Positions 1 through 64,000 of a stretch of DNA of 64,000 nt are shown in pieces. The translations under genes and the position numbers were made by a program. Position 1 is the stretch's first letter; each line of letters starts with the position of its first letter. The notes below the pieces were generated by a model. That model saw only the letters and a program-made list of their open reading frames with translations. It ran no database searches and had not been told where the DNA came from. Source of the stretch: Cymodocea nodosa (taxonomy: Eukaryota > Streptophyta > Magnoliopsida > Alismatales > Cymodoceaceae); assembly GCA_036874045.1 (NCBI GenBank), contig CM072341.1, positions 10,056,501 to 10,120,500 of the forward strand, read 5' to 3'.

Positions 1-1
1 T

Positions 2-387
2 CAAAACACTAGTATTAGACCAATTACTCATTCTGCATGTGATGAATCTGAAAATTCTTGTGTAGGAAAAGATTTTGTATGTACTGAAAATTCAAATACA
101 AGTATAAAATCTTGGTATGAACTTACTGAAATGTATGAGCATGACCAAGATAAATTAACATCTGATAAAAATCAATTTGGTCTTGGTCACACTTCATTTG
201 AAAACAAAAAGAATGATTAAAAGAGCAATAATGCTATAAGTATGGTACTAATGATAAGTCTATAGTGCTTACAACTAATAACAATATAAATGATAATGTT
301 AAACTATTTTTAAACAAAAAGAAGAAATATGCGTTCAATGAACTTGGTCCTCAACAACATTGGGTACCAAGAAAAAGTTTTTCTTAA
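2..387 (+). pseudogene. Cop-1 gag C-terminal region (low-complexity linker)
   Basis: The frame opening at base 2 reads an Asn/Ser/Lys-rich tail that matches the minus-strand copy at 42250-42660 almost residue for residue, for example SWYELTEMYEHDQ in both. It breaks at about 220 (stop) and 241 (frameshift relative to the other copy). It ends with the residues VPRKSFS and a TAA at 385-387. That stop is also present in the minus-strand copy, so it may be a family trait and not a lesion. No zinc knuckle is visible here. Capsid and nucleocapsid parts would lie upstream, outside the window. Confidence 0.7.
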
Positions 388-1610
388 TTTATTTTGTAGG
401 AGGAAACAACATCAAAATGGATCTTGGACAGTGGAGCGTCAAGTCACATGACACAACAGAAAAGTCTACTACAAAATTTTACAAATACCATGAAAGGAAG
501 TGTAACATTTGGAAACAAAAGCAAAGATAAAATCATAGGTATGAGCAATGTTCAAATAATTCCAACTTGTGTTATTTCGAATGTACTATATGTAGAAAAC
601 CTAGGATTTAATTTGCTGAGTGTCATAAAACTAACTGAAAATGGATATTATATAGTGTTTGAAGATAATGTATGCAAAATTATTGATAAAAATACAAATG
701 AAATTAAGTTTATTGCTAAAAGAAAAGGTTCTGTATGTATTTTATCTTTACCTTCTGGTGTAGTTGATTTAAATTCATGTTTGCTAGCTGAAACTAGTGA
801 TGCATATCTGTGGCATAGAAGGATTGGGCATATAAATATGAAACTATTACATAAACTATCTAGAAAACATTTAGTGAGAGGTTTACCACAGATTAAATAC
901 TCAAAGTACTTTATGTGTGATGCATGTGACTTAAGTAAACTTCATAAAAACTCTTTTAAATCCAAAACTGATATTTCAAGCAAGAGAGTCTTAGAACTTA
1001 TACATATGGATCTATTTAGACCAACAAGAATCATGAGTCTTGGTGGTAAATGGTATGTATTTGTTTTAGTAGATGACATCTCTAGATACACTTGGGTATA
1101 TTTTCTAACATCTAAGACAGAAGTTTTTGAAAAGTTTAAAATATTTTGCAATTTTGTTCAAAATGAAAAAATGTCTCTATTCAAAAAATTAGGAGTGATC
1201 ATGGAACTGAATTTGATAATGATCAAATGGATAATTATTGTAGAGCATGGCATTGGTCACAAATTTTCTTTTTCAAGAGCACCGTCTCAAAATGGTAATG
1301 TTGAGAGAAAGAATAGATCACTTCAAGAAATGGCTAAAACTATGTCGAATGAACATAAGTTACCTCAAAATCTTTGGGCTGAAACAGTAAATACAGCTTG
1401 TTATGTTATTAACAGAAGTCATTTAAGACCTCGTGTTAATAAAACTCCTTTTGAAATTATGTTTAATAGGGTTCCAAAAATTTCCTATATGAAACCATTT
1501 GACTACAAGTGTTTTATTCTTAATACTAAGGATAGAAGGGATAAATTTCAGCCCAAAGCAGATGAAGAAATTTTTGTAGGTTACTCTATTAGAAGTAAAG
1601 CCTATAGAGT
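388..1610 (+). pseudogene. Cop-1 protease tail, GAG-pre-integrase and integrase, cut by Gyp-1
   Basis: The reading begins after the TAA at 385 with an EETTSKWILDSGASSHMT block; DSGA is the aspartic protease active site. A GAG-pre-integrase zinc-binding set follows (WHRRIGH then CDAC, HHCC type), then the integrase core. The first catalytic Asp is in HMDL. The second is gone: relative to the copy at 41309-41497 a base is lost near 1190 and two more near 1245, so about 18 codons between are read out of frame before the frame is restored at RAPSQNG. The third acidic residue sits in the NVERKN segment. The ORF then stops at Gyp-1, and its next residues resume at 18128. Integrase cannot be catalytic. 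Confidence 0.85.
1606..1610. repeat. Target site duplication of Gyp-1, left copy
   Basis: AGAGT immediately precedes the TG that opens the 5' LTR. It is repeated at 18123-18127 directly after the CA that closes the 3' LTR. Joining the flanks across one copy restores the copia reading seen in the uninterrupted copy near 41025. Confidence 0.93.
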
Positions 1611-3407
1611 TGTTTAGAATGAAAAAGTGCATATTATTAACGGTTAAATGATGGTTAATTGCATAATATTTAGCTTATCATATGAGAATTAAGCCATTAT
1701 GTTATAATTGCACTGTTATATGCTTTAATTGAAGAATCTGCTTAATTTTGGGGAATTAATGTTAATTTAGTACATTTATGAACTATCGGTAAATTGCAGG
1801 CTGTGAATTTCTTAAGTATCCGAAAATGCATCTGAGCATCGGATAGTTATACCTGTAACTCTCTGGAATGTTATTTTATGTTTAAACTGCTGCTGACACG
1901 TGTTGAGAGCTGGTAGATTTACTTACGTTATAACTTGTTAAGTTAGTATAACTGCATGCGTTGAGTTACATGAAAATACACTAAGGCAACGCGTTAGGTT
2001 AGCGTTATAAACTTAAGTTGTTATTTTTGCACGTGTTTTATAGTTAAATCAACGAAGGAAGTCCGTTGAGTTATCTGTAACTCCACAGACTATATATTTT
2101 CTAATATGCCACTGTAGCGGTTGTAGGAACAGATAGTTGGAAGGAAAAACCACGTTTGCACGTATCACGCAGGAATTCAATCGTGTAGGGAGAAAAAAAT
2201 CATCGTCGTTGATCTGAAGGAAGGAAATCCAACCGACCATTCAAGTAGAAGTAGTTACCACTGAAGAAATATAAAAGAAAAGAAGAAAAAAAAGAAAGTG
2301 TGTGATCGATGGACGACTAGTGTGTACAGAGGAGGAGCACCGAGCTTTCTACAGACAGTATCGGCGATTCTCCGAAGTATCACACCAACCATCATATCAC
2401 CACCATAATCACCAATCATCGGAGGTCTATAAGGATACTTGCCTGATGTCGAGTCGATTTCGAGCCAAACACAGTGCCTGACAACCACTGTGAGGAGTGA
2501 TCGCGTCACAGGAAGGGAAGACATTTTCACCAAGCGTCGACTCATATTTCAGGAGATCGTAAAGCTTTTAGCCTTGGCTTCGGGTTGATGCTTGTATGCT
2601 GAAGAGGAGATCATCTTGCAATTCTGGACTCGCGATTCTATAGGGAGAGGAGACAGAATTGTAAGTGGTTCAATTTTCAGTGGTGTAATCGCGTTGCAAG
2701 TAGTGTCAGAAGTATTTACTGTCAAGTGAAATTACTTTACATTTCACCTTTCGCCCATCACATCAAAACAAAAATACCAAAAACAATTTATCTTTGTTTG
2801 TATGTTGTATTTGAGTGTTGTATTGTTTGTGTTGTATCGTGATTAATGTTATCTGTATCAATTTTATGATTGTTTTATGTTAGTTTTAATTTTACAGTTT
2901 ACTGAAATTGGTTCGTACAAAACAACTTAAAGATTTTAATAGTTACTGTTTGAATCATCTGAATGTTAGTATTGCATAATGATAAATCCAATGTTAACTA
3001 GCATTAAAAAGCTTAATTGATGTTATTTACAATCTGTGGAATCGCCCAATGGTTGGCCGAATTCCTTTGTAATTAGTAATATTATAAAGAAGAGACAGGC
3101 TCGTGGAGTTAACTTAAGTCCACGAGGATAGTCCGTTGAGTGCTTATTGAATATAAATTTGAATTGTTCACAATCAAACATTTCTTAAATTCGTCAGCAA
3201 TTCCCTGTGGGATCGACCTGTACTTGCACATTGATACAATAGACACTGTGCACTTGCAGTTAAAGTACAAATTGGAATTAATATCTAAATTGTATTAAAG
3301 GTTGTTTGTTTACTTCTAAAAGAAAGAATAGGCATAAAGATAAATTAAGTAAAAATAGAAGTAACAAATCCAAGTCTTTCTAATGTAGTGCTGGGAAGAC
3401 GCGAACA
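1611..3407 (+). repeat. Gyp-1 5' LTR
   Basis: It starts TGTTTAGAATG and ends GCGAACA. It matches 16269-18122 throughout and is about 57 bp shorter because part of a palindrome array is missing near 3135 (compare 17783-17848). A TATA-like box lies at 2091, so U3 is about 480 bp and R-U5 about 1.3 kb. An antisense open frame at 2255-2545 appears in both LTRs of this element; I regard it as incidental. Confidence 0.93.
2091..2098 (+). promoter_or_regulatory. TATA-like box of the Gyp-1 LTR
   Basis: TATATATT directly follows the palindrome block at 2047-2090 and recurs in the 3' LTR at 16749-16757. The position in the first third of the LTR fits a U3 promoter. The start site was not determined. 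Confidence 0.5.
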
Positions 3408-3414
3408 AGTTTTA

Positions 3415-3432
3415 TAGCGCCGTTGCCGGGGA
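3415..3432 (+). other. Gyp-1 primer binding site, tRNA-Asp
   Basis: TAGCGCCGTTGCCGGGGA differs at one base from the complement of the 3' end of plant tRNA-Asp (TGGCGCCGTTGCCGGGGA). It begins 8 bases after the LTR end. A short run of GAATT-type repeats follows it (3431-3462). The same primer is used by Gyp-4 at 62351. Confidence 0.88.
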
Positions 3433-3531
3433 ATTGAATTGAATTGAACTGAATTGAATAGATATAAGCAACTGTTAGAGCTGTTTCATTTTAATAGTCA
3501 GAGTTGTGTGTTTTCTTCTATAATTGAGAAT

Positions 3532-4416
3532 ATGGTATATGCTTATGCTCAAAGATTTCTGAAACCTTTAATTAGCATATGTGAATTCTGCAATTCTGAA
3601 GGACATAACATTTCTGATTGTTTGAAATTGAGACATTTACAAATTGATAGATCCCATGAACAACAAATGAATTATCCTCAATATAATAGAGCCGAGTATG
3701 AGAATCCTATAGTTTACCCAACTGATGGTCAGTATAGAATGTGTAATATGATGAGAGACACTGAAGTTTGGGATAGCTATGACAGACTAGAGCATAGTAT
3801 AGAGCAAAATCTGGACAAACTGGAATACTTTGTGTGTCAACAACAAGAAGTCAACCAACTAAACTATAAGGAGGCATATTCAGAACCTAAACAGGATATA
3901 ATTTACGAAACTGAAAAAGCCATAAAGAAAATTGATCAAAAATTGAATGCAATGAAATTAAATGATCTGGAAACAAAATTAAAAGCATTAGATAAAAATG
4001 CAATGAAAATACAAGTTTTGCAATAGGACAATGAAAATTATAATGTTATAAACCTGCACAACTTGCAAAATATACAACAAACAGAAAACACAAATGTAAG
4101 AGAATTTAAAGAATGCACTTTAAAACTAAAAACAATTGAAGATCATAATCACGAAAATGATATACAAAAACATCATGAAAGTAACGAAAATCTGCAAGAT
4201 GTATGTGTAACATTAAGATCTGGAATTGATATACCACCAAGAACTCGAAATGAAAATGATATGAAGGTGGACAAGAGTAAAAATCAAAATGATAATGAAA
4301 ATGTAATAGCTGAAAATCTAGAAATCACTGAAAAACAATCTGAATCTACAATTGAAGCTAAAAATGATCAAACAAATCAACTGAAAGAAAAAGAGTCTTT
4401 GAAATCAAATCTTTAG
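3532..4416 (+). pseudogene. Gyp-1 zinc-knuckle (nucleocapsid-like) ORF before protease
   Basis: The ATG at 3532 (MVYAYAQ) is supported by Gyp-4, where the same start is kept at 62452 while the sequence upstream is out of frame. A CCHC knuckle, CEFCNSEGHNISDC, lies about 20 residues in. A Glu/Lys/Asn-rich stretch with coiled-coil character follows and leads into the protease frame through the [11 protein letters not shown] motif that joins gag to protease in plant gypsy elements. No capsid domain precedes the knuckle; that domain is found behind pol at 12020. Lesions are a TAG at 4024 (CAG in Gyp-4) and a frameshift near 4412. The product would be the nucleic-acid-binding part of gag. Confidence 0.8.
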
Positions 4417-4505
4417 CACCCTATCCTGAAAGATTACAACAAACAATTCCTGAAAAACAAGAAAAAATAAGAGAAATTTTTGAAAAAGTACAAGTTAACA
4501 TTCCT

Positions 4506-7500
4506 TTGTTAGATCTATTACAGAATATGCCACCTTGTACTAAATTTCTGAAGGATTGGTGTACTAAGAAAAGAGAGCGAAAAGTTCTTAGAAAGGTCTT
4601 TTTAGCTGAGCAAAGTAGTTACCTATTTCTGCCACAAATTCCTAAAAAGTTATCTGATCTTGGAATCCCTGTTATATCATGCACCATAAGAAATACCATT
4701 CTAGAAAGAACCTTAATAGACTTAGGTGTAGGTATAAATGTTATGCCAAGTGATATATTTGCATCCTTAAGATTAGAAGACTTAACTCCTACTAGTACGG
4801 TTATTCAATTGGTTGATAGAAGTATAAAATACCCTAGAGGAAAAATAGAGGATGTCTTAATTAAAATCAAGAATTTTATATATCCTATTGATATTGTAAT
4901 TCTGGATTCCCAACAAATTAAGCATAAAAATAGTGATACATCTTTAATTTTGGGAAGTCCATTTTTAGCAACATCAAGGGCTATTATAAATTGTAAAACT
5001 GGAGTAATGAAATTAGCATATGGTAATGAGGATACTCAATTAAATATTTTTAAACCAGAAAGGTTTGAAGAGTTAGAAATGTCCTTACATACCATAGACT
5101 TTTTAGAGGATGAAGGAGATATGTTAGATGATGTGATTCAAGAAGAATTAAATAGGCAAATCAATTTTGAAACTTTAGAAGAAAGTGAAAGCATAAATAT
5201 AGAAGGAGATCAGGAAGAAATTAATTTAAAAAATGATGATGTTCAATTAGGAGCTCTAGCTTCTGATGGGCAGCATTTAGAATTAAAACATTTACCTCCT
5301 GAATTAACCTATATATTTCTAGAAGATAAACGGACCTGTCCAATCATTATTGCTTTAGATTTGAAAGAGGATCAAATAGCTAAATTAAAAGAGGTAATAA
5401 AAAGTTATAAAGAAGCAATAAGATGGACTATGACTGATATAAAAGGGTTAAGTTCAACTTTATGCTGTCACCACATATATTTAGAAGAGAATGCTAAACC
5501 TGTTAGAATTCCTAAGAGGAGATTAAATCCAAACCTTAAGGAAGTAGTTAGGAAGGAAATAGTTAAATGGTTAGATAATGATATAATATATCCGATTTCT
5601 AATAGCTCGTGGGTTAGTCCAATCCATGTAGTTCCCAAGAAATCAGGATTAATAGTTATTAGGAATGAAAGTCAAGACTTGATACCTACTAGAATTCAAT
5701 CAGGCTGGAGAGTATGTATAGACTATAGAAAGCTGAATGCTGTGACTAGGAAAGATCATTTTCCCTTACCTTTTATAGATCAAATGCTGGAAAGATTAGC
5801 AGGGCAAGAATATTTTTGTTTCCTAGATGGGTATTCAGGGTATAATCAAATTCCAGTAGCATTAGAGGATCAAGAGAAAACAACTTTCACTTGTCCTAAT
5901 GAAACTTATGCTTTTAAAAGAATGTCATTCGGATTATGCAATGCACCAACTACCTTTCAAAGGTGTGTGCAGGGCATATTTACTGGAATGACTGATGAAT
6001 TTTTAGAAATATTTATGGATGATTTTACTGTATATGGCAACTCATATGAAGTGTGTTTAAGCAATTTAGACCAAATATTAAAACGCTGTGTGGAAAAAAA
6101 TCTGGTTTTAAATTGGGAAAAATGTCACTACATGGTTAAACAAGGAATAGTCTTAGGGCATGTTGTTTCTAAAAAAGGGTTGGAAGTAGATAAAGCTAAA
6201 ATAAAAGTAATTTCTAATCTACCAGAACCTAAATCAGTAAAAGATATTAGATCATTTCTAGGACATGTTGGTTTTTATAGAAGATTTATTAAAGACTTTA
6301 GCAAGACAGCTAAACCTTTAACTAATCTATTAAAAGATGTTCCATTTAACTTTGATAAAAATTGCAAGGAAGCATTTTTTAGACTTAAGACTAGCTTAAT
6401 TTCAACTCCTATAATTCAAGCACCTAATTGGAACCATCCATTTGAATTAATGTGCGATGCTTCTGATTTTGCTGTAGGAGCAGTGTTAGGACAGAAAATA
6501 GAAAAATCTCCTAGAGTGATTCATTATGCACGCAAAACCTTAAATGATGCTCAAGTTAATTACACAACTACTGAAAAAGAATTATTAGCTGTTGTGTTTG
6601 CTTTAGAAAAGTTTAGATCATATTTGATTGGAGCTAAAGTAATAGTATACACAGATCATTCAGCTCTAAAACATCTAATAAAGAAAAAAGAAACTAAACC
6701 TAGATTGATCCGATGGATATTATTATTGCAGGAATTCGATCTAGAAATTAAAGATAAAAAAGGTTATGAGAATGTAGTAGCAGATTATTTATCAAGATTA
6801 CAAATAGAAAAATCAAATATTGAAATTAAGGATAATTTTCCTGATGAACAATTAATGACCATCAACACAATGCCTTGGTATACAGACATAGTTAATTACT
6901 TAGTTACTGGTTTAACACCTAAGGATTGGAATAGACAGGATAAAAAATTATTTTTCTCAATAGTAAAATATTACTATTGGGAAGACCCTTACATATTTAA
7001 GAAATGTCCTGATCTGGTTTTAAGGAGGTGTGTTCCAGAAACTGAATATTCGAGCATATTGTCTTTTTGTCATGACCAAGCTTGTGGAGGACATTTTTGT
7101 TCAGGGAAAACTACTGCAAAAATTCTGCAATGTGGGTTTTATTGGCCAACACTATTCAAAGATGCTCATAAATATTGCTTAAGTTGTTTAAGATGTCAAC
7201 AAATAGGAAGAATATCAAAGAGGAATATGATGCCTCTTAATCCTATTGTTGAGGTTGAAATCTTTGATGTGTGGGGAATAGATTTTATGGGTCCATTTCC
7301 TATATCTAATCAATTTAATTACATATTGTTGGGAGTGGATTATGTATCTAAATGGATAGAAGCTATTCCTACAAAAACTAACGATAACAAAGTGGTAATA
7401 CAATTTATAAGAACAAATATATTTGCCAGATTTGGAATACCTAAAGCTATTATCAGTGATAGAGGAACTCATTTCTGTAATAGAAGTTTTGAAGCCTTAA

Positions 7501-8177
7501 TGAAGAAATATGGAGTAAACCACAAAATTGCAACATCATATCATCCGCAAACAAGTGGACAAGTAGAAAGTGCAAACAAACAAATTAAATTAATCTCGGA
7601 AAAAGTAGTAAATCCTACTAGAACAGATTGGGCTAATAGATTGATTGATGCACTTTGGGCTTATAGAACTGCTTATAAAACAAGCTTAGGTATGTCACCT
7701 TTTAGGCTAGTATATGGAAAAAGTTGTCATTTACCTGCTGAAATAAAACATAAAGCTTATTGGGCATTAAAAACTCTGAACACTAATTTAAATCAAGCTG
7801 CTAAAAATAGGAAAATGCAACTAATTGAATTAGAAGAATTTAGAAATGAAGCTTATTCAAAGACTATAAGAGAAAAAGAGAAAATGAAATTCTGGCATGA
7901 TAGAAAAATTATTCCAAAAAACTTTGAAATAGGACAAGAAGTATATCTTTATATGGCTAGACTCCATAACCATCCAGGAAAATTAAGATCTAGATGGGCA
8001 GGACCTTACATAGTTCGAAATGTTTATCCTTATGGAGCTATTGAAATTGAAAATCCTAAAAATCAGAATATATTTAAATTAAATGGACAAAGACTTAAAA
8101 CTATTCTGAAAACACCAAAAAGCTCCTTTGGAATTATAGAAGAAATCAGAGTAGAGGACTACTCGAGTTTTACTTAG
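4506..8177 (+). CDS. pol: Gyp-1 pol: protease, reverse transcriptase, RNase H, integrase
   Basis: A continuous frame of 1223 codons. The protease motif DLGVGIN is near residue 72 (usually DLGASIN). RT carries FMDD near 503-506. RNase H has [10 protein letters not shown] near 650 and TDHSALKHL. Integrase has an HHCC finger (HDQACGGH to CLRC) and a DD35E core with Asp 926, Asp 985 and Glu 1021, with exactly 35 residues between the last two. There is no chromodomain, which excludes chromoviruses. The frame is open upstream of 4506 as well, so no true start is implied; translation presumably continues from the zinc-knuckle ORF. It is the best preserved gene here and may encode active enzymes, apart from the unusual protease motif. 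Confidence 0.92.
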
Positions 8178-8269
8178 TAAGAAATCAGTTTTTATGTTTA
8201 TATATATATATATAAAATAAATAAATAAAAACATTAAAAATATATATAAAACATAAAAATAGTTGCAGT

Positions 8270-8560
8270 TCAACCGATTGGATCCATCGGTATGGCTGGA
8301 AAATTAAAAAAATATTTAGGTCTGACCAAAGCGTAGCATTGGTATGACCGGAACATTAAAAAAATATATATATATATATATATATATTGGTTTTACCGAA
8401 GCATAGTATCGGTTAAATCGGGAAAAAAAATTGAATATTAATTTTCAGAAAAAAATTTGTTTTACCAAAACATAGTATTAGTTCAACCGAAAGAAAGATA
8501 AAAAAATAAATAAATATTTAGGTCTGACCGAAGCATAGTATCGGTTAAACCTGTAAAACA
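8270..8560 (+). repeat. Degenerate tandem array of ACCGA...TCGGT hairpins
   Basis: About four units of 60-75 bp, each with a core like GACCGAAGCATAGTATCGGT followed by an A-rich spacer. Within the core ACCGA pairs with TCGGT around a 9-base loop. Units are clearest at 8319-8350, 8391-8420, 8461-8490 and 8521-8552; the first and third are decayed. Confidence 0.65.
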
Positions 8561-8791
8561 AAAGAGAAAAACTATTCTTTGTAATATTTTTATTATTATA
8601 TTTGCTTGTACGGGGGAGTCCGTTGAGTTACGCTTAACTCAACGAGCTTACTCCGTTAAGTCTTGAGTTAGTCAACGAGCTTATTTCGTTGAGTTACCTG
8701 TAACACAACGGAGTACTGTAGCTAAGACCGTGGATAAAATAGTAATAGTTGGTTCGGGAAATGACCCGATTACATGCCTAAACTTAGTGCT

Positions 8792-8815
8792 TATTTAAAC
8801 TAAAACCTAGGGTTT
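8792..8815 (+). promoter_or_regulatory. Candidate internal promoter of the Gyp-1 accessory ORF
   Basis: A TATA-like TATTTAAAC (8792-8800) is followed by AAACCTAGGGTTT, a telo-box-like motif, with an ATG about 100 bases on at 8896. The copia accessory ORF has the same pair of motifs, in the other order, at the same distance from its ATG (21514-21528). The function is inferred. Confidence 0.4.
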
Positions 8816-8895
8816 TGGGGGCATTATCCGACAAATCATTTAGAATCTAGAACAGTAGAAATCAGAGCGATTGCGTGCTGTTGTGTAACTCCACG

Positions 8896-9358
8896 ATGAT
8901 GAAGATGACGCCTGAATTCTGGGAAGATGTTATTGATACATCAAAATTTCTAAAGGAATCAGAAGAGTGGCACACGCGGTAGAAGATCAGAAATACGACA
9001 AGTGAGAAAGAGCTACAGAAGGTAGAATCAGAACTTTTCAAGTTGAGAAGAGATTTAGTAGATATGGATATACGAATACCTCAAATGATGGAAACACGAA
9101 TCAAAATAGCAACAGAAATAGCAGTAAGGAAAGACAAATAAGGCCAAGTAATGAAGTTGCCCTAGAATTAATCCAGCGTAAGTCCCGACTCTGGTTCAAA
9201 AGACGAATCTGTAGACAAGCTAAACGGGTGATTCTAGAGAAAGAAAGGAAAGCAAATGAAGAGGCAACTGAAGAACGGGAGGAACCAACTACTGAAAGAC
9301 CTGTTCCTGAGGAGCAGCAGCGTGGACCTTCAGTTCCACCATTTAAGCCATTGGCATA
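8896..9358 (+). pseudogene. Gyp-1 accessory ORF, N-terminal part
   Basis: It opens with ATG at 8896 (MMKMTPEFWEDVIDTS). A TAG ends this frame at about 8982, a charged coiled-coil-like stretch follows (EKELQKVESELFKLRRDL), and after a frameshift near 9140 the reading becomes ALELIQRKSRLWFKRR and then a Glu/Pro-rich tail ending in TAA at 9357. I infer that this was once continuous with the ORF at 9366. I recognise no known domain in this part. Confidence 0.45.
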
Positions 9359-9365
9359 AGCAGAA

Positions 9366-10876
9366 ATGATGGGGCCTTCGACTGAAGAAGAAATAAGAGA
9401 ATTTGCAGAACTGGTTCAAGTTGGAAAAAATCAAGGAGAATCAGAAGACTTGGCAGTGGCTAAAGCACACCTGGTGTTTGATGCACTGTACAAAAAGAGG
9501 GCTGCAGAAAAGTTGAAAGCCCAATATAAAATCAAGGTGGAACAGCATTACGCAGCTACTGCTAGAACTGCTGCCAAATCTGCTGCAAAAGAAGATGAAG
9601 CTGGTCCTTCGAGACCAGTAATTATAGGAAAAGTTAAACAGGAAGAGCCAGTACTTGTGGCTCGAAGGCCTGCAGAGCCTACTTTTGTAGATTTAATTTC
9701 AGAAGATGAAGAGGAAGAACAGGCACAACTAATTAGAAAAAAGAAAGGAAAAGAAAAAGTGCCTGAATTTGAGGAAATTAAATCTGAAGTACTAATTTTT
9801 ACAAGGCCTGTGGAGCAGATTTTTATCAACTTGCTATCCGAATCTAAGGAGGAGCAGGAGGAGCAAAGAAAAGAAAAAAATCAGGCTGAAATTACTTTGC
9901 AGCCTATACAAGAAGAAACAGAAATTAGGGTAGAAACTAAATTGCCCGTGAAGAGAATGTCCAAATGCAGCCTATACTAGAGGAAGAGCAAGAGCAAACC
10001 CCTCTGGAGCAACAAAGTCACCTTCCTGACCTGACTGAAACAACAATTTTGAATGAAGTACATTTTTGTAGTCAGGAAGCTTATATCAAATACCAAGAAA
10101 TAAGGGGTTACAAAATTATTTATAGTAGACCAGTAAATTGGGATGGAATGCAAGAAATCAAAGATCTATTTGAATTCCAAGGTCTACTGCAATTTATATC
10201 TCAAGATAGAGGGAATGCAATATATGAGAATTTAGTGTCCTGTTTCTATGCAAATTTAAGAGAAGGAGAAGGAGAATTAATTTCAAACATGGAGGAAGCT
10301 GATGTATAGATAACACCAGAGCTTCTCTACAACATATTTGGTTTAAAGAATGAAGGAACAAAAATTTTGGAGGATACAACTACAGTTGAATGGACTGAGC
10401 AGCAAATTAAGGATTATTTAGCTATCAATCCTAGTGTGCCATTATTAAACAGATTGAAGCGTTTAAATGGTAAAGCACACATGGTAGCTAACATTTTGAT
10501 TAAGAATGTCTATCAACGACAAGGCCATGACATAAAATTAAGTCAATTTGTCAAATGGGCCACATATGCAGTTGTAAATAAAATCCAAATAAATCGGTTT
10601 GCAGTTTTTGTCTCCAAGTTGAAAACAGTGAAGAAGAAATTATTTTATGGAGATTTGATTCCACTGCTGATGGTGGACTGTATCGATTTCACTAGATGGA
10701 CATCAAAAATGAAAAGATCAAGAACCATTTTAGTGAAAGAATACAGAAATTTTGTAGCTGCAGAACTAGTAGTACCTTCTGGAGGAATTGCAAGAGCAGT
10801 AGAGAGGATAAATCAATTAGAGCAGCAATTAGAAAAACTCCAGAAGGAAGTAGATGAACTTAGGCATAGAGATTAA
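9366..10876 (+). pseudogene. Gyp-1 accessory ORF, putative plant transposon protein domain (PF20167-like)
   Basis: The first part (9366-9980) is Ala/Glu/Lys-rich and acidic. A frameshift near 9965-9980 leads to a conserved globular region: IKDLFEFQGLLQF, SCFYANLREG, FGLKNEGTKI, then AHMVANILIKNVYQRQGH, NKIQINRFAVF and KKLFYGDLIPLLM, ending in a leucine-heptad coiled coil (RINQLEQQLEKLQKEVDEL). This pattern fits what I know of the Pfam family of putative plant transposon proteins, which is only a likely match. One TAG interrupts it at 10307. The copia ORF at 48296-50564 aligns over about 200 residues. The role is unknown. Confidence 0.6.
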
Positions 10877-12019
10877 ATTGTATTGTTCATCTACTTGTGT
10901 AAAATTATATGAAATTGTATGATGTACTTGTAATGTAATTGATTCATATTAATGAATATAATTTTTCAGATGCAATTTTCATATGTGTTTTGAATGTGAA
11001 ATGAATGGAAATTATTGAATATTATGTTATTGTGAAACTTTATGAATGAATATGTAACAGATTTACAATTTACTGAATGACAGGATAACTGCTTAAAAAT
11101 TTCTGCATGTTATAAGGTAAAATGTAAATTCTGCATAATATAAAATGACCTGCAATTTAAATCTTTATATAATGTTCAGATTTAAATGTATTTTAATCAA
11201 AATGAGGCATTAATGACAAAGATTTAACTTTATTACAGTTAGCAGAATGACAAAGAAAAATAAAAATAAAAAAAAAACAGAATAGAAAACTTACGAGAGT
11301 GAAACTTAGAAGTTGCTAAGTGTTAACTCAACGAAGTAAGTCCGTTGAGTTAACCGTAACTCCACGAGGTCAGTAATATAATATAAGGTCACTCCGTTGA
11401 GTTATCTGTAACTCAACGAAGTTAGTCCATGGAGTTAGCAACAGTAACCGACTGTGTTCTGTTGAGTAATCTGTAACTCAACGAGGTTAGTTCATGGATT
11501 AAGTAGAACGGTTATTCTTTTAACCACAAACGAAACTTCGTCGGTTTAGCGGTTACCAAAATTTGAAATTAGTAGTGGTACACGTACCCATTAAAACAAG
11601 AACCACGATGCATGTTGCAAGACACGTTCTTGCAACGAGATTTATTCACTTTAGGGATGCGCAGTATATATATGAAATAGAATGTTTTTTACGAGTTACC
11701 AGCACTTTTAAGAGAAAGGAGAAAGCGTTGGAGAAACTGGAAGGAGAAGCAGCTAATTCAACCTTCATCCGACAACAAATATTTATAGAATGGAAAGCTT
11801 CAGACTGGTATGTAATTAATCTTCTGTTATTTATTTATGAGCACATGGACTCATTCTCTAAGCACTAAACGATTAGTAAGAACACCTATCCAGGAATTTT
11901 CATTGCAAACACCTATCCAGGAATTTTCATTGCAGAGGGGTACTGAAAAATTTTCTAAACTAAACTTTAATGAAATTCTTTGGGGTGTAGCTAACCTTTC
12001 TTTAAAAGAGAATGTAGAG
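10877..12019 (+). other. Gyp-1 spacer before the displaced gag, with palindrome array and possible promoter
   Basis: It holds AT-rich sequence to 11280, then an AACTCAACG/CGTTGAGTT palindrome cluster (11320-11492), a TATATATA at 11668-11675 and a possible splice donor (CTG/GTATGT) near 11807. The gag frame is open from 11837, but its N-terminal extension contains a duplicated 24-base segment (11882-11929) and resembles no gag; I place the start at 12020. Confidence 0.55.
11320..11492 (+). repeat. AACTCAACG palindrome cluster in Gyp-1
   Basis: Three successive imperfect palindromes, each AACTCAACGA, a short centre, then TCCGTTGAGTTA or a variant, separated by about 50 bases. A diverged copy of the same cluster is in Gyp-2 at 32842-33012. 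Confidence 0.75.
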
Positions 12020-13203
12020 ATGGCTGCTCCAGTAGAAAAACCATTAGGAGAGATTCTATATCCTGAATTAATTGATGAACTTTCATGTATTCGACTGCCA
12101 AACTTTGAGGGAGATAGGTTTGAACTGAAATCTAATTATATTAGTCAATTTCCACATTTTCATGGATTAGAAAGAGAGGATGCCTATTATTTTCTTAGAG
12201 AATTTAACGAAGTTTGTCAAATGATGAGAATGCCGAACATAGGTATAGATGCTATTAAACTTAGATATATCCCTTTTGCTTTAAAAGATACAGCTAAGAG
12301 ATGGTTATATACTCTATTGCCTGATTCAATTTCTACATGGACTGAATTTTGCTCTGTTTTTCTGGAAAAATACTATCCAACACATCAAATGATTAAAAAG
12401 AAGAAAGAAATATTAATGTGTAGCCAAAAACAGGGTGAATCATTCTGGAAATATTTTGAAAGATTTAAAGATTTACTAACTCAATGTCCACATCATGCAA
12501 TGAGTAAAGCACAATTAATAGGCATAATTTATGAAGGCATAGATGTTTCAATGAAATCTTTATTAGAATCTACTTGTCAAAATGGATTTTTAAAATTATG
12601 TAGTGAAGAAGCATGGGCATATTTAGAAAATTTTGCAAAAAGAACTACACAGTGGGAAAATTCGGCTGAAGCTATTGTAGATAAAAGATTATTGCCAAGA
12701 GGAATGCATGAAATAGATTCCAATACTATGCTTGAGGTGAAATTAAATGAATTAACAAAGAAAATAGAAGAGTTATCATTAAATCAAAAGCTAGCAGAAA
12801 AGAATACAAACATAAATGACTTAGATATTATTTATGCTAGAAACCAGAGAGATAACTTGGGAAATTATTAGAATCCTAATTGGAGAAATCACCTGAATTT
12901 ATCTTGGAGAAACAACAATTTCTAGGGAGGAGAAAATATAAATGAGAAGAACATAAGTTATGAAGTATTAATTGAACAAGGAGCTAGAATAGAGAAATTA
13001 GAAAAGATAATCCAACAAGTAAATAATCGTCTAGAATTTATATTTGGAAATGTTGTAAATCAAAATCAGAATAGAAATATACCACTTAGAAGGAACCAAT
13101 GGAAGTTAGACCTACTGGAGGATTGCCAATACAAGCTATACCTAATCCTATCAATAGAATGGTTAATGAAATTGATACCTCTTCTGGGAGGGCAGCTGAA
13201 TGA
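12020..13203 (+). pseudogene. gag: Gyp-1 gag capsid-type ORF, located behind pol and without zinc knuckle
   Basis: The ATG at 12020 (MAAPVEKPLGEILYPEL) corresponds to the usual MADQ start of plant gypsy gag. The retrotransposon gag domain follows: FELKSNYISQFPHFHG, EDAYYFLREFNEVCQMM, LKDTAKRWLYTLLP, WTEFCSVFLEKYYP, GESFWKYFERFKDLL. Relatives place a CCHC knuckle between the coiled-coil segment (LTKKIEELSLNQ) and the NPNWRNHPN motif; here that interval has no cysteines. Lesions are a TAG at 12869 (TAT in Gyp-2), a second stop near 12925 and a frameshift near 13110; the ancestral end is SSGRAAE plus TGA at 13201. It lies 3.8 kb behind integrase, in sense orientation. Confidence 0.85.
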
Positions 13204-13228
13204 AGCAGCATATCTGAAGCAACTATCT

Positions 13229-13389
13229 GTATGTATATATGTTTTTATTTTTATTTTAAGTTAATAGTATCGTAAAGTTCATTTTTAACTCAACGAACTT
13301 AGTCCGTTGAGTTATACCTTAACTCCACGAGGGTGTGCAATAGTTATGTTAATTTTTTTCTTTGCTAAATTTTTGTTTTTATTTTACAG
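13229..13389 (+). other. Intron-like leader of the Gyp-1 F-box gene
   Basis: A GT at 13229 in the context CTATCT/GTATGT and an AG at 13389 behind a T-rich tract (TTTTTATTTTACAG) delimit 161 bases, ending 9 bases before the F-box ATG. Gyp-2 keeps the equivalent sites at 34721 and 34876 (156 bases). A 27-bp palindrome of the AACTCAACG type lies inside. Splicing is inferred from the motifs only. Confidence 0.4.
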
Positions 13390-13398
13390 AATCGACAA

Positions 13399-14538
13399 AT
13401 GGAATTAATGCAATTACCGTTGGATGCACAAAGGGAAATACTAAGTAACTTCTCAACTAAAGATCTGTGCTGGATGTGTTGTGTATCAAAGAAAATTAAA
13501 GACTGTATTGAAGAAAAATATTTTCAGGGACTACAAGCTGCAAAAATGACTAAGATTAGAGATGGATTCATATGGAGGTCATTTAATCGTAGTTCAAATA
13601 CCCATGAATATCTAGCTATGGAAGAAACTACTGGAATTCCAACTAATGCATTAGAAGGAATGAGTCATATTATGGGGATAGATGAAGGATTAATCATATA
13701 CAAGACAAGACCAAGGTATGCAAGTTTATCATTACCTGAGATTTTGATAAGAAATCCTATAACAGGAGAAGAATGTAATATAGTAAGACCTAATATATCT
13801 GAAGCACCAACTGAAAATTGTGGGTCAGCTTTAATATTTTCTAATAAAAATTCTACAATTCCTGAAAATTTATATTATTGGAGACCTACAGGAAATTGGG
13901 ATGAAGATTTACGCTTAAGTGTGTATAATTTTCTAAACAGATCTTGGAATGAAAACATTATAATATATCTAGGACAGAAATCATTAATTAACCAAACACA
14001 TGTCATACTTGATGGTTATATTTATTTAGTCACGGAGATATCAATAGCAAATAAATCTGATTTATACATAGTGAGCATAGACAGTTATGATGATTATATA
14101 GAAATTTTACCTGTCCCGAGTGAAATAGCTAAACCACCATCTGAAAAATTTAATAAAATTCAAATAGGAATGTGGTATAATGAAAAAGATGATCCTACTT
14201 TATGTCTGATAAGATGGTGGGATGAACTGATGAAATTTCAAATATGGATTATGGAAGACATGAATGAATGGAAGTGGGAAGAGGAGTATATTGAAATAGA
14301 TGTAGAAATAAAAACTGCTACATTACCTTGGAACCAAAAAGGATCCCTTTTTGCATTACATATCATTAATGGTGATACACTCGTATTTGGAATTTATAAT
14401 ATATTGCATGTTTACAAATTAAAAAGGACCAAGAACTGCATTAAAACAGAATTAATAGCAAGAAGAACTATGCCTAAAAAGTTTGCTTGGACTGATACAT
14501 TTATTCCATTTGTTTCTACTTTTCAATCATGTTCTTAA
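13399..14538 (+). CDS. F-box protein gene carried by Gyp-1
   Basis: 379 codons with no lesion, ATG at 13399. The F-box spans about residues 4-40: LPLDAQREILSNFSTKDLCW followed by MCCVSKKIKDCI, with the usual Leu-Pro, Ile-Leu, Leu and Val-Ser-Lys positions. The C-terminal half looks like an F-box-associated (FBA) beta-propeller: RNPITGEE, GYIYLV, LYIVSIDSYDDYIEILPVP, KIQIGMWYN, FQIWIMEDMNEWKWEEEY and HVYKLKRTKN. F-box proteins recruit substrates to SCF ubiquitin ligases through SKP1; that role here is inferred. It lies between gag and the 3' LTR in sense, where plant elements may carry an envelope-like gene. No signal peptide or membrane segment is seen. A second copy is at 34895. Confidence 0.82.
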   Translation: MELMQLPLDAQREILSNFSTKDLCWMCCVSKKIKDCIEEKYFQGLQAAKMTKIRDGFIWRSFNRSSNTHEYLAMEETTGIPTNALEGMSHIMGIDEGLIIYKTRPRYASLSLPEILIRNPITGEECNIVRPNISEAPTENCGSALIFSNKNSTIPENLYYWRPTGNWDEDLRLSVYNFLNRSWNENIIIYLGQKSLINQTHVILDGYIYLVTEISIANKSDLYIVSIDSYDDYIEILPVPSEIAKPPSEKFNKIQIGMWYNEKDDPTLCLIRWWDELMKFQIWIMEDMNEWKWEEEYIEIDVEIKTATLPWNQKGSLFALHIINGDTLVFGIYNILHVYKLKRTKNCIKTELIARRTMPKKFAWTDTFIPFVSTFQSCS

Positions 14539-16268
14539 GCTGTGATTTTGTGTGTTTAATGTTGTGTATTCTGCATTTATTTTTTTTTTTTAAAAAAAAA
14601 AAAAACAAACAAACAAACAAAACAAAATATCAATCCAGTTTGTTGGTATCTGTTTTGGGAAACCAATTGGCTTGCTTGTGAGCCACCAAAGGCATAGAAG
14701 CCTAGGTTCCACGCAAGACACTGATTTATTAATACTTGTTAAATGTTATTTTGTTTTATATTCTGTGTTTATCTGGGAATGAACAGTTTTTCAGAATCAA
14801 AAATCAGAATATGCAAAAAGAGATACAAATGGAACAAGGTATGTAACCAATTACTTATCCTGAATTTTAAATCAAACAAAACTTTATTCATGTCTGCTAC
14901 AATTACTGTACTTATTGTCAAATCTTTTACATTGAGGACAATGCAAAATGTAGGTATGGGGGGGAGGTAATTAAAGTAACAGCCATGCAAGTTTGTTAAT
15001 TAAAAGAATTAAAATGGTACTGCAAAGTTTTGAGGAAATTGAAAATTTTTATGAACTTGCTGTAACTATCCGATAATTGAGACTATAAAATTTTTATAAA
15101 CTGCTTGAATGTTATATTTAGAAGGCTATAGAAGATGCTATAGAATTTATTATTTATGTAAATCTAGATATAGTATCTTATGATTTTTCTGAATTTCATG
15201 AGTTTAACAGTTTCACGATTTTAAAATGAAATCAGAATATTTAATGCTTAATCAGAAAATTATCTGAAGTCCTGAAGGAGCTGAGATGTGAATTCTAGAT
15301 TAAATGAAACACATATGATGAAAGATACATTTACTTTGACTGATTGAACTTGTAGAATGATTTATGTGTAGATCTTATTAAACTACAGATAAAGTATGAA
15401 CTTATTGTTATGGATTCATATCTTTAGTAAATGATAGAAGTAGGATTATATGAGATTGGTGTTTTACTGCATCTGTATTAATGAAATACGTGCATATACA
15501 GTATGTGATTAATGCTTTGTTTTGTGTGTGCATTTATTTAAAAAAAAAAAAAACCTTAAGAGTTTATTGACTTGTTTGATCACGAGCCTTTTGTACTTGA
15601 GCAGATAGGTATGTAAGGATTGTTGACTTGAAAAAGGACTCTGAAAATCTGGCAACCTAAGATCTTGATCAGATCTGGGATTCTTGATTGAAAGCTCGTT
15701 ACATGGGTACATTAGAAAGCTCTTGTATGATTCAAGCTTGTCAAATTAACTTTTAAAGTTCAAAAAAAAATATATATATATATACTGTTCTGAAAAGATA
15801 CAAGTGTTTTGTGAAATACAGATATCTTATGAATCGAGTATATTTTCTGTTATCTAGAATTGCTGAAATATGAATTTGGAATTGACTTTTGAAGTTGTTT
15901 AATGGAAATACAATTCTTTATTCTACTTGTATTAATCAGATTGAATTGGATTGTACTTTGATTCGTATGTTGTTGAAATTTCTTCTAGAAAAACTTATTG
16001 GAAAATTCAGGATTACAGATGATGAAAAGAAGAACAAACGATAATATAATTAACACCTATATGAAGATGATATACTTTGTATGTAATTTACATATATTCT
16101 AAATATCTTTGTAGGTTGATTACTGAAACATACAGAATATATGTTTATGCTAAACAGAAGAAAAAAAAAAAAACAAAAGGGGGAGAATTAATTCTAGCAA
16201 TTTTTGAAAGACCAATTAATTAAATCTTAGTTTGCTAAGGGACTAGCAAAATTTAGGTATGGGGGAAG
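14539..16268 (+). other. Gyp-1 3' noncoding region with three polypurine-tract motifs, homologous to copia
   Basis: No gene. A GAGGACAATG...TATGGGGGGGAGG motif at 14934-14968 resembles the stretch found before the 3' end in Athila-type elements. From about 15100 to 16130 the sequence aligns with the Cop-1 3' region at 20140-21085, best at 15561-15756 against 20529-20727. A second purine tract (AAAAGGGGGAGAA, 16175-16187) is of the Sirevirus type. The tract that abuts the LTR is GGTATGGGGGAAG, 16256-16268. TA and A runs occur at 14580-14625, 15540-15553 and 15767-15784. Confidence 0.75.
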
Positions 16269-18122
16269 TATTTAGAATGAAAAAGTGCATATTATTAACG
16301 GTTAAATGATGGTTAATTGCATAATATTTAGCTTATCATATGAGAATTAAGCCATTATGTTATAATTGCACTGTTATATGCTTTAATTGAAGAATCTGCT
16401 TAATTTTAGGGAATTAATGTTAATTTAGCACATTTATGAACTGTCGGTAAATTGCAGGCTATGAAATTCTTAAGTATTCGAAAATGCATCTGAGCATCGG
16501 ATAGTTATACCTGTAACTCTCCGGAATGTTATTTTATGTTTAAACTGCTGTTGACACGTGTTGAGAGCTGGTAGATTTACTTACGTTATAACTCGTTAAG
16601 TTAGTATAACTGCACGCGTTGAGTTACTTGAAAATACACTAAGGCAACACGTTAGGTTAGCGTTATAAACTTAAGTTGTTATTTTTACACGTGTTTTATA
16701 GTTAAATCAACGAAGGAAGTCCGTTGAGTTATCTGTAACTCCACGGACTATATATTTTCTAATATGCCACTGTAGTAGTTGTAGGAACAGATAGTTGGAA
16801 GGAAAAACCACGTTTGCACGTATCACGCAAGAATTCAATCGCGTAGAGAGAAAGAAATCATCGCCGTTGATCTGAAGGAAGGAAATCCAACTGACCATTC
16901 AAGCAGAAGCAATTACCACTGAAGAAATATAAAAGAAAAGAAGAAAAAAAAGAAAGTGTGTGATCGATGGACGGCTAGTGTATACAGAGGAGGAGCACCA
17001 AGCTTTCTATAGACAATATCGGCGATTCTCCGAAGTATCACACCAACCATCGTATCACCACCATAATCACCAATCATCGGAGGTCTGTGAGGATACTTGC
17101 CTGATGTCGGGTCGATTCCGAGCCAAACATAGTGCTTGACAACCACTGTGAGGAGTGATCGCATCGCGGGAAGGGAAGACATTTTCACCAAGCGCCGACT
17201 CATATTTCAGGAGATCGTAAAGCTTTTAGCCTTGGCTTCGGGTTGATGCCTGTATGTTGAAGAGGAGATCATCTTGCAATTCTGGACTCACGATTCTATA
17301 AGGAGAGGAGACAGAATTGTAAGTGGTTCAATTTTCAGTGGTGTAATCGCATTGCAAGTAGTGTCGGAAGTATTTACTATCAAGTGAAATTACTTTACAT
17401 TTCACCTTTCGCCCATCACATCAAAACAAAAATACCAAAAACTATTTATCTTTGTTTGTATGTTGTATTTGAGTGTTGTATTGTTTGTGTTGTATCGTTA
17501 CTAATGTTATCTGTATCAATTTTATGATTGTTTTATGTTAGTTTTAATTTTACAGTTTACTAAAATTGGTTCGTACAAAACAACTTAAAGATTTTAATGG
17601 TTACTATTTGAATCATCTGAACGTTAGTATTGCATAATGATAAATCCAATGTTAACTAGCATTAAAAAGTTTAATTGATGTTATTTACAATCTGTGGAAT
17701 CGCCCAATGGTTGGTCGAATTCCTCTGTAATTAGCAGTATTATAAAGAAGAGACAGGCTTGTGGAGTTAACTTAAGTCCAAGAGGATAGTCAGTTGAGTT
17801 ATCAATAACTCAACGAACTTAGTTCGTTGAGTTAACTGTAACTCAACAGAGTGCTTATTGAATATAAATTTGAATTGTTCACAATCAAACATTTCTTAAA
17901 TTCGTCAGTAATTCCCTATGGGATCGACCTGTGCTTGCACACTGATACAATAGACACTGTGCACTTGCAGTTAAAGTACAAATTGGAATTAATATCTAAA
18001 TTGTATTAAAGGTTGTTTGTTTACTTCTAAAAGAAAGAATAGGCATAAAGATAAATTAACTAAGTAAAAATAGAAGTAACAAATCCAAGTCTTTCTAATG
18101 TAGTGTTGGGAAGACGTGAACA
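16269..18122 (+). repeat. Gyp-1 3' LTR
   Basis: It starts TATTTAGAATG (the expected TG has become TA) right after the polypurine tract, and ends GTGAACA before the AGAGT duplication. The length is 1854 bp. It contains a palindrome block at 17783-17848 that is mostly missing from the 5' LTR. Confidence 0.93.
17807..17833 (+). repeat. Perfect 27-bp palindrome in the Gyp-1 3' LTR
   Basis: AACTCAACGAACT, a single T, then AGTTCGTTGAGTT: the 13-base arms are exact reverse complements. It is the cleanest member of a motif family seen more than a dozen times in the window. Confidence 0.9.
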
Positions 18123-18127
18123 AGAGT
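18123..18127. repeat. Target site duplication of Gyp-1, right copy
   Basis: AGAGT, the partner of 1606-1610. Cop-1 coding sequence resumes directly after it. Confidence 0.93.
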
Positions 18128-20021
18128 ATATAACAAGACTTCTAGAACTATTGAAGAAACCCTCGATGTAAGCTTCAATGAAAATTCTTTTAGAGAATCT
18201 CAATCTAAAGCTGATAATGATGATATGATCAATCTTCCAAAAGAGTTAGAGATCAATAGAGAGATTGATGATTTATCTGAGAAAATCAAAAATATGAACT
18301 TAAATGATCAAACTAATGATGAAAGTGATGGACTTTCAGATGTTGATGAGAATATTAAGGAAAATCAGAGAAATTGGCGTTATTCTTCATCACATCCCAT
18401 TACTCAAGTCATTGGTAATATTAATGAGGGAGTTAAAACTAGAGCTTTAGTAAATTTAAATAGTATGTGTATGTTTGTTTCTATGATGGAACCAAGGAAT
18501 ATCGAAGAAGCATTATCTGATGAAAATTGGATAGTGGCAATGCAAGAAGAACTAAATCAATTCATCAGAAATGATGTTTTAGAATTAGTCTCTCCACTAG
18601 AAAATCAGTCCATAATCAGTACAAAGTGGATCTTTAGAAACAAAACTAACGAAACTAGTCAAGTTATAAGGAACAAAGCTAGATTAGTTGCACATGGGTA
18701 TACATAGGAAGAAGGACTAGATTATGATGAAACATTTGCTCCTGTGGCTATGTTAGAAAGTATTAGAATATTATTGGCCTATGCTTGTTATATGGATTTT
18801 AAATTATATCAAATGGATGTAAAAAGTTCATTTCTAAATGGTTTAATTAATGAAGAAGTCTATGTAAAACAACCACCTGGATTTGAAGATATTAAAAATC
18901 TTGACTTTGTGTATAAATTGAAGAAAGACTTATATGTTTTGAAGCAAGCACCTAGATCATGGTATGAAAGATTATCTACTTTTTTAATAGAAAAATGCTA
19001 TATCATGGGAAAAATGGATCATACTCTATTTATCAAGAGAGATGGTAAAGATTAGATTGTTGTTCAAATATACGTGGATGATATAATCTTTGGAGCAACC
19101 TCTGATAAGTTGATAAAAATATTCTCTAAAGAGATGACTAATCAGTTTGAAATGAGTATGATAGGAGAACTTTCATATTTTCTAGGAGTTCAAATTAAGC
19201 AAATGGATAAAGGTATATTTTTAAATCAGGAAAAATATGCAAATGAAATGCTTAAGAAATTTAATTTTAATGATACAAGGATTCGAGAAACTTCTATGAG
19301 TACTTCTTTAAAGTTAGATATTGATGACATAGGAAAATCAATAGATCAAAGAAAATACAGAAGTATGATTGATTCTTTACTTTATTTGGCTGCTAGTAGA
19401 CCTGATATTATGTTTGCGATGTGTGTTTGTGCTAGATTTCAATCTAATCCTAAAGAATCACACTCAATTGCAGTTAAAAGAATATTTTGATATATACAAG
19501 GAACTAAAAATTTCGGACTGCATTATTCTAAGGATAGTTTAATAGATCTTATAGGATATACTGATGCTGATTATGTAGGATCTAAATCTGATAGAAAGAG
19601 TACTAGTGGCACATGTCAATTATTGGGAAATAATTTGGTGTCATGGTTTAGTAAAAAGCAAAACTGTGTAGCACTTTCTACTATTGAAGCTGAATATGTT
19701 GCTGCTGCACTGTGTTGCACTCAGATTCTGTGGATAAGGCAAACCTTAGAAGATTTTGGATTATCTTATGATACAACTGAGATTTATTGTGATAGTAATT
19801 CTGCAATAAATCTTTCCAAAAATCCTTTATTACATTCTAGAGCAAAGCATATAAAGGTTAGACATCATTTTCTAAGAGATAATGTAATTAAAGGAAAAAT
19901 TAAATTAGAATTTGTGTCTAGTAAAAATCAATTAGCTGATATATTTACAAAACCTCTAGACGAAAATACATTCTGCAACATTAGATTAAATTTGGGTATT
20001 TGTAGGCTATGTGATGTGTAA
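18128..20021 (+). pseudogene. Cop-1 reverse transcriptase and RNase H, continued after Gyp-1
   Basis: The integrase C-terminus resumes with KTSRTIEETLDVSF. RT follows: NWIVAMQEELNQF, KWIFRNK, YDETFAPVA, YQMDVKSSFLNG, the catalytic YVDD near 19071-19082, and GELSYFLGVQI. RNase H has YTDADYVGS, STIEAEYVAA and the C-terminal LADIFTKPLD. In-frame stops occur at 18705 (a Gln codon to TAG), 19053 and 19488 (a Trp codon to TGA); two of the three look like C-to-T type changes. It ends at TAA 20019. Domain content and order are those of a full copia pol. Confidence 0.9.
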
Positions 20022-21609
20022 AATGCTTAAACTCCACATAAAAAGATAAATAGTATTGATGATGTTGTTCACCTCATAGATATTATATACTTATCATAAA
20101 TATCTAAAGTAATATCAAAACTGCTGCTTAAGATACTATGTATTTATTGTAAAATCATAGTAGTATCTTATTGATTTTAAGTAGTTTATCAATTTTAATG
20201 GTTTTTACGATTTTAAGTGGAAGTGTAAATGAAAAACATTAAATACTTCTGACATTCTGAAATTTTGATTAAGTTTTTCCTTTGAATCAAGGAAAGTGCA
20301 TATGATCATGCATAAATTTGATTTAATTGATTAAACTTGTAGAATAAGTTATATGTAACTCATCTTAAACTGTTAATCAAAAGTATAAGCTTATTGAAAC
20401 TGATTCATATTCTCGGTACAATCATAGAAGTAAAAATTGTATGAGATTTGTGTTTTATTGCATCTGTATTAATGGAATACAAATATACTGTGCTTAAAAT
20501 AAAAAGTGCTTACAAAGTGAAAATCTTTGAGAGTTTATTGATCAGTTTGATCACAAGCCTTTTGTACTTGAGCAGATAGGTATGTAAGGATTGTTGTCCT
20601 GAAAAAGGATTCTTTAAATTTGGCAACCTAAGGTCCTGATCAGATATGGGATTGTTGACTGAAAGCTCATTACACAAGTACATTAGAAAGCTCTTGTATG
20701 ATTCAAGCTTTTCAAACTAACTTTTAAAGAAAATTATCAATATTTACTGTTTTGTAAAGAAAAAGTTTTTTCATTAATTACAGATATCTTTGAATTGAAT
20801 ATAGTTCTACCAATATGACTACTGATTTATTGAATCAACATTAGTACTTTTGAAAATGTTTATTTGAAATACATTCTTTTATTCTCCTTGAATTAATCAT
20901 ATTGAGTTCAAAGTTGTGTTTTGATTCATATATAGTAGGACTTGATTTTGGAAATCATTTTTAATGAAGTCAGAATAACGGAAGTTTCTGAAAAGAAAAT
21001 TTAAAAGTATAGTTATACTTAACATCTATTGTCACTACAAATATATTTTGTATTTTGATTGAATATATTTGAAGTATATTTGTAGGGGGAGGATTAACAA
21101 TGTCGAAAATAAATTAATATAATTCAAAATACAAATCTTGGTTACTCTGAATTAATGTCCTCTTAAAAGCTTGATGAAATAATTTACAAAGACAAAGAAA
21201 CTATTTTAGATTCAAAGGACAGGAATGTTAGAATAGTTTACAATGTTCTCAAGAAAATGATAAGGTTTAGCTATTATGATGTGTTCGGAACGTTTCAGTT
21301 GGAAGCATCCAAAAATTGTTTTAAGTGTACTTACTGGACATTATGTTAGATAAGGTAACGTGTAAAACTACCTCTAGATAGGGTTTTACTCGTTAGGTTA
21401 GTTAACTCAACGAGTTATACTTGAATATTTCAGGTACCTTGATTGAATAAACTTTATTCAATATTCATTAAATATCTAAACCCGACTTCTCTTCACGTTG
21501 AGTTATTCGCCTAAAACCCTATTTAAACACTTATTACACGGGCACTTAGGCTATTCGTAAACTTTGTCAAGAAAATCTTTCCCGCTTGTTGTTGTTACAA
21601 CCTGCGACA
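20022..21609 (+). other. Cop-1 noncoding region between RNase H and accessory ORF
   Basis: No gene. The stretch 20140-21085 is homologous to the gypsy 3' region (15100-16130), and 46910-47770 is the Cop-5 copy. A purine tract TAGGGGGAGG lies at 21085-21094. A palindrome motif is near 21396. A promoter-like stretch precedes the accessory ORF (21514-21528). Confidence 0.7.
21514..21528 (+). promoter_or_regulatory. Candidate internal promoter of the Cop-1 accessory ORF
   Basis: AAACCCTA (telo-box) overlaps TATTTAAAC, about 85-95 bases before the ATG at 21610. Cop-5 keeps both motifs before 48296. The function is inferred from motif and position. Confidence 0.4.
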
Positions 21610-24600
21610 ATGGTCTCCAAGTTCTACAAAGGTCGTGTGTAAAGTTAAGATTTGGGCATTTTATTATATGTTAAAGCATGCATTTTATGGATTACAAGTG
21701 CATAGTATATGATTTTTATATTGAATTACATGAAAGTTATATTTTTAGGCTATGCATGTTTTTAGGAATTAAAAATGGAATAATGCACAAATTTACCTTT
21801 AATGGAATTAATGTTAAGTTTAATAGCCCATGTATAGACACTTAGTTATTTAGGATAAATTACATGGAACACAATTGTATTGCACGCATGATCTTCACTT
21901 ATCAATTTCACTTATGCTTTTCAAAGATTTAGTATTAAGATATAAAAGTGATGCATGATAAGAATTTAAAATTATACTCTCATTATCTTAATGAAATATT
22001 GTTATAGATGCACCTATAATGATTTTTGTAATTATTCATGATTTAATTCTACATGTGATTGAACAATCTTAATTTGTGTATGAGTTTTATTGATGAAAAT
22101 AGGTGACATCAAGGAATTATAAGAGGGTTAAATCTCAGCCCTTGGATGGTGTATCAAAAGGTAAAATGGGTTGGGATAAATCTCAGCCATTGGATCAATC
22201 TTGGAAGACCAAGAGTCACCAATATTAATAGGAGTAAGCCTCACGTCGAAAGGATCTCTTCTCATTTTCTTCCATTCCAGCCGACGTTTCTCTTCTCCAA
22301 GGACTCCTCTTCTCGTGGCTGAAGGTGGACACTCAAGGGTGTCGTTCCCCCTCTCAAACTAGCATCATCTCCATTGATCTCCATCTTGATTCACGTCCTA
22401 AAAGGGTTTCCAATGGTGATGGTTGTGGCTATCTTGGTGGAGGAAGCTTGGACGGCAAGTGGGAGTGGTGTTTGACGTGTTGATTTGGGTGGTTCCAAGG
22501 AGCATCTTCAGAAGCAAAGGAGGGGCTGGAAACTTTGTTTTGACATCCAACGAAAGTGGAAGGAGGCTGAGTGCTCTTGCTTTAGCAACCGTGGAAGGCC
22601 CTTGCTATAGGTGACGTTCTAAGGGGTGAGACCGTGGGAAAACATGGCTGAAGAGTGTGGTTTCATCCAACCACGGATCCATTGCTGAGGAAGGGGTGTT
22701 CTTCAAGGTATGAGTGAGATTTGAGAGAGATCCCTATGTATATTTTATGTTCATGTTGTGTATGTTTGCATAGGTATGTTGTTTCATGTTTTTATGTCAT
22801 GTTTGTATACGTTTGTGTTTGTTGAATGTTATTGCATTGCATTTTAGTATAGTTTTCATATAGTTAATTAATTCCAGATGTTATCTTGATGTGGATTCTA
22901 GTTTAAACGTGGTTTTCATCTTGTTTATATGTGCATATTATGGCTGTAAATAGGATGTTTGTTGAGATGGTTGTTTATGTAACAAGGGGAACCATGTACA
23001 GAGTTTGGGTATTTTTATTATTCTAATTCTCTCACCTCAGACATCGGTTTTGAAGGATTTTTGATGCAATCTCATGTATTTTCGAGTCTACTTACCAATG
23101 GTTTTGGTCTCGTAATTTTTGGAGATCATTTGAATGGTATTTTCGATTTAAGTGTTTACAGGTGTTTCTGACCTGGACGCAAGTTCTGGGCAGAGTTTTT
23201 GAGCGTCTTTGATTATCAATTTCTCGGTGTACAAATTGTATTTTTATGATCTGTAAAATGGGTTTTTGAGATGATGAAGTTAATGAGATCTTGTTTCACA
23301 TCATTTCATAAAGATTTCAGGGAGATATGAATTTTCTTGTAAAGTCGCGCAATCTGTGTTTTGATCTCTGCTTGTTGCACATCTATGTTAGATTCATCAC
23401 TAATAATCATATGGTTTGAATTAGGTCTCGAAATTATATTTTAGATCTTTTAAAATCCTTTCCAAATCATATTTTTACATGATTTTTGAGTGAGTATTTT
23501 GGGAAGAAATGATTTCCATAAGTGGATGCAAATTCTGTAATTTCGAGAGTTCTTTTAGAGTTATGAATGAGATTGTATGGAAGTGTTTTTCAAGTAGTTA
23601 AATTAACTAGTTAACCACATATGTATAATTTCTAATATAATTACCAATCATGGTGCTAACTTTTGTTTTGATAAGAGTAAGATGTATAGAATGTTTTCAG
23701 GTTATATTATGACATGAGTCAAGTAATTAATCTAATAAAAGTTATTTAGACCAACTCCCTATGGAAATGACCCGTACTTGCACCGCTTAATACAATAGGC
23801 ACCGTGTGCTTGTGGTTAAATTATAAATGTAAAACTTGTGCTTTTATTGACACACATTTCATCCCTACATCATGGCAGAGGAAAAGGAAAAAGCAGAGGA
23901 GATGCAAAAGGAAGAGAAACAGAAATTTTATAGTAGAAAAAAAATTAGAAAAATTATGTCTAAGGAAACAAAGTCTGTTGAAAAAGGAAAATCAGATGAA
24001 AATTTATTTCCAAAGGACAATGTATGTTTAGACATTGTACCTTATAGTGCATTTGATAAACTCATCAATTCTGAGCATACTAAAACTGATGATGATAATA
24101 AGACTTTATTTTCTCTTGCTAGAAAACTTGAAAAGAAATAGAAGTCAAATATGAGCTCAAGTTTTTCTATTAGTACAAGTCCTAATGATGTAGAAATTGA
24201 AAAATCAGAGCATCAAGCACCTGACATTGAACAAGTTATTGTAGATATAATTGATAATGTTGAGGCAGTAACTAGTTCACAGGCTGAATTGTCTAGAATA
24301 GCAAATATTGAAAAAGTTAAGACTCTAGAAGAGCTAAACGTCAACCAGCCTTCTTCAAAATCTATAGAAGCAAAGTTTGAGAATTCACAACATGTATAAT
24401 AGAAATATTTGTTGAACAAAATGAACAATGACAAACAAATACATTGGCTGTAGAATTTATGGAAACATTGAACTCTAATCATTTTATAGAGACTGAACAG
24501 ATGAATGTTGAGCATATTAAAAATGTTCCTAATACTGTTGAAGCTGAAGAATCAAGCTTACCTGAGCAACTTCAAGATAATATTTTGGAAGAGGAACAAC

Positions 24601-25604
24601 ATGACATTCATTTTGAAGAAGAGGTTCCTGAAGATGAATTAAACTCTGAATCACGGCATCAGGTATCACCTTCTTTGTGTACAGTATTACAAATTCAAGG
24701 TAATTCAATTCATTTTAGATCTGAAGAAGCATTGTAGAAATATAATAATCTGATTACATGTCAGATTCTGCATGCTCGACCAATAAAATTTAGAAATTTG
24801 AGGGAAATAAGAGATCTATTTAAGTATCAAGGACTCATTCAATTCTTGCTAGTAGGAACGAAATGGAAGTAATACACAAAGCTTATTGCAGCTTTTTATA
24901 GCAATCTGGTCAAGAATGGAAATTTTCTGAAAACTTAAATCAATCAATAGGAGTTTATATTGTCTCCTGAGTTAATGTTTGAAGTTTTAGGATTAAAGAA
25001 TGAAGGTGTTGTTGTTACAAACAAATTTGACATGATTAGACAACTGGAATGGAACATTTAGTCTTTATCAAAAATTCCAGATGTATATACTGAAATGAGA
25101 TTAATGGAAAATCTGAATGCAGAGGCTAGGTTCATTGCAAATATATTACATGCAAATTTGTTTCAAAGAGTTGGACACAATTTGGAAGTCAGCAGAAGCT
25201 GTTTATATGCAACTTATGGTCTACGGAATAGAATTCAAATCAATTGGTTTAATGTTTTTATTTCTCAACTACAGCATATGAGTTCAAAGTTATTTTATGG
25301 TAATGTTGTATGTAGAATCCTTGCAAGTCAATTGAATTTATCCGACTGCCCCTCTGAAACTAAAGGCATGAGAGCATTTAGTGTAAAAGATTTGCAATGA
25401 TTCCAAGTCATGCATAAACCTCAACAACAACAACAACAACAACCTGATTGTACAGACCATATACAACAACAAAGTTATTCAGTTCAAGCAGAACAACAAC
25501 CTCCTGACCTAGATGATGTACTTAACGACATCAGAAATGATATTAGGCATCTAGGAGATAAAATATGTAATGCCATAAATGATATCCTTAGGAGGAATAG
25601 ATAA
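21610..25604 (+). pseudogene. Cop-1 accessory ORF (ORF3), broken by an LTR and stops
   Basis: The first nine codons (MVSKFYKGR, 21610-21637) match Cop-5 ORF3 and then run into a foreign LTR. Homology resumes near 23872 with KKIRKIMSKETKS and a KGKSDENLFPKDNVCLDIV block, so about 500 bases of the N-terminus are missing. Further pieces are 23872-24141, 24151-24399, 24444-24737, 24740-25090 with several stops, 25095-25400 and 25410-25604. The conserved C-terminal domain is recognisable (ARFIANILHANLFQRVGH, NRIQINWFNVF, SKLFYGN), followed by a glutamine run from CAA repeats (25423-25443). It is not functional. Confidence 0.72.
21638..23871 (+). mobile_element. LTR or LTR remnant of a third gypsy family
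   Basis: It begins TGTAAAG inside the accessory ORF. Its last 130 bases contain ACTTGCACCGCTTAATACAA and CACCGTGTGCTTG, the near-terminal signature also present in the Gyp-1 LTR (3221-3259). It has no coding capacity beyond chance frames. It ends close to CATCA/TGGC, where TGGC could be the first bases of a tRNA-Asp PBS. I find no target duplication, and the host ORF lost sequence on the right side, so a plain solo LTR is not proven. Confidence 0.6.
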
Positions 25605-26082
25605 TTATTTGCTTGCTTGTATCTGAATACAAAATGTAATGTTTGTATTCATTGTTTGATTCATTCAACAATACATGAATTTTTTTTTCTGTAAATGTTT
25701 ACAATTCTTATTCTTGTTTACAGAAGTGTTGTTGTAAATATATCTCTTGTTTATATATTGTGTAATTATCTTTTTGATTAATGACAAAAAGGGGAAGAAA
25801 TTTTATAAAGAAAATGATTATGATTTTAATTGCAAAGTGAGATAATATTTAAGTGGTTATGACAAATGATAATCTAAAAGATACTTATGAAATTATTGAC
25901 ATTTGAAAGTTTTAATTCTGAGAGGTGAAATTTACACAAACAATAGAAATAAGTTTAAGTGAACTTAAGTCAACAAACGTGTTTGTTGAATGAAAAGTTA
26001 ACCCAACAAAGGTGCTTTGTTGAGTTAAATATATTTCATAATTGATTTAATATGGTTTTGTCATCATCAAAAAGGGAGAGAT
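25605..26082 (+). other. Cop-1 3' untranslated region and two polypurine tracts
   Basis: No gene. A first tract AAAAAGGGGAAGAAA lies at 25785-25799; the second, AAAAAGGGAGAGAT, directly abuts the LTR (26069-26082). Short inverted repeats (AACCCAACAAAGGTGCTTTG and a similar one before it) lie between them at 25970-26026. Duplicated tracts are a known Sirevirus habit. Confidence 0.7.
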
Positions 26083-26359
26083 TGTTGAGTATTTTGTTTT
26101 GATGATGTGTGCTAAATGAAAGTAATCATATTTGCTCAATTACTATTGCTTGTGAAAAGAAATTAAAATCATCAATTAATACAGAAAACGCTTACTGGTA
26201 TAAATATTTGTCTGTATTAGATCTGAACTTATACTAAGTTAATAACTAGCCATTTCATTGCATTAATTTCTCATTTAACTAAACGTTAAGTTAACATGTG
26301 TTTTTATTGAAAAGCATGATATGTTTTAAAGTTATATCTTCTGTATCATGAACAGTACA

Positions 26360-26775
26360 CGTTTAAACAACTCGTTAAGTTAGAGGCTTAAAGGTTAAAA
26401 TAGGTCACGTGAGAACTTGTTAAGTTAGTGAGTAAAAGAAGAGACGAACTCGTTAAGTTAGTGTTATACACGTGGTGAAATTATAAGTTACAAATGTTCT
26501 ATTGTATCACATGAGATGCACATGTTTAACTCATTAAGTTAACATAACTAAACGCGTTGAGTTGCTATATTGAACACTAATGCAACGCGATAGGTTAGCG
26601 TTATAAACTTAAGTTATTATTTTTGCACGTGGTAAAATTCTTATTATAAAAATATTTGTATATTACTGGTTCGTTGAGTTATCGTAACACAACAAAGATA
26701 ATTCATTGAGTTATCCGTAACACCACGGACTTAGTTCGTTGAGTTAGCTATAGTACTAGTCACGTGAATTGGCAC
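26360..26775 (+). promoter_or_regulatory. U3 array of CACGTG and AACTCGTTAAGTTA motifs
   Basis: CACGTG-type boxes (26405, 26471, 26625, 26761 and a decayed one near 26510) alternate with copies of AACTYGTTAAGTTAG. The pattern is cleaner in Cop-5 at 51340-51850. CACGTG is the plant G-box bound by bHLH/bZIP factors; use by those factors here is inferred. Confidence 0.55.
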
Positions 26776-26807
26776 ATGAGGAACTCGTTAAGTTAGAAAC
26801 ATTAAGT

Positions 26808-26817
26808 TATATATATA
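26808..26817 (+). promoter_or_regulatory. TATA box of the Cop-1 LTR
   Basis: TATATATATA stands after the motif array and is kept at 51856-51866 in Cop-5 and in the minus-strand LTRs. Confidence 0.6.
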
Positions 26818-27084
26818 CTTATGTTACTCATTTAGTTAACATTAAAGTAACGACTTCTTATTACACTAATAAAAAATTTTGGACGAGAAAGTTTATTTTG
26901 CAGGAAATTTTTCAGAGATCCAGGACTGATGATTAAAGAAAATTCGAAATGTAAATGTGGGTCAGAACGTGTGTATTTCGATGAAGGAAAAAGAAAAGAC
27001 GTGAAGAAGTGGAAAACTAGTACTGGTTAAACATGGAGGATATGCATGAAATGTAGATGTAGTATAAAAGGCATAGAATTCGAT

Positions 27085-27168
27085 GATCAAACCATCCTTG
27101 CACACAAAACGAAAAATCTTTTCAAGGATCAAACTATCCCTACACATCCAACGAAAAATCTTTTCAAG
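27085..27168 (+). repeat. Two tandem 42-bp units in the Cop-1 LTR
   Basis: Each unit starts GATCAAAC and ends CGAAAAATCTTTTCAAG, and a third partial start follows. A similar pair occurs in the other Sirevirus LTRs (e.g. 52136-52220). Confidence 0.8.
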
Positions 27169-27201
27169 GATCAAAGACACCATTTGGTGAAAATCTCTCA
27201 A

Positions 27202-27385
27202 ATGGAAGAAAATTCAATGAAGTAGAAAAGGTCAAATTTATGTCGCTAAAGATTTGAAGTATTAGATGGAAGAAAATTCAGTGAAGCAAAAAAGGTAAGA
27301 TTTACGTCACAAAAGATTTGAAGTATCAGAAGAAAGCAAATTCAGTGAAGCATAAAAAGACAAGATATTCGTCACTGAAGTACTA
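27202..27385 (+). repeat. About three tandem 64-bp units in the Cop-1 LTR
   Basis: Units share GAAAATTCARTGAAG, a GTCRC core and AAAGATTTGAAGTAT. They begin near 27202, 27266 and 27328. Other LTR copies have fewer units. Confidence 0.7.
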
Positions 27386-27567
27386 AAGAAGAAAGAAGAA
27401 GAAGAAGAAGAAGAAAGATCTCAAATAGGGAAAAATGTTTTAAATTCTGCAAATTACTTTTCTCTGTTTGTAGTTATGAAATTGTTTAGATGATACATGG
27501 TATCAAGATATAATTGCATCTACAATTTCTTAGAAGAATTAAATTGTATATTGTAATTGGAACCTTG

Positions 27568-27573
27568 AATAAA
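27568..27573 (+). terminator. Polyadenylation signal of the Cop-1 LTR
   Basis: AATAAA about 115 bases before the LTR end; kept at 52552-52557 in Cop-5. Confidence 0.5.
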
Positions 27574-27688
27574 AATGATTTTATGAAAACAATGTCTTGA
27601 CTTGTTTTTGATTTTTAAGTTTCAATTATATTTGAAAATGTTGTAAAACACAATTCACCCCCCTCTTGTGTAGCCATACGATCCTACA

Positions 27689-27765
27689 CAATCCCTATGT
27701 AAATTTGGCTTTAAAAGGTCAAATAGCTTACTTAAAAAGGATGCTAAGCCTTAAATAGATTTGAG

Positions 27766-27802
<37 letters not shown>

Positions 27803-28744
27803 TTAAATATGAATTAAATACAGAAATTAGTAGTAGATTTAACAATTTAGACTTTCTAGCTTTTATCTTATTCAGTTTACAAAAGATAATTCATAGAGAT
27901 GTACTTTCAGGAACTTTATGAGAATTCAATAATGAGTACACAAACTTAAGAAAATAAATAATGTATATTATGTGTAAAAAAAATAGATAACAACAAAGAA
28001 GAATAACAAGGATTATATGCACAGATTATGGCAGGATTGTTATAACACTTTGAAAAATAAATTAAGCTTGAGTGCATTGCCCCTTTTTTTTTGTTTATAA
28101 ATATATATATATACTTTATATATTACCTCCTACGATATCATCTTTTTACATGATCACAATCTCTTGCTTAAGGGAAAGATAACCAGTTACTCAATGACAA
28201 GTGAGAACAAGTAAATTTTTTTTTTTTTAATATAATCTGAATTACTTGCAAAATGAGTTTTCAGTCGGCACATCCCAAACCAGTTGGTTTAAGTGACTAG
28301 GGTTTAAGATCCCCTAACAGACTTAATTACTTAAGTAATTGTAGACAAAAAAGAAATAAAACAATAAATTAAATTAGAGCCAACCGCAAGACTTAATTTT
28401 TCTAAACAGAATGTTAATAACTTTCCTTTATTAAAAGTACATCTTTCTATGTATTTTCCTATTAAAATCTCTGTAATAGCATATACATAAGTAACAAAAA
28501 TACAGTTGGCACTCACATTGAATCAATTTAACTTTCCTTAAGTAATCTTTTATGAATTTTTCTTAAATAAATTGACTTCAATAAAACTCAAAATTTCATA
28601 AATTCTTAACTACCAGAAAATTGTAATTCGAAAATAGATATTTTGTTTTTTTTTTGTTGTTTTTTTTAATATATATATATATATATAAACATTAATTTTT
28701 AAAATTACCTTTTTAACAAACCAAAATGCAATGAATAAGACAAT
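27689..28744. other. Noncoding DNA between Cop-1 and the next copia remnant
   Basis: No gene seen. It contains a CT/TA microsatellite (27765-27801), TA and T runs (28084-28115, 28218-28229, 28670-28687) and otherwise plain AT-rich sequence. It may be the 3' untranslated region of the minus-strand remnant that follows, into which Cop-1 inserted; similarity to the Cop-1 3' region is weak. Confidence 0.45.
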
Positions 28745-29137
28745 TTAAACATCAGATAACCTATAGATACCAAGTTCTAATCATAATTTTGAAAATGTAT
28801 TTTCATCTAAGGGTTTTGTAAATAGATCTGCTAATTGTTCTGTGTTAGGAATAAAATTTAATACTATTTTTCCTTTTATAACATTATCCCTTAGAAAATG
28901 ATGTTGAACTTCTATATGTTTTGCTCGTGAATGTAACATAGGATTTTTAGACAAACTTATTGCAGAACTACTTTCACAGAAAATCTTAGTTGGTTCATAG
29001 TCTAAATTAAAATCTTTTAAGGTTTGTCTAATCCACTAGATTTGAGCACAGCAAAGTGCAGCAGCTATATATTCAGCTTCAGTTGTAGAGAATGCTACAC
29101 AATTTTGCTTTTTGCTAAACCATGACACTAAAGAATT
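28745..29137 (-). pseudogene. Cop-2: Sirevirus RNase H C-terminus
   Basis: Read on the minus strand from 29137: SLVSWFSKKQNCVAFSTTEA, ALCCAQI, SSSAISLSKNPMLHSRAKHI and LADLFTKPLDENTF, ending near 28745. It is clearly the same family as 19623-20021 but diverged. There is a TAG where a Trp is expected near 29035. On its upstream side it is joined directly to the integrase of an unrelated copia element at 29137/29138. Confidence 0.82.
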
Positions 29138-30146
29138 TTAAGGAACTAGAAGGGGACCTGTTCACCAGATAGGAGGTTGTGTTAATAGCCTCTGCCCAAA
29201 ACTTCTTGCTCAAACCTGCATGAGACAGCATACAACGTGCCTTTTCTAAGAGTGTTCTGTTCAATCTTTCAGCCACTCCATTTTGTTAAGGGATATACCT
29301 GACAATGTTATGCCGTGTAATGCCTTTATCTTTACAAAAGTTATCAAATTCTTGAGAACAAAACTCAAGACCATTATCAATTCTAAGATATTTTACCTTT
29401 CTGTTTGTTTGGTTTTCTACCTACTTCTTCCAATGCTTGAAGCAAGAAAAAGCTTCACTTTTGTGTGTCAAAAAGAAAACCTAGTTCATCCTTGAATGAC
29501 AATCAATGATAGAAAGAAAATATCTGGAACCTGCAATAGAAGGCTGGCGTGAAGGCCCCCAACAATCAGCATGAATATAATCAAGAACTCCCTTGGAGCT
29601 ATACTGACTACGTGTAAATGACACTCTTTTCTGTTTGCCAAAGACACAATGCTTGCACTTGTCAATACAAGCAACCTTGTGCCCATCAAACTTGCCCAGA
29701 CTACTCAGTTTTTGCATTCCTTTCTGCCCCAAATGACCCATCCTTGAGTGCCACATGACAGAAAAATCCTGCTGACCAGATATAGCTGATGTAGCTGCGC
29801 CAACAATTAGAGTGCCCTGCAAAATGTATAAGGGACCAGATTTGGTTCCCTTCATAACAACTAACGAGCCTTTCAGTATGCTGATCTTCCCCTCACCACC
29901 TATATATCTATAACCCTTAGCATCAAGGGCCATCAGTGAGATCAGACTTTTTCCAAGCTTTGGAACGTGCCAAACATCCTCTAGAATTCTAACTATGCCA
30001 TCATGCAATTTAAATTTTATAGTGCCCACCCCAACTCTAGAACACACATCATCATTGACCAAAGTCACTTGACCACCCTCCACCTGCTCGTAGGTGTCAA
30101 AATACTCCCTAGTAGGAGTCATATGATGTGAAGCTCCTGAGTCCAT
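29138..30146 (-). pseudogene. Cop-3 protease, GAG-pre-integrase and integrase, truncated
   Basis: The first residues are MDSGASHHMT (protease DSGA). The zinc region follows (MWHSRMGHLG then CKHCVFG). The integrase core begins with DYIHADCWGP, first Asp present. After a TGA at about 29481 the frame continues: DNGLEF near 29370 supplies the second Asp region and PQQNGVAERLNRTLLEKA carries the catalytic Glu. It breaks off after VNRSPSSSLK. Stops and frame changes near 29410-29480 make it inactive. Confidence 0.82.
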
Positions 30147-30988
30147 AATCCACTAATCATCGAAATAGGCACTGCAACAAACTGTAAGAGAAAAGTCATC
30201 ACCTAACGTAGAACTGGTTTCTGCCACAGCAGCCTTTCCTTTGTTCATAAGCTTAGGACAATGTGATTTCCAATGTCCTTTTTCCTTATAGTAATGGCAG
30301 GTATCCCTAGAGTACTTGCCCTTCGACTTGCTTCTGCTTCTATTCTTCCATCCACCTTGTCTCTAGCTTCTTCCCTTGTTCTCTTGCTGTTGAGCTGAGA
30401 GGCCAACACCACTTGCCTCATTTCTACCATGCACCATGTGCCTGAGCTCCTTGGAATGAAGGTTGGACCTCACTTCTTCCAATGTAATTGAATCTCTTCT
30501 AACTACACAAGACTGAACAAAGTTTTCATAACTCAATAGGAGTGAACAAAGCAAAATAAGAGCTGCATCTTCATCTTCTATGATTACTCCAATATTCTTG
30601 AGTTCCATTAGAATAACATTTAGCTGATCTAAATGCTGCTTAAGAGGTACACCTTCTATCATCTTTAAAGATAACAGTCTCTACTTTAACAACAATTTGT
30701 TTGTTAAAGACTTAGTCATATACAAGACTCAAGTTTCTGCTAAAGACCTAACGAGGTAGATTCATCAACAACTTCTATTATAACTTCATCAGATAAACAC
30801 AACAAGATGGTGGAGTGAGCTTGCTCCTCCTGCAATTCAAACTCTGGCGAATTTCTGTTTAGAATAGTTTCCTTATTTAAAGGAGCCCAAATACCTTGTT
30901 GCTTTAAAAGTGCTTTCATCTTAATTTTCCATAAGCTGAAGCTATTCTTACCATCAAACTTTTTTATCTTCAACCCTGAAGTATTCAT
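30147..30988 (-). pseudogene. Cop-3 gag
   Basis: The ATG at 30988 (MNTSGLKIKKFDGKNSF) opens a UBN2-type copia gag. It reads to about 30740, has a frame change, then LKQHLDQLNVILMELKNIGV and ALILLCSLLLSYENFV (30663 onward). The CCHC knuckle near 30290-30250 reads CHYYKEKGHWKSHC, with the second Cys replaced by Tyr, so zinc binding would be lost. Several frame breaks. Confidence 0.75.
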
Positions 30989-31021
30989 GTTTTCAAAAAC
31001 AACAAACAACCAGCAATACAC

Positions 31022-31726
31022 ACGAGATACAATGTAATTTCAACAAACACAATTCTGCGGCAAGGTACACAATAGCAAGCAATATCTCAACAACAATATG
31101 CTACTAAAACTACTGATTTTAACGAAATGCAATCAGCCACAAGCCAAGCACATTACTTAGCACAAAACAGTAGCAAATACTTGCACAAACCAAGCACAAA
31201 ACCACAATCACAAAATGCCCAAAATCCGACAATCAAAGAGTCACTCGTCTAGAAAACTACTGTGCCCTAGCCAGACGCCTCTTGCTGTATCTCTCTGAAT
31301 ACGAAACTTCTGACCACGAAATTTTAAAAGAAGGAATTTCAGGAAGCTTACTACACGTCCTCAAAATTTGAGACACAACGAAGCACGGATGAGGAAGGCG
31401 CACGACTTGACATCGGAGTGTGCAGACTGGCGCCAATGACGACGGCAGTTGCGGCAATGGGGGATATCCTTGCGGAAATGGCTTGAACCTTGATCAATCT
31501 CTTCAAAATTTTAAAGGAAGGAATTTCAGGAAGCTTACTACACGTCCTCAAAATTTGAGATGCAATGGAGTACGGACGAGGAGGGCACACGACTTGGCGT
31601 CGGAGTGTGCAAATTGGCATCGACGACGACGACAATTACAACAATGGAGAGATCCCTTGTGAAAATGGCGTGAACCTTGATGAAACTCTTTGAAACTTCA
31701 GATGCAAACTTGAAGATGTCCAACCT
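31022..31726 (-). other. Cop-3 untranslated leader
   Basis: Between PBS and gag start. No ORF is credible. It is GC-richer than its surroundings and contains a 187-bp tandem duplication (31321-31694). Confidence 0.6.
31321..31694 (-). repeat. 187-bp tandem duplication in the Cop-3 leader
   Basis: Two units, 31321-31507 and 31508-31694, each opening with ATTTTAAARGAAGGAATTTC and sharing the whole length with point differences (e.g. GCGCCAATGACGACGGC against GGCATCGACGACGACGA). Confidence 0.85.
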
Positions 31727-31739
31727 GGCTCTGATACTA
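31727..31739 (-). other. Cop-3 primer binding site, initiator tRNA-Met
   Basis: On the minus strand TAGTATCAGAGCC, one base from the canonical TGGTATCAGAGC; two bases after the LTR end. Confidence 0.82.
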
Positions 31740-31741
31740 GT

Positions 31742-32110
31742 TGTGCGGAAAGATCAAACAAACGTGGAGCATCTAGGGGTGGCATAGAGAAGAGATCTAC
31801 GTGGAAGAGAGGATTGTGAGTGGAGAATTCGAAGAACAACAAATTTACATGGTTCCCCAACATGGGTACATCCACGGGTGATCAATCTATTGTGATTCCT
31901 TGCTGTATGGTTGTTGGTACAAAGAAGGGGGAGAACAAAATCAAGGGATGGTTTGGCATGGCATCCCTTGGACGTGGATGACCCCTTACATATATAGGGG
32001 CAACGGTTGGTGATACCCAAAAGACAAGTTTGCCCCTGTACAAATTATCAAAGAAATACAACCATATTCAATGACACATACATATACTTGATGGAAGACA
32101 CACGCATCAC
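31742..32110 (-). repeat. Cop-3 5' LTR
   Basis: Plus-strand TGTGCGGAAAG to about GCATCACA, roughly 369 bp. The right edge is set where Gyp-2 homology begins and may be off by 2 bases. A TATATAGG near 31990 may be the TATA box (minus strand CCTATATATG). Confidence 0.7.
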
Positions 32111-32406
32111 AAATTCCAATAAATTGGTCTGCAGTTTTTATCTCCAAGCTGAGAATAGTAAAGAAGAAATTGTTTTATGGAGATTTGATTCTACTACTGA
32201 TGGTGGACTGTATCGATTTCACGAAATGGGCATCAAAAAGGATCAAATCAAGAACCATTTCAATGAAAGAGTACAGAAATTTTGTAGCTGCAGAAATAGC
32301 TATACCTTCTAGAGGAATTATAGGAGTTGTAGAGAGAATTAATCAATTAGAACTTCAATTAGAAAAACTCCAAAATGAGGTAGATGAACTTAGGAATAGA
32401 AACTAA
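32111..32406 (+). pseudogene. Gyp-2 accessory ORF, C-terminal end
   Basis: It starts in the middle of the conserved domain (equivalent of QINRFAVF at 10587), is shifted by one frame, then reads LFYGDLILLLMVDCIDF, EYRNFVAAEIAIPSRGI and the leucine coiled coil to the stop at 32404. It is close to Gyp-1 10585-10876. Truncated by Cop-3. Confidence 0.8.
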
Positions 32407-33509
32407 ATTGTATTGTTCGTCTACTTGTATAGAATTGAATGAAAATTGTATGATGTACTTGTAATGTAAATTGATTCATATTAATGAATATAAATTTTTC
32501 AGATATACTTTTCATATGTGTTTTGAATGTGAAATGAATGGAATATATTGAATGTTATATAATTTGTGGAACATTATGAATGGATGTTTAACAGATTTAC
32601 AATTTGCTGAAAGACAGGATAGATGCTTTAAAATTTCTACATGTTGCAAGGTAAAATGTAAATTTTGCATAACATAAATTGACCTGCAAGTTAAATATTT
32701 GTATAATGTTTAAATTTAAATGAATTTTGATTAGAATGATGCATTAATGACATAGATTTAACTTTATTTCAGTTAGCAAAATGAAAAGAAAAAAAACAGA
32801 GAGGCACTTACGAGGAGTAAACTTAAATGTTGCTAAGTGTTAACCCAACGAAGTAAGTTCATTGAGTTAAACTTAACTCCACAAGGTCAGTAATATAATA
32901 TATGGTCACTCCGTTGAGTTATCTATAACTCAACGAAGTTAGTCTGTGGAGTTAGCAATAGTAACTGACTTTATTCTGTTGAGTTATCTGTAACTCAACG
33001 AGGTTAGTTCGTAGATTAAGCAGAACAGTTATTCTTTTAACCACGAACGACACTTCGACGGTTTAGCGGTTACCAAAATTTGAAATTAATAGTGGTACAC
33101 GTACCCAAAAAAATAGGAACCACGCTGCACGTTGCAAGAACGTGTCTTGCAACGAGATTTATTCACTTTATGGATGTGCATTATATATATAAAACAGAAT
33201 GTTATTTACGAGTTACCAGCACTTTTAAAAGAAAGGAGAAAAGCATTGGAGGAGCTGGAAGGAGAAGCAGCTGATTCGACTTCATCCGTCAACAAATATT
33301 TACTGAATGGAAAGCTTCAGACTAGTATGTAATTAATCTTCTGCTATTTATTTATGAGCACATGGACTTGTTCTCTAAGCACTAAACGATTAGTAAGAAC
33401 ACCTACCCAAGAATATTCAACATAGAGGCACACTGAAACATTTTCTGAATTGGACTTTAACGAAATTCTTTGGGGTGTAGCTAACCTTTCTTTAAAAGAG
33501 AACGTAGAG
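32407..33509 (+). other. Gyp-2 spacer with palindrome cluster
   Basis: Counterpart of 10877-12019. Palindromes of the AACTCAACG type at 32842-33012, a TATATATA at 33183-33191. No gene. Confidence 0.65.
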
Positions 33510-34695
33510 ATGGCTGCTCTAGTAGAAAAATCATTAGGAGAAATTCTATATCTTGAATTAGTTGATGAACCTTCATGTATTTAATTGCCAAACTTTGAGG
33601 GAGATAGGTTTGAACTAAAATCTAATTATATTAGTCAATTGCCACATTTTCATGGATTAGAAAGAGAGGATGCCTATTATTTCCTTAGAGAATTTAACGA
33701 AGTTTGTCAAATGATGAAAATGCCGAACATGAGTATAGATGTTATTAAACTTAGATATATCTATTTTGCTTTAAAAGACAGCTAAGAGATGGTTATATAC
33801 TCTATCGGTTGATTCAATTTCTACATGGACTGAATTTTGCTCTATTTTTCTGGAAAAATATTATCCAACACATCAAATGATTAAAAGGAAAAAAAATATA
33901 TTAATGTGTAGCCAAAAACAGGGTGAATCATTCTGGAAATATTTTGAAAGATTTAAAGATTTACTGACTCAATGTCCACATCATGCAATGAGTAAAGCAC
34001 AATTAATAGGTATAATTTATGAAGGCATAGATGTTTCAATAAAATCTTTATTAGAATCTACTTGTCAAAATGGATTTTTGAAACTATGTAGTGAAGAAGC
34101 ATGGGCATATTTAGAAAACTTTGCAAAAAGAACTACACAGTGGGAAAACTCGGCTGAAGTTATTGCAGATAAAATAATATTGCCAAGAGCAATGCATGAA
34201 ATAGATTCAAGTACTATGCTTGAAGTGAAATTAACTGAATTAACAAAGAAAATAGAAGAGTTATCATTAAATCAAAAGCAAGCAGAAAAGAATGCAAACA
34301 TTAATGATTTAGATATTATTTATGCTAGAAATCAGAAAGATAACTTTGGAAATTCTTATAATCCTAATTGGAGAAATCACCCGAATTTATCTTAGAGAAA
34401 CAACAATTTCCAGGGAGGAGAAAATGTAAATGAGAAGAATATAAGTTATGAAGCATTACTAGAACAAGGATCTAGAATAGAGAAATTAGAAAAGATAATC
34501 CAACAATTAAACAATCGTCTAGATTTTGTATTTGGAAATGCTGCAATTCAAAATCAGAATAGAAATATACCACTTAGACAGAAGGAATCAATGGAAGTTA
34601 GACCTACTGGAGGATTGCCAATGCAAGCAGTACCTAACCTTGTCAATAGAACTATTAATGAAATTGATACCTCTTCTAGGAGGGTAGCTGAATGA
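33510..34695 (+). pseudogene. gag: Gyp-2 displaced gag, capsid type
   Basis: ATG at 33510 (MAALVEKSLGEILYLEL), homologous to 12020-13203 at about 90% of residues in the regions compared. The first frame ends at TAA 33582 (an Arg codon in Gyp-1), a two-base deletion near 33778 shifts the frame, and a TAG lies at 34393; between these it is readable (FWKYFERFKDLLTQCPHH, NPNWRNHPNLS, IEKLEKIIQQLNNRLDFVF) to TGA 34693. There is again no zinc knuckle in front of the NPNWRNHPN motif. The same absence in two copies shows that the knuckle loss is a family trait. Confidence 0.85.
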
Positions 34696-34720
34696 AGCAG
34701 CATATCTGAAGCAACTATTT

Positions 34721-34876
34721 GTATATATATATTTTTTTTTTATAGTTAATAGTATCGTAGAGTTAGTCCTTAACTCAATGAACTTAGTTCGTTGAGTTAT
34801 GCCTTAATTCCACGAGGGTGTGCAGTAGTTATGTTAATTTTTGTCTCTACTAAATTTTTTTTTGTGTGTTATACAG
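34721..34876 (+). other. Intron-like leader of the Gyp-2 F-box gene
   Basis: GT at 34721 and T-rich tract plus ACAG at 34873-34876, in the same positions as 13229-13389; an AACTCAATG...CGTTGAGTT palindrome lies inside (34770-34800). Confidence 0.38.
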
Positions 34877-34894
34877 AATCAACAAATAGAATTG

Positions 34895-36019
34895 ATGCAA
34901 TTACCATTGGATGCACTAAGGGAAGTACGAAGTAACTTGTTAACTAAAGATCTGTGCAGGCTGTGTTGTGTATCAAAGAAAATTAAAGACTATATTAAAG
35001 AAAAATATTTTCAAGGACTACAAGCTGCAAAAATGACTAAGATTAGAGATGGATTCATATGGAGGTTATTTAATCGTAGTTCAATTAACCATGAATATCT
35101 ACCTATGGAAGAAACTACTGGAATTCCACCCAATACATTAGAAGGAATAGATCATATTATGGGGATGGATGAAGGATTAATCATATATAGGACGAGACAA
35201 AGGCATGCAAGTCTACCTAATATTTTGATAAGAAATCCTATAACAAGGGAAGAATGGAATATAGGAAGACCTAATAGATATGAAGTACCAATTGTAAATT
35301 GTGGGTCGACTTTAATATTTTCTGATAAAAATTCTACAATTCCTGAAAAATTATATTTTTGGAGACCTACAGGAAATTGGGGTGAAGATTTACGCTTAAG
35401 TGTGTATAATTTTCTGAATAGATCTTGGACTGAAAATATTATGATATATCTAGGACAGAAATCATTAATTAACAGCATGCATGTCATACTTGATGGATAT
35501 ATATATCTAGTCACAGATATATCAATAGCATTTGGATCTTATTTATACATAGTGAGCATAGATAGTTATGATGATTTTATAGAAATATTACCTATACCGA
35601 GTGATATAGCTAAACCACCATCTACAAAATTTGATAAAATTCAAATAGGGATGTGGTATAATGAATATGATGATCCTACTTTATGTCTGATAAGATGGTG
35701 GGATGAATTGATGAAATTTCAAATATGGATTATGAAAGACATAAATGAATGGAAGTGGGAAGAGGAATATATTGAAATAGATGTAGAAATAGAAACTGCT
35801 ACATTACCTTGGAACCGAAAAGGATCCATTTCTGCATTTCATATCATTAGTGGTAATACACTTGTATTTGGAATTTATAATATATTACACGTTTACAAAT
35901 TAAGAAGTAACAAGAACTGCATTAAAACAGAATTAATAGCAAGAAGAATTATGGCTAAAAAGTTTGCTTGGACTGACACATTTATTCCATTTGTTTCTAC
36001 TTTTCAATCATGTTCTTAA
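34895..36019 (+). CDS. F-box protein gene carried by Gyp-2
   Basis: 374 codons, no stop or frameshift. The upstream Met of Gyp-1 is ATA here, so I choose the ATG at 34895 (MQLPLDALREVRSN), which gives the same F-box start; the frame is open further upstream but that part is the intron-like leader. The F-box reads LPLDALREVRSNLLTKDLCR then LCCVSKKIKDYI. The FBA-like part keeps YIYLVTDIS, LYIVSIDSYDDFIEILPIP, KIQIGMWYNE and FQIWIMKDINEWKWEEEY. About 80-85% of residues match Gyp-1 by eye, with a two-residue deletion near 107. The flanking gag is broken in three places while this gene stays open. Presumed SCF adaptor by family; the target is unknown. Confidence 0.82.
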   Translation: MQLPLDALREVRSNLLTKDLCRLCCVSKKIKDYIKEKYFQGLQAAKMTKIRDGFIWRLFNRSSINHEYLPMEETTGIPPNTLEGIDHIMGMDEGLIIYRTRQRHASLPNILIRNPITREEWNIGRPNRYEVPIVNCGSTLIFSDKNSTIPEKLYFWRPTGNWGEDLRLSVYNFLNRSWTENIMIYLGQKSLINSMHVILDGYIYLVTDISIAFGSYLYIVSIDSYDDFIEILPIPSDIAKPPSTKFDKIQIGMWYNEYDDPTLCLIRWWDELMKFQIWIMKDINEWKWEEEYIEIDVEIETATLPWNRKGSISAFHIISGNTLVFGIYNILHVYKLRSNKNCIKTELIARRIMAKKFAWTDTFIPFVSTFQSCS

Positions 36020-37941
36020 GCTGTGATTTTGTGTGTTTAATGTTGTGTGTATTCTACAGTTATTTTTAGAAGAAAAAAAAAAGAGAAAAAATTTTTAGTT
36101 TTAATTTTATTTTATAAAAAAAAACAAAATATCAATCCAGTTTGTTGGTATCTATTTTGGGAAACCAATTGGCTTGCTTGTGAGCCACCAAAGGCATAGG
36201 AGCCTGGGTTCCACACAAGACAATGATTTATCAATATCTGTTAAATGTTATTTTGTTATATATTTTGCTTTTATCTGTGAATGAAAGTTTTTCAGAATTA
36301 AAAATCGAAATATGCAGAAGGAGATATAAACGAAACAAGGTATGTAACTGATTACTTATCCTGAATTTAAATTTAAACTCATTTGTTGAGTTAGGTGCTA
36401 AATCAACGAAACTGTATTTATGTCTGCTACAATTACTGTATTTATTATCAAATCTTTTACATTGAGGACAATGCAAAATGTAGGTATGGGGGGGAGGTAA
36501 TTAAAGTAACAGCCATGTAAGTTTGTTAACTAAAGGAATTAAAATGGTACTGCAAAGTTTTGTGGAAAGTGAAAATTTTAATGAACTTGCTGTAACTATC
36601 CAATAATTGAGACTGTAAATTTTTTATATAAACTATAACTGCTTGAATGTTATATTTAGAAGACTATATAAGATGCTATAGAATTTACTATTTATGCAAA
36701 TCTAGATATAGTATCTTATGTTTTTTCTGAATTTCATGAGTTTAACAGTTTCACGATTTTAAAATGAAATCAAAATGCTTAATGAAAAAAAATTATCTGA
36801 AGTCCTAAAGGAGCTAAAATATGAATTCTAGATTAAATGAAACACATATGATTAAAGATACATTTAATTTGATTGATTAAACTTGTAGAATGATTTATGT
36901 GTAGATCTTATTAAACTGCAAAAAAAGGTATGAGCTTATTATTATGGATTCATATTTTTAGTAAATAATAGAAGTAGGACTATATGAGATTGATGTTTTA
37001 TTGCATCTGTATTAATGAAATATGTACATATATAGTATGTGATTAATGTTTTGTTTTGTTTTTGTATTGTGAAAAAAAAAAAAAGAGAAAAAAGAAAAAA
37101 GAAATTTTGAGAGTTTATTGACTTTGATCACGAGCCTTTTGTACTTGAGCAGATAGGTATGTAAGGATTGTTGACCTAAAAAATGACTCTTGAAATCTGG
37201 CAACCTAAGATCCTGATCAGATCTGGGATTGTTGACTGAAAGCTCATTACATGGGTACATTAGAAAGCTCCTGTATGATTCAAGCTTGTCAAATTAACTT
37301 TTAAAGTACAAAAAAAAAAAAAAAAAAATTTATAATGTTTTGAAAAGATACAAGTGTTTTGTGAAATACAGATATCTTATGAATCGAGTATATTTTCTGT
37401 TATCTAGAATTGCTGAAATATGAATTTAGAATAGACTTTTGGAGTTGTTTAATGGAGATACAATTCTTTATTCTACTTGTCTTAATCATATTGAATTGGA
37501 TTGTACTTTGATTCGTATGTTGTTGAAATTTCTTCTAGAAATCTTATTGGAAAATTTAGGATGACAAATGATGAAAAGAAGAACAAATGATAATATAATT
37601 AAGACCTATGTGATTCGTATGTTGTTGAAATTTCTTCTAGAAATCTTATTGGAAAATTTAGGATGACAGATGATGAAAAGAAGAACAAATGATAATATAA
37701 TTAAGACCTATGTGATGATGATATACTTTGTATGTAATTTGCATATATTCTAAGTATATTTGCAGGTTGAAGAGGAGAAAACAATATTATTGAAACATAT
37801 AGAATATCTATATGATAATACTAGTTCTTATGCTGAACAGAAGAAAAAAAGGGGGAAGAATTAATTCTAGCACTTTTAGAAAGACTAATTAATTAGATCT
37901 TAGTTTGCTAAGGGACTAGCAAAATTTAGGTATGGGGGAAG
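36020..37941 (+). other. Gyp-2 3' noncoding region
   Basis: Equivalent of 14539-16268, including the GAGGACAATG...TATGGGGGGGAGG motif (36462-36498), the block shared with copia (36700-37770), an AAAAAGGGGGAAGAA tract (37846-37860) and the tract GGTATGGGGGAAG next to the LTR (37929-37941). A 102-bp duplication is at 37510-37713. No gene. Confidence 0.75.
37510..37713 (+). repeat. 102-bp tandem duplication in the Gyp-2 3' region
   Basis: Units 37510-37611 and 37612-37713, both starting GATTCGTATGTTGTTG, differ by about one base (GACAAATG against GACAGATG). Gyp-1 has a single unit (15960-16056), so the duplication is recent. Confidence 0.9.
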
Positions 37942-40016
37942 TGTTTAGAATGAAAAAGTGCATATTATTAACGGTTAAATGATGGTTAATTGCATAATAT
38001 TTAGCTTATCATATGAGAATTAAGCCATTATGTTATAATTGCACTATTATAAGCTTTAATTAAAGAATCTACTTAATTTGGGGGAATTAATGTTAATTTA
38101 GTACATTTTTGAACTGTCGGTAAGTTGCAGGGTGTGAAATTCTTAAGTATCCAAATTTTCTGATATTTCGGACAATTATGTTTAACATATCGAACAGGTA
38201 TCGAATAGTTATGTTTAAACTGCCGAACAATTATGTTTTAAAAGAATATTTTATTATTTCTTGAAGTACATGTGTCGAAACCATAATGTATGTCTTAAGT
38301 GGATTTTCGATAAGTTATCTCTAACTATCCGAAATGTAGCTGAGCATCGGATAGTTAGACCTATAACTCTCGGAAATGTTTCTTTTATTATTAAACTGTT
38401 GATGACACGTGTCGAGATTTGGTAGATTTACTTAAGTTATATATCGGTGAGTTATCTGTAAGTATCCGAAATGCATCTGGGCATCGGATAATTAAGTTTA
38501 TAAGTATCTGAAATGCACCTGAGCATCGGATAGTTAAATTTATGCATGTGTTTTATAGTTAAATCAACGAGGTAAGTCCGTTGAGTTATCTGTAACTCCA
38601 CGGACTATTTATTTTCTAATATGCCACTGTAGCGGTTGCAAAAACAGGACAGTTCGAAGGAAAAACCACAATCGCACGTATCACGCAGGAATTCACTTGT
38701 CGAAGGGAGAAGAAAGCATCGTCGTTGATATGAATGAAGGAAATCCAACCGACCATTCAAGTAGAAGCAGTTACTACTGAAGAAATATAAAAGAAAAGAA
38801 GAAAAAGAAGTAAAGTGTGTGTGATCGATGGGTATGGCCAGTGTGTACAGAGGAGGAGCACCAAACTTTCTGCAAACAGTGTCGGCAGTTCTCTGAAGTA
38901 CCACACCAACCATTCTCACCACCACCACATTATCACCACCACATTACCACCATCATAATCACCAACCATCGGAGGACTGTAAGGATACTTTCCTGATGTC
39001 GGGTCGATTCTGAGCCAAACACAGTGCTTGACAACTACTGTGAGGAGTGATCGCGTCGTAGGAAGGGAAGCCATTTTCACCAAGCGCCGACTCATATTTC
39101 AGGAGATCGTAAAGCTTCTAGCCTTAGTTTCAGGTTGATGCCTGTATGCTGAAGAGGAGATCATCTTGCAATTCTGGACTCGCGATTCTATAGGGAGAAA
39201 AGACAGAGTTGTAAGTGGTTTAATTTTCAGTGGTGTAATCACGTCGGATGTAGTGACAGAAGTGTTTACTATCGACTGAGATTACTTTACATTTCACCTT
39301 TCGCCCATTTCCAAGTTCATATTAAAATAAAAATACCAAAAACACTTATCTGCGATTGTATTTTGTATTTGAGTGTTGTATTGTTTGTGTTGTATCGTGA
39401 TTAATGTTATCTTTGTCAGTATGTGATTGTTTTATGTTTGTTTTAGTTTTATAGTTTACTGAAATTGGTTCGTTCAAAAGACTTAAAGATTTTAATGGTT
39501 ACTGTTTGAATTATCTGAATGTTAGTATTGCCTAATGATAAATCCAGTGTTTACTAACATTGAAGAGCTTAATTCATGTTATTTACAATCTGTGGAACCG
39601 TCCAATGGTTGGCCGAATTCCTCTGTAAATAGCAGTATTAAATTGGAATGCAGGCTCGTGGAGTTAACTTGAGTTCACGAGGTTAGTCCGTTGAGTTAGC
39701 CATAACTAAACAAACTTTGTCCGTTGAGTTAACTGTAATTCAACGGAGGGCTTATTGAATATATAAATTTGATTGTTAAAAATGGAACAGTTCTCAATTC
39801 TTAAGCAATTTCCTGTAAGATCGACCTGTACTTGCACACTAATACAATAGACACTATGCACTTGCAGTTAAAATACAAATTGGAATTAATATCTAACTTG
39901 TATTAAAGGTTTTGTTTTCTTCTAAAAAAGAATAGGCATAAAGATAAATTAACTAAGGAAAAAACAGAAGTTAACAAATCCAAGTTTTTCTAGTGCGTTG
40001 CTGGAGATCTAAAACA
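37942..40016 (+). repeat. Gyp-2 LTR
   Basis: TGTTTAGAATG to CTAAAACA, 2075 bp. Relative to Gyp-1 it keeps extra sequence near 38150-38530 rich in TATCCGAAAT/ATCGGATAGTTA elements, as in Gyp-4. It contains palindrome units at 38566-38606 and 39655-39745. Confidence 0.88.
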
Positions 40017-40041
40017 AGTTTTCTGGTATCGTGCTGGCCAA
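40017..40041 (+). other. PBS-leader-like sequence directly after the Gyp-2 LTR
   Basis: AGTTTTCTGG then TATCGTGCTGGCC. The first ten bases match the leader that follows the Gyp-4 5' LTR (AGTTTTCTAG at 62344), and the rest is a decayed TGGCGCCGTTGCCGG. If right, this LTR has internal sequence on both sides. Confidence 0.45.
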
Positions 40042-40530
40042 ACACAAACACTTACCCTTTAAGTCCTGTAAAAACTCGAACACTTATTTGTAACTCTTCG
40101 AGTTTTTGTACCTACAAAATACATGACTGAACAAGGAAAACTTATATGTTCATTAGTCATTTTATAAAACTCAAACAGTTTTCTATCCATGCATATAAAA
40201 ACACGAACAGTTATCTAACTATTCGATTTTCATTACCGAACGCACATGAAAAACACGTGACAACTTAAAATATTAAAAACACACATACAGATACCTTAAC
40301 TATACGAGTTTTTAACATAAACTATTCGACAAAAATGAAATGTTAACTATCCAAAAGTTTAACTTTCAAAAATCTAACTCTTCAAAAATCATTAATTCAT
40401 CCGACATAAAAGTGAAACTTTTCGATAATCTGTTAACTATTATACTTAGAGAAATATACTTAGAAAATATTATGTAGACTTATTTAAAAATGTTAATAAA
40501 GCATATATCATCAAAACAAAATTCCTAATA
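40042..40530 (-). repeat. Truncated LTR of a diverged Sirevirus
   Basis: Read on the minus strand from 40530 it begins TATTAGGAATTTTGTTTTGATGATATATG, against TGTTGAGTATTTTGTTTTGATGATGTGTG in Cop-1; the opening TG has become TA. It contains CACGTG (40254-40259) and many ACTATTCGA / ACTCGAA elements. It abuts the RT of Cop-4 exactly at its terminus, as expected for an insertion, and is cut on the other side by Gyp-2. Confidence 0.65.
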
Positions 40531-42243
40531 TACCTATTATGGATTGATTTTCTAGTAGAGAGACTAATTCCTAAACATCATTTCTGATAAATTGATTTAG
40601 TTCTTCTTGCATTGCCACTATCTAATTTTCATCAGATAATGCTTCTTCTATATTCTTTGGTTCCACCATAGAAACAAACATACACATACTATTTAAATTT
40701 ACTAAAACTTTCGTTTTAACTCCCTCATTAATATTACCAATGGCTTGAGTAATGGGATGTGATGAAGAATAACGTCAATTTCTCTGATTTTCCTTAATAT
40801 TCTCATCAACATCTAAAGATCCATCACTTTTATCATTAGTTTGATCATTTAAGTTCATATTTTTGATTTTCTCAAATAAATCTTTAATCTCTCTATTGAT
40901 CTCTAACTCTTTTCGAAAATTGATCATATCATCATTATCAACTTTAGATTGAGATTCTCTAAAAGAATTTTCATTGAAGCTTACATGGAGGGTTTCTTCA
41001 ATAGTTCTAGAAGTCTTGTTGTATACTCTATAGGCTTTACTTCTAGTAGAGTAACCTACAAAAATTCCTTCATCCGCTTTGGGTTGAAATTTATCCCTTC
41101 TATCCTTAGTATTAAGAATAAAATACTTGCAGCCAAATAGTTTCATATAGGAAATTTTTGGAACCCTATTAAACATAATTTCAAAAGGAGTTTTATTAAC
41201 ATGAGGTCTTAAATGACTTCTGTTAATAACATAACAAGCTGTATTTACTGCTTCAACCCAAAGATTTTGAGGTAACTTATATTCATTCAACATAGTTCTA
41301 GCCATTTCCTAAAGTGATCTATTCTTTCTCTCAACAACACCATTTTGAGACGGTGCTCTTGGAAAAGAAAAATTATGATCAATACCATGATCTTTACAAT
41401 AATTATCCATTTGATCATTATCAAATTCCGTACCATGATCACTCCTAAGTTTTTGAACAGAGACACTTTGTTCATTTTGAACAAGATTGCAAAACATTTA
41501 AACTTTTCAAAAACTTCTATCTTAGATGCTAGAAAATATATCCAAATGTATTTAGAGAAGCCATCTACTAAAACAAATACATACCGTTTACCACCAAGAC
41601 TCATGATTCTTGTTGGTCCAAATAGTTCCATATATTTAAGTTCTAAGACTCTCTTTCTTGATATATCAGTTTTGGATTAAAAAGAGTTTTTGTGAAGTTT
41701 ACCTAACTCACATGCATCACACATAAGGTCCTTTGAGTATTTAATCTTTGGTAAACCTCTCACTAAATGTTTTCTAGATAGTTTATGTAACAGTTTCATA
41801 TTTATATGCCCAATCCTTCTATGCCACAGATATGCATCACTAGTTTCAGCTAGCAAACATGAATTTAAATGAACTACACCAGAAGGTAAAGATAAAATAC
41901 ATACAAAACCTTTTCTTTTAGCAATAAACTTAAGTTCATCTGTATTTTTATCAATAATTTTGCATACATTATCTTCAAATACTACATAATATCCATTTTC
42001 AGTTAGTTTTATAACACTCAGCAAATTAAATCCTAGGTTTTCTACATATGGTACATTCGAAATAACACAAGTTAGAGTTATTTGAACATTGCCCATACCT
42101 ATGATTTTATCTTTGCTTTTGTTTCCAAATGTTACACTTCCTTTAATGGTATTTGTAAAATTTTTGAGTAGACTTTTCTGTCTGGTCATGTGACTTGATG
42201 CTCCACTATCCAAGATCCATTTTGATGTTGTTTCCTCCTGCAA
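40531..42243 (-). pseudogene. Cop-4 protease, integrase and beginning of RT
   Basis: Minus-strand reading: EETTSKWILDSGASSHMT (protease), WHRRIGHINM and CDACELGK (zinc region), then integrase. The first catalytic Asp is changed to Glu (YMELFGP). The second is intact in SDHGTEFDNDQ (41400-41430), and the Glu region reads PSQNGVVERKNRS. The uninterrupted junction SKAYRVYNKTSRTIEETL (about 41010-41060) shows what Cop-1 looked like before Gyp-1. RT runs from VSMVEPKNIEEALSDEN to ENQSII and stops at the LTR fragment. It has frameshifts near 41300 and 41640 and stops in RT. Confidence 0.85.
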
Positions 42244-43515
42244 AACAAATTAAGAAAAACTTTTTCTTGGTACCCAATGTTGTTGAGAACCAAGTTCATT
42301 AAACGCATATTTCTTCTTTTTGTTTAAAAACAGTTTAACATTATCATTTACATTTTTATTAGTTGTAAGTACTATAGACTTATCATTAGTATCATACTTA
42401 CTTATAGCATTATTGCTCTTATAATCATTCTTTTTGTTTTCAGATTTAGTATAATCAAGACCAAACTGATTTTTATCAGACGTTAATTTATTTTGGTCAT
42501 GCTCATACATTTCAGTAAGTTCATACCAAGATTTTGTATTGGTATTTGAATTTTCAGTGCATACAAAATCTTTTTCTGCACAAGAATTTTCAGATTTAAC
42601 ACATGTAGAATGAGTAATTGGTCTAACACTAGTGTTTTGAATTACATGCTCGGGTTTCTAAATTTTCAGTTCACTACAATTGTCTGAAATTTTAGAAATA
42701 TTAGAAATTGAATTTCAAGAACAAGAAACAAAATTTTTAGAAACATTAATACTCATGTTAGAAGTACATTTAGACAAATCACATTGATTGATATTATTAC
42801 TTCATGATTCATCCCTTGAATTACCTACTTCTACGTATTTATTACCTTGTTTCATGATAAAAGGAATTTTAGTCTTAGATTTACTTGAACTACAACTAAT
42901 AAATCCTTTATTGGCTTGAGATTCAGGATATTCAGGATAATCAAGTCCTAAACCAAATTTATATGACACTACAGGGGTACTAGTTAGTTTGTCTAACTTA
43001 GTTTGAGTTAAATTCCATTTCTCAATGGTAAAATTTAAATCTAGCTCTCTCATTTTTAATTTATCAATCACTAACTCAAAATCATTTATATTGTTTCTCA
43101 ACATTTCATTTTCAGATTCTATCTTTAATTTTGTAGCATTTATATTCTATATTTGTTCATGTAAGACACATTCATTAAATCTAAATTTATGCAAATCTCT
43201 AACATGATTTTCATTATCACATTTAAGCTTTTCTAAACTAGTAGACAAGAAACAATTTTCTTCATCCACAATGGACAAAGAGTTTCTGATATTCTTATTT
43301 TCTAGTTTACAAACATTAAGTTTTTGTAATAATGCATGATAAGCACATAATAATTCATTAAAGTTAAAATCTGAATAACTTTTAGGATCAGATATTACCT
43401 CAAACTCATCTGCCATGAAGCACACATGAGCAACGTCTTCTAACTCTTGTTCTCCTTCTGAATGTGAAGATTTTGATGATAATTCCTCATATTCAAACTC
43501 TTCAGACGTGTCATC
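42244..43515 (-). pseudogene. Cop-4 gag C-terminal half
   Basis: Minus-strand pieces: DDTSEEFEYEELSSKSSHSE opens at 43515, then coiled-coil stretches (LEKLKCDNENHVRDL, NDFELVIDKLKMRELDLNF), FGLGLDYPEYPES, and the Asn/Lys-rich tail ending VPRKSFS plus TAA, the same stop as in Cop-1 (385-387). A few stops and frame breaks. Coiled coils in the second half of gag are usual in Sireviruses. I see no intact CCHC knuckle; it may have been in the deleted part. Confidence 0.72.
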
Positions 43516-44513
43516 TATTGAGTATTTTTGTTTTGATGATGTGTGCTGAATGGAAATAATCATATTTGCTCAATTACTATTGCTTGTGAAAAGAAATTAA
43601 AATCATCAATTAATACGAAAAAAGCTTATTGCTATAAATACTTGTCTGTATTGGATCTGAAGTTAATAACTAGTCGTTTCGTTGCATTAATTTCTCATTT
43701 AGCTAAACGTTAAGTTAACGTGTGGTTTTATTGAAAAGCATGATATGTTTTAAAGTTATATCTTCTATATCATGAACAGTGCACGTTTAGACAACTCGTT
43801 AAGTTAGAGTTTTGTTTGTATAGAGGTCACGTGAGAACTTGTTAAGTTAGAGGCTTAAAGGTTAAAATAGGTCACGTAATAACTCGTTAAGTTAGTGAGT
43901 AAAAGAAGAGACGAACTCGTTAAGTTAGTGTTATACACGTGGTGAAATTATAAGTTACGAATGTTGTATTGTATCACGTGAGGTGCACATGTTTAACTCG
44001 TTAAGTTAACATAACTAAACGCGTTGAGTTGCTATATTGAACACTAAGGCAACGCGTTAGATTAGCGTTATAAACTTAAGTTGTTATTTTTGCATGTGGT
44101 AAAATTCTTATTATAAAAACATTTGTTTATTACTGAATCGGTGAGTTAAAGTTTTTCGGAGACTTACAGTCGTAACTATCTGAAAGGTAACTTAAGTCAT
44201 GTTTTCAGGTCTTGACACGCATCTCACTAGTTTTATCATATAAAGAGTTTTTCGGTGACTTACATCTGTAACTATCTGAAACATAAACTATTTTCAGTGA
44301 GTTATCATTTAACCTTCCGAAAGAAAGGTTAAGCTGGTTCGTTGAGATAGCATAATACCACGGACTTAGTTTGTTGAGTTAGCTACAGTACTTGTCACAT
44401 GAAATGGCACATTGTGAACTCGTTACGTTAGAAACGTTAAGTTATATATATATACTTGTGTTACTCGTTTAGTTAACATTAAAGTAACGACTTCTTATTA
44501 CACTGATGAAAAA
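43516..44513 (+). repeat. Front part of a Sirevirus LTR (+)
   Basis: TATTGAGTATTTTTG opens it (TG changed to TA). The U3 motif array (43790-44010) and TATA box (44445-44456) are present. It ends just after ACTGATGAAAAA, where accessory-ORF sequence begins. It contains an extra segment with TTTTCGGAGACTTACAG / TTTTCGGTGACTTACA (44150-44330) not seen in Cop-1. Confidence 0.8.
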
Positions 44514-44934
44514 CGTTAAGAAAGTGTCTTAGAAGAATTAAAGCAGAAAACTTTTATGGAGCAATTTAAAAAGAAAACAGCAATACTTGAAAAGGAGAAA
44601 CAAAAATGTTATAGAAGAAGGAAAGTCAAAAAAATTATGTCTAAGGAAACAAAGTCTATTGGAAAAGGAAAATCAGATGAAAATTTATTTCCAAAGGACA
44701 ATGTATGTCTAGACATTGTACCTTATTGTGCATCTGATAAACTCATCAATTCCGAACACACTGAAACTGATGAAGATAATGAGACTTTATTTTCCCTTGC
44801 TAGAAAACTTGAGAAGAAATCCAAGTCAAATATCAGCTCAACTTTTTCTATTACTACAAGTCTTGATGATTTAGAAATTGACAAATCAAAGCATCGGGCA
44901 CCTGACATTGAACAAGTTATTGCAAATATAATTG
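44514..44934 (+). pseudogene. Fragment of Sirevirus accessory ORF
   Basis: Reads LKQKTFMEQFKKKTAILEKE, KKIMSKETKSIGKGKSDEN and DIVPYCASDKLINSEHTETD, ending at VIANIIDN. It matches 48795-49204 closely. Both ends are junctions with LTR sequence. At the right junction ACAATT is common to both partners, suggesting microhomology. Confidence 0.82.
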
Positions 44935-46466
44935 ACAATTCAATTCTCCTCAGAAATTGTAGATGCAATTATATTTCGATACCATGTATCATCTAAACAA
45001 TTTCATAACTACAAACAGAGAAAACTAATTTGCGGAATTTAAAACATTTCTCCCTGTTTGAGATCTTTCTTCTTCTTCTTTTTCTTCTTCAGCAATTCCT
45101 CAGTGACGAATATCTTGTCTTTTCATGCTTCACCGAATTTGCTTTCTTTTGATACTTCAAATCTTTAGTGACGAAAATCTTACCTTTTTATGCTTCACAG
45201 AACTTTCTTCTGATACTTCAAATCTTCAGCGACATAAATCTGACCTTTTCTACTTCACTGAATTTTCTTCCACTTGAGAGATTTTCCCCGAGAAGGTGTT
45301 TTTGATCCTTGAAAAAGATTTTTCTTTTGGTGTGCAGGGATGGTTTGATCCTTGAAAAGATTTTTCTTTTTGTGTGCAAGGATAAATTGATCAACGAGAA
45401 TTCTATGCCTTTTATACTGTATCTTCATTTCATGCATATCCTTCACATTTAACCACTACTAGTTTTCCACTTCTCCACGTCTTTTCTTTTTCCTTCATGG
45501 AAACACACACGTTCTAACCAATGTTTATATTTCGAATTTTCTTTAATCATCAGTCTTGGATCTCTGAAAAATTTCCTGCAAAATAAACTTTCTCATCTAA
45601 AAATTTTTCATCAATGTAATAAAAAGTCGTTACTTTAATGTTAACTAAACGAGTAACACAAGTATATATATAACTTAACGTTTCTAACTTAACGAGTTCC
45701 TCATGTGCCATTTCACGTGACAAGTACTGTAGCTAACTCAACAAACTAAGTCCATGGTGTTATGATATCTCAACGAACCATCTCCATTGTGTTATGATAA
45801 CTCAATGAACCATTTCCGTTGTGTTATGATAACTCAACGAACTAGTAAAAAAAAAACAAATGTTTTTATAATAAGAATTTTACCACGTGCAAAAATAACA
45901 ACTTAAGTTTATAATGCTAACCTAACACGTTGTCTTAGTGTTCAATATAGCAACTCAACGCATTTAGTTATGTTAACTTAACGAGTTAAACATGTGCATC
46001 TCACGTGATACAATACAACATTCGTAACTTATAATTTCACCACGTGTATAACACTAACTTAACGAGTTCGTCTCTTCTTTTACTCACTAACTTAACGAGT
46101 TATCACGTGACCTATTTTAACCTTTAAGCCTCTAACTTAACGAGTTCTCATGTGACCTCTATACAAACAAAACTCTAACTTAACGAGTTGTCTAAACGTG
46201 CAATGTTCATGATACAGAAGATATAACATTAAAACATATCATACTTTTCAAAAAAAACACACGTTAACTTAACGTTTAGCTAAATGAGAAATTAATGCAA
46301 CGAAACGATTAGTTATTAACTTCAGATCCAATACAGACAAGTATTTATATCAGTAAGCTTTTTCTGTATTAATTGATGATTTTAATTTCTTTTCACAAGC
46401 AATAGTAATTGAGCAAATATGATTATTTTCATTCAGCACACATCATCAAAACAAAAATACTCAACA
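44935..46466 (-). repeat. Sirevirus LTR, minus orientation, lacking its end
   Basis: Plus-strand sequence runs backwards through the LTR from the U5 side (CAATTCAATTCTCC) to the terminus AATACTCAACA at 46466. That exact terminus is joined to RNase H of Cop-5, as an insertion would leave it. About 75 bases of U5 are missing at 44935. Confidence 0.85.
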
Positions 46467-46792
46467 ATGTTGCTGCTGCACTGTATTGCACTCAGATTCG
46501 ATGGATAAGGCAAACTTTAGAAGATTTTGGATTATCTTATGATACAACTGAGATTTATTGTGACATTAGTTCTGCAATAAATCTTTCCAAAAATCCTGTA
46601 TTACATTCAAGAGCAAAGCATATAGAGGTTATACATCATTTTCTAAGAGATAACGTAATTAAAGGAAAAATTAAATTAGAATTTGTGTCTAGTAAAAATC
46701 AATTAGCTGATATATTTACAAAACCTCTAGACGAAAATACATTCTGCAACATTAGATTAAATTTAGGTATTTGTAGGCTATGTGATGTGTAA
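46467..46792 (+). pseudogene. Cop-5 RNase H C-terminal end
   Basis: VAAALYCTQIRWIRQTLEDF, YCDISSAINLSKNPVLHSRA and LADIFTKPLDENTF to TAA at 46790. Identical in layout to 19698-20021. No RT or N-terminal RNase H precedes it. Confidence 0.88.
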
Positions 46793-48295
46793 AATGCTTA
46801 AACTCCACATAAAAAGATAAATATTATTGATGATGTTGTTCACCTCATAGATATTATATACTTATTATAAATAACTAAAGTAATATCTAAACTGCTGCTT
46901 AAGATACTATGTATTTATTATAAAATCATAGTAGTATCTTATTGATTTTAAGTAGTTTATCAATTTTAATAGTTTTTACGATTTTAAGTGGAAGTGTAAA
47001 TGAAAAACATTAAATATTTCTGACATTCTGAAATTATATGTAACTCATCTTAAACTGTTAATCAAAAGTATAAGCTTATTAAAACTGATTCATATTCTCA
47101 ATACAATCATAGAAGTAAAAATTGTATGAGATTTGTGTTTTATTGCATCTGTATTAATGGAATACATATATACTATGCTTAAAATGAAAAGTGCTTACAA
47201 AGTAAAAATCTTTGAGAGTTTATTGATCAGTTTGATCACGAGCCTTTTGTACTTGAGCAGATAGGTATGTAAGGATTGTTGTCCTGAAAAAGGATTCTTT
47301 AAATCTGGCAACCTAAGGTCCTGATCAGATATGGGATTGTTGACTGAAAGCTCATTACACTGGTACATTAGAAAGCTCTTGTATGATTCAAGCTTTTCAA
47401 ACTAACTTTTAAAGAAAATTATCAATATTTACTGTTTTGAAAAGAAAAAGTTGTTTCATTAATTACAGATATCTTTGAATCGCATATAGTTTATACCAAT
47501 ATGACTACTGATTTATTGAATCAACATTAGTACTTTTGAAAACGTTTATTTGAGAAACATTCTTTTATTCTCCTTGAATTAATCGAATTGAGTTCAAAGT
47601 TGTGTTTTGATTCATATACAATACGAATTGATTCTTGAAATCATTTTTGATGATGTCAGGATAACAGAAATCTCTGAAAAGAAAATGTAAAAGTATAGTT
47701 ATACTTAACATCTATTGTCACTACAAGTATATTTTGTATTTTGATTGAATATATTTGAAGTATATTTGTAGGGGGAGCATTAACAATGTCAAAAATAGAT
47801 TAATATAATTTAAAATACAAATCTTAGTTAATCTAAATTAATGTCCTCTTAAAATCTTGATGAAATAATTTAAAAAGACAAATAAACTATTTTAGATTCA
47901 AATGACAAAATGTTCAAATAGTTTACTATGTTCTCAAGATAATGTTAAGTTTTAGCATGTGTGTTGTTTTCGGAACGTTTTAGTTGGAAGCATTCGAAAA
48001 TTGTTTTAAGTGTACTAACTAGACATTATGTTAGATAAGGTAACGTGTAAAACTGCCTCTAGACAGTGTTTTACTCATTAGGTTAGTTAACTCAACGAGT
48101 TATACTTGAATATTTCAGGTACCTTGATTGAATAAACTTTATTCAATATTTATTTAATTTCTAAACCCGACTTCTCTTCACGTTGAGTTATACGCCTTAA
48201 AACCCTATTTAAACACTTATTACATGGGGACTTAGGTTATTTGTAAACTTTGTCAAGAAAATCTTTCCTACTTGTTGCTGTTACAACCTGCGACG
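46793..48295 (+). other. Cop-5 noncoding region between RNase H and accessory ORF
   Basis: Counterpart of 20022-21609, with one deletion near 47035. It holds the block shared with gypsy (46910-47770), a GTAGGGGGAGC tract (47768-47778) and the AAACCCTA/TATTTAAAC promoter-like pair (48200-48215). No gene. Confidence 0.7.
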
Positions 48296-50564
48296 ATGGT
48301 CTCCAAGTTCTACAAAGGTCGTGGTAGAGGAAAAGGCAAAAGTAGAAGAAATGGAAAAGGAAAAGAAATAGAGAATGATGAAGTTCCACGTACTTGGTTC
48401 AAGAAAATATTTCGAGTGGACAAAAGGTTAGCAGAACTTTATAGAGATTACTTCTTTCCTTAGGGAATATTAGATGAAGTTAGACAAGAACTTCAACATA
48501 CTGATGCAAATATTACATACATGGGTATTCGTAGTAAATTTGATAGAGAATACAGAATGAAATGTCCTAAGATTGCATTTTTGGAACAGTATGCAAAATA
48601 TTTGGAAAAAGGTGTAGGTTCATCAAATAGAACTCCTCAAACTCCTATAAACGGTACAAGACTACATGCATTTGAGGAAGAGCATGAATCAGCTATCCCT
48701 ACTACTTTATATTCAAAACAAGTAGAATCAGATATTGCTGTAGACAAAACAAAAGTTGACAGTCTTCGAAAGGCCATTGCAATAGAAAGTGCCTTAGAAG
48801 ATTTAAAGCAGAAAACTTTTATGGAGCAATTTGAAAAGAAAACAGCAATACTTAAAAAGGAGAAACAAAAATATTATAGAAGAAGGAAAGTCAGAAAAAT
48901 TATGTCTAAGGAAACAAAGTTTATTGAAAAAGGAAAATCAGATGAAAATTTATTTCCAAAGGACAATGTATGTCTAGACATTGTACCTTATTGTGCATCT
49001 CATAAACTCATCAGTTCCGAACACACTGAAACTGATGAAGATAATAAGACTTTATTTTCCCTTGCTAGAAAACTTGAGAAGAAATCCAAGTCAAATATTA
49101 GCTCAAGTTTTTCTATTAGTACAAGTCCTGATGATGCAGAAATTGACAAATCATAGCATGAGGCACCTGACACTGAACAAGTTATTGCAAATATAATTGA
49201 CAATGTTGAAGTAGTAACTAATTCAAAGGCTGAATTGTCTGGAGTAGCAGATATTGAAATTGTTAAGACTCCAGAAGAGCTAAAAGTTAACCAGCCTTCT
49301 ACAGAATCTATAGAAGCAGAGTCTGAGAATTCACAGCATGAATCAATGGAATTATCTATTGAACAAAATGAACAATTACAAATAGATACACCGGTTGTAG
49401 AATTTGTGGAAAAATTGTACTCTGAACATTCTATAGAGACTGAACAGATGAATGTTGAGCATATTGACAATGTTCCTAACACTGTTGAAGCTGAAGAATC
49501 AAGCTTACCTGAGCAGCTTCAAGATAATATTTTGGAAGAGGAACAACATGACATTCATTTTGAAGAAGAGGTTCCTGAAGATGAATTAAACTCTGAATCA
49601 CGGCTTCAGGTATCACCTTCTTTGTGTACAATATTACAAATTCAAGGTAATGCAATTCATTTTAGATCTGAAGAAGCATTGCAGAAATACAATAATCTGA
49701 TTACATATCAGATTCTGCATGCTCATCCAATAAAATTTAGAAATTTGATGGAAATAAGAGATCTGATTGAGTTTCAAGGCCTCATTAAATTCTTGCTAGT
49801 AGGAACGAAATGGAAGCAATACACAGAGCTTATTGCAGCTTTTTATAGCAATCTGGTCAAGAATGGTAATTTTCTGAAAACTCAAATAAATGAACAGGAG
49901 TTTATATTGTCTCTTGAGTTAATTTTTGAAGTTTTAGGATTAAAGAATGAAGGTGTTGTTGTTACCAACAGATTTGACATGATAAGACAACTGGAATGGA
50001 ACATTCAATCTTTATCAAAAATTTCAGATGTATATTCTGAAATGAGATTAATGGAAAATCTGAATGCAGAGGCAAGGTTTATTGCAAATATATTGCATGC
50101 AAATTTATTTTAGAGAGTTGGACACAATATGGAAGTCAGTAGAAGTTGTTTATATGCAACTTATGGCCTGCTAAATAGAATTCAAATCAATTGGTTTGAT
50201 GTTTTCACTTCTCAACTACAACATATGAGTTCAAAAGTTATTTTATGGTGATGCTGTATGTAGACTCATTGCAAGCCAATTGAATTTATCCGACTGGCCC
50301 TTTGAAACTAAAGGCATGAGAGCATTTAGTGTCAAAGATTTGCAAAAATTACAGGCCATGCATAAACCTCAAGGACAACAACAACAACAACCTGATACAG
50401 ACCATATACAACAACAACAACAAAGTTATTCAGTTCAAGCAGAACAGCAAACCTAGCTACCTCTTGACTTAGATGTAGTACTTAACGACATCAGAAATGA
50501 TACTAGGCATCTAGGAGATAAAATATGTAATGCTATAAGTGATATACTTAGGAGGGGTCGATAA
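48296..50564 (+). pseudogene. Cop-5 accessory ORF (ORF3), most complete copia copy
   Basis: ATG at 48296. The N-terminus is basic (MVSKFYKGRGRGKGKSRRNG) and could bind nucleic acid or act as a nuclear signal. A Lys-rich helical region (QFEKKTAILKKEKQKYYRR), a long acidic stretch (LPEQLQDNILEEEQHDIHFE) and then the domain shared with gypsy follow: MEIRDLIEFQGLIKF, LIAAFYSNL, VLGLKNEG, AEARFIANILHANLF, NRIQINWFDVF. The C-terminus has Gln runs from CAA repeats. Lesions: TAG 48461, TAG 49154, TAG 50111, a one-base insertion near 50236 and a stop near 50455. Some Sireviruses carry an envelope-like ORF here; I see no membrane segment. Function unknown. Confidence 0.7.
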
Positions 50565-51065
50565 CTGTTTTTGTTTGTTTCTGAATATAAATTGTAATGT
50601 TTGTATTACTTGTTTGATTTGATTGAACAATACATTTTTCTGTAAATGTCTTCAATTATTATTCTTGTTTACAAAAAAAGTTGTTGTAATTATATCTCTT
50701 ATATATCTATATATATTCTCTATAATTATCTTTTTGATTAATGACAAAAAGGGGGAGAAATATTATAAAAAGATGATTATGATCTTAATTGCATATATAT
50801 ATTATAAAAGGAGATACTATTTAAATGGTTATTGTAATCTGACAGATGATAATTAGAAAACTGATACTTATATAATTATTGACATCTGAGAGTTTTAGTT
50901 CTGAGAGGTAAAATTTACACAAATAATAGAAATAAGCTTAAGTGAACTTAAGTCAACAAAAAAGTTTGTTGAATTAAAAGTTAACCCAACGAAGGTGCTT
51001 TGTTGAGTTAAACATATTTCATAATTGATTTAATATGGTTTTGTCATCATCAAAAAGGGGGAGAT
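50565..51065 (+). other. Cop-5 3' untranslated region and polypurine tracts
   Basis: Tracts AAAAAGGGGGAGAAA (50746-50760) and AAAAAGGGGGAGAT (51052-51065), the second touching the LTR. Short inverted repeats lie at 50952-51008 (AACCCAACGAAGGTGCTTTG). No gene. Confidence 0.72.
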
Positions 51066-52676
51066 TGTTGAGTATTTTTGTTTTGATGATGTGTGCTGAA
51101 TGAAAATAATCATATTTGCTCAATTACTATTACTTGTGAAAAGAAATTAAAATCATCAATTAATACAGAAAAAGCTTACTGATATAAATACTTGTCTATA
51201 TTGGATCTGAAGTTAATAACTAGTCGTTTCGTTGCATTAATTTCTCATTTTGCTAAACGTTAAGTTAACGTGTGTTTTTATTGAAAAGTATGATATGTTT
51301 TAATGTTATATCTTTTGTATCATGAACAGTGCACGTTTAGACAACTCATTAAGTTAGAGTTTTGTTTGTATAGAGGTCACGTGAGAACTCGTTAAGTTAG
51401 AGGCTTAAAGGTTAAAATAGGTCACGTGATAACTCGTTAAGTTAGTGAGTAAAAGAAGAAACAAACTCGTTAAGTTAGTGTTATACACGTGGTGAAATTA
51501 TAAGTTACGAATGTTGTATTGTATCACGTGAGGTGCACATGTTTAACTCGTTAAGTTAACATAACTAAATGCGTTGAGTTGCTATATTGAACACTAAGGC
51601 AACGTGTTAGGTTAGCACTATAAACTTAAGTTGTTATTTTTGCACGTGGTAAAATTCTTATTATAAAAACATTTGTTTATTACTAGTTCGTTGAGTTATC
51701 ATAACACAACGGAAATGGTTCGTTGAGTTATCATAACACAACAGAGATGGTTCGTTGAGATAGCATAACACCATGGACTTAGCTCGTTGAGTTAGCTACA
51801 GTACTTGTCATGTGAAATGGCACATGAGGAACTTGTTAAGTTAGAAACGTTAAGTTATATATATACTTGTGTTACTCGTTTAGTTAACATTAAAGTAACG
51901 ACTTCTTATTACATTGATGAAAAATTTTTAGACGAGAAAGTTTATTTTGCAGGAAATTTTTCAGAGATCCAAGACTGATGATTAAAGAAAATTCGAAATA
52001 TAAACGTGGGTTAGAACGTGTGTGTTTTGATGAAGGAAAAAGAAAAGACGTGGAGAAGTGGAAAACTGGTAGTGGTTAAACATGAAGGATATGCATGAAA
52101 TGAAGATACAGTATAAAAGGCATAGAATTCTCGTTGATCAATTTATCCTTGCACACAAAACGAAAAATCTTTTCAAGGATCAAGCCATCCCTACACACCA
52201 AAAGAAAAATCTTTTTTAGGGATCAAAAACACCTCTTCGGGAAAAATCTCTCAAGTGGAAGAAAGTTTAGTGAAGATAAAAAGGTAAGATTTTCATCACT
52301 AAAGATTTGAAGTATCAGAAGAAAGCAAATTCGGTGAAGCATGAAAAGACAAGATATTCGTCACTGAAGAATTGTTGAAGAAGAAAAGAAGAAGAAGAAA
52401 TATCTCAAATAGGGAGAAAAGTTTTAAATTCCGTAAATTAGTTTTCTCTATTTGTAGTTATGAAATTGTTTAGATGATACATGGTATCGAAATATAATTG
52501 CATCTACAATTTCTGAGGAGAATTGAATTGTATATTGTAATTGAAACCTTGAATAAAAATGATTTTATGAAAACAATGTCTCGACTTATTTTTGAGTTTT
52601 AAAGTTTCAATTATATTTCAAAAAATATTAAAAATACACAATTCACCCCCCTCTTGTGTAGCCATATGATCCTACA
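51066..52676 (+). repeat. Cop-5 3' LTR
   Basis: TGTTGAGTATTTTTG to GATCCTACA, 1611 bp. It has the clearest U3 array: CACGTG at 51378, 51422, 51486, 51526 and 51643 with AACTCGTTAAGTTAG copies between, AACACAACGGA/CGTTGAGTTA units at 51685-51790, TATA at 51856-51866 and AATAAA at 52552. Confidence 0.92.
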
Positions 52677-53088
52677 CTTTCATCTTCATGCATCTTAAAG
52701 AGTTCATACTTATGTATCAACATGTTTATTTTAGTCTCTTAACTTGAGAAGTACCTTCATGTGAAACTTCTAATACATGCCACACCTCATAAGTAGATTT
52801 ATATGCCGACACTTTACTGAACTTTTCATAACTCAATGCACAAAATAAAATATTTAAGCCCTTAGCATTCAGAATTTCATTTTCTTTTTCAGTAATTGTC
52901 CAAGAATTATAAGGGATAGATAACAAAGTATATGGTTTAGAAATCATGAACCACAACTTATGATCTATACTTTGAAAAAATATTGTCATCCTGTATTTCT
53001 AATATTTAAAATGTATTCCGTCAAATAAAGGAGGACGATTAAGATTTTGACCCTCATATAAAGAAAAATTACCATTTCCAGTAGCCAT
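52677..53088 (-). pseudogene. Cop-4 gag N-terminal part
   Basis: ATG at 53088 (MATGNGNFSLYEGQNLNRPP), LFDGIHFKY then a TAG where Trp is expected, then FFQSIDHKLWFMI, ALSYEKFSKVSAYKSTYEVW and LINMLIHKYELFKMHEDE-like residues at the edge. This is the copia gag domain (UBN2 type). It is cut by the Cop-5 LTR at 52676, and the gag region expected next is missing from the window. Confidence 0.82.
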
Positions 53089-53273
53089 CTTACCTTAGAT
53101 TTTTCAACCTATTTGATTTTAAACAATTTAAAACTTTAAAACACCTTGAGCCTTAAATCAAGAGGGTTAAACGTATGCTCAGATATTAATTTCTGTTTAA
53201 AAACAAGGAAGGCAGAATAAGCAATGATATTAAATAAGTTGGTATCGATTTTATATCAAAAATTATTAACAAA

Positions 53274-53285
53274 GCTCTGATACCA
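53274..53285 (-). other. Cop-4 primer binding site, initiator tRNA-Met
   Basis: Minus strand TGGTATCAGAGC, a perfect match, two bases after the LTR end. Confidence 0.9.
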
Positions 53286-53287
53286 CT

Positions 53288-54881
53288 TGTAGGATCGTAT
53301 GGCTACACAAGAGGGGGGTGAATTGTGTTTTTCAACATTTTCGTTTATAATTGAAACTTCAATAATTAAAAACAAGTCGAGACACTATTTTCATAAAATC
53401 ATTTTTATTCAAGGTTTCAATTGCAATATACAATTCAATTCTCCTCAAAAATTGTAGATGCAATTATATATCGATACCATATTTCATTTAGACAATTTCA
53501 TAACTACAAACAGAGAAAACTAATTTAGAGAATTTAAAACATTTCTCCCTGTTTGAGATCTTTCTTCTTCTTTTTCTTTTTTTTCTTCAACAATTCTTTA
53601 ATGACGAATATCTAGTCTTTCTCTGCTTCACTGAATTTTCTTTCTCTTGATACTTTAAATCTTCAGTGACATAAATCTGACCTTTTCTACTTCACTGAAT
53701 TTTCTTCCACCTGAGAGCTTTTCCCCAAAGAGATGTTTTTGGTGATCCTTGAAAAGATTTTTCTTTTGGTGTGCAGGAATAGTTTGATCCCTGAAAAGAT
53801 TTTTCATTTGATGTGCAGGGATAGTTTGATCAATGAGAATTCTATGCCTTTTATATTGTATCTTCACTTCATGCATATCCTCCACGTTTAATCATTATCA
53901 ATCTTTCACTTCTTCACGTCTTTTCTTTTTCCTTCATCAAAATACACATGTTCTAACCCACGTTTACATTTCGAATTTTCTTTAATCATCAATCCTAGAT
54001 TTCTGAAAAATTTCCTACAAAATAAACTTTCTCGTCCAAAATTTTTCATCAAGTATAATAAGAAGTCATTACTTTAATGTTAACTAAATGAGTAACATAA
54101 GTATATATATAACTTAACGTTTCTAACTTAACGAGTTTCTCATGTGCCAACTCACGTGACAAGTACTGTAGCTAACTCAACGAACTAACTCTGTGGTGTT
54201 ATGGATAACTCAATAAACTATCTCCGTTGTGTTACAATAACTCAACGAACTAGTAATATACAAATGTTTTTATAATAAGAATTTTACCACGTGCAAAAAT
54301 AACAACTTAAGTTTTATAACACTAACCTAATGCATTGCCTTAGTGTTCAATATAGCAACTCAACGTGTTTAGTTATGTTAACTTAACGAGTTAAACATGT
54401 GCACCTCACCTGATACAATATAGCATTCGTAACTTATAATTTCACCACGTGTACAACACTAACTTAATGAGTTCGTCTCTTCTTTTACTCACTAACTTAA
54501 CGAGTTCTCACGTGACCTATTTTAACCTTTATGCCTTTAAGTTAACGAGTTTTCACGTGACCTCTATACAAATAACACTCTAACTTAACGAGTTATCTAA
54601 ACATGCACTATACATGATACAAAAGATATAACTTTAAAATATATCATGCTTTTCAATAAAAACACACGTTTAACTTAATGTTTAGTTAAATGAGAAATTA
54701 ATGCAACAAAACAACTAGTTATTAACTTAGTATAATTTTAGATCCAATATAGACAAGTATTTATATCAGTAAGCTTTTTCTGTATTAATTGATGATTTTA
54801 ATTTCTTTTCACAAACAATAGTAATTGAGCAAATATGATTACTTTCATTTAGCACACATCATCAAAACAAAATACTCAACA
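53288..54881 (-). repeat. Cop-4 5' LTR
   Basis: Plus strand TGTAGGATCG to ATACTCAACA, 1594 bp, the reverse of the Cop-1/Cop-5 LTR. It contains the same U3 motif array (54100-54600 reversed). The 5 bases beyond its end, CTCCT at 54882, would be the target duplication; the partner is lost. Confidence 0.92.
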
Positions 54882-55068
54882 CTCCTACATGCATGAAACC
54901 AATATGAAAGAGGACATTCTAAGCACAAAAATATATAAGGAGAACGAAATGCATACCTACGCTGTAGTAAGAATTCGTAACTAAAAACATGAACAAACAC
55001 ATCAAACAATTCTATAGAAGGAAATGTAAAAAGACAAACACAAATACAGCAAAACAAATAAAAGAACA
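54882..55068 (-). other. Sequence behind Gyp-3 gag
   Basis: 187 bases of T-rich (minus strand) DNA with no gene, ended by the Cop-4 LTR. Whatever followed gag in Gyp-3 is not preserved here. Confidence 0.5.
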
Positions 55069-56367
55069 TCAACCAGAAGTGGAAGGTCTATCAGTAAGTG
55101 TAGTGTCCTGCACAGAATGAATAGTAGTGCTACACGGGTTGGGAATGGTGGAACTAGGCAAAGAACCTCTATCACGTCCTCCAGATGAGGAAGCAATCTG
55201 ATCCAGATGAGCTTCTATGTTCTTAATAGCATTCCCATGCTCTGCTAAGATGGGTGTAGCTTGGCTACTTATCTTTAGCAAAGATGCAATACCCTTCTCA
55301 AGATCAACAAGGTGCTTACCAATAGAAGTATGCGACTCATGGAATGATGGAAAAGGTGCTCTAGAAGTGCTCAGAAATGATGGCGGTAGGTTCTCTCTAG
55401 GCAACCCAAGTTATCACCAAGAAAAATTAGGATGGTTCCTCCATCCCAAGTGTTAATACTGTGATGGAGGGTGGGGTCTATAACTTGCCCCAATGGCATT
55501 AACGTCCTCAGTCATATAAGAATCAATGCTAGTGATAGTAGGGCAAGTCTCATTCACGTGTCCCAATGCCCCACACCCTACACACTTAATACTAGGGCTC
55601 TCAATAGGCCCCCTAATCATGAAATCCTCCATCTTCTTCAGCATCGCTATCACACGTGCCTCAACCCTAGTCATCGGATCAGCACGATGAACTCCTCTAG
55701 TTGGGAGGGATCTATCAAAACTCCTAACTGAACTCTCCATTTGCATAGTGCGCTCAGCTAAATCCTGATAAAACGTCCATGCTTGTTCTTCATTATACCT
55801 CATAAATCCCATAGGACACATGGACTCTAGCATTGTCTTAGTAGGATAGTTCAACCCCTCGTATAAGATTTGACACTACCTTGAACGAGGGATCCCGTGG
55901 TTTGGGCACCGAGCCAGCATTCTATTAAATCTCTCAAAGTACTTCCAGAATGGCACTTCTGATCCTTGAACAATGTTCTTTATGGCATTTTGCGCTTGGA
56001 TTGTGCGATGCAATGGATAGAATTTCTTAATAAATAGGGCATAGAATTCTGTCCAAGTCCTAATTGCTAGTAAAGTGAACATCCAACACTTGGCATCATC
56101 TTATAATGCCAAGGGAATGAACCTCAACTTGATGGCATCAGCAGGCAAATCAAGGATGTTAATCATGTTGCATACTACATTAAAGTCATGTAAAAACAAG
56201 TATACATCCTCATTCTCAATCCCATGAAACTTAGGGAGTTGGCTAATATAACTAGAATGAAGCTCAAATTTCTTCCCTACACACGGTGGAAGAATAAAAC
56301 AAGATGGCTGATCTAACTAAATAGGATAACAGATTTCTTGTAAAGGTCGCAACTACTGGTCAGCCAT
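55069..56367 (-). pseudogene. gag: Gyp-3 gag with zinc knuckle, behind integrase
   Basis: ATG at 56367 (MADQ, then TAG). Capsid region: FELHSSYISQLPKFHG, EDVYLFLHDFNVVCNMI, WTEFYALFIKKFYPLHR, FWKYFERFNRMLARCPNHG, then MLESMCPMGFMRYNEEQAW. The CCHC knuckle CVGCGALGHVNETC is intact (about 55590), followed by the HLGWRNHPNFSWW motif and a Ser/Pro-rich tail to TGA at 55069. Stops interrupt it in at least five places (after MADQ, YPI, LAL, RSR, SQY). This is the complete gag layout that Gyp-1 lacks, so it shows where the knuckle should sit. The frame may extend upstream to 56466. Confidence 0.82.
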
Positions 56368-56674
56368 ACTATCAAAGCTAGCACAAGACAAGTCAACTCC
56401 CTCAAGGGTTTGCTCTACTCTCGCGAGCCTATTTGAACTATCTCTAACCCACAAAGAACTATGCATAAACTGTTAGGTAATAACAATGAAATAGAAGAGA
56501 AACGTACCTAACACCAGCTATGTAACTTAAGCACTCGAGAAACCTATCCACAAATTGTTGATTAGAAATGCACAAATAAACAACTACAACTAAAAACACA
56601 TAGTAGAAAAGAAACAAGAAAAATACAACTACATATACAGAATGAGCTAAAATATTTAAACATTCAAATCTAGC
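56368..56674 (-). other. Short spacer between Gyp-3 integrase and gag
   Basis: About 300 bases, partly an open N-terminal extension of gag (RDSSNRLARVEQTLEGV). No retroviral cis-signals seen. Confidence 0.6.
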
Positions 56675-57850
56675 TCAAGTGTAAGAAGGCTCATCTAAAG
56701 TAATATCTCCACCACCATAAGGCTTCTTATCAGATAAGAATAATTTCAACCAATGACCATTAACCTTAAAAATGTCCCCCCTTTTCATATTTTCTATATC
56801 TACTGCACCATGGGGATAAACTTTCTTAACTAAATAAGGTCCAGTCCATCGAGATCTAAACTTCCCAGGAAAAATGTGCAATCTTGAATTATATAATAGA
56901 ACCTTTTGGCCTATCACAAATTCTCTCCTCAAGATATGCTTATCATGAAATATTTTGGCCTTTTCTTTTGCAATTCTAGAATTCTCATATGCCTCATGAT
57001 GGATTTCTTCCAATTCAAATAAGTCTAGTCTCCTCTTCTTCTTTGCTGCCTCTAAATCCAAATTAAATCTTTTTATTGCCCACATAGCTCTATGTTCTAA
57101 TTCTATGGGCAAATGGCAGGCTTTACCATATATAGTCCTGAAAGGAGACATCCCAAGGACAGACTTATGGGTAGTTCTGTAAGCCCACAAAGCTTCATCT
57201 AATCTATCTACCCAGTCTTTCCTAGATGGTCCAACAGTCTTTTCTAAGATACTTTTGATTTGTCTATTAGCATTCTCAACTTGTCCATTTGTTTGTGGGT
57301 GATAAGGAGTAGCCATTTTATGTGTAACCCCATATTTTCTCATTAATATCTCAAAGCTCTTGTTACAAAAATGGGTTCCTCTATCACTCACTATAGCCCT
57401 AGGAACACCAAATCGAGCAAAGATGTTGGACTTAAGAAAGGATATCACTACTTTTGAATCACATGTGCAGGTAGGAATAGCTTCAATCCACTTGGAGACA
57501 TAATCTATGGCTAAAAGGATATATAGATAACCCCTAGAATTTGGAAATAGTCCCATAAAATCTATCCCCCACACATCAAGCAACTCAACTTCTATAATAA
57601 GCGAAAGCAGCATCATACTTTTTCTAGTAAGTCTACCCACTTTCTGGCATTCACCACACTGCTTAACAAATGAATGTGCATCCCTGAATAATGTAGGCCA
57701 ATAGAAACCACACTGAAGTACCTTTGCAGTAGTTTTCCCTGAACCTAAATGACCACCTGTAGCTTGGTCATGGCAAAAGGAAAGCACACTACTGACCTCA
57801 GTGTCAAGAATGCATCTCCTTAACACACAATCAGGCCCAAACTTGAACAA
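56675..57850 (-). pseudogene. Gyp-3 integrase
   Basis: An open stretch of 391 codons. HHCC finger: HDQATGGHLGSGKTTAKVL then CGECQKVGR. Core: [12 protein letters not shown] (Asp), [10 protein letters not shown] (Asp), NGQVENANRQIK (Glu). The C-terminal domain reads RSRWTGPYLVKKVYPHGA and ends LDEPSYT; no chromodomain. It is open in itself, but the upstream part of pol is interrupted (stop at 57905), so I call it part of a pseudogene. Similar in length and ending to Gyp-1 integrase. Confidence 0.88.
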
Positions 57851-60360
57851 ATATGGATCATCCCAATAATATTCTCTAGTCTTGGCTAAAAATCTCTTTT
57901 TCTCTTAAGTCGACCACTTACTAGGCATTTGATTTGTCACCAAAAAGTTGACGATATCAACATACCAAAGAACAGCACTGATGGCCATAACTTGCTCATC
58001 AGAAAAAGCATCGTCTATAACTATCTCATCCTGTGGTATAACTATTCTAGACAAGTGATCCGCTACAACCTTTTCACATCCTTTCTTATTTCTAATCTCT
58101 ATATCAAATTCTTGCAACAGAAGGACCCATCTAATAAGACGTGCTTTCGCATCCTTCTTAGCAAAAAGATACTTAATTGCAGAATGGTTAGTATATACTA
58201 TAACATGAGAACCTAGCAAATATGGTCTAAATTTCTCTAATGCATAAACTACAACTAGAAATTCTTTCTCCATCACTGTATAGTTCAATTGGGCATGATT
58301 TAAAGTTTTGCTAGCATAGTAAACTACCCGAGGTAAGCTATCTATACTTTGTCCTAAAGCTACACCTAATGCAAAATCTGATGCATCACACATCAGCTCA
58401 AAAGGCAAATCCCATCACGGAGGATGGACAATAGGTGTAGACGATAATGCAAGCTTAAGTTGATCAAAGGCCTTTCTACATTCTAATGTAAATTCAAATT
58501 TATGGTCCTTAGTCAACAATTATGTCAAAGGTTGGGTAATTTTACTAAAGTCTTTAATAAACCTTCTATAAAAACCTGCATGCTCAAGGAATGCTCTAAC
58601 ATCCTTAATATTTTAAGGGAATGGTAGACCTAAAATAACAGCTATTTTGGCTTGATCTACTTCCAAACCCTTCTTAGACACTATATGTCCTAAAACAACT
58701 CCTTTTTGAACCATGAAATGGCATTTCTCCCAATTCAGAATGAAGTGCTTCTCCCTACATCTAATCAAAACTGTCTCCAGGTGAGATAAACAAGAATCAA
58801 AAGACTCCCCATAGACTGAAAGATCATCCATGAAGATCTCTAAGAATCTATCAATCATATCAAAGAAGACAGCTGTCATGCATCTCTAAAAGGTCGTCGG
58901 TGCGTTGCATAAACCAAACGTCATGTGTTTAAATGCAAACATACCAAAAGGACAAGTGAAAGTACTCTTCTCTTGATCCTCAAGAGCTACGGGAATCTGA
59001 TTGTACCTAGAATAACCGTCTAGAAAGCAATAAACTTCTTGCCCCGCTAATCTTTCTAACATTTGATCTACAAAAGGTAGAAGAAAATGATCCTTCCAAG
59101 TGGCAACATTTAACTTCCTATAATCTACACACACACGCCACCTAGTTTGCAATATAGTAGGTATTAATTCTTTCTGACTATTTTCAACTACGGTTATTCT
59201 TGATTTCTTGGGTACTACATGAAGGGGACTAACCCATGGACTATCAGAAATAGGATAAATGATATCATGGTCAAGCCACCTAAGAATTTCTTTTTTAACT
59301 ACCTCCTTCATGGCAGGGTTTAATCTTCTTTGAAAGTCTCTAGTAGGAATTATATTAGGGTCCACCCTAATTCTATGTTGAGTTATACTAGGACTTAATC
59401 CTTTAATATCGGTCATGGTCCATCCTATGGCCTCCTTATGTCTCTTTAGAACCACTAATAAAGCCCTCTCCTGATCACTAGATAACTCAGCAGAAATGAT
59501 AACAAAGAGAGTCTCATTGTGTCCTAAATAAACATATTTAAGATTTTTAGGTAGAGGTTTTAATTCTAGTACAGGTGGTTCTATAATTAACAGTTTCAAA
59601 ATATTTTCTAGCCTATCTCGTAATGATTCATTAGAACATACTAGATCTACATTGTGAATACTATCTATACTGACCACATCTTCTATAGAATCTAAAGACT
59701 TTAATAAAGAATTTTCTACAATGTCATCTAATGTAGAGTCTTCATCTAAAATCTTATCCTCTAAAATCTCTATTAAATTTACATTTACTCAGTCATTTGA
59801 GGAACTAGACTCAGAACTAAAAATGTTCAACTCTACCCTAGAGTCACCATATGAAATATGCAATGATCCATCTCTACAACCTATCATAGCATCAGATGTC
59901 GCTAAAAATGGTCGTCCTAAAATCAAAGGGACAAAATCTTTCTTTCCATGTGATGGTTGATTTTCTAAAACTATAAAATCTATAGGGTAGATAAAGTCTT
60001 TAATTTTAATTAATATATTTTCTATTATGCCTAAGGGGGTTCTTATGGACCTATTAGCTAATTGGATAAAAATGCTAGTCGACCTTAATCCATCCAATCC
60101 TAAGTCCACATAAACACTAGAAGACATGGCATTAACCCCAGCTCCTAAGTCTATTAAGGCCTTGTCAAAATACTTGTTTCCTATTGTATAAGAAATGGTT
60201 GATGTACCAGGATCTCCATTTTTTCTAGGAATGCTATCAAAAAAATAAGAACTCATAACTTCAGCTAAATATACTTTCTTAGGCAATTTCCTAGACCTTT
60301 TCCTTGTACATAATTCTTTTAGAAATTTAGCATAGGAGGGAATCTATTGGATTGCATCTA
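57851..60360 (-). pseudogene. Gyp-3 protease, reverse transcriptase and RNase H
   Basis: Minus-strand pieces: INIPLLDAIQ then TAG at the 5' edge (about 60350); protease with DLGAGVNAMSS (60180-60120) and LILGRPFLATS; RT from KWLDHDIIYPISDS-like residues through [31 protein letters not shown] and FMDDLSVYG (58830); RNase [26 protein letters not shown] and VADHLSR. Stops or frameshifts lie near 59789, 58880, 58613, 58408 and 57905. It is a plant non-chromovirus gypsy pol of the same broad type as Gyp-1 but with many substitutions. Confidence 0.85.
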
Positions 60361-60381
60361 ATAGTGGAATGTTAATCCTCA

Positions 60382-62343
60382 TGTTTAGAATGAAAAAGTG
60401 CATAATATTAACGATTATATGATGGTTAATTACATAATTTTTAGCTTATCATATGAAAATTAAGTCATTATGTTATAATTGCACTGTTATATGCTTTAAT
60501 AAAAGAATCTGCATAATTCTAGGAAATTAGTGTTAATTTAGTACATTTATGAACTATCGGTCAATTGCAAGCTGTGAAATTCTTTAGTATCCGAATTTTC
60601 TGTTATTTCGGAGAGTTACGTTTAATGTACCGGATAGTTATGTTTTAAATGCTTAAAGAATATTTTATTGTTTCCTGGATTACACATGTTGAAACTACAA
60701 TGCATGACTTAAGTGGATTTTTGGTAAGTTATCTCTTAACTATCCGAAATGCATTTGAGCATCAGATAGCTAGGTTCGTAAGTGTCTGAAATATTTGAAC
60801 CGATTAAGATAGAATTATGCACGTGTTGAATTTAAATGCTTTAGTATATCACGTGAGATGCACATGTATAACTCGTTAAGTTAGCATAACTGTACGCGTT
60901 AAGTTACATGAATACACACTAAGGTAACACGTTAGGTTAGCAACTTATTTCTTTAGTGCACGTTTTTTTTAGTTAAATCAACGAAGTAAGTCCGTTGAGT
61001 TATCTGTAACTCCACAGACCATTTATTTTTTAATATGCCACTATAGCGGTTACAAAAATAGGACATTCGAAGGAAAACCACAATTGCACGTATCACGTAG
61101 GAAATCGCTCGTGGAAGGAAGAAGAAATCACCATCGTTAATATGAACAAAGGAAATCCAACCGATCATCAAAGTAGAAGCAGTTACTACTAAGAAATATA
61201 AAAGAAAAGGAGAAAAAACAAAGAGGTGTGTGGCTAGTGTGTGTGCAAAGGAGGAGGACCACGCTAACTACAGGCAACGACAAATGTTCCACACCAACCA
61301 TCACCACCACCACCATAATCACCAACCATCAGAGGTCTATGAGGATACTTTCCTAATGTCAAGTTGATTCTGAGCCAAACATGGTGCCTGATAACCACTG
61401 TGAGGAGTGATCGCATCGCGGGAAAGGAAGCCATTTTCACCAAGCACCGACTCATATCGCAGGAGATTGTAAAGCTTTTAGCCTTAGTTTCGGGTTGATG
61501 CCAATATGCTGAAGAGGAGATCAACTTGCAATTCTGGACTCGCGATTCTACAGGGAGAGGAGATAGAATTGTAAGTGGTTAAATTTTCAATGGTGTAATC
61601 GCGTCGCATGTAGTGACGGAAGTTTTTACTATCGATAGATATTACTTTTACATTTCACCTTTCGCCCATTTTCATGATCATATCAAAACAAAAATACCAA
61701 AAACAACTTATCTATGTTTATAGTTAGTATTTGAGTGTTGTATTGTTTGTTTTGTATCGTGATTAATGTTATCATTGTCAGTGTTTTAAATGTTTCATGT
61801 TTGTTTAATTTAGAAAATAGAAAATAGTTTTATAGTTTACTGAAATTGAATCGTTCCTAATACTTAAAGATTTTAATGGTTATTGTTTGAAATATCTGAA
61901 TGTTAGTGTTGCTGAATGATAAATCTAATATTAACTAGCATTAAAGAGCTTAATTGATGTTATTTACAATTTGTGGAACCGCCCAATGGTTAGCCAAATT
62001 CCTTTGTAAATAGCAGTATTAAACTGGATAGATAGCTTCGTCGAGTTACTTCAATTCCACGAGGTTAGTTTGTTGAGTTAGCTATAACTCAACGAAGTGC
62101 TTACTGGATATATAAATTTCATTATTAAAAATAGAACAGTACACAATTCTTCCTCAATTCTCTATAGGACCGGCCTGTACTTGCACACAAATACAATATA
62201 CACTATGCACTTGCGGTTAAAATATAAATTGGAATTAATATCTAATTTGTGTGAAAGATTATTTGTTGACTTCTAAAAAGGAATTACTGATAAGCATAAA
62301 GATAAATTAACTAAGTTACAAATAGAAGTTAACAAGATAAACA
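60382..62343 (+). repeat. Gyp-4 5' LTR
   Basis: TGTTTAGAATG to GATAAACA, 1962 bp. It keeps the ATCCGAA/TCGGATAG-rich segment like Gyp-2. Its region 60845-60950 is the best gypsy match to the copia U3 (26505-26600). Palindrome units at 60970-61018 and 62035-62098. Confidence 0.9.
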
Positions 62344-62350
62344 AGTTTTC

Positions 62351-62368
62351 TAGCACCGTTGCCGAGGA
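62351..62368 (+). other. Gyp-4 primer binding site, tRNA-Asp
   Basis: TAGCACCGTTGCCGAGGA, three changes from the tRNA-Asp complement, all of the transition type; 7 bases after the LTR. Confidence 0.82.
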
Positions 62369-62451
62369 ATTTGAGTAGTTAAGCAATTGTAAGTGCTGTT
62401 TCATTTTAATAGTAAGAGGGGTATTGTGTGTTTTCTTCTATAATTGAGAAT

Positions 62452-63432
62452 ATGGCATATGCTTATGCTCAAAGATTTTTGAAACCTGTAGTTAGCATAT
62501 GTGAATTCTGCAGATTGGATGGTCACGACATCTCTAATTGTTTGAAACTAAGACATTTGCAAATGGTTAGAGCACATGAATAATAGATGAATTGGTATTC
62601 AATATAATAAAGCTGAGTATGAGAATCCTATAGTTTACCTAACTGATGGTCAGCTTAGAATGTGTAATATGTTGAGAGACAATGACGTTTGGGATAGGTA
62701 TGACAGACTGGAGCGTAGTTTAGAACAAAACATGGACAAACTAAAACAATATATGTGTCAACAACAAGAAGTCAACCAATTAAACTATAAGGAAACATAT
62801 TCAGAACCTAAAATTGATATTATATATGAAACTGAAAAAACTATAATGAAAATCAATCAAAAATTGAATGTAATGAGATTAGATGATCTAGAAAGAAAAC
62901 AAAAAGCATTGGATGAGTTTACAATGAAATTACAAGTTATGCAACAGGACAATACAAATGAAAACTTTAATATTATAGATTTGCATAATTTTCAAGACAT
63001 ACAAACAACAAAGAATACCAATGCAATAGAATTTAAAGAATGCAATTTAAAACTAAAGATAATAATCACGAAAATGAAATACAAGAAAGTAACGAAAATC
63101 TGAAAGATGTATGTATAACATTAAGATCTAGAACTAATATACCATCAAGAATTCAAAAAGAAAGTAATATAAAGATGGGTAAGAACACAAATCAAAATGA
63201 TAATGAAAATATAATATCTGAAAATATAGAAATCAATGAAGAAAAGTTTGAATCAAAAAATGAGACTAAAAATGATCAAACAAATCAAATGAAAGAAAAA
63301 GAATCTTTTAAATCACAATCATTAGTACCCTATCCTGAAATATTACAACAAACATTTCCTGAAAAACAAGAAAAAATCAGAGAAATTTTTGAAAAAGTAC
63401 AAGTTAACATTCCTTTGCTAGACTTATTGTAG
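62452..63432 (+). pseudogene. Gyp-4 zinc-knuckle ORF
   Basis: ATG at 62452 (MAYAYAQRFLKPVVSI), knuckle CEFCRLDGHDISNC, then LKLRHLQ. Two adjacent stops follow near 62581, a frameshift, a readable stretch 62660-63060 (RYDRLERSLEQNMDKL, QQEVNQLNYKETYSEP), another frameshift near 63060, and a last part to the [11 protein letters not shown] motif with TAG at 63430. As in Gyp-1, no capsid domain lies between PBS and knuckle. Confidence 0.8.
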
Positions 63433-64000
63433 ATAATGCCACCTTGTGCTAAATTTCTGAAGGATTGGTGTACTAAGAAAAGAGTGCGAAAAATTTTAAA
63501 GAAAGTCTTTTTAGCTGAGCAAAGTAGTTCCCTATTTCTGCCACAAATTCCTAAAAAGTTATCTGATCTTGAAATTCCTGTTATATCATGCACCATAGAA
63601 AATACCATTCTAGAAAGAACCTTAATAGGCTTAGGTGCAAGTATAAATGTTATGCCAAGTGATATATTTGCATCCTTAGGATTAGAAGGCTTAATCCCTA
63701 CTAGGACTATTATTCAATTAGCAGATATAAGTATAAGATACCTTAGAGGAAAAATAGAGGATGTCTTAATTAAAATCAAAAACTTCATATATCCTATTGA
63801 TATTGTAATTTTGGATTCCCAACAAATTAAGCATAAAAATAGTGATGCATCTTTAATTTTGGGAAGACCATTTTTAGCAACATCAGGGGCTGTTATAAAT
63901 TATAAAAGTGGAGTAATGAAGTTATCATATGGCAATGAGGATACTCAATTAAACATTTTCAAACCAGGAAAGTTTGAGGAGTTAGAAAGTCCTTACATAC
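63433..64000 (+). pseudogene. Gyp-4 protease, beginning of pol
   Basis: Continues the same frame: [32 protein letters not shown], then the active-site region as IGLGASINVMPS, where the catalytic Asp is replaced by Gly, so protease is inactive. LILGRPFLATSGAVI follows. A frameshift near 63985. RT would lie outside the window. Confidence 0.85.

What the first reader, a model, noticed from the sequence alone, without database searches (positions are those of the whole stretch)
13399..14538. A host-type F-box gene rides inside a gypsy retrotransposon
The sequence shows an open frame of 379 codons with an N-terminal F-box and an F-box-associated-like C-terminal half, in sense, between gag and the 3' LTR of a complete element with target duplication. 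F-box proteins are SCF ubiquitin-ligase adaptors; known capture events by plant LTR elements are mostly one-off transductions. Here the gene sits in a fixed slot. An element-encoded adaptor could redirect host proteolysis, for example against silencing factors, as one plant-virus suppressor is known to do. That last step is inference.
Basis: partly seen in the sequence, partly recalled or inferred. Interest (0 to 1): 0.93.

Follow-up and report, generated by a model that had tools for sequence, protein, structure and literature searches.

The report
Spliced F-box gene inside plant retrotransposon
A common jumping element in this plant genome carries its own F-box gene (a class that normally marks which proteins the cell destroys), and genomic traces show RNA spliced to skip the element's displaced capsid gene and reach it, so the element may be able to steer its host's protein disposal.

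Summary
Window 13399-14538 is an intact 379-codon ORF with an F-box above Pfam's cut-off (36.4 bits against 20.5); the F-box-associated half stays below cut-off. It lies in sense in a complete 16.5-kb Ty3/gypsy element (TG..CA LTRs, TSD AGAGT, empty site in the window). The slot is fixed: 26 of 26 copies chosen by neighbouring non-coding DNA carry the gene; at least 217 genomic places match it. Two things go beyond the finding. First, 203 places carry an exact GT-AG intron loss joining an upstream exon to the F-box and 13 a shorter one (control 0), best read as retrocopied spliced RNA. Second, the long intron contains the capsid gene: gag is split, its zinc-knuckle part leading the element (8 of 8 sampled 5' ends), its capsid part behind pol. 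Function is inferred, most likely SCF substrate adaptor. Selection tests show no clear purifying constraint, the F-box is no better conserved than neighbouring non-coding DNA, the donor gene was not found and the structure model failed. New variant of a known kind.

The parts
1606..1610 (.). target site duplication AGAGT (left); right copy at 18123-18127
   Evidence: unfilled copia copy at 40536-42640 (-)
1611..3407 (+). 5' LTR (TG..CA)
3417..3432 (+). primer-binding-site-like sequence GCGCCGTTGCCGGGGA; match to tRNA-Asp and use in Athila-type elements is recalled
   Evidence: a loose pattern of it was found in 3 of 8 sampled 5' ends
3454..4026 (+). NC part of gag (CCHC zinc knuckle, below Pfam cut-off, read from the letters; no capsid domain), first gene after the LTR
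   Evidence: 150 scored genome hits; 8 of 8 sampled 5' ends
4506..8177 (+). pol: RT, RNase H, integrase
9366..10876 (+). accessory ORFs A-C without a Pfam match above cut-off; this copy lacks about 240 bp near 9951 that L029, L036 and L039 have
11322..11502 (+). hairpin repeats (GTTGAGTTA / TAACTCAAC) shared with the LTR; TATATATA follows at 11665; possible internal promoter (inference)
11790..11807 (+). end of upstream exon; its ATG comes into frame with the F-box ORF after the long splice (adds MESFRLNRQ)
11808..13389 (+). long alternative intron GTATGT...TTTTACAG containing the capsid gene; exactly absent from 5 of 40 sampled copies, junction found at 203 genomic places
11837..12871 (+). 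CA (capsid) part of gag, PF03732 E 9.7e-21; its frame is broken in this copy after 12871
13229..13389 (+). short alternative intron with the same acceptor; absent from 1 of 40 sampled copies (L042), junction found at 13 genomic places
13399..14538 (+). F-box gene, 379 codons (F-box at residues 4-41)
16269..18122 (+). 3' LTR
34886..36019 (+). second F-box copy in the window (83% aa identity), same slot; its capsid gene (broken) at 33354-34353, its LTR at 37942-40022
60382..64000 (+). start of a third related element: LTR, then the NC ORF at 62381-62944 and pol, no capsid match between; cut by the window end
55603..60364 (-). distant gypsy element (57% pol identity): pol 60364-56711, then a gag frame broken by stops, with capsid-like (42% identity) and CCHC sequence, at 56412-55603, downstream of pol

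Best explanation
This is a high-copy plant Ty3/gypsy family that carries an F-box gene as a standing accessory gene. SHOWN: the gene has a fixed place between the capsid part of gag and the 3' LTR; many genomic copies lack, base for base, a GT-AG interval just upstream of its ATG, best read as reverse-transcribed spliced RNA; the long interval contains the capsid gene, so unspliced RNA keeps capsid and spliced RNA puts the F-box behind a short exon whose ATG is in frame. INFERRED: splicing is the switch between capsid and F-box production; the protein binds SKP1/ASK and works as an SCF substrate adaptor; its target is a host protein that limits the element, for example a silencing factor, or a protein of the element itself.
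For: F-box above cut-off in the window copy and 10 of 10 others given. Fixed slot: 26 of 26 copies chosen by neighbouring non-coding DNA (26 of the 40 scored hits); of 20 chosen by F-box score, 20 run into the 3' LTR and 17 have the capsid part directly upstream. 108 and 109 scored places with no overlap by my comparison, the two window copies included; capped lists, so lower bounds. 32 of 108 F-box hits have one of the 150 scored NC hits 4-16 kb upstream on the same strand, 0 of 108 downstream. Intron loss: L029, L036, L048, L050, L056 (long) and L042 (short) among 40 sampled copies; junctions at 203 and 13 places with up to one mismatch, reversed-pattern control 0; the long donor GTATGT is intact in 19 of the 22 copies, the other three being two spliced and one deleted. 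One origin for the five long losses is rejected (p-AU 5.9e-5; 5 changes, at least 3 forced by supported branches; the group was named after a first tree was seen). 40 of 108 and 19 of 109 hits have no stop (my count). Between the window pair the F-box has 1 gap event in 1131 bases, in frame, against 4 in 655 and 5 in 762 in non-coding DNA downstream. No stop among 43 differences nearly fixed between two groups of copies where 3.4 would be expected (P about 0.03 by my arithmetic, one of several tests, copies largely picked by protein score).
Against: No clear purifying selection. In the unbiased sample stops occur at the neutral rate (16 against 14.5 expected among singletons, 11 against 9.6 among shared changes) and N/S is not significantly low (0.81, p 0.26; 0.69, p 0.10). 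Inner branches (0.71, p 0.21) are no lower than end branches (0.67, p 0.0004); 4 stop changes on inner branches against 6.3 expected, p 0.53. Differences fixed between groups give 0.71 (p 0.35), 0.61 (p 0.26) and 2.73 (10 N, 1 S; p 0.48) at thresholds of 80, 90 and 100%. Between the window pair the F-box differs at 8.75% of sites, no less than the capsid part (7.4%) or non-coding DNA downstream (7.7-8.4%); dN/dS is 0.64 for the F-box and 0.41 for the capsid part. Only 4 of 26 unbiased copies are intact, the query included. The short donor is mutated in several copies. No RNA or protein data. The AlphaFold model failed (pLDDT 33.8).
Confidence: 0.6

Rival explanations
1. Passenger gene: a host F-box gene was captured once by a founder and rides along without helping the element; the splicing is a left-over of the captured gene or of the junction.
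For: No significant purifying selection on inner branches, shared changes or fixed differences; the F-box is no better conserved than neighbouring non-coding DNA and has a higher dN/dS than the capsid part; 22 of 26 unbiased copies are broken.
Against: Stop-free members exist in both sets of places, and the window pair keeps the frame at 17% protein difference; no stop among 43 nearly fixed differences (biased sample); the long donor is intact in 19 of 22 copies looked at. Broken copies are expected for any element gene after insertion.
Confidence: 0.28
2. The F-box protein acts on the element's own products (capsid, NC-Pol) to tune their ratio or limit copy number, not on host factors.
For: Capsid and F-box look like alternative products of one intron, which fits a feedback between the two.
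Against: No interaction data; nothing in the sequence names a target.
Confidence: 0.12
3. The intron-lacking copies are DNA deletions, or one spliced founder that multiplied, so splicing is not a normal part of expression.
For: L039 lacks a similar stretch by a deletion with GACA microhomology, so deletions of the region do occur; recombination during reverse transcription can spread one loss over the tree.
Against: Base-exact GT-AG ends at 203 places and a second donor with the same acceptor at 13; one clade rejected; junctions abut F-box hits of both lists.
Confidence: 0.08

Closest known systems
Additional ORFs (aORF/eORF) of plant LTR elements: Athila, Ogre, Retand, Grande, SIRE
   Different: no F-box is named in the parts read of that review, and the word count in the main text is 0 in PMC6317226, PMC11963269 and PMC11728184 (passages seen); domains named there include plant mobile domain, Transposase_28, ATHILA ORF-1. 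Supplements were not readable
EVADE and BARE1 spliced short GAG, Ogre intron
   Same: plant LTR elements with alternative splicing that changes gag output (PMC12786077 passages; PMC3735527 abstract)
   Different: there splicing makes a gag-only RNA from gag-pol (EVADE, BARE1); here it removes the capsid gene and reaches an accessory gene
Polerovirus P0
   Same: F-box-like protein of a parasite of plants; reported SKP1 binding and silencing suppression via AGO1 (start of the abstract of PMC6593998 as shown in the listing)
   Different: RNA virus protein; no relation tested; activity here untested
Athila-type Ty3/gypsy elements
   Same: large element, long LTRs, PBS of the tRNA-Asp kind (recalled), accessory ORFs after pol
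   Different: capsid part of gag lies after pol; NC part is the first gene and goes with pol
Spumaretroviruses (foamy viruses)
   Same: Pol made without a Gag-Pol fusion (recalled)
   Different: their gag is whole and 5' of pol (recalled)

Membership tests
F-box protein | F-box domain above Pfam gathering score | tested here: met
   36.4 bits against 20.5; second window copy 27.2; 10 of 10 further copies
F-box protein with FBA domain | FBA_1 or FBA_3 above gathering score | tested here: not met
   16.4 against 21.1 and 9.4 against 20.7
SCF substrate adaptor | binds SKP1/ASK and a substrate | not testable with these tools
   no usable structure model; PDB search by sequence gave only hits of E 1.1 and 2.1
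Ty3/gypsy LTR retrotransposon | LTRs, TSD, PBS, RT-RH-INT order | tested here: met
Canonical plant Ty3/gypsy | capsid part of gag upstream of protease-RT-INT | tested here: not met
   no capsid match in 8 of 8 sampled 5' ends (8 of 150 scored) nor in the 5' parts of window elements 1 and 3; present downstream of pol
Athila clade | RT/INT phylogeny within Athila | not tested
   no reference sequences used; assignment rests on PBS and build, recalled
Tat clade | second (archaeal-type) RNase H | tested here: inconclusive
   Pfam shows one RNase H region in pol; a divergent one could be missed
Accessory ORF (aORF) rather than one-off transduction | present in all or most copies of a family | tested here: met
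   26 of 26 in the unbiased sample
Intron removed by the spliceosome | exact GT-AG loss, more than one event | tested here: met
   from DNA only, no RNA seen

The most novel reading that the evidence does not exclude
A plant retrotransposon lineage has taken its gag apart: NC stays at the 5' end and travels with pol, capsid has become a separate gene 3' of pol inside a retained intron, and splicing out that intron turns capsid RNA into messenger for an element-encoded SCF adaptor that degrades a host defence protein, an accessory-gene strategy like that of complex retroviruses.
Probability: 0.3. Interest if true: 0.96.

Novelty: new variant of a known kind. Interest (0 to 1): 0.86.

Why it matters
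It would be the first plant LTR family known to me with an F-box gene as a regular part, and it comes with genomic fossils of splicing, so expression can be tested at once with RNA reads across two named junctions. It offers a testable route by which a transposon could act on host proteolysis. Independently of the F-box, the split and re-ordered gag challenges the rule that capsid, NC and pol are made as one 5' unit. A large survey states that elements with domains in unexpected order were removed as likely wrong predictions (PMC6317226, passages seen), so such elements may have been filtered out before.

Tried and rejected
Homologues: (5.8 billion proteins) gave no match at E 0.01. Host donor: PF00646 in the own genome was asked and never answered; PF07734 was unanswered, and it rang in 0 of 14 control genomes and not here, so it shows nothing; PF03732 was unanswered. 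Structure: two-sequence AlphaFold run useless (pLDDT 33.8); no fold search was made on it. PDB by sequence: nothing of weight.

Considered and dropped: that every copy lacking the capsid part is spliced (L039 has a microhomology join; L028 and L031 have deletions elsewhere with A-run or microhomology joins). That strong purifying selection is shown: the first result (singletons 98 N, 42 S, 7 stop; shared 26 N, 20 S, 2 stop; 0.62 and 0.35 of neutral) came from copies picked by F-box score; the unbiased sample gave 0.81 and 0.69. The automatic label left six copies unknown; reading their junctions showed L050 long-spliced, L042 short-spliced, the other four unspliced with changed letters. Count of unspliced copies genome-wide: asked, never answered. 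An earlier count gave 13230 for the short donor; the base count puts the intron at 13229-13389. Paper searches: held no paper; others (21 papers; 20 of 253 listed; 16; 14) showed no title or abstract start about an F-box gene in an LTR element, and of these I opened PMC7264820, PMC11728184, PMC11963269 and PMC1142308 only; on capsid after pol, held none and one search listed 4, none opened. These cover open-licence papers only.

Full report
WHAT IS THERE. Window 13399-14538 is a 379-codon ORF. Pfam gives F-box PF00646 at 36.4 bits (cut-off 20.5), residues 4-41; FBA_1 reaches 16.4 of 21.1 needed. The ORF lies in an element with LTRs 1611-3407 and 16269-18122, which differ at 70 of 1797 aligned bases, 64 of them transitions. 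Assuming 1.3e-8 changes per site and year (recalled), that is about 1.5 million years. The element starts TG, ends CA, and is flanked by AGAGT; the same copia sequence without it lies at 40536-42640 on the minus strand.

A FIXED SLOT. The own genome (374.6 Mb, 28 contigs, unnamed) was searched with the protein: 108 matches scored out of 7003 first-look candidates, 91-100% identical. The second window copy (34886-36019) as query gave 109 out of 7018, 86-92% identical apart from itself. By my comparison the two lists share no place; both are capped, so 217 is a lower bound. Twenty of the 108 (ranks 2-21) were fetched with flanks: 20 of 20 are followed by 3' LTR sequence, 17 of 20 have the capsid part of gag directly upstream. 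Because these had been picked by F-box score, I drew a second sample by the non-coding DNA downstream (40 scored of 3174): 26 of the 40 were examined, namely the first 25, the window copy among them, and the 30th, which I already held. 26 of 26 carry the F-box; 4 of 26 are intact.

SPLICING, READ FROM THE GENOME. L029 and L036 lack exactly 11808-13389, which begins GTATGT and ends TTTTACAG. In the second sample L048, L050 and L056 show the same join, and L042 lacks only 13229-13389, using another donor and the same acceptor. The long junction occurs at 203 places genome-wide and the short one at 13, with up to one mismatch and 0 in the reversed-pattern control. Some of the listed junctions abut F-box hits of the first list (for example C5:13457547) and some of the second (for example C12:4258679). 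On a tree of 42 copies the five long-spliced ones need 5 changes, at least 3 forced by supported branches, and one clade is rejected (p-AU 5.9e-5). The group was named after a first tree had been seen, and recombination could still have spread one loss. L029 keeps the window's 8953-11806 stretch upstream, apart from an extra piece that the window copy lacks, so this copy came from an RNA that reached well beyond the F-box exon. The upstream exon's ATG (11790) comes into frame with the F-box ORF after the long splice. The long donor is GTATGT in 19 of the 22 copies; the other three are two spliced copies and one with a deletion. The short donor is mutated in several of the same copies. In the second window copy the first ATG of the ORF is ATA, but the exon ATG remains. 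This is strong evidence from DNA that the acceptor is used in RNA; it is not evidence that protein is made.

A SPLIT GAG. The capsid domain (PF03732, E 9.7e-21) is at 11837-12871, after pol (4506-8177) and after accessory ORFs. The first gene after the LTR is an NC ORF with a CCHC knuckle (3454-4026), with no capsid gene before it. Eight of the 150 scored NC hits were fetched with 700 bases upstream: 8 of 8 have LTR sequence upstream of the NC ORF and no capsid match; in 7 of 8 the LTR match ends within 100 bases of the ORF, in L076 it is interrupted; a loose PBS pattern was found in 3 of 8. The third window element shows the same start. 32 of 108 F-box hits have one of the 150 NC hits 4-16 kb upstream on the same strand (median 10130) and 0 of 108 downstream; both lists are capped. 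Two stop-free NC hits lie in open frames of 1077 and 1028 codons, so NC and pol can form one frame. A distant element on the minus strand (57% pol identity) has a gag frame, broken by stops, with capsid-like sequence (42% identity over 274 residues) and a CCHC motif, about 300 bp after pol; its 5' end is outside the window. So capsid after pol is seen in two lineages, and in the F-box family NC has been separated from it.

IS THE F-BOX MAINTAINED? The evidence is mixed and I weigh it as weak. Against: between the window pair the F-box differs at 8.75% of sites, the capsid part at 7.4%, non-coding DNA downstream at 7.7-8.4%, the LTR at 14.4%. Stops in the unbiased sample match the neutral rate (16 against 14.5; 11 against 9.6). 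Inner branches give 0.71 of neutral N/S and end branches 0.67, so the sources look no more constrained than dead copies. Differences between two groups of 41 and 13 copies are 31 N and 12 S at the 80% threshold (0.71, p 0.35), 20 N and 9 S at 90% (0.61, p 0.26), 10 N and 1 S at 100% (2.73, p 0.48). The window pair gives dN/dS 0.64 (NG86) or 0.50 (YN00) for the F-box against 0.41 or 0.39 for the capsid part. For: 1 gap event in 1131 bases of F-box, in frame, against 4 in 655 and 5 in 762 downstream; no stop among the 43 differences at 80% (3.4 expected), in copies largely picked by protein score; stop-free members in both lists (40 of 108 and 19 of 109 by my count). The neutral expectation comes from singletons in flanking DNA of 17 copies and may be off, since end branches fall below 1 (p 0.0004).

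HOW IT PROBABLY WORKS. Unspliced RNA carries the capsid gene in the retained intron; spliced RNA brings the F-box behind a short exon. How ribosomes reach either is not known: either an internal promoter, hinted at by hairpin repeats shared with the LTR and a TATATATA at 11665, or a splice from the 5' leader. The F-box protein then most likely acts as SCF adaptor (from the domain, not tested). A target in silencing is a guess by analogy with P0, of which I saw an abstract start in a listing.

COMPARISON. The review of additional ORFs (PMC7264820, parts 1 and 2 of 3 read) and the survey PMC6317226 (passages) name other domains, not F-box. PMC12786077 (passages) names Ogre and EVADE as the exceptions with introns, and BARE1 as spliced. 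None describes capsid after pol in what I saw; PMC6317226 says elements with unexpected domain order were removed. My searches cover open-licence papers only, so a description elsewhere cannot be excluded.

Noticed in passing
window 20299-21637, 23914-27689, 46467-52677: The copia element into which element 1 inserted appears to carry 3' accessory ORFs 37-39% identical to the gypsy family's ORFs B and C, a non-coding block about 73% like gypsy 15312-16115, and an LTR with a 105-bp stretch 82-86% like the gypsy LTR. That these pieces belong to one copia element is inferred from their order in two places. It suggests exchange of accessory modules between copia and gypsy elements.
   Followed up: partly
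window 1960, 8612-8717, 11322-11502, 13285-13332, 16702-16745, 17761-17855, 26673, 45734 and others: A hairpin motif (GTTGAGTTA or TAACTCAAC) occurs 47 times in the window (no chance expectation computed), in LTRs of more than one family and ahead of the accessory ORFs, the capsid gene and the F-box. Possible shared regulatory element.
   Followed up: partly
window 55603-60364 (minus strand): A distant gypsy element with a gag frame (broken by stops) lying after pol; its 5' end is cut off by the third element at 60382.
   Followed up: partly
window 9951 against L029, L036, L039: The window element lacks about 240 bp within its accessory ORF A/B that these three copies have.
   Followed up: no
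L028, L031, L039: These copies have internal deletions with microhomology or A-run joins, so deleted derivatives of the family exist besides the spliced ones.
   Followed up: no
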